DNA from: a virus
Direction: 5' to 3' (one strand)
Length of the DNA stretch: 44,011 nt
Virus record (IMG/VR): IMGVR_UViG_3300020159_002267
Coordinates: 1-44,011 of that record
This document shows positions 1 through 44,011 of the stretch, one piece after another. The stretch's first letter is position 1. Each line of letters opens with the position of its first letter. The notes beneath the pieces are model-generated. The model did no database searches. It was not told where the DNA came from and saw only the letters and a list, made by a program, of their open reading frames with translations. The position numbers and the translations under genes are program-made.

Positions 1-577
1 TAAATGTATTGACTCCACCTATATAACCTACTATGTTATTAACAGCGGTATTTCTGTTTGGTGGTGCTGACCCACTTGACGAACAAACAAAAGCCAATTG
101 CCCACCGGCATTAAAAAAGTACCTTGCAGCGTCGGCACTGGTAAAGGTGGCTCTGGCTCCAAATGCTCTAGTTGCTGTGCCAGGATCTGTTCCGTTTGTT
201 GTGGTAATAGTCCAGTTTGTAGTTAACGAAGTTCCAGTAACTGCTGTTCCTGTAGCATTGGCATTTACTCTATTAGTATAAGCAGTGTTAATATTGCCTT
301 GCAGTGTACTTAACCAATCAATTCGTTGGCCGGAAGTCACGGTGGCAATGCCAGATCCTGATCCCGATTGATGTGTTAATACCGAGTTTAAAGTATTAAT
401 TAAGCTGGTCCATTGGGTGGCAGTAATAAGTGCGCTTGCAGCCACGGTGCTAACAGCAGTTTGCCCGTATCCAGCATTACCAGAACCAGTTGACCAAACT
501 GTATTGAGTTGATTTGTTCCATTAATTAAATTGTTATAATCGGTGGCTTCGATTAAATCGCCTTGAGCGTATGACAT
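1..577 (-). CDS. Virion structural protein, 3' end cut by window edge
   Basis: An open frame of 192 codons starts with ATG at 577 (MSYAQGDLIEATDYNNLING) and stays open to the window edge, so the C-terminus is missing. An AAGGA ribosome site lies just upstream, inside the 11-base gap after the neighbouring fibre gene. The protein is rich in Thr, Ser, Asn and Gly, with few charged residues, as in beta-rich tail proteins. The opening resembles small virion structural proteins that recur near the tail fibres of environmental T4-like phages. A stretch near residue 155 (SADAARYFFNAGG) looks like the conserved core of that group. The exact role is unknown: it could be a fibre, a fibre tip or a decoration protein. 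It is the last gene of the minus-strand late block visible here. Confidence 0.7.
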   Translation of the reverse strand, partial: MSYAQGDLIEATDYNNLINGTNQLNTVWSTGSGNAGYGQTAVSTVAASALITATQWTSLINTLNSVLTHQSGSGSGIATVTSGQRIDWLSTLQGNINTAYTNRVNANATGTAVTGTSLTTNWTITTTNGTDPGTATRAFGARATFTSADAARYFFNAGGQLAFVCSSSGSAPPNRNTAVNNIVGYIGGVNTF

Positions 578-588
578 TCTTAATTCCT

Positions 589-2238
589 TTAACTATTCAA
601 TTTCACAATAGCTTCAATAGTTCCTTCGCCATCTGAATTTTTATTTTCCAATGAACGACCAATGACATTGAATGCTGAAAGTTCATTTTTAGCGCCTGCT
701 CGAGCTAAACCATTCCCGGCACTTACTAATCTATCGCCTTTGCGTATACGACCAATTACTCTTACAGGAACACGACCGTTGACTGCTACTGGTGGGTGGG
801 TTTCGTCTGATCCGGCAGCTCCGTTCATTAAATAAGCTGCTTTAGTACTTATGACACCAAAAACATCTTCACTAAGTTCGTCTAATGCTGCTGTGATTTC
901 TTTTACTCCGCCCAGTGCAACTACAGTTCCAGGATCATATGGCTGATCTGTTTCAAATCTTTCTGCCAAGTCAGCATACTGTGCTTGTACAGATACGCCG
1001 TAGAATGTGTTAAACCACATTCCTGTACTACCTAGGTTAACTGTGGTATTTGAAGTTGGTAAAACTGTATCGGCAACATAAATTGTTGAAAGATTTGCTC
1101 TTGTTGTGTTAATGTTAGCTGCAAACACGTTGCCAACTAATATGCTCTGAGAAAAAACATTTCCCCAACGCTGCGTTGTATTTCCTAGAGTGTAGAATAC
1201 ATTTGAACTTGGGTTAATGTTAGCAGAAAATGTACTTATACCAACCCCACCACCTAACACTGTATCAACATAATCTTTAGTTGTTAGTGTAAATGCGCTT
1301 GATGCAGCGGTTGGACTTGCATAAGCTTCAGGTAAACCAGACGCAGCATTGCCTCGTAAAAACGGGGTTTGCGCTGCTGATCTTTTTAAGCTTAAAATTA
1401 AATCTTTATTGTTTGTTACATTTCTAAGAGTAACTTCTCCGCTACTTATTGTCGCTTCAAAATCACTCGCTACACCAACTTTTAAGCCGGTGTCATTGGT
1501 AATGTTTAACGCACCATTTAATGTGCCACTGGTGTCATTTCTTAAGAAACTACTTCCTGGTACGCTTGGAAACAGTGCGCTATAATATAAATTATTTGCT
1601 ACATCGGCTGTTCCTTGGAATGCCATATTTGAAATATTAGTAGCAAGGTTCAGACCTGTTTTAACTGTTCCAAATCCTGGAACTGCTGTACTAAATGTTG
1701 CTTCTTTACTCCAAATACCAACCAGAGTATTATCAATATAAAATTTTAAAACAACGTAAGTTGCCGAAGGGCTTGTTGCTACGATAGTATCAGGAACGGC
1801 ACCAGTATTACCAGTTGCACTTGTAGTTAGTGGACCAACCGCAGTCCAGCTAGTTCCATTATATACCTTTAATTGTAAATTTGATGTATCCCACCACTGT
1901 TCGCCCACAATAGGATTGTTAGGTTGACTAGAACCTGCACTCATTGTTGCCATGGGTTTCCATGCACTAGCAGCGGTACCTTTGGTTGTAGCTGTATTAA
2001 CTTTTATAACTTTGCCCGATGTGTCCCACCATAATTGCCCTGGTAAAGGAGCAGTTGGGGCAGCTCCGTTAGCAAAATTTTCCATCAACTGGACCATATT
2101 TTCGTTTAAAAATGTTCCGTATCCAGGATAGTTTTTTCCAACTAACGTTAAGCTAGAATTCGTAGTATCAATGGTTCCGTCGGGCAGCCCGCCTGTAATT
2201 AGTGCCCCACCATTTGATAATGTAATATTGTATGCCAT
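589..2238 (-). CDS. Tail fibre-like protein, 549 aa
   Basis: This is probably a trimeric tail fibre or baseplate-attached fibre. The N-terminal region (residues 1-80) reads as an attachment module with GxxDTTxxSLTLxGKNYxGYG, then NENxVxLxENF, then GQLWWDT at 67-73. A second related unit (GEQWWDT, 112-118, followed by LKVYNGTSW) follows. The same module opens the 373-residue protein at 6389-7510, so the two are paralogues. A fibre-type segment containing TTKDYVD lies near residue 318. The last 130 residues (from AERFETDQPYDPGTVV) form a distinct compact domain, often found at fibre C-termini of environmental phages; whether it is cut off by autoproteolysis cannot be seen. A late-type promoter octamer and a CGGAG ribosome site precede the ATG. 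The fibre class is clear but the receptor is unknown. Confidence 0.8.
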   Translation of the reverse strand: MAYNITLSNGGALITGGLPDGTIDTTNSSLTLVGKNYPGYGTFLNENMVQLMENFANGAAPTAPLPGQLWWDTSGKVIKVNTATTKGTAASAWKPMATMSAGSSQPNNPIVGEQWWDTSNLQLKVYNGTSWTAVGPLTTSATGNTGAVPDTIVATSPSATYVVLKFYIDNTLVGIWSKEATFSTAVPGFGTVKTGLNLATNISNMAFQGTADVANNLYYSALFPSVPGSSFLRNDTSGTLNGALNITNDTGLKVGVASDFEATISSGEVTLRNVTNNKDLILSLKRSAAQTPFLRGNAASGLPEAYASPTAASSAFTLTTKDYVDTVLGGGVGISTFSANINPSSNVFYTLGNTTQRWGNVFSQSILVGNVFAANINTTRANLSTIYVADTVLPTSNTTVNLGSTGMWFNTFYGVSVQAQYADLAERFETDQPYDPGTVVALGGVKEITAALDELSEDVFGVISTKAAYLMNGAAGSDETHPPVAVNGRVPVRVIGRIRKGDRLVSAGNGLARAGAKNELSAFNVIGRSLENKNSDGEGTIEAIVKLNS

Positions 2239-2259
2239 TTAAGTTATCTCCGACTTTGT

Positions 2260-2267
2260 TATTTATG
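2260..2267 (-). promoter_or_regulatory. Candidate T4-type late promoter (CATAAATA)
   Basis: On the minus strand the octamer CATAAATA stands 22 bases before the ATG of the 549-residue fibre gene. It lies in the only real gap (about 34 bases) in this part of the block, with CGGAG between it and the start. T4 gp55-dependent late promoters consist of TATAAATA at -10 alone. The same variant octamer recurs at 25695-25702 and 42635-42642. Activity is inferred. Confidence 0.5.
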
Positions 2268-2272
2268 ATGGT

Positions 2273-2677
2273 TTAAATTTGGAAATCTTGTTCTAAGCTA
2301 TCCAACATTTTGTAAATATTGGTAATCGCTAATTCTGTGTCATTTGCCTTCAAATTGCCGACTATTTGCCCAACAAATTTTTTGTACAGCATAGGCCAAA
2401 AAGCTTGATCAAACACATATTTAGCGTGTTTTACCAGCCTTTCAGATCTTATATAATATTCCAATATTTTTTCTTCTCTTAATTCAGCTCTTAGATTTTG
2501 TAATAATAGAACGTCTTCGTCGTCGTGCGGGTCATCGTTGAACAAAATACTATTGTATATCAAGCAATTATCAACTCTACTAAGCATTGTAGTTCTACAA
2601 TGATCTGTATTACCGTTTGAATCACAAACTGAGCACGATTCTCTATTACGTAAATACTCTTCTAGACTAATTCCCAT
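2273..2677 (-). CDS. Hypothetical protein beside the glycine-rich fibre gene, 134 aa
   Basis: I do not recognise a family. The N-terminus holds a small cysteine cluster (C16, C19 and C28, with H27), which could bind a metal. The rest is acidic and mostly helical: an Asp/Glu-rich stretch (residues 48-56) is followed by amphipathic helices to the C-terminus. There is no signal peptide or membrane segment. The ATG lies inside the end of the upstream fibre gene, an 11-base overlap, so translation is probably coupled. Because of that coupling and its small helical nature, a fibre-assembly or capping chaperone is a reasonable guess. Nothing in the sequence proves it. Confidence 0.65.
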   Translation of the reverse strand: MGISLEEYLRNRESCSVCDSNGNTDHCRTTMLSRVDNCLIYNSILFNDDPHDDEDVLLLQNLRAELREEKILEYYIRSERLVKHAKYVFDQAFWPMLYKKFVGQIVGNLKANDTELAITNIYKMLDSLEQDFQI

Positions 2678-5600
2678 TATTTGTTCCAGTAAATATGTTT
2701 TTAACTTTTCTTATCAATTTATCCAACGTCGAAATGCCCGTAACTGCAACTAACAATATTGTGGTAGTTCCCCAAATCAATGCTGTTTTTGCCCACATTG
2801 GCATTTGCTTTCCTTTACCAAATTTTGCTATTGATCGGCATAATGGTAGTCCAATGTCCATAATAAACTTCCCAGCTGGATTTGGTTTTGTATAACCTTC
2901 TGCTTTCATACGGTATGCCATTTCTTCGGCCCACGGTCTGGCTATAACATCTAAATAATGTGCAACAATTTTAATTTGTAAATCTTTACGTTTTTGCTCG
3001 TCGCGTATCCAAGGAAATACAATTTTTCTAAAGGTAGAACTACCGCCACCTTCTAATAGATCTACAACCGGAGCGGCCCAACGAATATATCCATTGTAAG
3101 CATCAGGATCAGTGTCTCGCAAAAGAACTCCAAACTCTTGATCGGCCTTATTCATTGCGTTATCAAAGAAGCCCATTTCAGATAATTTCTGACAGATTAT
3201 TTTGCACCCGCCACGACCCGGATTGGGAGGAGCTGGTATTCCTGCTCTATCTTGTGTGTCGTAGTTTCCAAATTGTTGAGTAAAGATTAATGTTGTTAAA
3301 TCTCCAGCTGCACCAGAAGGTTGCCAGGCTCCATTTACTTTTACGTATACCCCTGCTATGTCTCTCCAGGATCCTGATACCTTGACCGCTGCTGTAGTAA
3401 TATTGCGCCACTGTCCATCTACTTTAACATTAAAGAAACCTCTTGGATAAGATTCTAATACTACAGCGCCATTGGATCCTTCTTGACCTGCAGAACCACC
3501 TCTAGCAAACGGTGATACATAATATCGCATGTTCTGCCCTGGTGGATTCGTGCCTACATTATCTCTAGTATCCCAATATAGTTTATCTAAAGAATCAGAC
3601 AAACTAACAGCAAAACCTTTTACTGATGCAGTACTGTCTATATTAAATTTAATCTGGTGAGCGCCCCGAGACAAAGTTATGTCTATTACAGCAGGACTTG
3701 ATGTACTACTATTAGTTGTTGTTAGAACTTGTACATCATCAATAACTACTGTAAGAGTGCCAGTTGACGCTCCTCTAATCTTGTATGTTCCGGAGTATGC
3801 CGCTTCAAACCCTCTTGTAACTGTTGCTACTGTCGCATTATCTTTACGCCACATAGCGTAATTGTTCATAAACGAACTCCAGCTGGTATTTGAAACCGTA
3901 GTTAATTCTCCGTCCTCATTGAGACGAACATCATCATCCCATCTTAATAAGATGGCACCGTTTGCACCTTTGCCCCCAAATCCTCTTGATACAACTTGAG
4001 GTTGCGTTTGGTCGTTGGGATTGACTGCAAAAATAGAAACTTTATCACTACCGGCGCCAGAACTACCGCAACCAAAGTCAGACCCTAGTGCTGTTTCTGT
4101 TAGAGCATCTGCTCCAGACTGTCTTCCAGCGGCAGGGCCAGCTCCTCCTGCGCCAACGGGACCGGTTGACACCAATCCGTCGCTGCCGTCAATTGTTGAG
4201 CCAAATTGTGCAGGTGTACCGCTAAACACTGATGTGAATGCCCAAGTGTCTCGTTTAACAGCAGCCCCTCCTGAAGTTGGTTGTCTAAATCTTAAAAACA
4301 CACCGCCTGATATTTTAGCAGCCGCAGGAACAGTAACTGATCGTATGGCCCAAGTGTTTCTTACAATGTTTACTGGTACAGTATTCATTGTAGTCCAGCT
4401 GGTTCCATTAGTACTATATTCTAAATTTAATGTTTCACCGCTATCAGGAGTTTGCCCCCAATCAGATTCTGTTCCCCGGTTTACGTAATACGTGATTACA
4501 GAAGAACTTGTAAGATCAATTCGTGAATTAGTAGTAAGAGTTCTTGTATTGGATCCTGATGGTATGCTACCTGCACCAAATACACATATCTCTGATCCAA
4601 GAGTACTTGTATATGGTGGCGAAGTTATTGGAGCAAAAGAAGAATAATTTGCTACACTAGCGTATGTGCTCAATGTAAATGTACCTGGACTGCCCAGATC
4701 AATTATTTCATTTCCTAGATTATAGCTCAAATTGGTAATAACTGTGCCGCCTTCGCCTGGCGTAGTTAAATTGCCGCCGCCACCGCCGCCTAATTTTAAT
4801 ATGTAAGTATCAGTTACTGTATCTCTAATAGAGGTAAAACCTCCAGATTGCCCAGAATTAATTACTAAATTTGCATCTGTAATAGTTCCTTGACCTGAAT
4901 ATGCTCCTGCTAAAGTGTTTCCGCCTAATCCACCGTCTCCTATGCATATTTCATAAAGTCTACCAGGAACAACGTTTAAATTTAAATTTTGAGCTCTAGC
5001 GCCTTCACCTCCACCACATGCACCCAGTGTGATATTTCCAGCACCGCCACCTCCGCCACCACCGACAGCTGATATAAGTTCTATAGTACTTACATTAGTT
5101 GGCGCTCTGAAACTAACGTTTCCAGGAGTGTGTCTAAATATTTGATTGTAAGGATAATTTCCTCCGGACTGTCCGCCATACGAGCTAGAATCTCCTCCTC
5201 GAACAGCGCCACCTGCGCCGCCACCCCATCCGCCACCGCCACCGCCGGCACCGCCACCGTCGCCGCCTTTGCCTTGGCCTCTCTGCCCATTCAATGGCTC
5301 AGCTGTTCCTGATACTTGAACTGCTGGAGCACCACTGTATAATTGAGCTGTGTCAGGATACGCAGTCAAAGCATTACGTATTGCAATTACTCCTGCACTA
5401 TTTCCGTCATTCCCGGCGCCGCCAGCACCGCCACCACCGCCAGCTACAGCTACAGGCACTCCGTTAACTAATACCAACGAAGCTCCACCACCGCCACCAC
5501 CGCCTCCAGAATATGGACTTGGTCCAGCAGCAGATCCGTTTGCTCCGCTAAAACTACCAAAACCGGATAAATTAATTCTGCTGGCTCCGCCTAGACCACC

Positions 5601-6386
5601 TGGCGCTCCACCAGAATTACTAGAACCAGCTCTTCCGCCATCACCAACAACTACTTCAATGACATCGTTTTTTTCTACAGCAATATTAACTTTATGAAAT
5701 TGCCCAGGGGCTCCGTCGCCACCTCTACTGCCAGCGTCCATACCACCACCGCCACCACCACCACCCCATAGGTATGCTACAATATCCATGTTCATCGGAG
5801 CAGTTAGTGTGTATCTGCCACATGTTTGTGTAAATTCAGAAACTACAGCGGTGGATCTAGTATCCCAAACAATATTACCATTTGTGTCGGCAATAGTCAT
5901 TCCAAATCCAGCTACATCTCCGCCGTTTGATACTTCAAATCTTAATTGATTTATTCCCCTGCCTAACGTAATAGGATAAGCGGGTGGGGTGGTTGCCCAG
6001 TCTGTTGTTCTATAACCACCCCATCCCCAATAACCACCATAACCATTCCAATAACCATAACCACCCCACCAACCGCCCCACCACCACCAATGATGACGCT
6101 CGACTGTTTGTGTAGTTCCATTTACTTTAAGATCATTAATAAAAACCGTGCCACTATTATCTACGCTGGAGCGAATATAATAGGTACCAGTATATGGTGC
6201 ATCAAAAATTCTATAGATTGTAAAACTTCTGTTTTCGTTTCCAGTAGTAGGCCAAACCGCATACTGGCGCAAGAAAGAATTCCATCTACGATCATCTCTT
6301 GCATACAACGTCGCAGGACTTTGAACAGGATTTCCACTGGGTCCAGAAATTCCAAATATGTTTACTATGGGTTGTTTATCTGCCAT
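2667..6386 (-). CDS. Glycine-rich tail fibre/adhesin with C-terminal membrane-like segment
   Basis: This is a 1239-residue protein from ATG at 6386 (MADKQPIVNIFG). An in-frame TTG at 6407 is less likely, because it would overlap the upstream gene and has no ribosome site. The order of regions is as follows. First comes a jelly-roll-like unit (about 35-185) opening with RRWNSFLRQYAVWP. It is interrupted near residue 98 by HHWWWW and about 30 residues of almost only Trp, Gly and Tyr. Two long glycine-rich domains with G8 runs follow, resembling the glycine-rich domains of phage and bacterial surface proteins. Next is a possible Reelin-like jelly roll, then a second copy of the first unit (WSSFMNNYAMWRKD). 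Short repeats of the type VKVxGxWR come next. The end is a roughly 190-residue helical module with a hydrophobic segment near 1201-1218. It probably binds host surfaces; the role of the hydrophobic end is unknown. Confidence 0.8.
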   Translation of the reverse strand: MADKQPIVNIFGISGPSGNPVQSPATLYARDDRRWNSFLRQYAVWPTTGNENRSFTIYRIFDAPYTGTYYIRSSVDNSGTVFINDLKVNGTTQTVERHHWWWWGGWWGGYGYWNGYGGYWGWGGYRTTDWATTPPAYPITLGRGINQLRFEVSNGGDVAGFGMTIADTNGNIVWDTRSTAVVSEFTQTCGRYTLTAPMNMDIVAYLWGGGGGGGGMDAGSRGGDGAPGQFHKVNIAVEKNDVIEVVVGDGGRAGSSNSGGAPGGLGGASRINLSGFGSFSGANGSAAGPSPYSGGGGGGGGASLVLVNGVPVAVAGGGGGAGGAGNDGNSAGVIAIRNALTAYPDTAQLYSGAPAVQVSGTAEPLNGQRGQGKGGDGGGAGGGGGGWGGGAGGAVRGGDSSSYGGQSGGNYPYNQIFRHTPGNVSFRAPTNVSTIELISAVGGGGGGGAGNITLGACGGGEGARAQNLNLNVVPGRLYEICIGDGGLGGNTLAGAYSGQGTITDANLVINSGQSGGFTSIRDTVTDTYILKLGGGGGGNLTTPGEGGTVITNLSYNLGNEIIDLGSPGTFTLSTYASVANYSSFAPITSPPYTSTLGSEICVFGAGSIPSGSNTRTLTTNSRIDLTSSSVITYYVNRGTESDWGQTPDSGETLNLEYSTNGTSWTTMNTVPVNIVRNTWAIRSVTVPAAAKISGGVFLRFRQPTSGGAAVKRDTWAFTSVFSGTPAQFGSTIDGSDGLVSTGPVGAGGAGPAAGRQSGADALTETALGSDFGCGSSGAGSDKVSIFAVNPNDQTQPQVVSRGFGGKGANGAILLRWDDDVRLNEDGELTTVSNTSWSSFMNNYAMWRKDNATVATVTRGFEAAYSGTYKIRGASTGTLTVVIDDVQVLTTTNSSTSSPAVIDITLSRGAHQIKFNIDSTASVKGFAVSLSDSLDKLYWDTRDNVGTNPPGQNMRYYVSPFARGGSAGQEGSNGAVVLESYPRGFFNVKVDGQWRNITTAAVKVSGSWRDIAGVYVKVNGAWQPSGAAGDLTTLIFTQQFGNYDTQDRAGIPAPPNPGRGGCKIICQKLSEMGFFDNAMNKADQEFGVLLRDTDPDAYNGYIRWAAPVVDLLEGGGSSTFRKIVFPWIRDEQKRKDLQIKIVAHYLDVIARPWAEEMAYRMKAEGYTKPNPAGKFIMDIGLPLCRSIAKFGKGKQMPMWAKTALIWGTTTILLVAVTGISTLDKLIRKVKNIFTGTNNGN

Positions 6387-6388
6387 GT

Positions 6389-7510
6389 TTATGTATACTT
6401 GAACCAAAAATCTCCATTGGAGCCAAGTGAAGAATCAGGGTCGCTAGTGCTAATAAATTTTCTGCTTCCGTCCCAGAACACTCCTCGGGTCATAACATAC
6501 TGAGTTGTGGCTATCTGAGTATTGTTTGCTCCAAATGTTGGTGTTGGTGCTACTGGTGTACCTGTAAAAGTTGGGCTATTAATATCTGATTTGGTATTAA
6601 TATTTGCAACCAACGCCGCGTCAATAGCTAAGTTGACTGAGTTAATCTTGTTATTCAGCGATATAATATTTGCGTTAGCAGCACTTACGTTGGCATTAAT
6701 TAAAATTACATTGCTTAATAGTGCTGTATTAACATCAATTATTTGTTTTGTTAAACCGCTGGATTCATTACCAATAATTCCTAGTATAGTTTCTGTATTA
6801 CCAGTAATTGCAGTATATGTTGCCAAATTGATATCATCAACTCTGTTATTTGTTGCACGTATTGCAATCTGAGCATTAGCTGCTGTTAAGTTTGCACGTA
6901 ATTGATTTTCTTCACTGATACGACTTGTTAAATTTGCGTTTATAATAGCAACATTGGTAGACAGTGCGCTAGTTGTATAAAATCTAGCATTTTGTATTTC
7001 GCTGTCAACATAAACTTTTGTAGGGATGCCAAAATTACTTGTGGCATTGGCCAGTACTGTTATTAACCCGCTATTACCATTTATGGTTAAAACATTTGTA
7101 CTTGTTCCGTTAACATTTGCAAATAAACTAATATTTCCATTATTAAATTGATTATTGATTGAAACATTACCATTTAAATCTTTTATTTGAAAATCATTAG
7201 GCCCTATAGTTAGATTACCTGTTAGATCAACATTGCCAACTATTTCCGTGCCTACTGTAATCCAAGTGCTTCCATTAAATGCTTTGATATTATTAACATT
7301 AGTATCGTACCACAATTGTCCTTTAATTGGATTTGCAGGGCTGCTGTCTAAAGCAAAGTTTTCTAATAAATGTACAAAATTTTCGTTTGTTTGATCACCG
7401 TAGTTTTGTACTAATCTACCAAATAATGTAAGACTGGTACTAGTAGTATCTTTAGTACCATCTAATACTATAATTGCTGTTCCATCAGTTTTGTTTACAA
7501 AATATGACAT
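6389..7510 (-). CDS. Tail fibre-like protein, 373 aa
   Basis: This fibre protein shares its N-terminal module with the 549-residue protein at 589-2238: DGTKDTTSTSLTLFG, then NENFVHLLENF, then GQLWYDT at residues 64-70, then AFNGSTW. The middle (about 180-300) is repetitive, with runs such as NANLTSRISEENQLRANLTA and INANVSAANANI, likely a trimeric coiled or beta-helical shaft. Residues of about 310-342 contain the widespread fibre motif SPTFTGTPVAPTP followed by TQIATTQYV. The C-terminus is short (about 30 residues) and carries no large receptor-binding domain. It may therefore be a connector, with the neighbouring glycine-rich protein as the tip. The stop codon is two bases before the next ATG. 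An AGGAT ribosome site overlaps the stop of the gene upstream. Confidence 0.78.
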   Translation of the reverse strand: MSYFVNKTDGTAIIVLDGTKDTTSTSLTLFGRLVQNYGDQTNENFVHLLENFALDSSPANPIKGQLWYDTNVNNIKAFNGSTWITVGTEIVGNVDLTGNLTIGPNDFQIKDLNGNVSINNQFNNGNISLFANVNGTSTNVLTINGNSGLITVLANATSNFGIPTKVYVDSEIQNARFYTTSALSTNVAIINANLTSRISEENQLRANLTAANAQIAIRATNNRVDDINLATYTAITGNTETILGIIGNESSGLTKQIIDVNTALLSNVILINANVSAANANIISLNNKINSVNLAIDAALVANINTKSDINSPTFTGTPVAPTPTFGANNTQIATTQYVMTRGVFWDGSRKFISTSDPDSSLGSNGDFWFKYT

Positions 7511-7516
7511 AATTTA

Positions 7517-8221
7517 TTATCCTACACTACTTAAATTTGTTAGAGTTTGTATTCTAACTGTGTAATCAATTTGAATTAATCTATTCATTGATTTTTGCAC
7601 TGGATGAAATACTACATGTGTTAACAGTTTACCAGTAGTTATTAGCCCTGAAGTACCATCTGTACTACGTGCTTTTAATCCTAATTCGTCAAATGTATAC
7701 GTATCGTCCAATGTGGTGCTGTTATCAAATGCACTTTGCCCAATTGGCTCACCATAATCTAATAGACAGCTGATCACAAGATCAGAATATATACGACCTG
7801 GAGTATGTCGTACTTCAATTTTGTTTCTTGTGGGATCGGTGTTTAAGGCGCTGGTATTATCTACAATTTTTGCAAAAGTTGGGTTATACAAATTACTATT
7901 ACTTGTATTGATATTTGATGGCAAATAATTAATTACCCCGGTAGGGTCAATGCTAGTGCCACCGTTTCCAAAATGCATTTCGTAAATATAGCTCTGCCCC
8001 TTATTGGCCAATGTATAAGCAATAGCCTCACTAATATTTTCATAGTGTATAGCATTTCGCTTATCTACATAAACTTCGCCAGTTGCTGGATCAAAAATTT
8101 TGATATGACCTTGTACGTGTACACCGCCATTTTCGTCTGGTTTTTGATTCGTGTCAGTTGAATTTATATCTAAATCTTCCATAGTTTTATCCATATCTGT
8201 ATTTAGCTGTGGGATTATCAT
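7517..8221 (-). CDS. Virion structural protein, 234 aa
   Basis: The sequence is soluble, without signal or membrane segments. After a short charged leader, the region HVQGHIKIFDPATGEVYVDKRN and then IHYENISEAIAYTLANKG, with YEMHFGNGGTS, looks like a compact beta-sandwich tail protein. I associate this pattern with structural proteins that follow the giant tail protein in environmental T4-like phages. The start ATG overlaps the TGA of the giant gene (ATGA), implying coupled translation. A second in-frame ATG at residue 10 is possible but has no better ribosome site. Its position between the giant tail protein and the fibres suggests a baseplate-to-fibre adaptor, which is inference. No enzymatic motif was seen. 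Confidence 0.65.
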   Translation of the reverse strand: MIIPQLNTDMDKTMEDLDINSTDTNQKPDENGGVHVQGHIKIFDPATGEVYVDKRNAIHYENISEAIAYTLANKGQSYIYEMHFGNGGTSIDPTGVINYLPSNINTSNSNLYNPTFAKIVDNTSALNTDPTRNKIEVRHTPGRIYSDLVISCLLDYGEPIGQSAFDNSTTLDDTYTFDELGLKARSTDGTSGLITTGKLLTHVVFHPVQKSMNRLIQIDYTVRIQTLTNLSSVG

Positions 8222-11200
8222 GGTGTATAACTCACTTCTTGTTTAATAAATTGTGCTGCTTCGCTAGTACTTCCTGCTAAACCTACCCCTGTTCCAAGCG
8301 GAATCCACAAATTACTTTGCAGTATTGTATTGTTTATCAGTACAACGTTTCCGCTGCCGTTTACTTCGCCAAGTATTTTCATCGCTCTAACATTTGCTGC
8401 TGTTGTTTGCCAAGCACTTGACACAGGATTGAATATGTTAATTGTGTTAGACCCAATTGTAAGATTCCCTGACACAAATTGAACTGCAACCGTGTTTGCT
8501 GAGCTAACCGTTTCTAATAATCTTACATTAGCAGTGTTTGAATTTTGTGTAATATAGCTTCCAACATTGGCTGTGATTGGAGCTCCTAATTGTATTCTCC
8601 AAGACACATTTGCTGCAACATTGAACGTACCCGACAATGTTGTAAACTTTGGAGCAGTATTAGGTAAAACTTGAACAAGACTACTATCAACTACTTTTGT
8701 TCCTGTCAGATGTAAATTAGCTGCACCAGTGCCGTCGACCCCTCTACGCAATTGTGATAATGTATTTACAAAAACTTGTCTTACGTTGCTACTATTAATA
8801 TAAGCAGTTGAATTTGCATAAACGTTGGCTAGTACCAAATAGGTATTACCACTGTGGGCAATCAAATGATCTGTTGCAAATTCTGTGTTTGGTGTCCACG
8901 GGTCTGCAGTTAATATTTTTGTAGAATCATATTTTTGATAGTAGTGAATTAATTCGCCATTGATAAACACTTCGCCAGGTATGCCTACTACTGCACCAGG
9001 ATCTGGTAATACAGATGCATCATTTACATATATATCAATATCTGTAATACTTAGATTAGCTGACAAAGTTGTTGTCGAATTGCTGCTAATTCTATAAAAT
9101 TCAATATTACCACGCATTGGTTGAAACTCCCTGAATCCATATGTGGCGGTGTTTGACGCATTGTTTGTAAATACTCTCATTTCTAAAGAATCAAATACAC
9201 GACCTGGTATTAATTCCTCCGGAGCATGACTACTATATCCGTCAACATATGCACCACCAACTATATTGATATCTTCAGGTCTGGTCCCTAATGCTGTATC
9301 TTTGTAGAAACTAGCAATATTTGAATCTAATAGAGTATCAATGGTTAGATTGGTAATCTTAACATTAGCTGCTCCGCCTGCAACAATTTCTTCTATGTAC
9401 GCCGATTGCGGAACGCCGTTAATAGCAATAGTATTTGCAGAAACAGTAAATCCAGTTGTGCTATGAATAATTTGTATTACGTTAGCAGTAGGATAGTTGT
9501 GCAATACAAAAGCGTTTGCTCTTGTATTTGCTTGAGTAATGTAATCTCCTTCTTGTAGGCTTACATTGCTATTTAAAGTTATGGTATATAGTGTTTCAAT
9601 TGGAGGACCCGACAACATCATTTCACTATGATCAATACTTATAATTCTAAAGTCTGCATTATTTTTAAAAGGGAAGTCATATTGACCTTGAATTCTTAAC
9701 GTATCGTTAAGTTCAAATCCACCTTTGGCAAAATCAACTTGTTGAATGTTTGCGCTGGTGATTCTCATTCCTGTGTAATTAAATCCAATTACATTACTTG
9801 TAATAGCATAACTGTTGGCAAGGAAATTTTTACCTTCAACTTTGTTTCCTGGATACTCTGTTCCAAACATCAATTGACCAAAGTCTTTGCCCGGTCTTCC
9901 TACCTCAGGGAAATAGTATGACGTAATTCTATCAGCTGCCGAAAGCAAAATATTACCGTTGTCAATTTGACTATAACGTGAAAAATCAAATACAGATTGA
10001 CTGCTGACATTTGCATTGGTCGCAATGTATGCCACATTATTATAATAAATTATATTACCACTTGTAATATATACGTTGCTTTCAACAGGCACTATACCAA
10101 AAGAATTAAAGATATAGCTTTGAACGGAATTTGTTCCTGAATCACTTACATACATTCCGGTACCGTCATACTTGAAGTATAATCCTGTTGGTGTACTAGT
10201 TTTTAATCCATAACTATTAGAAAAAGTTGCAGTAGAAATATCCCAATTAATTGATAGTGTATATTCAAACAAAGTATCATTTTGTTGCCCTATCATGAAT
10301 AATTTTGACCCGTTTGACTTAAATCTTATTGCAGTCGGGAAATTATCTTGTCCAGCCACTGATAAATTTTTACCTGAATAAGTAGCGGTCTCTATTTGCC
10401 ATGGTGTGCTTAATGTGTATTGATATATGGTATCAGTAAGTGTACCAACTACATACATGTTCAATCCATCTTTACTAAATTCTACTGCTCGTGGACTTGA
10501 GTCTTGAGATGCTATACTTTTCACTGACACATTTGATGCAGTGTTAACCATCCAGGATGTTGCTAACCTATATTCATAAATGCTATCTGTGGTTGCTCCA
10601 GCAATATACATTTTAGCACCATCATCTCTAAAATATAATCCTTGAACATTTGTGTCTTGGCCTGTGACACTAAATGCGCCAACATTAGATGCTGTAGTAG
10701 CATCCCACGGAATACTTAAAGTATATTGATAAATTCTATTAGAATCATTACCTGCAATATACATCTTGGTGCCAGTGTCGTCGAAGAATAATTCTGTAAT
10801 GTCTGAATCTTGCGAGCTTACGCCGGTGTTTGTTTCAGCAAACTCCAATCTATCAAGATTCCATGCATTGGCTTTATTACCATCGACAATAATTGTTTGT
10901 TCGTATGCAGTATTTGGTTGCCATTGAATCACATTACTTGAATAACTAATTCTATCAAATTTTATAGTTGTTGTAATATCTCTTACTGTGTTATAACTTC
11001 CGCTAACATTGTATTCATTATGTAAAATTGGATACGCAGTTGCGCCGGACCCTACACCATTGATAAAAACTGTAGGTGTTGATATATACCCAGAACCAGG
11101 GTTAACTACATAAATTCCAGTTAACTTGCCGGTAGCAGGATTAATTGTAGTAATTGCACTGGCTCCTGAGCCGCCGCCACCAATAATTTCAACATTAGGA

Positions 11201-14200
11201 GCGGTTGTATAATTAACTCCTACATTTCCAATAATGTAATTAGTAATCTTATACTTGTAATTTTCAGCATACGCAGAGTAAATTGGTAAACTAAAATATT
11301 CTGCATCAGTGCTTACATTTATATCAGGGGACCTATAAATGCTGTCAACATCGTAATATCTGCCAGGTATATCAAAATCTGTCCAGGATCCTGTTGCGAT
11401 ATCAGTTTTACTATATAGCGGTACGTACTCTCTGATAGCGGTTCTATATGGCTTGGCTTCGTTTATATACTCATTGTAAAAACTTTGGTTATCGCGTATA
11501 TAATTTGGAATCTGTTCTAAAGTTCTTAGATTATGATACACATCAATAAAACTGGTCTTAAAGATCCAGTCTGGAGTTTTTTGTTCTGAAAAAATATAAT
11601 TTACTATAGAGAAAAATAATTTGTTAAATTCAATGGCCAAACTGTTTATTAACAATTCAGTGTAAACGCTATCAAATATTTTACCAACTTCTACTCCAGC
11701 TGCTGGATCAAAATCTATAATGTCATACACTGTGGTATCAAACCCAGCACCCCAACTAACTTCGTGTAATCTTTCATTTAGTGTTAATGTTGCATTTTGT
11801 GCTGCAATTAACGTCAGGCTCAAATCATCTTCTACACGATAAATTAACCAATTTCCAATACCGTCGTCTAGTACCTGAATATATTGATCTGGAACTAAAT
11901 TAACAGTTTGAATAGCACCATAATTGGCTACTACATGACTGATATCTGTGCCTTCTACATATTCACTGCTGTACCAATCAATTGGAGTCCACCACAAATC
12001 TGTTTTAAAACTTTGAATATTTTTTAATTCTAATTCTTGACTGATTCCGTTGTATGTATACAAGGTCCATCGTCCGTTATACCTTGAGTCGTTGGGTATT
12101 AAAATGGTATACCCGTCAACAAATGTATCTAAATCTAAGTATGATAATTCAGCAAAAGATGCCACTTGATCGTCGTACACCAACGGTTGAGGTTCTTGTG
12201 AATATAAGGTAGCTGCATTACTAATCAGAAGAGCTGGATAATTTACAAAAATATCATTTAAGTTTTTTACAAAACTCTTTAAAGCTGGAATTCTATCTAA
12301 AAATACACCTTGTCTAGGTCTGATTAGTAATCCAATCCTGTTTTCTACAGTTAAATTAGGATCAGGCACAAGTTTACCTACCTCATCGAACCCACAATAA
12401 CTTTCTCGTAATTTATTTAAAATTCTTGCTGGTATTGTCTGGCTTGGATTACCTTGCTGAATCAATTGATATTCGTTATGAATTAAATTACTATTTTTTA
12501 CTTCGCAAGTGTCTATGTGTAGAACAATATCTTTACTTGAAAGTAAATTAGAAATATTATATAATGCAAAACTATTTTGTGCTAATGCTCCTATATAGGG
12601 AATATTTTGATCTTTAGGATTGCTTATATAGTTTTCTAGGGTTGCAACACTAACAGTTCGTTTTGCTTTATTAACATCCACTGATGTTTTACTACCCACC
12701 CAGTAATAATACTTTTGAGAAATAATTCCGGTGGCTGGATCTACAATACTGACACTTGTATAGGCAGAGTTGTTGGGGTATTTTGGAACGCCATCGCCTC
12801 CGTTTGCTACATACTGACTAGGTAAGAAATTACTTTCTACCCATTCGTATATTTTTACTTGGCTTCCTGGAAATAAACTACCCCAATTTTTTACTCTATA
12901 CTGTAAAGTATCTTGTTCATATTCAATGAAACTTGCCTGACTAGTATCCCACCAGGTTTTACCAACGTGTCTATTACCCCAATAGAATGTAGTATTAAGC
13001 GTGGTGTCATCTCTTAAAACAGTATTATAAGATGCAGGATCGTATTCTTCTTTATAATCTAATTCTTGATCAACAATGCCTAAAATTTTACCTTTAGCAG
13101 GATCATATACGTCAAAGAAATTTAATATAGTCTGAGTTTTTTTATTGTATATGAATGCAGAATCAATTGATTCTGGATCAACTTGATTATCTTTATATCT
13201 AATTAGATTCCAACCTGATTTATTATCTGGATTATTATAGGTATAGATACTGCCACCACTGTTGACAAGACCTGAATCTTTATTAACTCCAACTGCTAAT
13301 ATTCCGTTAACCAGACTTACACTAGATCCAAAATTATCTCCTGTATCCAAATCTGGTCCAACAAGTTTTTGTGTATATGCAAACAATGACGGATTATCTA
13401 CTGATTCAAAAGGATTTATCATTAAGTCAAACACATAGACTGCGCCAGACTCGTTTACTAGATCTACAAATTTTGTACTACTACTATCAAATGTAGTGTC
13501 AGAATAGGATTGATCAAAAGTGATAGGAATAGATAAATCAGCACCTTCGCTACCAACAGCCAAAACACCATATGATTGTGATAATCCTAAAGATGAGCCA
13601 AAACGTTCGCCCACGTTGTTGGGATGTTTAATTGTTTGAGTTTTCTTGTATATCTCTATTCCAAGATCGGCCAAGGCAGTACCTGTGCTTCCAGGTTTGA
13701 TATCTAATTTCTCATTTGCGACAGCCACATCACTATTAATTCTTAGTTTGCCTTGATAAATTTCAGCTGAAATTCCTGGAACATTGGAACTATTGATAGC
13801 AGATACCACAGAGGCCAAAGTTGTACCTGTAAGTTGTATATTCCTGTCATTTATAACAAATGTATGTCCTGCTGTTACTGTTGGGTTTACTGTTGCTCCA
13901 GTAATTTGACCATAGACTCTACCAACATTTACATACCTAGTAATTAATCCTGAGCTATAATGAATATCTGCGTAGTACGGACTGCTAATATATAAATTAC
14001 AACCGGTACCGCACATTGCTAAAATACTACCAAATTTTTGTCCTGAGGTTCCAATATCTGACGCATTGACCAATTGATTGAAAACAAATTGATTGGTTTC
14101 AATTCGTACTTTTTGTCCTCCGGTCGGGGTCGCAAAACCTGGAAACTGTACAACATTTAATGTGCCAGTTGGTCGATACCAATCTGTGCCCTCAGTTAGT

Positions 14201-17200
14201 ACTGTGTTGTTAAACACTACTCTATAAACATCATTGAAGTTATCAGGAGCTGTGAAAGTACCACTAAGCCCGTCGGTAGTAAATTCAGTGATTGTTCTAT
14301 GATAAATGCTTACTGATCCTTCGTTTGAAACACCATTCAATGATTTTGCGTTTGCACCAATTGATATAATTGAACTATCTCTATTTACAGCCACCGCGCA
14401 CCCAAAGTTTGTACCCGCAGAACCGCTAATAGTATCAATAAGTTTATAGTAGGATGTTCGTTTTAGTACATCAAACCGTTCAAAAATAGTAGGAGCTGTT
14501 CCAAAAGTTAAATTTGTTATTGTTCCTTTACTAGAAACTGTGATAGTAATATTATTTGTCGGAGATGTGCCGCCCAGACTGGTTCCAGGAATAGTTAAGA
14601 TATCACCGTTGCTGTATCCAGAGCCGCCATTTACTCGTATTGACGAGTAGGCACCAGAATTACTGTTAATAATTGTGAAAGTAGCGCCAGTTCCAGTTCC
14701 GCCAGTAGCAGGTAAATTAGTGTAAGTTAATACACCGGCACCAGATGTGCCGGTTCCTGCTGCTGTAAAGTTTATAATGCCGTTGGCAGCTTGTGTTATA
14801 GTATAATCCACAGTAGGAACATACTCAGCTGATCTCAAAACTGCAAATACCACTATATCAGTTGGGTCATCTACGGTAGACGATAAAGTGTATGTAGTAG
14901 CCGATCCTGTGCCCTCAAATGACTGAGTATCTTCTGCTCTAGTTTTAACTGCGTAGCAAAGAACTTTGTTTGCGCCAGGTGATCCTACATACAAGTAGTT
15001 TCCGTCTCTACTCATTGCAACCGATTCGCCAAACTTATCGTTTGTGGTTCCTGCTGCATCGGTTAGAATTTGAATCAGTACACCATCTTTATAAACATAA
15101 ACATAGCCTCTGTTGGTATAACTGTCAGGTGCTCCTACTGCGAAGTATCCAGTACCATTGGCAATTGACTTTCCAAAGCTGCTTAGTCCGTTGCTATTAC
15201 CATACAAGAAAGAACTAGGAACCCACGACGTGCTACTAGCACGGCCGTATATAGCGGCTCTTCCAGTTCCTGATCCAGGAGCACCTATATATAACAGTTG
15301 TCCTGTATTTGGATCCAGGCTAACAGATTGTCCAAAGAAGTCATTTCCATATAATTTACTGGCGTCTGGTTCAATTTTAACTCCGTATAACCAAGGATCA
15401 ATTTTATTATAAACTCCCCAATTTTGATCGCTGTCTAGATTACTAACCCAAACTTTATCATTTGGTATCCAGCCTGCCACTGGTCTAATAGATTCAACAT
15501 CTTTAAGGTAATCAATTTTGGTTGACGTTAATTTAAAAAGAATCCCTACTCCTGCATATGCCTGAGTATCTTTCATTTGTTGCAAATTTTGATAGAGACG
15601 TATATAAAATCTTGTGCTGTCAATGATACTATCAACTTGATATACTCCATCATATTCTGGTTCAAAATTCTTAATTACTACTAAATCACCAGTAGACAAT
15701 CCATGATCTCTATCAAAAATTACTTCTACTAGATCGTCAATGTTATATCGTAGTCCAAAAATATAACCATTAACTAAACTAGCTCGATATACATTCCAGT
15801 TTTTATCAAAATCTCTAGCTACCCAAATTTTATAACCAATACCAATATTATTGACGATTGTTGTCAATGTTTCGTAATCATTCAGGTCAAATATTGTTGC
15901 GTCAATATCGTCAAGATTTACAAACCCTGCTACCGGAAGAGGTTTAAATGTGTCAGTCTGATTTAATGTCTTTGCACGTAAAATCTTAGCATCGTATTCT
16001 CCCGCCGATTTAAACACGTTAGTATTGTCAAAAGATAATACATCAGGTTGTTTTTCTACAGTATTATCAAGCAATTGAAAGGCTGTAGGATTACTACTGA
16101 AATCTGTTTCGTTTAATTCAAATTCTACAAATTTGTTTATATCAGTGGCACCGTACTCACCAACTCGGACTGCCCAATTTTCGTAAAAATTAATATCAGT
16201 ATCTAAATTCCCAAAGGTTGCTCCTTGTAATGCATTCAATGCATTAACTGTTCCTTTTTGTTTAATAAACCCTTGATAAAATTTACTTTGAGTAGTTCCG
16301 TCAATTCCAAGGTTAGTAAAATACTCTCTGTTTCTGAATCCAATTAATCCATTGCTAAACAACTGCAAATCTTCATTGATTGGTTGATTGTCTATATCAT
16401 AGAAATTAATACCTTGTTGGGCGTTGGTAGCAAAATTATTAATTACACCAGACTTTAGTTCTGACGAAGGAATTAACTGCCAATTGGTTGTTTGAAATTG
16501 TTCAGACGCAGTAATATTTCGTATAGCAGTATAAAATCTAAACTTATATTTTACTACAGAGCCTTTCAAATAATCTTGCCCAGATACCCATTCGTCAACA
16601 GTATCACTGCTATAGATAAATCCTGGTAATTCCAAGCTTCCATTCCAGTTTGCTGTTTTAGCTCCTACTAATTTTAATCTATATTGTCTGTTTCCAAGTT
16701 CTGGCACATAAATGATATCATTGAACACTGTAATATTATCTAATATCAAAAGATGTTCGTACTGTACCAAGTCTAACTCAGCAAAACCAATTGATTGATC
16801 TGCATTGGCAGTAAAAGTAAATGTATTACTATCTCTGCTTATTGTAAAATTATTTTTAACAATTGGCTTAAAGTTTATATCTAGTACTCTGCTAGCATAA
16901 GGTGTGTTTTTAATTTCGTCAATGACCGCCGAACTATCAAATACTTTTAGTGATGTAGATATAGGGCTAAGAACAAGTATGCTTCCTGACTTCCACCCTT
17001 GAACGGACCAATGTAAAAATTCTTTGGCACTTAACACCCAATCTTTTTGTTCTTGCAAGTCATTATCTCTGTCTATAAAAATAAATCCCTGGGCAAGCAA
17101 ATATCTTTGATAGCTGACAAGAAAATCTACAACCTGTTGTTTGGTATTGAATTCAAACCCGTAAGGAACTGTGTATTTGGCTTTCTTGAAGTCTTTGTAT

Positions 17201-20200
17201 ATTGTTCCTCTTTGATTGCCAGAAGTAATAGTATATGCGTTATTATTAACCTGACTTGGTATTATAAAGAAGTATGGGTTTGTTAAATCATATCCACTGA
17301 CAATATATCCTGCAGAACTTTTTTCAATAATAACTGCACTATAGGTAATTTTATTAACAGGACTGCCTTTGTATAATTCAATTCTGTAATTTTCTTCAGG
17401 AACTATAACACTATCACTGATACTACTTGGGCTACTTTGTTCTGCAAGTAATTCAATGAATTTTTTGTCTGTATATCCTGCCATCTTATAAGACAACTGT
17501 ACATCTAACGCAGCAAGATTATCTTTTATTAAGATTGATGCATCTGCAATTCCTAAATTTTTAACATAATCTCTGATCCAATTTAGATAGCCAGAATTGC
17601 GTTCAACTGTTAACCCATTATCATATCCTTGTACTAATAAAGCAGTAGGAGTTAGATGCTGGCCTGTTGTTGCTGTTTCAAATTGTGCAGTAACAATATT
17701 TCTTGTATAATTCTGAGTATTGGCCAATAAAGCAAAGTATTTGGCTGGCTTGGCTAACGCAAGTGCAAGTTGTATAGCAAATGCAAATTCGCTGCTACGT
17801 CTCCATGCAGTTTCAACTGGACCCATATCACCTACTGCAAAACTAACATTGGCTTTTCCGCTATCAAAGTCAGCTACAAGTATTTTTTCAGGACTAATTA
17901 AATTACCGTTTTCGTCAACTGGAACATACTGTGAAAGATTAGGACGTTGATATCTTGCATCAAATCCTGCGCGATTGCCGGCATGTATATAACCCATGCT
18001 CAAATCACTCCACAGCAGACCGTTGCCTCCGGTATAAGGTGCCGGGCCGTATCTGTCATTCCAATAATCTGGTTTTTCGCTGAATCCTAGCATTTCCCAT
18101 GGATGTGTATGAGGTCTATCAGTGTCATAAAAATACTGATAAACGCTACGCCATGCGCCTGGCAGTGTCTCTCCATTAACTACATCTCTAAATCGTTTAT
18201 AGTTCCATGTAAACGGGTCTGATGCAGAAAACGTATTGTTTGTAGAATAATTTAATCTATTAGTACCAATCCAAGATAAAAAACCTTGGCTTAAAATTTG
18301 TGTAAATTCTGATCGCGTATAATCAGTGATTCTGAATTTTCCAGGCAGATAGTCATGAATATTAAAAATATTAGTATCGTATTGAACCTTGATATTATTA
18401 TAAATTCTACGTTCTAATTCTAATAATAAATTGTCTCTAAAATCATTGAATGCAGGGGTTATACTACCATCGTGCCCTTGTATTACAGTTATTGGCTCTC
18501 TGTAGGTATCATCAACATAGATTTCAGGATAAAATTTTGGGTACATTCCCATTTTTGTTGGAGTCTCAGGAACAAAACAACCATCTGTTGAACCGTACTC
18601 GACAATGTCAATTTTATCACCATATAATAAACCAAATGAATCGTTGATTGTAATAGCCGGTCTGTCTTGTCTAAAATAAAAATCTCTGTCTTTTATTAAT
18701 AATGTTTTTGATGTAACATTGTTAATTGTTCTTGTAAGATATGCTAGAACAGATTTATTGCTTATGATTTTATCATCAAAAATGCTTGTAATTTCATAAC
18801 TTGTAATATCTGGGTCTAATACTGTATATGTAGGAATAATGGTTTTATCTAGATCACCATACGGAAGCATATCACTATAATACCACGGGAATGAATCGTT
18901 TTTAACCGCATTAATTTGTAGCATAATAGCATCTACACTACCTGCAATGTCGTTGCGATTTAGATCTAGATTGCCTGCTAATTCTAAAAATTTAATTTTA
19001 AATTTTGTATATTCTCTATTGGCCAATCTAACAGAATTCACAAAGCTCATAGTAGGATGGTTTAAAAATAAACCAGCATAAACTACAGGAGCACTATGCT
19101 GCAATACACTTCCACCTTTGTCTGTATATTGAATATCTCTAAGATTACTATTACCAGGAACTTTACCAATAATATCTAAACTATTATTTTTTAGTGTAAT
19201 CAAGTGATTACGCATCTGACCAAGTGTCAGCATATCAAGATTGGTATTAAGACTGTTAACATCCAAATTCAACGGAACTTCGTAAAACGCATTAGGTGAT
19301 ACTAAATCTTTATTAAAGATACTAATAAAAATAACGTCATCTTTGACAATTAAATCAGGATTTACTAATACAGCATACTGATCAACTACTTTAGTTACAA
19401 CAAAATTACCAATATCTAAAATTGCATTGTTTACAGTAACTTTAATATTAGGATTAATAATGCTGGTATCTGGTATATTATCAATTGGAAATAAATTGGT
19501 TTCACCATCATATGCAAATTGATAATTTTGATATTGATGACTAAAATCTCTATTAATGGTCCAGATGTTCTGTCTTTGACATGTGGTTGCGTTGATGTTC
19601 TTTTGCAAATAGCCTGCATTAACTGTAACAGTTTCTATTCCCCCGCCACCAATTAGATAATCAAATGATTGTGTGTCGTAATCATTTGTAAATTGAATAT
19701 CTCCTTGGCTCACAAAGTTTTTATAACTTAGAGGAAATCCAATTACACTGTCGTTATTACCATTTCCTCTTTTGTAAGAAAATATCTTTGTTCCCTGAAA
19801 GGTTGTACCTGGATACACCGAGCTATTAGTAAAACTTACACCATCGTCATTAATAACATCAAATAATGGTTCCTGATTGTTATAAGTTTTTTCCTGCGAA
19901 GGTATCCAATTTGCGCCATTATAGTGCCAGTGCTTTCCTCCGTTGTTTCCAGATAAAATTAGAACTGTGTTTCCAGCAATAATGGTCGTATCATCAGTTT
20001 CTTGAATATAAGCCTTGTACACAAGAGGGTCAGGGGCTTCAGTTGTTAATTCAATAGTAAATTTGTAAATTTTATTTCTTACATCATTATTAATGTCATT
20101 TGAAAATATGACTCTGTCGCCTGTAGTTAATGTTAAATTACCTACTGTGAATGTCTTATTATCTACACAAACCAATCCTTGTATTTGAGTAAATGCATTA

Positions 20201-22377
20201 CTGATAGTTGTGTCAAGAATATCAACTGGCTGTTTTGCTTCAGCACCAAAATTATATAATTGTAAATCAGCATCAAATTCAATGACCGGTCTGCTGGCTC
20301 TTAAATTTTGATTGAATATTGCATCCGTTCCGTTATAGTCTGCAGTTTTTTGAATCACATCCATATGGAACCAACGATTGGCTCTTGACCAAGGATTTCT
20401 ATCAATGCTTGATCGCTTTACGGTCATGTAATCTTGAATTGCAGGTTGCAAATAAGCATTTATTAATGCTCCACTACCAGATCCTCCTAATAGATTTACT
20501 GGGTTAGTTGGCAGTGTTGAATAATTTCCGCGGTCTTTAATTTTAAATGCAGCAATAGGTCCGGAAGTAGGCGGAGCAATGGTTATCTTGGGTGCAGAGA
20601 AATATCCCAAGCCAGCAGTATCTACTATAATACTTGTAACTGTTCCGTTGGTAATTACAGCGTGAGCAAAAGCATTTGTTCCGGCAGCTGGAGCCGATTC
20701 TACTGTCACAACCGGAGCAGAGGTATATCCTGATCCACCATCGATGATATTGATTGATATTATAGCACCAGTAATTGAATTTATAACCGCGCTGGCAACA
20801 GCCGTGTCTTTAACAATGTCAGTTACTACAGCAGTAGCCGCAGATGATCCAACTCCACCATCAAGTGTCAATCTATCGCCTACAATATATTTTTGCCCTG
20901 CTTCAACTATCGTGCTGGTGTTTATAGATTCTATAGAAACTAAATCTAGCTCTGATATTAAAGTAATTGCTGTTCCAACACCTTCAACGTAATAATTTTT
21001 GTTTCTCCATTCTTCAGGGACACTACTATCAAATTTAACTTTTAATCCGTTTGTAAATTTTACTCCGTTTGGACTTGTATAGTTAATTTGATTTAATATT
21101 TCTAGATCTGGATCAATTGTACTTGCTGTAGGTTCAACTAATTTGATAGTTCCTACTGCATCGTTATCCTCCCCACTCTGATAGAACAATGTGTCAAGAG
21201 GAGCAGTTATGTATGGGACTAATGTTAATAAATTTAATCTTGCATAGAATTCGCGACCAGCATACTCTGTACCTGCCTTGATTCTTACTTTTCTTTCGTT
21301 AGGAACTGCTGATTTTGGAACTAAAATAATTCTTTCAGAGTTGTCTTGGTCTCTTTCAATTTTAATAGTAAAAATACCGGTTCTCTGGCCAACCGGAATT
21401 AAATTAGTTTGATCAAAATATGCAATGCCATCTTCTACTCTAGATGTGTCGACCCAATAGATATCGTCAATATAAGAAGGATTTACAAATACTACTGATG
21501 CATTTTCAAGGTACCTCACTGTACCGTCAATTCCGCCCAAGTTATTATTTAAATCTTGTGGATTGGATCCAAGGATCTGGGAAAAAGATAAATTTGTAGC
21601 ATAGTCGACATCGTCGACCATTGGCATAGATGTCCATTTATTTTGAGCAGCACTGTCTGGTACTGTAAATCTAACTGTTCCTGTAGATTGTCCGTTATTA
21701 GAAACTCCTAATACTTGCTTGGCATCTAAATTAGGCATTTCTGGATCAAGACCATTTACTGTAGGTTTTGATTGAATATAAAATTCATTCCCTGGCTCAT
21801 TTATATTAAAATCATAAATTCCGCCTCTAGATAGAGTAATAGTTGGATTAGGAGTTTTTCCGTACCCGGTAAATTCATATGTGCTAGTTGTAGCATTGTA
21901 TGATACTTCAAACGTTCCTTGTAAAGGCACGCCAACCGCCGATACTACTACTGGGGCTGGTCCGTTATCTAACCAATAGTATTGACTGAAGTTAACAAAT
22001 TTATCTAAGTCAATTTTAGGATTATATGTGTAATATTCATTATCAAATAAACGACTGTGGTTATTCGTTAATCCGCCATAATACTTAATTTTATTAATAA
22101 TGTCTGTGTACGTTGTTGCAAATTCTATTTCGTTAGTAACATCATTTTTTAATACCAAGGACGGTTCAAGTTGATAATTTTGTCTATCAACGGACGCTTC
22201 TTCGATATAACTATCGGTAGTTTTATACGATGGAGCTAATTTTCTTCCAATATATCCGTTTATTTTTTTCAACGCAGGTTCACTGACCAATTGGTCTAAT
22301 GTTGCGTTCAAAAACTTTTTGTTAGTTTCAGTTTGAAAAATTTCTGGAAGAAATTGATGTGTCTTAATAACGGCCAT
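8218..22377 (-). CDS. Giant tail/baseplate structural protein, 4719 aa, with two predicted beta-propellers
   Basis: The start MAVIKTHQFLPEIFQTETN and the following 150 residues, including YYGGLTNNH and FVNFSQYYWLDNGP, match the large tail proteins that follow gp6 in environmental T4-like phages. Seven FG-GAP-like units lie at about 2341, 2396, 2443, 2652, 2776, 2923 and 3011. They read (K/N)FGxSxxL...xxVGxP and are consistent with a seven-bladed propeller with insertions. Five units of about 50 residues, QDxxxxxxxFxxDGxxMYxxG...IYxYxL, lie at about 3853-4095 and suggest a second propeller. Segments of the form GSGYxSAPxVTV occur near 500-640, 2552-2625 and 3730-3782, as in adhesin stalks. It sits where T4 has gp7/gp8/gp10, so a baseplate or host-contact role is likely but unproven. 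AGGAAAA precedes the ATG. No protease or membrane segment was seen. Confidence 0.85.
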   Translation of the reverse strand: MAVIKTHQFLPEIFQTETNKKFLNATLDQLVSEPALKKINGYIGRKLAPSYKTTDSYIEEASVDRQNYQLEPSLVLKNDVTNEIEFATTYTDIINKIKYYGGLTNNHSRLFDNEYYTYNPKIDLDKFVNFSQYYWLDNGPAPVVVSAVGVPLQGTFEVSYNATTSTYEFTGYGKTPNPTITLSRGGIYDFNINEPGNEFYIQSKPTVNGLDPEMPNLDAKQVLGVSNNGQSTGTVRFTVPDSAAQNKWTSMPMVDDVDYATNLSFSQILGSNPQDLNNNLGGIDGTVRYLENASVVFVNPSYIDDIYWVDTSRVEDGIAYFDQTNLIPVGQRTGIFTIKIERDQDNSERIILVPKSAVPNERKVRIKAGTEYAGREFYARLNLLTLVPYITAPLDTLFYQSGEDNDAVGTIKLVEPTASTIDPDLEILNQINYTSPNGVKFTNGLKVKFDSSVPEEWRNKNYYVEGVGTAITLISELDLVSIESINTSTIVEAGQKYIVGDRLTLDGGVGSSAATAVVTDIVKDTAVASAVINSITGAIISINIIDGGSGYTSAPVVTVESAPAAGTNAFAHAVITNGTVTSIIVDTAGLGYFSAPKITIAPPTSGPIAAFKIKDRGNYSTLPTNPVNLLGGSGSGALINAYLQPAIQDYMTVKRSSIDRNPWSRANRWFHMDVIQKTADYNGTDAIFNQNLRASRPVIEFDADLQLYNFGAEAKQPVDILDTTISNAFTQIQGLVCVDNKTFTVGNLTLTTGDRVIFSNDINNDVRNKIYKFTIELTTEAPDPLVYKAYIQETDDTTIIAGNTVLILSGNNGGKHWHYNGANWIPSQEKTYNNQEPLFDVINDDGVSFTNSSVYPGTTFQGTKIFSYKRGNGNNDSVIGFPLSYKNFVSQGDIQFTNDYDTQSFDYLIGGGGIETVTVNAGYLQKNINATTCQRQNIWTINRDFSHQYQNYQFAYDGETNLFPIDNIPDTSIINPNIKVTVNNAILDIGNFVVTKVVDQYAVLVNPDLIVKDDVIFISIFNKDLVSPNAFYEVPLNLDVNSLNTNLDMLTLGQMRNHLITLKNNSLDIIGKVPGNSNLRDIQYTDKGGSVLQHSAPVVYAGLFLNHPTMSFVNSVRLANREYTKFKIKFLELAGNLDLNRNDIAGSVDAIMLQINAVKNDSFPWYYSDMLPYGDLDKTIIPTYTVLDPDITSYEITSIFDDKIISNKSVLAYLTRTINNVTSKTLLIKDRDFYFRQDRPAITINDSFGLLYGDKIDIVEYGSTDGCFVPETPTKMGMYPKFYPEIYVDDTYREPITVIQGHDGSITPAFNDFRDNLLLELERRIYNNIKVQYDTNIFNIHDYLPGKFRITDYTRSEFTQILSQGFLSWIGTNRLNYSTNNTFSASDPFTWNYKRFRDVVNGETLPGAWRSVYQYFYDTDRPHTHPWEMLGFSEKPDYWNDRYGPAPYTGGNGLLWSDLSMGYIHAGNRAGFDARYQRPNLSQYVPVDENGNLISPEKILVADFDSGKANVSFAVGDMGPVETAWRRSSEFAFAIQLALALAKPAKYFALLANTQNYTRNIVTAQFETATTGQHLTPTALLVQGYDNGLTVERNSGYLNWIRDYVKNLGIADASILIKDNLAALDVQLSYKMAGYTDKKFIELLAEQSSPSSISDSVIVPEENYRIELYKGSPVNKITYSAVIIEKSSAGYIVSGYDLTNPYFFIIPSQVNNNAYTITSGNQRGTIYKDFKKAKYTVPYGFEFNTKQQVVDFLVSYQRYLLAQGFIFIDRDNDLQEQKDWVLSAKEFLHWSVQGWKSGSILVLSPISTSLKVFDSSAVIDEIKNTPYASRVLDINFKPIVKNNFTISRDSNTFTFTANADQSIGFAELDLVQYEHLLILDNITVFNDIIYVPELGNRQYRLKLVGAKTANWNGSLELPGFIYSSDTVDEWVSGQDYLKGSVVKYKFRFYTAIRNITASEQFQTTNWQLIPSSELKSGVINNFATNAQQGINFYDIDNQPINEDLQLFSNGLIGFRNREYFTNLGIDGTTQSKFYQGFIKQKGTVNALNALQGATFGNLDTDINFYENWAVRVGEYGATDINKFVEFELNETDFSSNPTAFQLLDNTVEKQPDVLSFDNTNVFKSAGEYDAKILRAKTLNQTDTFKPLPVAGFVNLDDIDATIFDLNDYETLTTIVNNIGIGYKIWVARDFDKNWNVYRASLVNGYIFGLRYNIDDLVEVIFDRDHGLSTGDLVVIKNFEPEYDGVYQVDSIIDSTRFYIRLYQNLQQMKDTQAYAGVGILFKLTSTKIDYLKDVESIRPVAGWIPNDKVWVSNLDSDQNWGVYNKIDPWLYGVKIEPDASKLYGNDFFGQSVSLDPNTGQLLYIGAPGSGTGRAAIYGRASSTSWVPSSFLYGNSNGLSSFGKSIANGTGYFAVGAPDSYTNRGYVYVYKDGVLIQILTDAAGTTNDKFGESVAMSRDGNYLYVGSPGANKVLCYAVKTRAEDTQSFEGTGSATTYTLSSTVDDPTDIVVFAVLRSAEYVPTVDYTITQAANGIINFTAAGTGTSGAGVLTYTNLPATGGTGTGATFTIINSNSGAYSSIRVNGGSGYSNGDILTIPGTSLGGTSPTNNITITVSSKGTITNLTFGTAPTIFERFDVLKRTSYYKLIDTISGSAGTNFGCAVAVNRDSSIISIGANAKSLNGVSNEGSVSIYHRTITEFTTDGLSGTFTAPDNFNDVYRVVFNNTVLTEGTDWYRPTGTLNVVQFPGFATPTGGQKVRIETNQFVFNQLVNASDIGTSGQKFGSILAMCGTGCNLYISSPYYADIHYSSGLITRYVNVGRVYGQITGATVNPTVTAGHTFVINDRNIQLTGTTLASVVSAINSSNVPGISAEIYQGKLRINSDVAVANEKLDIKPGSTGTALADLGIEIYKKTQTIKHPNNVGERFGSSLGLSQSYGVLAVGSEGADLSIPITFDQSYSDTTFDSSSTKFVDLVNESGAVYVFDLMINPFESVDNPSLFAYTQKLVGPDLDTGDNFGSSVSLVNGILAVGVNKDSGLVNSGGSIYTYNNPDNKSGWNLIRYKDNQVDPESIDSAFIYNKKTQTILNFFDVYDPAKGKILGIVDQELDYKEEYDPASYNTVLRDDTTLNTTFYWGNRHVGKTWWDTSQASFIEYEQDTLQYRVKNWGSLFPGSQVKIYEWVESNFLPSQYVANGGDGVPKYPNNSAYTSVSIVDPATGIISQKYYYWVGSKTSVDVNKAKRTVSVATLENYISNPKDQNIPYIGALAQNSFALYNISNLLSSKDIVLHIDTCEVKNSNLIHNEYQLIQQGNPSQTIPARILNKLRESYCGFDEVGKLVPDPNLTVENRIGLLIRPRQGVFLDRIPALKSFVKNLNDIFVNYPALLISNAATLYSQEPQPLVYDDQVASFAELSYLDLDTFVDGYTILIPNDSRYNGRWTLYTYNGISQELELKNIQSFKTDLWWTPIDWYSSEYVEGTDISHVVANYGAIQTVNLVPDQYIQVLDDGIGNWLIYRVEDDLSLTLIAAQNATLTLNERLHEVSWGAGFDTTVYDIIDFDPAAGVEVGKIFDSVYTELLINSLAIEFNKLFFSIVNYIFSEQKTPDWIFKTSFIDVYHNLRTLEQIPNYIRDNQSFYNEYINEAKPYRTAIREYVPLYSKTDIATGSWTDFDIPGRYYDVDSIYRSPDINVSTDAEYFSLPIYSAYAENYKYKITNYIIGNVGVNYTTAPNVEIIGGGGSGASAITTINPATGKLTGIYVVNPGSGYISTPTVFINGVGSGATAYPILHNEYNVSGSYNTVRDITTTIKFDRISYSSNVIQWQPNTAYEQTIIVDGNKANAWNLDRLEFAETNTGVSSQDSDITELFFDDTGTKMYIAGNDSNRIYQYTLSIPWDATTASNVGAFSVTGQDTNVQGLYFRDDGAKMYIAGATTDSIYEYRLATSWMVNTASNVSVKSIASQDSSPRAVEFSKDGLNMYVVGTLTDTIYQYTLSTPWQIETATYSGKNLSVAGQDNFPTAIRFKSNGSKLFMIGQQNDTLFEYTLSINWDISTATFSNSYGLKTSTPTGLYFKYDGTGMYVSDSGTNSVQSYIFNSFGIVPVESNVYITSGNIIYYNNVAYIATNANVSSQSVFDFSRYSQIDNGNILLSAADRITSYYFPEVGRPGKDFGQLMFGTEYPGNKVEGKNFLANSYAITSNVIGFNYTGMRITSANIQQVDFAKGGFELNDTLRIQGQYDFPFKNNADFRIISIDHSEMMLSGPPIETLYTITLNSNVSLQEGDYITQANTRANAFVLHNYPTANVIQIIHSTTGFTVSANTIAINGVPQSAYIEEIVAGGAANVKITNLTIDTLLDSNIASFYKDTALGTRPEDINIVGGAYVDGYSSHAPEELIPGRVFDSLEMRVFTNNASNTATYGFREFQPMRGNIEFYRISSNSTTTLSANLSITDIDIYVNDASVLPDPGAVVGIPGEVFINGELIHYYQKYDSTKILTADPWTPNTEFATDHLIAHSGNTYLVLANVYANSTAYINSSNVRQVFVNTLSQLRRGVDGTGAANLHLTGTKVVDSSLVQVLPNTAPKFTTLSGTFNVAANVSWRIQLGAPITANVGSYITQNSNTANVRLLETVSSANTVAVQFVSGNLTIGSNTINIFNPVSSAWQTTAANVRAMKILGEVNGSGNVVLINNTILQSNLWIPLGTGVGLAGSTSEAAQFIKQEVSYTP

Positions 22378-22388
22378 TACTTTTCCTA

Positions 22389-25300
22389 TTATGCTATATT
22401 AAGTTGCCCGGCTGTAATTGCACTAATAATTTGTACATTATCAACGGTTGCTGCGCTTACTAAAATTTCATTTGCTTCGGCATTAATTTGATACAAGCTA
22501 CCAAAGCTGACTAATTCTGCTGCTGGAACTATAACTACGCTGCTTACATTAGGGGCAAGCGCAGAATGTAGATATGCACTAAGCTCACTGAAGTAAAAAG
22601 TTTCTCCAAATTCCCAATTAGAAATATCAAAATATGTATTGATAGCAGCAATTACCTGACTCTTTACATCGTTATCACTGATATTAACATTTGGATTTTT
22701 AACAACTTTAAATGTAGCTCTGAGAGAATCTTCGGCTTTATTACCAAACAAAGGTTTAAACGTAGCCGGATTATAAATTATACTATCGCTAATTGTTTTA
22801 AAATTTTCAATTGATCCAAACTCTGTTCTCAATTCATCACTAGTTGGCGCAACAGGTTGTTGCACTCTATTAGTAGGATCTGTTATGTATGCATAATATT
22901 GATCACTGTAGCTTCTTGTAAGAATATAAAAATCAATCAAATTGTTAGGGCTAGGATCAATTCGTCTACTATTAGGCGCATTGTGCGTGTATTGAAACAT
23001 TAGATCTTGCCGCCCCACCTTGGCTATATAATTTGTTAAGAGTGTTAATGAAGATGCGTTTAAAAGAAAAAATTTATTTTCTGTATAAGCATAGAAAATT
23101 GTACTTGACGGATATAAAGTTAGATTATTAATTATTTCTGTTTCTGTAGCATATGACGAAACAACGCCAGCTTGATCAACTGGATCATACTTTACAAAAT
23201 TAAATTGATCAACTGATTGAACAAAATATACAAATTTATTCTCTGGATTAGTAGTAGGTGCGACCAAATCATTGAATAAATCTGGATTATCTGGCACTTC
23301 GTCTAGGTTATCGTCTGGAAAAGTAATATAAACTTTTCTGTTATCTTCGAATCCATCAGATTCTACAACTCTGTTCCATATTCTGTATGTCTGACTGTAG
23401 AAAATACTATTAGCATTATCAGGTTGTGTGTTTGTACGTAAAATTTTAATAGCATCTAATCTAGTAGTAGCTGTTTTACTATCATACACTTTTAAATCTG
23501 GATCGTAATAAAATCTAGTTTCTCTTTCGCTTTGGAAATAATAATTTACTCCTCTACTAGTTACAGTGTATTCTTGATTAGCAAATACAAATTTTAAGAA
23601 CCAACTGTTGTCAAGCCCAATGCTTGACGTATTGCCAGCATTTGTAAGACTAAACGATCCTGTTCCTAAATTTGCCGCGTCAACAATGGTCCATAATTTA
23701 TTAACTACATCATAACGAACGCCAAATGTCTTATAACTTAAAATATTATTAATAATTTGAGTAGTCAAACTTGTGGGCCAAGAGTTAGCAAATACTGGAA
23801 TAACCGAACTTATTTCTGCTCCTGTTGGAACATTTGTACTTAAAACAGCATTACCTACTCCCGGAGTAGGATAAGAAATTATACTTGCCCATAAACTAGT
23901 TCGTTGATACTCGGTCTCTGGAGTTCCAGTTTGTAGTTGGTTTTGTGCATCAAAATATTTTCCAGACGGTGCAGTAAACTTAACTAGTGCTCCTTGGGTC
24001 AAATAAATGTAGCTTGATGCGTTAAATGTACCAGTACTACGACCGCCGCTGAACGAGGCACGAGTCCAATTACCAGTCGGTGCATACCGTGTTGCAGTTT
24101 TATAATATAGGTGTCTTGTGGGTATTTTAGCAATCAATGGCAGAATTAAATTTTGTACTACAAAATTAACTTCACTGCTGCTAGTAAACTGAAACGTTTC
24201 AATTTCTGCAGAATCTTCGCTATAGATAATTCCGTCTTCGGCAAAAATATTTGTACTGGAATATTTTCCAGTTGCATCAACAACGTCTAAAAATCTACTA
24301 ACACCTGAGCTTGATCTATTAACTGCTTTAATTTTTAATATATTACTAAAAGTAGTGAATGGCAAAACATTGTAGTCTTCGCCGGTAACCATTCTATTCT
24401 GTGTATAATATTGTTGAGGTGCTTTAGTTCTTATATCCTCAAGAGTTTCTCTGGCTGTGGCATTTGTTACTGTGTATTGCAGGCTCGCGCGAATAGTTAT
24501 CGTTTCTGCTCGTCCAGTTCTTCCGCGATAAGGAATTGATACAGTTACTGCACTCATTTCCTCTGGTGTAATTTTATAAGTCTGATTATTACTTACTCTA
24601 TAATATAATCTAAAATTACCTATAGGAATATTAGTAAACGAACCATCACCAAATACTAAATCAACTTGATCATTTGCTCTAGAACTTACACTATACAAGT
24701 TTCTATCAGCTGTATTATTATAAATTACATTGATACCATTAACAGCAGGAACTTGTGTCCATAATGTAGTTGGAGTTCCGGCTGAGTTTAACTGATATAA
24801 CCAAACATCAGTATTGTTTATATTATCAAAATTTACGTTTACAATTCTATTTGGCAAACTTTCGGTAATAGTAAAATCAAGATTTTTTAATTCACCCTGT
24901 TTAAAATAAAAAAAGTATCCGGTATTATTGGATCCGTTGCCTTGGTTATCATTTCTATAGAGAAAATTAAAGACTCCGGTTGGTGCGGGCTCTCTTTCGT
25001 ATATAAAAGTCTTGTCAGCTGAAGTTGGACTGATAATTTCAAATGGATATGTAACTCCAGCAACACTTGCTGTATAGGGCTGAACAGGAATTAACCCGTT
25101 AAGCAGATCAATTGCATATTCATCTGTTTTGACTCCGCTTAGAGTTTTTGTAGCACCCGGTTTGCCTATAGCTTGAGTGCTTACCAACGCTGCATTAAGC
25201 ACTGTAGTAAATTGTTCTAGCCAATTTTCGTTGGTACTATCATTCCAATTTACCAGCTGATTACTCAAATTTGTACCAGTACTATCGTAAATGATCTCGC

Positions 25301-25676
25301 TAGTACTGACATTTTGAAATTTAAGGTACCCAGCAGCTGGTAAGCTTCTTTTTGGATTATAGCTGATTAATTTTGCTAGCTTGAGTATGCTGTCGCGACG
25401 TTCGGCAGTGTCTAGGAAGTTCTCTCTAGCATTAAGATCAGTTCTAAAGGCTAAACTTTGCCCTAAAAACGCGATAAGATCAATTAACGCAATGTATTCT
25501 GAGCTTTCAGTGAAATCGTTAAAATCTTCTGGATAGTATGTACGCAAGTACTCAATCATGCTCTTGCGTAGGGTTTCAAAATCAAAGCTTTGAAAATCAG
25601 CTTCTCTGAAAGTCTGATAGATTTTAGTCCAGTCTTGCCGGGCTAATAAACTAGTTTGTCTTGTTGTAATCGCCAT
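22389..25676 (-). CDS. 6: Baseplate wedge protein gp6-like
   Basis: This is a homologue of T4 gp6, the wedge protein that forms the inner ring of the contractile-tail baseplate and rearranges when the sheath contracts. The N-terminus is diagnostic: WTKIYQTFREADFQSFDFETLRKSMIEYLRTYYPEDFNDF, with SSEYIALIDLIAFLGQSLAFR and LNARENFLDTAERR following. The C-terminal part (FKVVKNPNVNISDNDVKSQV and further) fits the gp6/gpJ-type fold. It is 1095 residues, longer than the roughly 660 of T4, with the extra length in the middle. That is common in environmental relatives. It follows gp25, the usual partner. A CATAAATA octamer and an AAGG site lie in the 46-base gap upstream, so it may also start its own transcript and feed the giant gene 12 bases downstream. 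Confidence 0.92.
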   Translation of the reverse strand: MAITTRQTSLLARQDWTKIYQTFREADFQSFDFETLRKSMIEYLRTYYPEDFNDFTESSEYIALIDLIAFLGQSLAFRTDLNARENFLDTAERRDSILKLAKLISYNPKRSLPAAGYLKFQNVSTSEIIYDSTGTNLSNQLVNWNDSTNENWLEQFTTVLNAALVSTQAIGKPGATKTLSGVKTDEYAIDLLNGLIPVQPYTASVAGVTYPFEIISPTSADKTFIYEREPAPTGVFNFLYRNDNQGNGSNNTGYFFYFKQGELKNLDFTITESLPNRIVNVNFDNINNTDVWLYQLNSAGTPTTLWTQVPAVNGINVIYNNTADRNLYSVSSRANDQVDLVFGDGSFTNIPIGNFRLYYRVSNNQTYKITPEEMSAVTVSIPYRGRTGRAETITIRASLQYTVTNATARETLEDIRTKAPQQYYTQNRMVTGEDYNVLPFTTFSNILKIKAVNRSSSGVSRFLDVVDATGKYSSTNIFAEDGIIYSEDSAEIETFQFTSSSEVNFVVQNLILPLIAKIPTRHLYYKTATRYAPTGNWTRASFSGGRSTGTFNASSYIYLTQGALVKFTAPSGKYFDAQNQLQTGTPETEYQRTSLWASIISYPTPGVGNAVLSTNVPTGAEISSVIPVFANSWPTSLTTQIINNILSYKTFGVRYDVVNKLWTIVDAANLGTGSFSLTNAGNTSSIGLDNSWFLKFVFANQEYTVTSRGVNYYFQSERETRFYYDPDLKVYDSKTATTRLDAIKILRTNTQPDNANSIFYSQTYRIWNRVVESDGFEDNRKVYITFPDDNLDEVPDNPDLFNDLVAPTTNPENKFVYFVQSVDQFNFVKYDPVDQAGVVSSYATETEIINNLTLYPSSTIFYAYTENKFFLLNASSLTLLTNYIAKVGRQDLMFQYTHNAPNSRRIDPSPNNLIDFYILTRSYSDQYYAYITDPTNRVQQPVAPTSDELRTEFGSIENFKTISDSIIYNPATFKPLFGNKAEDSLRATFKVVKNPNVNISDNDVKSQVIAAINTYFDISNWEFGETFYFSELSAYLHSALAPNVSSVVIVPAAELVSFGSLYQINAEANEILVSAATVDNVQIISAITAGQLNIA

Positions 25677-25694
25677 AGTCTATACCTTATTCAG

Positions 25695-25702
25695 TATTTA
25701 TG
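25695..25702 (-). promoter_or_regulatory. Candidate T4-type late promoter (CATAAATA) for gp6
   Basis: The minus-strand octamer CATAAATA lies 18 bases before the gp6 ATG, in the gap after gp25. An AAGG ribosome site lies between. It is identical to the octamer before the fibre gene at 2238. Inferred from the T4 late promoter consensus. Confidence 0.5.
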
Positions 25703-25722
25703 GCAAATAAAAAGTGGTATTA

Positions 25723-26103
25723 TTATGATACTGCAAGAGTATTGGTGTTTGAATTAAATGTCAAGTATAGTTGTTCTGAATAATTACCAGGCAAAAAAGT
25801 TAATTCAACTTGCACTTGTAATCCGTGTTCAAATTCATCCAATATAACATTATTAACTTGTAATCTTGGATCATAACTAACTATTCTTCTTACATCTTCT
25901 ACAATAGTGGATTTAACATCTGCCGTTAAAGGTTCATATAGCATGTTCCAGATAATACTGCCAAAATCTGGGTTCATTAGTTTTTGTCCTTTACGGATAC
26001 TAAAATGGTTTATAAGGTCTCGTTTTATCAGTTCTGCATCAGTGAGACGGAACTTTTTGACCTGGTTTATTGTGCTGAAGCCTTTGTATCTAGTGTTTGA
26101 CAT
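25723..26103 (-). CDS. 25: Baseplate wedge protein gp25 (GPW/gp25 family)
   Basis: This 126-residue protein is close to T4 gp25 (132 residues). It is the small wedge protein that connects the baseplate core to gp6 and nucleates sheath polymerisation. The family core is visible. LIKRDLINHFSIRKGQKLMNPDFGS carries the conserved R-x-G...-P-x-F-G-S motif, followed by IIWNMLYEPLT and then VRRIVSYDPRL. The C-terminal strand VQVELTFLP completes the fold. The old label lysozyme for this family is not supported by catalytic residues here. It lies directly upstream of gp6, the typical order in contractile tails. ATG at 26103 is the only sensible start. Confidence 0.95.
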   Translation of the reverse strand: MSNTRYKGFSTINQVKKFRLTDAELIKRDLINHFSIRKGQKLMNPDFGSIIWNMLYEPLTADVKSTIVEDVRRIVSYDPRLQVNNVILDEFEHGLQVQVELTFLPGNYSEQLYLTFNSNTNTLAVS

Positions 26104-26121
26104 ATTAATATTTATTGGTAA

Positions 26122-27429
26122 TTACGGTAAGGATTCTGTTGAAACATCAGCACCAAGATTTTGCACAGCAAACCGTCCAGCATTGTAAAACAGAGAACCG
26201 GAACGACCTTTACTGTCTTTTTCTTTTCCTTTTTGACGCCAATCCTTGGCTTTGTTAGCCGGTAAACTATTTGAGAAATCATCCCCTGCTGCTTTGAGTT
26301 TGCTGACATCAATTTTTGCTGCGGCTGTTTTTAACTGTGCAGCTGATCCTTCCAGTCCCGGAGCAAGTGCTGCTTGTACGCTTTCTGTGGCTTTTGCTGC
26401 AGAAGCTGTTATAGTTGGAATGCCTGTTGCTACTTTTTTATCAGCTGATGAACCAGATTTTGCAGTTATTGAAGTAGGATTAGAGGCTTTGATATTCGCT
26501 GCTGCTGCATTAACGCCACTAGAGATTAAACTGCCTGCAACTGATTCTATAGATGCGCCAGAGCCTGGCGCAAGACTTCCTGCCAGAGACGAACTAAGTC
26601 CAGACGCTGCCGAAACCAATCCTGCAGTATCGGCTGAGCCTAACGATCCCATTAAACCAGTAGCCGACGATAACCCTTGTTGTAGGCTTGGATTTGCGTC
26701 TTGAAATTGGTAGGCAACTGCCAGTATTCCAGCAACAACTTCTTTGGTATCATATTCTTTAATTGCACCAGATTTGATACAGGCACTATATTGATTTAAT
26801 AAAAACTTCTCCATTATTCTGTCTTGCACATTGACATCAAAGGTAAACTCTATTTCAGAAGTTACGCCATCTTTGCCAGTAAAGGCAGCTCCATTTGAGA
26901 ATTTATATCCATAATTGATCAAAGTTTTATTGTGTACAGCATATCTTCCTATACGAGGAGGTTCATTGTACGTACTATCGTTGTTGGTTTCCATAAATGC
27001 AATTTGCACCATTAACGCTTTTACATCGCTCTCCCTGAGAGTAGGAATAGTGGATTTAACTTTGGGGGTAGGTGCACCAATTGGTGCAGCAGAGTCATCC
27101 AATAGAGTTCTTGGAGCACCTTGCGAAAAAGATTGTTGTCTTGCTTCTTCAGGTCCAACATTATTTGACTGCGTCTTGGCTTGCTGCCCAACTGCGGCAC
27201 TGGGTTTTCCTACATCGCCAGTAATTGCTGATCCAACGCTGTTTAAATTTGCCTTGACATTGGCTGGTAAATTGTCGGCAAGTGTTAACACGGTAGAAGC
27301 ATTAACTCCTCCGCTTTGAAATGCACTAAACATGGCCGCTGCGGTGCTTGCTCCTGCTTTTACTTCAGCGTTTGCTTTGGGATTGTTTGCTACTGTTTGA
27401 TTTACAAATTCTGTTACATTAATAGGCAT
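26122..27429 (-). CDS. Tail protein with lysozyme-like domain, 435 aa
   Basis: The protein has an Ala/Ser-rich N-terminal arm (1-130), a folded domain (about 133-255) and a long Ala/Gly/Ser-rich C-terminal half. The folded domain contains LMVQIAFMETNND (140-151), then RIGRYAVHNKTLINYGYKF (159-177). This resembles the E...G(K/R)Y...AL...GY pattern of phage transglycosylase/lysozyme-like domains, with E147 as a candidate catalytic acid. The usual Gln after GKY is replaced by Ala in GRYA, so activity is uncertain. The gene lies between the gp5-like hub and gp25. T4 gp5 carries its own lysozyme domain whereas the gp5 here does not, so this may supply peptidoglycan cleavage in trans. An AGGA site within the end of the previous gene precedes its ATG. 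Confidence 0.6.
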   Translation of the reverse strand: MPINVTEFVNQTVANNPKANAEVKAGASTAAAMFSAFQSGGVNASTVLTLADNLPANVKANLNSVGSAITGDVGKPSAAVGQQAKTQSNNVGPEEARQQSFSQGAPRTLLDDSAAPIGAPTPKVKSTIPTLRESDVKALMVQIAFMETNNDSTYNEPPRIGRYAVHNKTLINYGYKFSNGAAFTGKDGVTSEIEFTFDVNVQDRIMEKFLLNQYSACIKSGAIKEYDTKEVVAGILAVAYQFQDANPSLQQGLSSATGLMGSLGSADTAGLVSAASGLSSSLAGSLAPGSGASIESVAGSLISSGVNAAAANIKASNPTSITAKSGSSADKKVATGIPTITASAAKATESVQAALAPGLEGSAAQLKTAAAKIDVSKLKAAGDDFSNSLPANKAKDWRQKGKEKDSKGRSGSLFYNAGRFAVQNLGADVSTESLP

Positions 27430-27430
27430 A

Positions 27431-29107
27431 TCAATCTTCCTGACCTTTTGCGGGTTCCACTAATCCACTGTTTAATTTTTTCTGGCCAGTTTCTCTAGAC
27501 CATGGCTCGTGAGTTGGTGTATAAGGTGCAACACTAGATAAACCACTTTGACTGTCTAGTACCCAACGTTTGATTTCTGTATCAAATCTTACATTGTTTT
27601 GCTGATACAATTCCAATGGAGGATTTATTTGTGGCTCTACTGGTGTAGGGGGAATTTTTGGATTTTCGGGCACCTTTCCTGCTGTGTTTATATACACTTG
27701 TTCTCCGCCCTTGAACCACAATTCTCCGGATCCTACTTTCCATCCGCTTGTTACACCCGAACTTGCATTTGTGTTTGAACTTATTATAAATTCACTTTGA
27801 GAATTAAATGTGATATTTCCCTGCGATTTAACATTAACCCATCGTGAAGAATTTATCATGGTATCTTGAGTTTTAATATTAAAGAGTCCAGCTGTTTCCA
27901 AACTGGCATTTAGTCCTCTGATGTCAATGCTGCCGCCGCTGCGAACGCCAACGACTCCGGCATTTATATTGTATAAATCTTTGGCTGTGATTAATTGCAG
28001 TGAAGTCTGCGATTCAATTGACGCTCCGGCATACATTCTTAAACTGGATCCTGCATTGATGTTCACATTGCCATCGGCATGAAAGTTTAAATCCATTTCA
28101 GATCTGATGTTTAAACTGTCGCCACTATAGATATTAATACTTCCCTTGGGAGTAAATTCTAACCAAGCTGTTCCTTTATTGTTAATAATGTACAATACTT
28201 CATCGGTATCATTTAACAATATCTGGTGTCCGCCTGCTGAACGTAGTCGTACTAATTGGCTATCTCCGTATAAATCGCCATCGTCCATGACAAATGTATG
28301 ACCGCCTCGGCGTTCTGTTGGTTGCCAATCACTGATTTTTTCACCTTGATTTCCTAATTTTAAAGCTTCATTTAATGCATCTCTATCAGGATATTTGTCA
28401 GTCAAGTCCGGATATCCTTTGCCTGGTGTACTGATTCCAAACACTTTACTAGGAGACTCTCTAGTAGATGAACTGGTAATTGTACCTCTGTGTGGATCAG
28501 TTTCTAATCCTTGTTGAATAACGATATTGGCCTGATAGGTATGTAGTACTCTATCTAATCCTAGATAATCTCTATTACTGGATCTGCCTTCATTTTCTAA
28601 ATTTACTTCGCTAGCCGGAAGAAAAACACCAAGACTCGGTATATCTCGTCCTGTACCAAAGCTGGGATCTAGTGTAGTTTGTGTGGTTCCCGAAGGCCTG
28701 GCGATTCCAGGAACCATGTGGTTGGTTTGAGCGTTATTAATGCAGGCAAACCAATATCCTCTACTGGTATCACCGTTGACAAATATAAGTAGCACTTGAT
28801 TTTCCAGGTCCGGTGGAACTGCCCAAAATCCATACGTTTGCGCTTCTGTTCCGAAACTTTTAGAATCATCAACTCCGGGCCTGCCTACTGTGCTTCCAAA
28901 AAACGGACTTGCATAACTTACGGTTATGTAAGGTCCAGTTTCCTCGCCGCTTAGTTCTTTTATCCATACATCCAGCCTGCCCTGTCTAGTCGGATCTACA
29001 TTATTTTTTACGATCCCAATATAAGGACCTGGGTCAATTTTAATTCCAGGTGTTGCGTCCTTGTCGTAGGAAGGATTGACTTTTTTTGGATTGATTGAAT
29101 CTGACAT
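27431..29107 (-). CDS. 5: Baseplate hub/spike protein gp5-like, without lysozyme domain
   Basis: This 558-residue protein has the architecture of the central tail spike. An OB-fold opens at about 28-120 (GPYIGIVKNNVDPTRQGRLDVWI, then FGFWAVPPDLENQVLLIFVNGD), as in gp5/VgrG proteins. A middle region has the spike-typical HTFVMDDGD...VRLRSAGGHQILLNDTDE. A repetitive beta-helix follows at about 329-445 (LNIRSEMDLNFHADGNVNIN, LRMYAGASIE), the hallmark of trimeric membrane-puncturing spikes. The lysozyme domain that interrupts T4 gp5 between OB-fold and helix is absent. A separate lysozyme-like gene follows immediately. The C-terminus is proline-rich and does not end in a metal-binding spike tip, so a separate tip protein may exist elsewhere. 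Confidence 0.85.
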   Translation of the reverse strand: MSDSINPKKVNPSYDKDATPGIKIDPGPYIGIVKNNVDPTRQGRLDVWIKELSGEETGPYITVSYASPFFGSTVGRPGVDDSKSFGTEAQTYGFWAVPPDLENQVLLIFVNGDTSRGYWFACINNAQTNHMVPGIARPSGTTQTTLDPSFGTGRDIPSLGVFLPASEVNLENEGRSSNRDYLGLDRVLHTYQANIVIQQGLETDPHRGTITSSSTRESPSKVFGISTPGKGYPDLTDKYPDRDALNEALKLGNQGEKISDWQPTERRGGHTFVMDDGDLYGDSQLVRLRSAGGHQILLNDTDEVLYIINNKGTAWLEFTPKGSINIYSGDSLNIRSEMDLNFHADGNVNINAGSSLRMYAGASIESQTSLQLITAKDLYNINAGVVGVRSGGSIDIRGLNASLETAGLFNIKTQDTMINSSRWVNVKSQGNITFNSQSEFIISSNTNASSGVTSGWKVGSGELWFKGGEQVYINTAGKVPENPKIPPTPVEPQINPPLELYQQNNVRFDTEIKRWVLDSQSGLSSVAPYTPTHEPWSRETGQKKLNSGLVEPAKGQED

Positions 29108-29108
29108 T

Positions 29109-32100
29109 TTATACTAAACCTGTTTTCTTTATTGATTCTATTCTTGCTGTTTGTGCTTGAAAAAATTCTGTTGTTTCTTTTTGTAGAGCTGCGCTTCTTG
29201 ATACCAGTTTTGTTATTTCTGCTTTATAACCTTTGCTTGTTTTATCTATATCTAGTAATCTTAGAGCCAACTGTTGTATTTGTGTTGCTTGCTCCTGAAG
29301 TACTGCCTGGAACGCTTCTCTATAACGAATTGTCTTTTCAGCTTTTTGTTGTGCATTCAGTGTTGAATCACTTCTGATACTTTGTATTGTTGTATTAAAT
29401 GACAGAACCTCGTTCTGTCTTGTTGCTTCCAAATTGTTTATTTCTGCTTCAATCTCGTCTAATGCCAGTGTAGGATCTGCTGCTGCTTTTTCTTGTGGTG
29501 CTATTGCCGGAGCATCATTGGCATTAGACGGTGCTGCCTCAGTGGGTTGCGCGGCTGCTGCAACAGTGCCTTCACCTGAAAATGACTGCACCGGATTGGT
29601 TGCCGGCTCTGCTGCTGCTTCTTTGAGTTTAGCTGTATCTTCAGCATTTGTACCAGTACTATCAACCAATTGATTTGTTGCCGGTGCTGCCGGTGGCGTA
29701 GGTGTTTCTGTTTCTGTCTGCGCCACTTGCGTCTTGAGTTCCACTTTAGGAGTTGTTTTAGATCCATCCTCGTAGAACAAATCGTTTGGCATTTTTACCA
29801 ATTCAAGAGTTTGCTCAAATTTTCCCCTATTAAAATCACTTTTTACTTTAAGTAATTTATACACTCCACTGAATGTAGCATCGGTTGTTCTACCATTAAG
29901 TAATTTTATCTGTTTATTTGTAATTCCAGTAGCATCGTCAATATCAACGGCGCTTTTTATCAACAACTGTACAAAAACTTGCTCTTGATCAAATAGTATT
30001 TGTCCGGTGCTTGGATTAATAGGAACAGTTTCTTCACTGTCAACTGCGGTTTGACTTGGAGTATTATATGCTTGATATGCAGGACTCATGGGATTATAAT
30101 AGATGTCATCTTGTTTTATAAATGCAGGATCACCTATAATTCGCAATTGCACGTTTAACATATCACCGCGACTTGAAGTATAAATGCTTTCAGCAATGTC
30201 TGCTACTGCACTTGAACTTCTTTTAGAACTTCTGTTTGCCTGACCTGCACCAGGTGCATAAACTCCTCTAGTTTGTATCACTGTGCCTAGATCGTTTGTT
30301 CTTACTGGGTTATCATTTTTTAAATCTGGGTCAGTTACTATATTATTGTTGTCTTGATTTGGGTTTTCATAGGTTGATACAGTTGCAACTTTGTTGTCTT
30401 GATACGCGGTTATTGATGTGTAATACAAACTATCAAAATCTATATCTATCCCCACAATGTCTTGATTCAGTCCTGTATACAAATAGTTGTAAGATCTAAC
30501 AATTTTACTTTTACCTATTTTGGTCTTGGCAAAATCAGGATGATATGCATTTGCGGCTTTGTATGGAAGAATTGTATAAACAACCTGTTTACTATATGCG
30601 TTTCTACTAGAATCAAAATTTAAAAGATACACCTGAGGAATAATTTTATACCAATTTAACAGTTTGTATCGCTTTAGTTCGGCTTGGGCGTCTCTTATTT
30701 CTTGTGCTAATTGTTCTCTATCAATGCTAACTTGATTGGCATCATTTAGTAAATTGCTGTTATTAGAAATAATTTGATTATATTTGGCAATCGCATCTTT
30801 GGCTTCTTTGACTTGACCGGTTATGTATTCACTGCTTTGCATTATTCGATCAATTAACTGAACAATGTTTATGCCTGGGTTGATATTGAACCCTTGTTCA
30901 CTTTTACCTTTTGGTAAATTGGGTTTTTGTGCAGAATCTTTTACACCTTGATTTTGATCTGTCATGGGTACTTTGCTTATTTCTGCAAATTTTTCGTCTA
31001 CAATTTTACTTTTTTTAATTGTTTCGTCGGGAATATTAAAAGCTATCAATGAAGGTGTATAAGCAAATGTTTTTCCTGGTCCTGCTACTCCGCGCATAAA
31101 ACTATTATAGCCGGCTGGATAACTTTTGGTTGCATAATTAAGAGATGCTCTTAACCGATCTCTTTCTTTATTTAATTCTGCCAAAGTAGGTGCTTCTCCT
31201 TCGGCTCTGGCTATGGCTTGTTGATCCGCAAGCCACTTTTTTAAATCGCTTTCTACACGTTCTTCATTCTTTTCTATCTCCTGAGAAAATATTTTTGCTA
31301 CTTCGCTTTCGCTGTCAAAAAATTGTCCCACTGTCCCGGCTTGCACACTCAATGCCACAGGCAGTGTTGCTATAGTGTCTTGAAATGCCACATGATTATA
31401 CGGAACTGCTCGGCATCTATACTCTGTTCCGCCTGTGCCGGGCTTGATCTTCATTTCAATTATTTTAATTGACAAACGTTTTCTATCTATTCTAATAGAC
31501 TTAGATCGAGCTTCTTCGACATTTGATAAAAAATCAATTTCTAATAGATACGGTTGATCAATGTAGTTAGGACTATTAACCGGGGGCATCATACATGCAC
31601 TCTGTAATCTATCTAACAAGGTCATACCATATGGTTCCACTATTGTAAAACTTACTTCAATTGCATTACTGGCTTTGGTTTTTGCATTTAATCCTACTAC
31701 AGTGGTCAGACTCAGTTGTTCAATGAAAAAATCTTCCATGAAATCGGGATGTCTACCTGTAACGTCTTTGCTAGCAGATTTATTTGCGTAGCCTCCGCCA
31801 CTGCTGATTAATACATACCTTGGATTAAATGTGTCCGGTTTATCTACCAAAGCCGAATAATCTTCTGACGACAACAAGTACAATGTGGTTCTATAAGTAG
31901 AACTTGTATAATCATGCAACACATTTTTTTTAGCTGGTGCTATCTTAAATGATAATTCTTTTTGTTTTTCATTATCTGTTTGATTGTTGGAAGATTGTTT
32001 ACTTTTGCTTGTAGTTCCTGCAATTGTTGATTGCATGTTTCTGTCTGCGGATTGACCAGCTTCGCCAGATCGACTCTCTGACGGTGGCGGAGCAGGAAAT

Positions 32101-33074
32101 GCATTAGCAGGCAACTCTTCGGCTGCTTCTCCTCTACCTTGATTGTTTCTAATTTTATCAGCTTCGGCAGCACTAACTGTGGCAGCAGGAACCAAAGCAG
32201 GATTAGGATCTGTTGTGGTTGTAGGCGGTGTTGACCCTACTCCGGGTTCGGGAGAAATATTTTCGTTTCTTACTTTTTCTTCGGCCGTTTGCCCAGCGGC
32301 AGAATTTTTTGCTGCTTGATCATCTGTCAGCGTTCCGTCGTTTGGAGTTTGGGTGCCAGATTGATTGGGCCTTATTGTGCGTTCTTCGTATTGATTGGCA
32401 GGTGGCGGACCCAGTGCATCTCTATTTGCGGTTACATTAAAATTTTTGCCTTCGGCTTCGGCTGCACGTAATGCTTTATTCTTTTCTTTAAATGTAGATT
32501 GATCTAATCCTAAAGATCTCAAATATTCGTTTTTAGCCGCTGTTGTGGCTGCTTCATCGGCTTTGTAAGCAGTTCGATTTTTGTCTGACCAGTCTGACAT
32601 TTCGGCAGTCATTCTGGTTTCTCTTATGCCGCCACCGCTGGTTGTAGTTGTTACTTCGCCTCGAGTGTTTGTTGGGCCGGTGGTTTCTGCTTTATCTTCT
32701 TCGTCGCTCCAGCCTTTTTTGGCCGCTGCTTTATCGTCTTCTCTTTGTTTTCTAAGTCTTTCTAGATTCCGCTCTCGCTCGGCTGCAATTTCTGCATTTC
32801 TTCGCTCTCTAGCCGCCTCCTGTTCCGCTACTCTCCTGGCGTCGGCTTCTTGTCTGGCTTTTTCTTCAGCAGCGTCGTATACTTCAATGCTGTCGGCTAA
32901 TTTTATAATCCGGCCGTTTGTGGGACTCCCAGGAACGGCATCTTCGGTATAAAGTCCGTACTCTTCTTCAGTAATTCCGGCGCGATTAAAAGCGTCATCA
33001 ACACTGTATCCGCCATAGATGTATCTGTTTACATCGTCAAGTTTTTTCTGACTAAATCTAAGCTCTTTTGGCAA
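29109..33074 (-). CDS. Large baseplate hub-type protein, 1321 aa
   Basis: The start is TTG at 33074, fixed by an AGGAG site six bases upstream; no suitable ATG exists near the N-terminus. Residues 65-115 are a strongly charged Ala/Glu/Arg helix of coiled-coil type. A low-complexity Asn/Thr/Pro/Ala linker runs to about 370. From about 373 (LSFKIAPAKKNVLHDYTSS) comes a folded structural region. It includes DFFIEQLSLTTVVGLN, SFTIVEPYGMTLLDRLQSA and YLLEIDFLSN, a pattern I know from hub-associated proteins of environmental myophages. The last 105 residues are again coiled coil. It lies directly upstream of the gp5-like spike, where a gp27-type ring protein is expected. That assignment is inference from position. 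The long charged tail segments could contact tube or tape measure. Confidence 0.65.
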   Translation of the reverse strand: MPKELRFSQKKLDDVNRYIYGGYSVDDAFNRAGITEEEYGLYTEDAVPGSPTNGRIIKLADSIEVYDAAEEKARQEADARRVAEQEAARERRNAEIAAERERNLERLRKQREDDKAAAKKGWSDEEDKAETTGPTNTRGEVTTTTSGGGIRETRMTAEMSDWSDKNRTAYKADEAATTAAKNEYLRSLGLDQSTFKEKNKALRAAEAEGKNFNVTANRDALGPPPANQYEERTIRPNQSGTQTPNDGTLTDDQAAKNSAAGQTAEEKVRNENISPEPGVGSTPPTTTTDPNPALVPAATVSAAEADKIRNNQGRGEAAEELPANAFPAPPPSESRSGEAGQSADRNMQSTIAGTTSKSKQSSNNQTDNEKQKELSFKIAPAKKNVLHDYTSSTYRTTLYLLSSEDYSALVDKPDTFNPRYVLISSGGGYANKSASKDVTGRHPDFMEDFFIEQLSLTTVVGLNAKTKASNAIEVSFTIVEPYGMTLLDRLQSACMMPPVNSPNYIDQPYLLEIDFLSNVEEARSKSIRIDRKRLSIKIIEMKIKPGTGGTEYRCRAVPYNHVAFQDTIATLPVALSVQAGTVGQFFDSESEVAKIFSQEIEKNEERVESDLKKWLADQQAIARAEGEAPTLAELNKERDRLRASLNYATKSYPAGYNSFMRGVAGPGKTFAYTPSLIAFNIPDETIKKSKIVDEKFAEISKVPMTDQNQGVKDSAQKPNLPKGKSEQGFNINPGINIVQLIDRIMQSSEYITGQVKEAKDAIAKYNQIISNNSNLLNDANQVSIDREQLAQEIRDAQAELKRYKLLNWYKIIPQVYLLNFDSSRNAYSKQVVYTILPYKAANAYHPDFAKTKIGKSKIVRSYNYLYTGLNQDIVGIDIDFDSLYYTSITAYQDNKVATVSTYENPNQDNNNIVTDPDLKNDNPVRTNDLGTVIQTRGVYAPGAGQANRSSKRSSSAVADIAESIYTSSRGDMLNVQLRIIGDPAFIKQDDIYYNPMSPAYQAYNTPSQTAVDSEETVPINPSTGQILFDQEQVFVQLLIKSAVDIDDATGITNKQIKLLNGRTTDATFSGVYKLLKVKSDFNRGKFEQTLELVKMPNDLFYEDGSKTTPKVELKTQVAQTETETPTPPAAPATNQLVDSTGTNAEDTAKLKEAAAEPATNPVQSFSGEGTVAAAAQPTEAAPSNANDAPAIAPQEKAAADPTLALDEIEAEINNLEATRQNEVLSFNTTIQSIRSDSTLNAQQKAEKTIRYREAFQAVLQEQATQIQQLALRLLDIDKTSKGYKAEITKLVSRSAALQKETTEFFQAQTARIESIKKTGLV

Positions 33075-33075
33075 G

Positions 33076-33381
33076 TTATACTCCTAGGTCTTGTTGGAGT
33101 GTGGCCTTTTTGGGGATAAAAATTTGAACTCCAGCACGAAAATCAAAAAGCGGATCTTTGAGCACATTGGGATTACGCATAGCAAACACCCACCACAGGG
33201 CACTGTCGCCGTACAAGTCTGACGCTAGCATATCAGGCCTATATTCATACACTTTGTCAATTTCATACAATACATCGTCATCTTTAACTGTAATAGGTCT
33301 TTGTTCCATTACATCAAGAAAGTTTCCAAATGTTCTAGTCTGTGCGTACGGACTAGTGCTCGAATATGCAACTTTGGCCAT
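33076..33381 (-). CDS. 53: Baseplate wedge protein gp53-like (LysM-type)
   Basis: This small 101-residue protein contains IDKVYEYRPDMLASDLYGDSALWWVFAMRNP followed by DPLFDFRAGVQIFIP. This is the LysM-like core seen in T4 gp53 and related short tail proteins. In T4, gp53 joins neighbouring wedges to close the baseplate ring. T4 gp53 is about twice as long, so this is a reduced form holding essentially the LysM part. Its ATG overlaps the TAA of the previous gene (TAATG), so translation is coupled. The assignment to the LysM/gp53 group is good. Strict equivalence to gp53 rests on motif and baseplate context. Confidence 0.75.
   Translation of the reverse strand: MAKVAYSSTSPYAQTRTFGNFLDVMEQRPITVKDDDVLYEIDKVYEYRPDMLASDLYGDSALWWVFAMRNPNVLKDPLFDFRAGVQIFIPKKATLQQDLGV
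33081..33085 (-). promoter_or_regulatory. Ribosome binding site that fixes a TTG start
   Basis: AGGAG on the minus strand, overlapping the last codons of the gp53-like gene, lies six bases before TTG at 33074. It is the only good ribosome site near the beginning of the 1321-residue frame and decides for the non-ATG start. Confidence 0.7.
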
Positions 33382-34316
33382 TATAACATTCCTTTGGTAA
33401 TCATCTCGCCTCGAGCAAATGCGTTAAAATCAAATTCTCTTTGCTTGGTTCGGCTGTACACTGGCTGCAAGGTAATAGAAATAGTGCTCACCGTTGGTAA
33501 TCTTGTTTTTTCAGGTAGCGATGCAGTTTCTGTAGTAATTGTTCCTGATCCAGTTTTTGTTGTAGGTAATTTTGTAGCGGCATCAATGGTTGTCTTTGTT
33601 GTAGTTTTTGACTGATACGTGGTTTCAAGATAGTCAACATCATTGGGCATAGTATGAGAAAATTGAGTTAACAGGCACGGAACATGCGGTAAATAATGTG
33701 CACCATATCCATTTAAATATAAAATAGGAGGTGGCGACCCTTGGTAAGTTCCAGAATTTCCATAAAACATTTTAGTAGCTGCTCTGAAGAAATATAGTGC
33801 GCCTAACAGGTACTGTGCATCAAAATCGTTTTGCACTGAAAATTCTCCGCTAATTTGTATTGCCTGGACTTCGCTAGCTTCATAAAAAAAGTTTGTATAA
33901 TTTGTATGTGTTAAAGGTTGTGAGCCATATCTTGCTTGATAAGCTACTGTAACTTGAGGAACATAAGGAAAAATGACACCATCTGTATCTTTTAAGTATG
34001 CCATAACTCCGGGGTTAGGATCTCTGTACAATATAGGTGCCCCAGGATTAACACTGACTCTGACACGCCATTCTTCACCGGACCTATCAAACCCAATTAC
34101 AGGTGCTTGTCCGCCTGTAGTTGATCCAAGTGCGCTACCATCTGCCTGTAGTCCTGCTTTTTGCAGTCGACTTTCTTTTGGATCCCCACTGCCACTAATT
34201 GCTGCTTTTTGGCGTTCAGCAAATGCTGCTCGTCCTTCAGCATCCAAAGTGGGATTGTTTTGGCTATTTTTATTAGGAGCAAATATTCCTAATTTTGAAT
34301 CTTCGACCACTGGCAT
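33381..34316 (-). CDS. Tail tube/baseplate junction-type structural protein, 311 aa
   Basis: This is the first gene of the leftward late block. It contains VSVNPGAPILYRDP, FPYVPQVTVAYQARYGSQPLTHTNY, then SEVQAIQISGEFSVQNDFDAQYLLGALYFFRAATKMFYG. Further on come PPPILYLNGYG and PNDVDYLETT. I associate this pattern with tail-tube-proximal baseplate proteins (gp48/gp54 class) of environmental T4-like phages, where a tube-like beta-barrel starts the tail tube. The last 25 residues (TKQREFDFNAFARGEMITKG) are also typical. The exact equivalence to gp48 or gp54 is not settled. A GAGGA ribosome site and an AATAAATA octamer stand upstream in the gap shared with gp55. Confidence 0.65.
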   Translation of the reverse strand: MPVVEDSKLGIFAPNKNSQNNPTLDAEGRAAFAERQKAAISGSGDPKESRLQKAGLQADGSALGSTTGGQAPVIGFDRSGEEWRVRVSVNPGAPILYRDPNPGVMAYLKDTDGVIFPYVPQVTVAYQARYGSQPLTHTNYTNFFYEASEVQAIQISGEFSVQNDFDAQYLLGALYFFRAATKMFYGNSGTYQGSPPPILYLNGYGAHYLPHVPCLLTQFSHTMPNDVDYLETTYQSKTTTKTTIDAATKLPTTKTGSGTITTETASLPEKTRLPTVSTISITLQPVYSRTKQREFDFNAFARGEMITKGML

Positions 34317-34340
34317 GTAATTTTCCTCTTGCTTTTTTAT

Positions 34341-34348
34341 TATTTATT
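34341..34348 (-). promoter_or_regulatory. Candidate late promoter (AATAAATA) for the main baseplate operon
   Basis: In the 64-base gap between the divergent gp55 and baseplate operons, the minus strand reads AATAAATA 25 bases before the ATG at 34316. GAGGA lies between. It differs from the T4 late consensus TATAAATA at the first base only. The region is very AT-rich, so chance is a real alternative. Confidence 0.4.
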
Positions 34349-34380
34349 TGTTAAATTAACAGTGTATTTTAAGGAACCTA

Positions 34381-35265
34381 ATGAAACACAACTATTTGAA
34401 CAATCGTGATATTCTTAAAGAAATTCACAAAAGTAAAACTACCTACTGTAGTTTTTTAACACCAGAAGATGGTGATTACGATATAATTTTACCTAGCATA
34501 GACAAAATTAACAAGAAAAATACCGCAGAAGGACGCAAGCTCAGGGCCGAACGTTTAGGAAGAGCTGCATACGACGAAGCACAAGCTACTACTACAGTTA
34601 AGTTAAAACTGGATGAGTTTGCAGTAAAACCAAGTAAAATTAAAGATACCGATGTAGTTTTTCGTGTAATGACCTGGGAACATGTTCCTATAGATGAGTC
34701 AAAATCTCGTAAAAGTCAAGAAAAACTATTAGATGATGATGCGCTGTCTGGTACTGAATACGACGACGGGCTTGAAATTGTTGTTCCTGCAAAGTACACC
34801 AAATGCAATTTTCCACCATTTCAACATTACAAAGTAAACGATGACGGAGTTCCTTATTGTGTAGGAAAAAGCCATTGGCGGGGAGATCTATCAACTGGAA
34901 TTTTTTCAAAAGAACATGGCACAATGACTAAAAAACTGGCTCATATGTTTATGAAATTGTGCGAGCGATATGCTACCCGTTCAAACTGGCGTGGCTACAC
35001 ATACAACGACGAGATGCGTAGTCAAGCATTACTACAACTATCACAGATAGGACTACAATTTGATGAAAGTAAATCACAAAATCCTTTTGCTTATTATACT
35101 GCTGCTATCACTAATTCCTTTACTCGAGTCCTTAACATTGAAAAGCGCAACCAGAATCTTCGAGATGATATTCTTGAAATGAATGGATTAACTCCAAGTT
35201 ATACTAGACAAGGTATGGGTTCGTGGGGCGGCAGTTCACAATCTGGTGATTATAGCGACGATTAA
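34381..35265 (+). CDS. 55: Late-transcription sigma factor gp55-like
   Basis: This phage sigma factor redirects host RNA polymerase to late promoters of the TATAAATA type. The most telling part is the C-terminal third: EMRSQALLQLSQIGLQFDES, then NPFAYYTAAITNSFTRVLNIEK and QNLRDDILEMNGLTPSY. It corresponds to the sigma region-2-like core of gp55. Upstream are THWRG-like segments (KSHWRGDLSTGIFSKEHG) that are also seen in environmental gp55 proteins. At 294 residues it is longer than T4 gp55 (185), the excess lying at the N-terminus, which holds an acidic stretch. AAGGA stands five bases before the ATG. It is divergent from the baseplate operon it presumably activates and is followed by gp47 and gp46. 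Confidence 0.9.
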   Translation: MKHNYLNNRDILKEIHKSKTTYCSFLTPEDGDYDIILPSIDKINKKNTAEGRKLRAERLGRAAYDEAQATTTVKLKLDEFAVKPSKIKDTDVVFRVMTWEHVPIDESKSRKSQEKLLDDDALSGTEYDDGLEIVVPAKYTKCNFPPFQHYKVNDDGVPYCVGKSHWRGDLSTGIFSKEHGTMTKKLAHMFMKLCERYATRSNWRGYTYNDEMRSQALLQLSQIGLQFDESKSQNPFAYYTAAITNSFTRVLNIEKRNQNLRDDILEMNGLTPSYTRQGMGSWGGSSQSGDYSDD

Positions 35266-35267
35266 GT

Positions 35268-35297
35268 TTGACATTGACTGTTAAGACGTAGTACACT
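35268..35297 (+). promoter_or_regulatory. Candidate sigma-70-type promoter before gp47
   Basis: TTGACA at 35268-35273 and TACACT at 35292-35297, 18 bases apart, lie in the 38-base gap between gp55 and gp47. Transcription would start about at 35304, the A of the gp47 ATG. The mRNA could therefore be leaderless, which fits the absence of a clear ribosome site there. Activity is inferred. Confidence 0.45.
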
Positions 35298-35303
35298 TAA
35301 CGA

Positions 35304-36323
35304 ATGTCTAATTTATTTAAAAAAGCAGCAGTTTGCACAGATATCCACTTTGGATTAAAAAGCAATAGTCAAACCCATAATGACGATTGCCTAAACTTTA
35401 TCAAATGGTTCACTGCCAAAGCCAAAGAGGAAGGCTGCGAGACGGCTTTTTTCCTTGGCGACTGGCACAACAATAGAGCCAGTATCAATATTGTTACACT
35501 CAATTATAGTCTTAAAGCATTGGAGCATTTAAATGACAATTTTGATGCTGTCTACTTTATCCCTGGCAATCACGATCTTTATTATCGTGACAAACGTGAT
35601 GTACAAAGTGTTGAATGGGCACGGCACTTACCTAACGTTCATATTTGTAATGATTGGTATCATAGTGGCGACGTGGTTATTGCTCCTTGGCTCGTTGGCG
35701 ATGATCATAAACGGATTCCTAAATTAACGGCCAAGTACATGTTTGGGCATTTCGAACTGCCGCATTTCTATATGAATGCCATGGTACAAATGCCCGATCA
35801 CGGCGATGTCAAACGTGAAGATTTTCACGGCATCGAACGTGTGTTCACTGGACACTTTCATAAAAGACAAACACACAAGAATATTACTTACATTGGTAAT
35901 TGCTTTCCACACAACTACGCCGACAACCATGATGATGAACGCGGTATGATGATATTGGACTGGGGTAAAGATCCTGAGTACCATGCTTGGCCTGATCAGC
36001 CCAGATATCGTGTGTATCAACTCAGTGATGTGCTTACCAATACTGATGCGCTATTACATAAAGGTATGCATGTACGTGTAAATCTTGATGTAGATATTAG
36101 TTATGAAGAAGCTACGTTTATCAAAGAAACTTTTGTAAATACTTACAATCTTAGAGAAATTACTCTTATTCCACAAAAGAGCATCGGCGAAGATATCAAC
36201 TACGATATCAGTGGAAACATAATGTTCGAAAGTGTAGACACAATCGTCACCAACCAACTTACAAATATTCAAAGCGAACAGTATAACAAGACATTGCTGC
36301 TTGACATTTATAGAAATCTTTAA
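35304..36323 (+). CDS. 47: Recombination endonuclease subunit gp47 (Mre11/SbcD-like)
   Basis: This metallophosphoesterase nuclease works with gp46 to resect double-strand ends for recombination-dependent replication and host DNA breakdown. The motifs are in order: DIH (13-15), GDWHNNR (52-58), GNHD (88-91) and GHFH (183-186), which together supply the two-metal site. Its 339 residues equal the T4 protein in length. The C-terminal part (about 240-339) would be the cap/gp46-binding region. The stop overlaps the gp46 ATG by one base (TAATG). All catalytic motifs are intact, so it should be active. Confidence 0.97.
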   Translation: MSNLFKKAAVCTDIHFGLKSNSQTHNDDCLNFIKWFTAKAKEEGCETAFFLGDWHNNRASINIVTLNYSLKALEHLNDNFDAVYFIPGNHDLYYRDKRDVQSVEWARHLPNVHICNDWYHSGDVVIAPWLVGDDHKRIPKLTAKYMFGHFELPHFYMNAMVQMPDHGDVKREDFHGIERVFTGHFHKRQTHKNITYIGNCFPHNYADNHDDERGMMILDWGKDPEYHAWPDQPRYRVYQLSDVLTNTDALLHKGMHVRVNLDVDISYEEATFIKETFVNTYNLREITLIPQKSIGEDINYDISGNIMFESVDTIVTNQLTNIQSEQYNKTLLLDIYRNL

Positions 36324-38092
36324 TGTTTAAAATAAAAACTTTATCTGTAAAAAACTTTATGAGCGTGGGTAATGCCACGCAGGCTGTTCAATTTGACCGC
36401 CGGGATCTTACTCTAGTACTAGGACAGAATTTAGACCTGGGCGGAGACGACACAGGAGCCAGGAATGGAACTGGCAAAACAACCATTATTAATGCACTTA
36501 GCTATGCGCTATACGGATCAGCTTTAACTAATATTAAAAAAGATAATCTTATCAATAAGACCAACGGTAAGAATATGTTAGTTAACATTGAGTTTGAAAA
36601 AGATGGAGTTGATTATCGAATCGAGCGTGGGCGCAAGCCCAACACAATGGCCTTCTATGTGGGTGGCGAAGAACAACAGATTACTGACGAAAGTCAGGGC
36701 GACAGTAGAGAAACACAAGCAGAAATAGAACGTATGCTAGGAATGAGTCATGACATGTTTAAACATATTGTGGCTCTTAACACATACACTGAACCTTTTT
36801 TGGCTTTAAAGGCAAATGATCAGCGAGCCATCATTGAGCAATTGCTTGGTATAACAATGCTGTCAGAAAAAGCTGACACACTCAAGGAACAATTAAAAGC
36901 GACTCGAGATGCTATAACACAAGAAGAGTATCGTATCAAGGCTGTCACTGATGCTAATGGGCGTATTCAAGAACAAATTGAAGCTACACGACGTAGACAA
37001 ACTCTTTGGAATACCAAGCGCCTAAACGAAATAACAGAATTAGAAAAGGCATTAGCAGTTGTTGGAGATTTAGATATTGATCAAGAACTTGTCAATCATG
37101 ACGCTCTAGATGCGTATAATGAACAAGTTAAAGCTATCAAGGAAATCTCCAAGTGGAAGATTGCTTGCGAATCAGAGCAAGTAAAATTATTAAAACAATT
37201 AGACAAACTCAAAAGCGAAATAGCCAAGCTAGAAAAACACGAATGTTATGCGTGTGGGCAAGCAATACATGACACAAAGCACGAGGAAGTACTTGATGAA
37301 AAACGTGCAGCATCAAAAGAAACTTCGTTGCAGTACTTGGCCAATGATACTCAATTGGATGAGCACACAGAAGCTTTAAAAATTCTAGGCGAACCTGGAA
37401 CAGTTCCTGCTGTATTCTATGATCGAAAAGAAGATGCTATCAATCATAAAAACACCGTAGCAAACTTAAAACAACAGCTGGAGACTAAAAAAACAGAACC
37501 AGATCCTTATGCAGAACAGATTGCAGACATGGAAACACAGGCCTTAGAAGAAATTAATTATGATGCAATCAATGAACTTGCCAATGTGCGAGAGCATCAA
37601 GAGTTTTTACTTAAACTGTTAACCAACAAAGACAGTTTTATTCGTAAACGTATTATTGATCAAAATTTAAGTTATCTAAATGCCAGACTCAGTCAGTATT
37701 TGGATAGAATTGGTTTACCACATACTGTCAAGTTCCAAAATGATTTAACTGTCAGCATTGAAGAGCTAGGTAGAGAACTAGATTTTGACAACTTGTCTCG
37801 CGGCGAACGTAATAGATTGATTCTAAGTCTAAGTTGGGCGTTCCGTGATGTATGGGAAAGTTTGTATCAACCAATTAACCTATTGTTCATTGATGAAGTA
37901 ATTGATACTGGCATGGACAGTTCAGGTGTAGAAAACAGTCTAGCAATACTAAAGAAAATGGCTCGAGAAGGCAATCGTAGTGTATGGTTGGTATCGCACA
38001 AAGACGAACTAGCTGGTCGTGTAAACAATGTATTGAGTGTGGTTAAAGAAAATGGATTCACTAGCTATAACACCGATGTCGAAATTGTTTAA
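36323..38092 (+). CDS. 46: Recombination endonuclease subunit gp46 (Rad50/SbcC-like ATPase)
   Basis: This is the SMC-type ATPase partner of gp47. The Walker A region is GARNGTGKTT (45-54). A coiled coil (about 180-450) is interrupted by the zinc-hook motif CYAC at 308-311. The ABC signature is LSRGER (491-496), Walker B is LLFIDEV (520-526) and the switch histidine is H559. All are intact and the 589 residues match the family (T4 gp46 is 560). The short coiled coil is typical of phage versions. The gene starts on the last base of the gp47 stop. Its final 17 bases are shared with the ATG of the first radical SAM gene, tying that accessory cassette to the recombination operon. Confidence 0.97.
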   Translation: MFKIKTLSVKNFMSVGNATQAVQFDRRDLTLVLGQNLDLGGDDTGARNGTGKTTIINALSYALYGSALTNIKKDNLINKTNGKNMLVNIEFEKDGVDYRIERGRKPNTMAFYVGGEEQQITDESQGDSRETQAEIERMLGMSHDMFKHIVALNTYTEPFLALKANDQRAIIEQLLGITMLSEKADTLKEQLKATRDAITQEEYRIKAVTDANGRIQEQIEATRRRQTLWNTKRLNEITELEKALAVVGDLDIDQELVNHDALDAYNEQVKAIKEISKWKIACESEQVKLLKQLDKLKSEIAKLEKHECYACGQAIHDTKHEEVLDEKRAASKETSLQYLANDTQLDEHTEALKILGEPGTVPAVFYDRKEDAINHKNTVANLKQQLETKKTEPDPYAEQIADMETQALEEINYDAINELANVREHQEFLLKLLTNKDSFIRKRIIDQNLSYLNARLSQYLDRIGLPHTVKFQNDLTVSIEELGRELDFDNLSRGERNRLILSLSWAFRDVWESLYQPINLLFIDEVIDTGMDSSGVENSLAILKKMAREGNRSVWLVSHKDELAGRVNNVLSVVKENGFTSYNTDVEIV

Positions 38093-39200
38093 TTTTAATT
38101 CAGTTAAAGAATATCAAATTGAGATTACAACTTATTGTAATGCTGCCTGTCCACAGTGCCCAAGGAACGTACAAGGATCGGGACTAAATCCATACATGCC
38201 TCTACTGCATTTAGATCGCGATACCATCGACGCTGCATTTAGTGTTGCTCATTGCGAAAATTTAAAACAAATATTTTTCTGCGGTAGCTATGGTGATCCA
38301 ATAATGCACCCAGACTTCTTAGATATACTACAAGACTTTAGACGTAAGAATTCAACTTTATGGTTATACATTCATACCAACGGTGGTGTACATGATGAAA
38401 AATATTGGCAAGAAATTGCAACCATTATGAATGGTTATGGTCAAATTGATTTTGGATTTGATGGCTTAGGAGACACTTTACATTTGTATAGACGTAATGT
38501 AAAATACGATATTGCTATGCGTAATGCTCGTGCGTTTATCAACGCAGGCGGCAGGGCTCAATGGAATTACATTGTTTTTAAACACAACGAACATCAAGTT
38601 GAACAGGCTCAAGCACTGAGCAAGGAATATGGATTTTTTAATTTCTTGCCAAGAAAGACCGGGCGTTTTTATGACCATACTAACGAATCATCTTATCCAA
38701 ATTGGCCAGTATTAGATAAGCATGGTTATACCGAATACGTGTTAGAAGAGCCTGTAAATGAAGAGTGGCGAAATCCTAGTGTGCAAAAAATAGAAGTTAT
38801 AAAAAAGATGCACGGTAGTTTTAACGAATATCTAAAGCAGACACCAATACAATGTGATGCATTGTTAGGAAACAAAGTGGTGATCACTGCCGAAGGGTTA
38901 GTACTACCATGCAATTTTTTTGAACATAACATGTATGATGCTAGATTTCATACATTTGCACGACCAGGTGCAAACTATGCAAGTTTTACAGATAGCGGAA
39001 AAATACAAGTAAAAGAATTTATTGATCAATATAAAAATGAATTAGATATTAATAAAAAAAATCTACCCGACATCTTCAAATCTTATTTTTGGAGAGATTT
39101 AGTCGGTAGCTGGTCAGATTCTAATAGGATCATGGAATGTGCAATGACTTGCGGAGAAAAATTTACCAAAGTATGGGATCAAGGAGGATCCATTAGATGA
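38076..39200 (+). CDS. Radical SAM enzyme with SPASM-like C-terminal cysteines, 374 aa
   Basis: The start is taken as ATG at 38076 (MSKLFNFNSVKEYQIEITTY), which overlaps gp46 by 17 bases. An earlier ATG at 38037 would add 13 residues inside gp46. The CxxxCxxC motif (C21, C25, C28) binds the 4Fe-4S cluster used to cleave S-adenosylmethionine. GSYGDP and the downstream strands fit the partial TIM barrel. C260, C279, C355 and C359, with VVITAEGLVLPC between the first two, form a SPASM/twitch-like auxiliary cluster site. This layout is usual in peptide-, sugar- or cofactor-modifying maturases, but the substrate cannot be read. The stop overlaps the next ATG (ATGA). It is the first gene of an accessory cassette after gp46. 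Confidence 0.85.
   Translation: MSKLFNFNSVKEYQIEITTYCNAACPQCPRNVQGSGLNPYMPLLHLDRDTIDAAFSVAHCENLKQIFFCGSYGDPIMHPDFLDILQDFRRKNSTLWLYIHTNGGVHDEKYWQEIATIMNGYGQIDFGFDGLGDTLHLYRRNVKYDIAMRNARAFINAGGRAQWNYIVFKHNEHQVEQAQALSKEYGFFNFLPRKTGRFYDHTNESSYPNWPVLDKHGYTEYVLEEPVNEEWRNPSVQKIEVIKKMHGSFNEYLKQTPIQCDALLGNKVVITAEGLVLPCNFFEHNMYDARFHTFARPGANYASFTDSGKIQVKEFIDQYKNELDINKKNLPDIFKSYFWRDLVGSWSDSNRIMECAMTCGEKFTKVWDQGGSIR
39181..39187 (+). promoter_or_regulatory. Strong ribosome binding site for the SDR gene
   Basis: AAGGAGG lies nine bases before the ATG at 39197, inside the last codons of the radical SAM gene. It is the only near-perfect Shine-Dalgarno sequence I noticed in this operon, suggesting the dehydrogenase is made in larger amount than its neighbours. 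Confidence 0.75.
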
Positions 39201-39787
39201 AAGTTTTAATTACAGGTGGTAATAGAGGATTAGGCAAACACTTGGTAGATGCGTTTGACGGCGTAAGCGTAAGTCGTGCAGATAATCTTGACATAACAAA
39301 GGATTACAAATCTATTGCCACAATGAGCTTAGATTATGATATTTTTATTAACAATGCTTTCGACGGGCCACCACAAGAAGCGTGGGCCAACTTTGGTCAA
39401 GTACACGTACTAGAAGCTGTATACGATGCATGGAGTCAAAATAATAAAACAGGACACATTTATAACATTGGAAGTGTAGGAGAAAAGACCGTTGTTGCTC
39501 GTGAACCTAGCTTTGAAACTTATCGTGTAGCAAAAGCAGCCTTGGCACATGCAAGTAAGCAATGTACTGCTTCGTTCAAAGCCAGTCAAGTTCCGTTTAA
39601 AACTACGTTAATTACACTAGATCGTTTAGATACTGAACTTAGTCGCAGTAGGGCAACGTGGACTGGCAACGGAATTATGTTAAATGATGTGGTAAATTTT
39701 ATAAATTATTCTAGCACTTTAAATGATAATACTTGTATTGAAGAAATAACCTTTTACTGCAATTTTGAATATGTCAAAACTTATTAA
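39197..39787 (+). CDS. Short-chain dehydrogenase/reductase, 196 aa
   Basis: This is a Rossmann-fold oxidoreductase of the SDR family. TGGNRGLG (6-13) is the NAD(P)-binding glycine motif and NNA (52-54) the structural motif. S93 (in NIGSVGEK), Y109 and K113 (YRVAK) form the complete catalytic Ser-Tyr-K set. R10 after the glycine motif slightly favours NADP. At 196 residues it is shorter than classical SDRs (about 250); the C-terminal substrate loop is reduced, so the substrate is probably small or the partner protein completes the pocket. It overlaps the upstream gene by four bases and the downstream radical SAM gene by 17 bases. It probably oxidises or reduces an intermediate of the radical SAM enzymes. 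Confidence 0.85.
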   Translation: MKVLITGGNRGLGKHLVDAFDGVSVSRADNLDITKDYKSIATMSLDYDIFINNAFDGPPQEAWANFGQVHVLEAVYDAWSQNNKTGHIYNIGSVGEKTVVAREPSFETYRVAKAALAHASKQCTASFKASQVPFKTTLITLDRLDTELSRSRATWTGNGIMLNDVVNFINYSSTLNDNTCIEEITFYCNFEYVKTY

Positions 39788-40385
39788 AATTACTCCCATA
39801 GAGGATGAATTTGTTATTTCTTGGATTATGCATCTAAGATGCAATTATGATTGTATGTATTGTCCTGAAAACAGACATAATAATAACGGCGAAATGAAAA
39901 GTTTAGATGAACTTAAACAATATTGGCTACAAATATATAATAACACAAAACATTTAAATAAAAAATACAAGCTACAACTTACTGGCGGCGAGATTACTAT
40001 CAATAAAAGTTTTTTGCCTTTTATTGAGTTTTTACGTACAGAATTTGGGGATAAGATATCGCATCTTGGAATGAACACCAATGGCAGTGCGAGCACAAAT
40101 TATTATCTTAAAGTTTTAAAATATGTAGACAGTATCTCGTTTAGTACTCACACAGAGCACATGGATGTTGATAAATTTTTTGCCACAGTTAAAGCCTGCT
40201 CTGACTATGTCAGAGATATTCCAAAAAAAACTTGTCATTTAAATATTATGGATGAATACTGGGCCGAAGAACAAATTGAAGATTTTGTACAAAGATGCAA
40301 AAATGACAAAATTTTTTATAGTATGAGTCCAATTTTTTGGCAGCATAAGACTAGAGATCATCCTATTTTTAAAATTAAATCATAA
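39771..40385 (+). CDS. Second radical SAM enzyme, catalytic domain, 204 aa
   Basis: The start is ATG at 39771 (MSKLIKITPIEDEF), 17 bases inside the SDR gene; an in-frame TTG two codons earlier is less likely. C24, C28 and C31 form CNYDCMYC (CxxxCxxC). LQLTGGEITI corresponds to the GGE motif that contacts SAM, and the MNTNGS strand follows. The protein ends after the barrel core without any auxiliary-cluster cysteines. The adjacent 104-residue gene looks like exactly that missing part. The stop TAA shares a base with the next ATG (TAATG). The pair is best seen as one radical SAM enzyme split into two chains. Substrate unknown. There is no clear ribosome site, so translation depends on the upstream gene. 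Confidence 0.85.
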   Translation: MSKLIKITPIEDEFVISWIMHLRCNYDCMYCPENRHNNNGEMKSLDELKQYWLQIYNNTKHLNKKYKLQLTGGEITINKSFLPFIEFLRTEFGDKISHLGMNTNGSASTNYYLKVLKYVDSISFSTHTEHMDVDKFFATVKACSDYVRDIPKKTCHLNIMDEYWAEEQIEDFVQRCKNDKIFYSMSPIFWQHKTRDHPIFKIKS

Positions 40386-40699
40386 TGAAATACTTAGAAC
40401 ACGAAGAAAATTGTAATGCCACTATAACATATGAGGACGGACATGAAGTCTCAGTGTATGCAAGTAGTATTGTTAATAACAAATTGAATTTTTTTGAAGG
40501 CTGGAGTTGTGAAGCCGGAATGTCCAGAATTTTTATTCTTCCAGATTTAACAGTTTGGAGTGGTGAATGTCAGAATGATTATCTTGGTAATTTAAAGGAT
40601 CAGTCTTTTACTATTTTACCAGAACCAACTATTTGTAAGCAAAAATTTTGTAGGAACAACTGTGATGATCTAGTAATGAAAAAATTTAAGATTGACTAA
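40385..40699 (+). CDS. SPASM/twitch-like auxiliary cluster protein, likely split from the radical SAM enzyme
   Basis: This 104-residue protein has cysteines at C10, C42, C62, C84, C89 and C93. FEGWSCEAGMSRIFILPDLTVWSGEC, then YLGNL, and finally CKQKFCRNNC read like the C-terminal part of phage-type COG0535 radical SAM proteins, where a beta-hairpin and cysteines bind an auxiliary Fe-S cluster. The N-terminal strand ITYEDGHEVSVYA is also typical of the region joining the barrel to that domain. It overlaps the preceding radical SAM gene by one base, so reinitiation would make the two chains together. An in-frame stop lies just upstream in its own frame, so a simple read-through is not possible. 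Alternatives are a small free carrier or a natural frameshifted fusion. Confidence 0.7.
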   Translation: MKYLEHEENCNATITYEDGHEVSVYASSIVNNKLNFFEGWSCEAGMSRIFILPDLTVWSGECQNDYLGNLKDQSFTILPEPTICKQKFCRNNCDDLVMKKFKID

Positions 40700-40720
40700 T
40701 TAAGTATAATTATATGCTGT

Positions 40721-41155
40721 ATGTCATGGCTATTTGAATCCACCCTAGTGGAGACCCTTCCCGAAGATTGCGTGGGATTTGTATATTTGATTACAAATAC
40801 AGTATCTGGGCGCAAATACATAGGGAAAAAACTAGCCAAATTTTCAAAAACTACAGTACGAACAGTAAAACTTAAAAACGGCACCAAAAAGAAAAAGAAG
40901 ATCAGAAGCAAAATAGATAGCGATTGGCAATTATATTATGGCTCAAACGACGAACTCAAAAAAGACATACAAGCACTAGGCCCAGAAAATTTTACTAGAG
41001 AAATACTATATTACTGTAAATCAAAAGCAGAATGTTCATATATTGAAGCAAGAGAACAATTCCGACACCAAGTCTTAGAATCAGATGCGTATTATAACGG
41101 ACATATACAAGTCCGTGTCCATGGCTCCCACATAAAAAACAAGTTAAGCAGTTAA
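40721..41155 (+). CDS. GIY-YIG endonuclease, SegE-like, 144 aa
   Basis: GFVYLITNTVSGRKYIGKK (19-37) holds the two halves of the GIY-YIG nuclease motif. R31 is probably the catalytic arginine region, and a Lys-rich loop (about 45-62) interrupts the domain. WQLYYGSND follows at about 69-77. The segment YIEAREQF near the C-terminus carries the likely metal-binding glutamate. This pattern matches proteins named SegE-like or GIY-YIG endonuclease in T4-like phages. There is no DNA-binding helix-turn-helix or zinc-finger tail, so it is a stand-alone small nuclease. It may be a free-standing homing endonuclease or a host DNA degrading enzyme. It closes the plus-strand operon and is directly followed by the hairpin-chain region. 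Confidence 0.82.
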   Translation: MSWLFESTLVETLPEDCVGFVYLITNTVSGRKYIGKKLAKFSKTTVRTVKLKNGTKKKKKIRSKIDSDWQLYYGSNDELKKDIQALGPENFTREILYYCKSKAECSYIEAREQFRHQVLESDAYYNGHIQVRVHGSHIKNKLSS

Positions 41156-41159
41156 GCTA

Positions 41160-41509
41160 GCACAAGCTGATATCGTGTGCCCTAAACCTGGATCTAGGAT
41201 CACAGGGATGGAAGCCTTCTCGCTGCAAGAAGCACTCAACTACTACCCGCAAGGATGAAGATCGCAAATGCCGCGATTTAGTTGTTTGAATAGGATAAAA
41301 AGGCTGAAAAGACGCATGAGCGATCATGCACGTTTGTACGTATGCTAGCGTATATTGTACGAACCGCCGTTGTATAAGAACGGAGCTCGAGGTACCGGAC
41401 AACCGCCTCTGTAATGCTCTAACGCTAGTGGATGTGCTACTCGGATGAAGCTCATTATATTTTTTGCCCGCCTTGGGCAAAGAGTGGACGATTAATCTGG
41501 ATGAAACTT
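41160..41509 (+). ncRNA. Candidate structured non-coding RNA (hairpin chain)
   Basis: About 350 bases hold no credible gene but fold into consecutive perfect or nearly perfect hairpins. They lie at 41160-41180, 41187-41206 (GATC stem), 41216-41232, 41259-41279 (7 bp), 41314-41329 (GCATGA with GCGA tetraloop) and 41332-41364 (8 + 5 bp with a 3-base bulge). Further ones are at 41367-41383, 41389-41409 (GAGG/CCTC with CGG-ACAA-CCG inside) and 41463-41481 (TTTGCCC/GGGCAAA). G-U pairs in the 41259 and 41332 stems would become A-C mismatches on the other strand, and GCGA is a GNRA loop only on the plus strand. Both point to plus-strand transcription. The region is visibly richer in GC than its neighbours. 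It is not tRNA, tmRNA or RNase P by any signature I know. Confidence 0.6.
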
Positions 41510-41547
41510 AAAAAAAACAATGTTGATGAGCGTTAGCGAAATCAACA
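41510..41547 (-). terminator. Probable rho-independent terminator of the gp26-gp51 operon
   Basis: On the minus strand a 7-bp stem (TGTTGAT paired with ATCAACA, 41541-41547 and 41521-41527) with an inner CG pair set is followed by TTG and eight T residues (41517-41510). It comes after the gp51 stop. A second hairpin (41547-41563, 7-bp AGATGAC/GTCATCT stem with a three-base loop) abuts the stop codon itself. Confidence 0.65.
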
Positions 41548-41562
41548 GATGACATCGTCATC

Positions 41563-41775
41563 TTAGAAGAATGGCATTCCTGACTTCTTGGCAGTTTCTA
41601 AGTTATCTTTAACAATTTTACCAATAATTTTTCGTTCATCTAAACTCAACATCATAGCATCATCATAACTTAATCCACCCCGCATATACCAACATAATCT
41701 TAGTGCTTCTTCTTTTAAGGCTTTTGACTGTGCTTCAAGTCGATCAAAGTGAGCTATCATGTCCTCATTGGACAT
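41563..41775 (-). CDS. 51: Baseplate hub assembly protein gp51-like
   Basis: This 70-residue protein starts at ATG 41775 (MSNEDMIAHFDRLEAQSK). A TTG two codons earlier is the only alternative. LRLCWYMRGGLSYDDAMMLSLDERKIIGKIVKDN, with TAKKSGMPFF at the end, is the pattern of the small gp51-type hub assembly catalysts in environmental T4-like phages. The shared features are the YMRGG turn and the terminal GxPFF. T4 gp51 helps build the central hub but is not in the finished virion. It follows gp26 by an 11-base gap, the usual pairing. T4 gp51 itself is larger, so the assignment rests on the environmental relatives and the gp26 neighbour. Confidence 0.8.
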   Translation of the reverse strand: MSNEDMIAHFDRLEAQSKALKEEALRLCWYMRGGLSYDDAMMLSLDERKIIGKIVKDNLETAKKSGMPFF

Positions 41776-41786
41776 AGTCAAAAGCC

Positions 41787-42623
41787 TTAGCCGAAAAAAT
41801 TAGCATTGTCAAAACTTAATTCTGACATGTAAGTTTCCTGGCATTCAGGGCAAGTTATGTTTAGTGATTCAGGCTTTGTGCTTTTTACTATAGTTTCTAT
41901 TTTATCTTTAATTGCACTATAAACTTTTCTATCGCAATTTTCAATGAATTCTTTGATGTATTTTGATTCATTTACTTCTTTATCATCATCTGTGATAATT
42001 GATTCAATACAATATACCAAGGACATTACATTCATTTCTGTCAACTTTGGAAAAATTAAATTAAACTGTTTTGTTTTTTCTTCGTCTGGTAGATCGCTAC
42101 GAGATATAGTATCTAGAAGTTTCTGTTGTTCGAACACCATCATATTGTTATTATTAATTGTTTCGTATGCCTGCGGTTTAAAATTAAACGTAAGATCTTC
42201 TATAGTGGTTGAAACATATTTGGGCATTTTATAATTGTCTAACAACACAGTTAAATCTATTACATTTGAGTTTTCTTCGTTGCATTTTGGGCATGTGGTT
42301 TCAATATCCATGTCTGAGCCATAACTGGCCAAACGTATAGCAATCAAAATTGCATCTAGATCTGCTGCAGGAGTTTTCCAAGCGTTCTTGATATTAGGGC
42401 AACAGCTTTGAATTACTTCAACCACACCCAGACCGTTCATGAGAGCATCTGGAGTTTTGATAGTAATTTCATCTTTGACAGTCATTGGGTAAATTGGTAA
42501 TTCACCAGTTGGCGGAATGTCTATAGCATCGTCGGGCCAAAAGCGACCTTGACTGGGCAATTTTAAATAAATTGCTGGTTGTCGAAAATGTTTAAACAGC
42601 GGATTGTTAGCAGGATTTGCCAT
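41787..42623 (-). CDS. 26: Baseplate hub protein gp26-like with zinc-ribbon cysteines
   Basis: This is a 278-residue member of the T4 gp26 family. The N-terminus FRQPAIYLKLPSQGRFW and GELPIYPMTVKDEITIKTPDALMNG are the diagnostic parts. Two CxxC pairs, CPKC (111-114) and CPEC (258-261), can together form a zinc ribbon. gp26 works in hub assembly together with gp51 and the tape measure protein gp29. Those are its two neighbours here, gp51 downstream and a tape-measure-type gene divergently upstream. A perfect TATAAATA late octamer lies 34 bases before the ATG. The ribosome site is weak (GGGA). Confidence 0.9.
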   Translation of the reverse strand: MANPANNPLFKHFRQPAIYLKLPSQGRFWPDDAIDIPPTGELPIYPMTVKDEITIKTPDALMNGLGVVEVIQSCCPNIKNAWKTPAADLDAILIAIRLASYGSDMDIETTCPKCNEENSNVIDLTVLLDNYKMPKYVSTTIEDLTFNFKPQAYETINNNNMMVFEQQKLLDTISRSDLPDEEKTKQFNLIFPKLTEMNVMSLVYCIESIITDDDKEVNESKYIKEFIENCDRKVYSAIKDKIETIVKSTKPESLNITCPECQETYMSELSFDNANFFG

Positions 42624-42634
42624 GTTTTTGATCC

Positions 42635-42642
42635 CATAAATA
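42635..42642 (+). promoter_or_regulatory. Candidate late promoter (CATAAATA) for the tape measure gene
   Basis: Plus-strand CATAAATA lies 32 bases before ATG 42675 in the short divergent gap, with AGG before the start. It forms an inverted pair with the TATAAATA for gp26, the two octamers being 14 bases apart. Confidence 0.55.
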
Positions 42643-42656
42643 TAATTGATATACTA

Positions 42657-42664
42657 TATTTATA
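42657..42664 (-). promoter_or_regulatory. Late promoter (TATAAATA) for gp26-gp51
   Basis: The minus strand carries the exact T4 late consensus TATAAATA 34 bases upstream of the gp26 ATG. It is the only exact match noticed next to a gene start in this window and supports gp55-type late control. Confidence 0.65.
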
Positions 42665-42674
42665 GGTTAAAAAC

Positions 42675-44011
42675 ATGTCAGTAAATGTTCGGATTCCCGG
42701 AATTGGTACAGTTAGTGCAGAAAACGCCGCAACTGAAAATACTCTACGACAGTTGGTTACAGCTATTACCCAACAGCAGGGCAGGGCTAGACGTGCTGAT
42801 TCTGAAACAGCAGCAGCATCAAGACAACAGGCTGGTTTTGCTGATAGAGCAGCAGACTCCATGGGTCAGATGGCATCAAGTGCCAAATCCAGTGAAAGTG
42901 CCACACGTAGTTTATTCTCAAATCTGTCAGAACAGGTTACTCGAGCTACCAATGTTGTAGGTGTAGCAACACAGGACATTAGTAGCACAGGTGTTACAAC
43001 ATATCTCAAACAGTTGGGGGCCACTGCCATTGAAGTTAGCGCAATGTGGGCTAAAAATTATGGTGATATCAGAGACAATCCGCTCAAGCAAGCAAGGGAT
43101 GTACTTGATACCGGAGTAGATGCAGCTGCCAAAGGTATTAAAGAAACAGTACTCAAAATAACGAACAACATGAGAGGGCCAATTAAGGCAGCGGGACCGG
43201 CTCTTGCTTCCTTAATGCAAGGTGGACTCAAGACTGTCAATAAAATGCTTTATGATGAAGTTAACCAGACAATAAAAGCATACAGTTCAATGAGTAAAAT
43301 GGGCGCAAGTTTTGTTGACGGAGTTGATGGCATGAGAGCAGCTTCGGCCAATGCAGGCTTACTTGTAGATCAGTTCTCAGGGGCTATATCCAAAGCAGAA
43401 CCAAATTTGAAACTACTAGGAATGACAACTGATCGAGCCATTGAAAAGACATCCATAGTTGCAAATGAATTTGGTAATATATCAACAGGCGGAATAACTC
43501 TAAGGAATCAGCTGCGAGGGTTGGGGTATAGTACCGAAGAACAGGTTGAATTGGCTGCACAATACATGGCCAGCATACGTGGCAACATGACACAAGAAAA
43601 ATTCAATGCAATAAGTGAAAAAGAGATTGCACTACAAACTAGACAATATGCCGAAGATTTAAAAGTACTAGCAGACATAACAGGAAAAAATGCCAAAGCA
43701 GCCCAAGAAGAAGCTAGAATGAAAAGCATGGAAGCAGACATAATGGCTCGCTTGGGCAGTAAAGAAGAAATTGAAAAATTTCAGGCTGTATACAGATCCA
43801 TGCCAGACTCTGCTAAAAAAGGATTTTTAGAATACGTTGCAACCGGTGGGCAAGCAGTAGTAGATGCAGCCACTAACATTGCTATGTCGCAGAATAGAGA
43901 AATTATGCCTATGTATGAACGGGGTTTTGCTAACATATATGATGTAGGAAAAACCGCCCAAATGGCGCAAGATGAACAACTTGAAGCAACAGCCAGAGTC
44001 GGCGAAGAACA
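42675..44011 (+). CDS. Probable tail tape measure protein, cut by the window end
   Basis: ATG at 42675 (MSVNVRIPGIGTVSAENAAT) opens a frame that stays open to the end, 445 codons, with the C-terminus missing. Composition is Ala/Gln/Glu/Lys-rich and almost entirely helical. A spaced arrangement of amphipathic segments is visible: AATENTLRQLVTAITQQQG, then DSETAAASRQQAGFADRAAD, then later LTRQYAEDLKVLADITGKNAKAAQEEAR-like stretches. Such long helical proteins next to gp26/gp51 are tape measures (gp29 class in T4), which set tail length and run inside the tube. Small GAxFVDGVDG-type loops may be junctions between helices. A late-type CATAAATA octamer precedes it. A different helical structural protein cannot be excluded until the rest is seen. 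Confidence 0.72.
   Translation, partial: MSVNVRIPGIGTVSAENAATENTLRQLVTAITQQQGRARRADSETAAASRQQAGFADRAADSMGQMASSAKSSESATRSLFSNLSEQVTRATNVVGVATQDISSTGVTTYLKQLGATAIEVSAMWAKNYGDIRDNPLKQARDVLDTGVDAAAKGIKETVLKITNNMRGPIKAAGPALASLMQGGLKTVNKMLYDEVNQTIKAYSSMSKMGASFVDGVDGMRAASANAGLLVDQFSGAISKAEPNLKLLGMTTDRAIEKTSIVANEFGNISTGGITLRNQLRGLGYSTEEQVELAAQYMASIRGNMTQEKFNAISEKEIALQTRQYAEDLKVLADITGKNAKAAQEEARMKSMEADIMARLGSKEEIEKFQAVYRSMPDSAKKGFLEYVATGGQAVVDAATNIAMSQNREIMPMYERGFANIYDVGKTAQMAQDEQLEATARVGEE

Follow-up and report, generated by a model that had tools for sequence, protein, structure and literature searches.

Twin variable 7-mers kept identical within a long pseudoknotted RNA of uncultivated T4-like phages

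Introduction

Among large structured RNAs, GOLLD and ROOL have been linked to phages. In phi29 pRNA, also of phage origin, the sequences of two short loops are under joint constraint, and the transcription regulatory sequences of coronaviruses are short identical repeats that vary between viruses and match within one. The only credible Rfam family at the locus described here is RF01718 (Polynucleobacter-1), which was published in 2010 from Burkholderiales and fresh water and was rated "probably" an RNA and "probably" cis-regulatory (Table 1, PMC2864571).

In this study, we analysed a stretch of 44,011 nucleotides of the uncultivated virus record IMGVR_UViG_3300020159_002267 (hereafter the window) together with its relatives. 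According to our comparative analysis, a pseudoknotted plus-strand RNA is widespread among these phages, where it is single-copy, and two variable 7-mers in it (R1 and R2) follow a strict identity rule. Of this RNA, only the first third of one variant is in the catalogue.

Materials and Methods

Relatives were collected with a pattern of the 5' domain, which gave 73 IMG/VR stretches, and with gp26 and GIY-YIG protein searches, which gave 147 further loci; most loci are metagenome fragments. An nhmmer profile was made from 31 members of the first pattern set and aligns to window positions 41153-41506. Rfam 15 was searched with cmscan. Covariation was scored by a G-test with average-product correction, against a null model that keeps the tree and the substitutions per branch (our own re-implementation of the R-scape idea). 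A joint model of the module in body types A, B and C was built on primary sequence, without base pairs, and was not used.

Results

Extent and classification of the RNA

One long structured RNA of about 350 nt, a member of class A, begins at the stop codon of a GIY-YIG gene in the window (Table 1). Its first 133 nt match RF01718 over model positions 1-141 of 141, far above the gathering threshold of 37 bits, and no other credible Rfam family is found in the entire 44 kb. The P1-P5 stems of this family are kept in the homologues (85-99% paired, with compensatory changes). Both the nhmmer matches and the covariation extend to 41505, about 220 nt past the end of the Rfam model, and the length of the whole RNA is about 2.5 times that of the model. 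No Rfam family matches the remaining 220 nt or so, body type B or C, or the twin 7-mers, and no earlier description of the 3' domain, of these body types or of the twins was found in open-licence PubMed Central papers.

The sequence-only reading of this stretch had proposed an undescribed phage structured RNA at 41160-41509. The structured RNA is strongly supported by covariation under a tree-based null and by a held-out prediction, while its limits are corrected to 41155-41505 and "undescribed" does not apply to the first 133 nt, which belong to RF01718 (PMC2864571). The same reading had held the region to be noncoding and higher in GC than its neighbours, and both points stand: the single long ORF, of 107 aa on the minus strand (41157-41480), lacks conservation, with a minus-strand stop-free stretch of at least 100 codons in just 3 of 61 homologues, and the GC content of the RNA is 0.473 versus 0.31-0.38 in the adjoining genes. 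The twin 7-mers, the most unusual feature of the RNA, had been overlooked.

Other known RNA classes were searched for in the window. ARAGORN finds no tmRNA or tRNA-like molecule, and Rfam gives no match to one; no intron family matches at E<=10, as a group I intron with a GIY-YIG homing gene might have done, and the RNA sits between genes and interrupts none; cmscan gives no match to either GOLLD or ROOL.

Table 1. Features of the RNA locus in the window (positions 1 to 44,011)
Feature	Position	Strand	Evidence
GIY-YIG (SegE-like) gene, stop codon meets RNA start	40721..41155	+	PF19835, 1.9e-33
Full-length structured RNA, class A	41155..41505	+	nhmmer profile match, covariation along entire length
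5' domain, RF01718 Polynucleobacter-1	41155..41287	+	cmscan 118.6 bits
5' H-type pseudoknot, P1 41160-64/41176-80 and P0 41155-57/41166-68	41155..41180	+	98.7% (P1) and 91.8% (P0) paired, compensatory changes; P1 pairs 41162-41178 and 41164-41176 at E=0
P2 stem-loop, 41187-89/41204-06 and 41191-94/41198-201	41187..41206	+	85% paired, compensatory in 6/7 pairs
P3 stem-loop	41216..41232	+	95.5% paired
P4 41237-42/41279-84 around P5 41260-65/41273-78	41237..41284	+	about 98% paired, compensatory changes
P6, GCATGA-GCGA-TCATGC, GNRA hairpin	41314..41329	+	four neighbouring pairs at E=0; outer three 100% paired
P7 hairpin (8+5 stem), loop part of PK1	41332..41364	+	all pairs compensatory; 41339-41357 and 41343-41352 covary
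PK1, 5' strand CTAGCGT, with ACGCTAG at 41422-41428	41345..41351	+	98.4% paired, compensatory in 6/7; pair 41349-41424 at E=0
PK2, 5' strand GTTGT, with ACAAC at 41399-41403 in P10 loop	41369..41373	+	97.7% paired
P9 41382-86/41416-20 around P10 41389-92/41406-09	41382..41420	+	94-96% paired; P9 pairs 41383-85/41417-19 and P10 pair 41390-41408 at E=0
R1, GGATGAA, preceded by ACTC	41443..41449	+	same word as R2 in all 120 dereplicated class A/B homologues
P11 hairpin between the twins, TTTGCCC/GGGCAAA	41463..41481	+	88% paired, 2/7 pairs compensatory in class A; more compensatory changes in A+B alignment
R2, GGATGAA, preceded by AATCT	41499..41505	+	41443-41499, 41447-41503 and 41449-41505 covary as identities, E=0
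gp51-like gene, convergent with RNA, outside it	41563..41781	-	position; conserved beside gp26 in 153 loci

Secondary structure and pseudoknots

Among 83 class-A sequences, 26 pairs are significant under the tree-based null. A 76-pair structure with three pseudoknots was evaluated on another alignment, of 61 sequences: pairing reaches 92.3%, compensatory changes occur at 56 pairs, and its covariation score of 0.426 compares with 0.173 for shuffled controls and 0.06-0.09 with the partners slid. The minimum-energy fold of the plus strand reaches a z-score of -1.41, 7 of 100 shuffles being equally good, and that of the minus strand -0.68. Since folding energy fails to separate the RNA from its shuffles, the claim of structure rests on the comparison of homologues.

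Of the checks proposed with the sequence-only reading, the one for covariation among homologues came out positive and the one for a fold better than shuffled controls did not. The RNA is also not the simple chain of hairpins first envisaged, as its loops are joined by three pseudoknots (41155-57/41166-68, 41345-51/41422-28 and 41369-73/41399-403), with P0/P1, PK1 and PK2 at pairing levels of 92-99% in the 61-sequence alignment. Compensatory changes are present in the predicted GCATGA/TCATGC stem (41314-41319/41324-41329), in the 41332-41364 stem and in the outer GAGG/CCTC part (41389-41392/41406-41409) of the nested GAGG-CGG/CCG-CCTC hairpin, whose inner CGG/CCG exists but is too conserved for testing. 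The predicted preference for the plus strand was borne out as well: P5, P7, P9 and PK1 have 10-22% G-U pairs and 0-2% A-C mismatches, and this excess identifies the plus strand as the RNA. PK2 was additionally examined by a held-out prediction, in which the partner GTCGT was found upstream in all 48 distinct loci picked for the variant ACGAC. The pair 41436-41493 is borderline (71% paired) and was left out of the structure. Positions 41246 and 41256 covary strongly through a C..T/T..C exchange across an ACCC..GGATG hairpin, with no standard pair either way.

Relatives and body types

Hundreds of uncultivated water-borne T4-like phages have the RNA at the same genomic place. The nhmmer profile matches 199 of 228 loci (195 at 20 bits or more), and three body types, A, B and C, were distinguished, all of which end in one module bearing R1 and R2 (ACUC-R1, a hairpin, UGAC and AAUCU-R2, in this order). 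About 45 loci match the profile in the 3' part alone and differ in the 5' body (class B); Rfam gave no match for those class-B loci that were tested, and scanning with a class-B pattern yielded no hits. Five remote members (L113, L127, L215, L171 and L128) were recovered with a covariance model of the 3' domain, and three of them share the body of class C. With a pattern containing the repeat of these three, class C was found in at least 120 IMG/VR stretches, about two chance matches being expected by our estimate. Twenty scanned class-C loci have no Rfam match, and their genomic place is the same, with GIY-YIG upstream in 63 and gp51 downstream in 54 of 80 fetched loci. Class C shows two significant long-range pairs and is otherwise too conserved for covariation.

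The RNA is single-copy, with one each in the 18 of 18 records searched whole. Among isolated phages and plasmids, BLAST with the RNA of class A, of class C and of a distant member gave no RNA match; a match in Melnitz phage falls in the GIY-YIG gene, outside the RNA. A covariance-model search of ten isolated phage genomes, with strict filters and no positive control, found none. Two pattern matches in GTDB contigs were rejected as members, L227 for want of a profile match and L228 with a score of 15 bits; L024, the viral counterpart of L228, also scores just 15 bits.

Genomic setting and transcription

The locus is fixed: the RNA follows the recombination operon gp47-gp46(-nuclease) and runs towards the oppositely oriented gp51-gp26. 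In 178 of 199 RNA loci it directly follows a same-strand GIY-YIG gene, in most cases at a distance of 30 nt or less. This gene is replaced by a PDDEXK_15/RusA-like nuclease in L045, L100, L120 and L136, and other genes intervene between nuclease and RNA in L176, L214 and L177. Gp51 is on the opposite strand in 153 of 199 loci, and neither Pfam nor PHROG yields a match for the gp51-like gene of the window.

The late-promoter box TATAAATA was absent close upstream of the RNA in 172 loci, apart from one case in the farthest bin, and transcription of the RNA from a late promoter was rejected on this ground; read-through from the upstream genes is therefore the likely source. On the plus strand 100-200 nt downstream of R1, this T4-type box is enriched (24 box counts in about 168 loci), at a place where gp51 is often convergent; the minus strand has none.

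Further features were noted around the locus. A long inverted repeat, AAGGCTTTTGACT...AGTCAAAAGCCTT at 41710-41795, spans the gp51 start and the gp51/gp26 junction, and in Rfam it gives a sub-threshold microRNA look-alike only. Between gp46 and the GIY-YIG gene, the stretch 38037-40385 holds two radical-SAM genes and a short-chain-dehydrogenase-like gene, and it differs among related phages. A single ORF of 4719 codons occupies 8218-22377 on the minus strand, and proteins of similar length (about 4300-5150 aa) form a family in other RNA-bearing genomes.

The identity rule of R1 and R2

Across the 120 dereplicated class A/B sequences, which use 15 different words, R1 equals R2 without exception. 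At least 31 changes of the word, each shared by both copies, are needed on a class-A tree from which the R columns were left out. The spacing between the copies is 47-65 nt, and the boundary of the identity is sharp at 7 nt, where the constant flanks differ (CTC_G for R1 versus TCT_A for R2). The five remote members also keep R1=R2. Identity counts in class C are partly biased, some loci having been fetched via the repeat, and only words other than ACATGAA were taken as evidence: among class-C members chosen by body, the copies are equal in 24 with a differing word. Equal copies were also seen by eye in the class-C members L468 and L460.

Two mismatches, both G/A, were found among about 200 sequences chosen regardless of word: ACATGAG/ACATGAA in the class-C member L472 and GGATAAT/AGATAAT in L507, the one true mismatch of the class-A held-out set. 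An apparent second mismatch in that set, L557, was a parsing error. The identity is stricter than most helices of the same RNA, which are 92-98% paired. A coupling of this kind, being an identity, would escape a search limited to complementary covariation.

The element before each twin (GTGGA/GTGGA at window positions 41428-41432 and 41484-41488; elsewhere GTGAC/GTGAC or ATGAC/ATGAC) also tends to change in both copies, with a looser coupling than R. L460, which has a class-C body, carries a longer, different word, ATCATCAAGT, as each of its twins, and its flanks are altered too.

Search for a partner

No other column of the RNA follows R, the next-best score being 9.8 versus 100 for position 41443 and 39-46 versus 95-112 for the other two positions. 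The exact reverse complement of R occurs 6 times between -450 and +400 nt, versus 5-14 times with swapped words; being no commoner near the RNA than in the control, it indicates no partner in cis. In 11 phage records of 72-280 kb each, neither the R word nor its reverse complement is enriched, save for a moderate excess in one record, G013 (38 versus 19). At shared phage genes of these 11 records the reverse complement is not above the swapped-word controls, in phage tRNAs it was not found, and a search for further copies of the module elsewhere in the phage genomes gave scattered single short matches only. Given the negative searches in cis, at shared genes and in tRNAs, a nucleic-acid partner would probably lie outside the conserved phage genes. 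The putative partner is probably of host origin, or else a phage RNA that is not sequence-conserved.

Discussion

Hundreds of T4-like phages keep a large RNA at one address, and it must therefore matter to them. We posit, with a little better than even confidence, that this RNA stands on its own, outside any mRNA leader, and that its twin 7-mers bind a putative partner common to both. The RNA would be transcribed through read-through from the upstream operon, and its body would keep R1 and R2 single-stranded, so that each could recognise one and the same 7-nt partner in trans, base pairing being the simplest means. A change of the partner would then force an identical change in both copies. 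As a default guess, the RNA may regulate or titrate this partner during infection. The shared-partner reading is preferred because both mismatches are G/A, a kind tolerated by G-U pairing, and because neither a junction nor a deletion form turned up in any locus; two such cases are too few for proof, and pairing should have tolerated more G/A differences than these two, which counts against a shared partner.

The strongly diverged bodies A, B and C present the same module, and the whole may, with confidence somewhat short of even, be regarded as an RNA machine whose function needs identical, not complementary, 7-mers. If true, this would be a form of sequence coupling not known to us from any other structured RNA, and it could for example consist of two copies of a recognition word reading the same partner, or of a strand-transfer pair. 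The identity rule of the variable 7-mers is a rare clue to mechanism, suggesting that whatever reads the word reads it twice.

An unlikely alternative is that the identity is made by copying or strand transfer between the twins as a template-switch or crossover pair, either with a nascent complementary strand on one copy annealing to the other, in the manner of the coronavirus repeats, or with a recombinase using identical 7-bp overlaps. Same-sense identity without a complement in cis is the signature expected of such a process, the sharp 7-nt boundary between different constant flanks also fits, and an identity tighter than most helices leaves room for copying. However, none of the loci seen had lost the stretch between the copies, no enzyme dedicated to the process emerged, and the structure of the body is RNA-like in its G-U bias.

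Only marginally less plausible is that the two copies are bound by a dimeric protein of phage or host instead of a nucleic acid, much as repeats are in decoys and RNA antitoxins. Repetition extends to the neighbouring GUGAC/UGACC and ACUC/AUCU elements, and the module resembles a tandem duplication of a binding unit, but a sharp 7-nt identity maintained through about 25 words exceeds the usual demand of a protein, and no co-evolving gene was identified.

We consider it improbable that the RNA works with the upstream GIY-YIG or PDDEXK nuclease. The frequency of GIY-YIG beside the RNA, in class C as in the profile-matched loci, would fit such an association, as would the PDDEXK_15/RusA-like nuclease often found at the same spot where GIY-YIG is missing. 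On the other hand, the RNA stays with nucleases of another fold or separated from it by genes (L176, L214, L177 and L125), and GIY-YIG homologues occur in isolated phages without a detectable RNA. GIY-YIG was rejected as an obligatory partner, as the RNA persists without it; these nucleases are more readily seen as free-standing endonucleases that have settled next to an element which is itself conserved.

A cis-regulatory role as a 5'-UTR control RNA is less probable still, despite the published rating of Polynucleobacter-1 and a same-strand ORF next downstream in 23 of 103 loci. In the other 80 the next ORF is convergent, which argues against a 5' UTR. A riboswitch would lie upstream of, and on the strand of, the gene it regulates; gp51 in the window is on the minus strand and in most loci on the strand opposite to the RNA, the RNA adjoins the 3' end of the gene before it, and R1=R2 would be left unexplained. 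Judged by gene order, the RNA is not a 5'-UTR element in most phages, and the 2010 rating should be revised. Chance hairpins, or a structure acting as DNA alone, would agree with the unexceptional fold energy, but this reading is very remote and, as regards chance, already refuted, given covariation well above the tree-based, shuffled and slid controls, the plus-strand G-U bias and the successful pseudoknot prediction.

Compared with known systems, the twins resemble the coronavirus transcription regulatory sequences by mechanistic analogy only: the window belongs to a DNA phage, its repeats are 47-65 nt apart in a structured RNA, and no template-switch product was seen. The loops of phi29 pRNA are complementary and pair between molecules, whereas R1 and R2 carry the same word, to which nothing in the RNA is complementary. 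We know of no twin-repeat rule for GOLLD or ROOL. These ornate large RNAs (PMC12286853) are, like the window RNA, large, structured and free-standing, and the window RNA is the shorter. With RF01718 the relation is one of membership, window positions 41155-41287 being a full-length, high-scoring member. The Rfam model, however, is without the 3' domain and the twin 7-mers, it leaves the class B and C relatives unmatched, and the 5'-UTR-like role for which it was rated differs from the setting of the RNA family in most loci.
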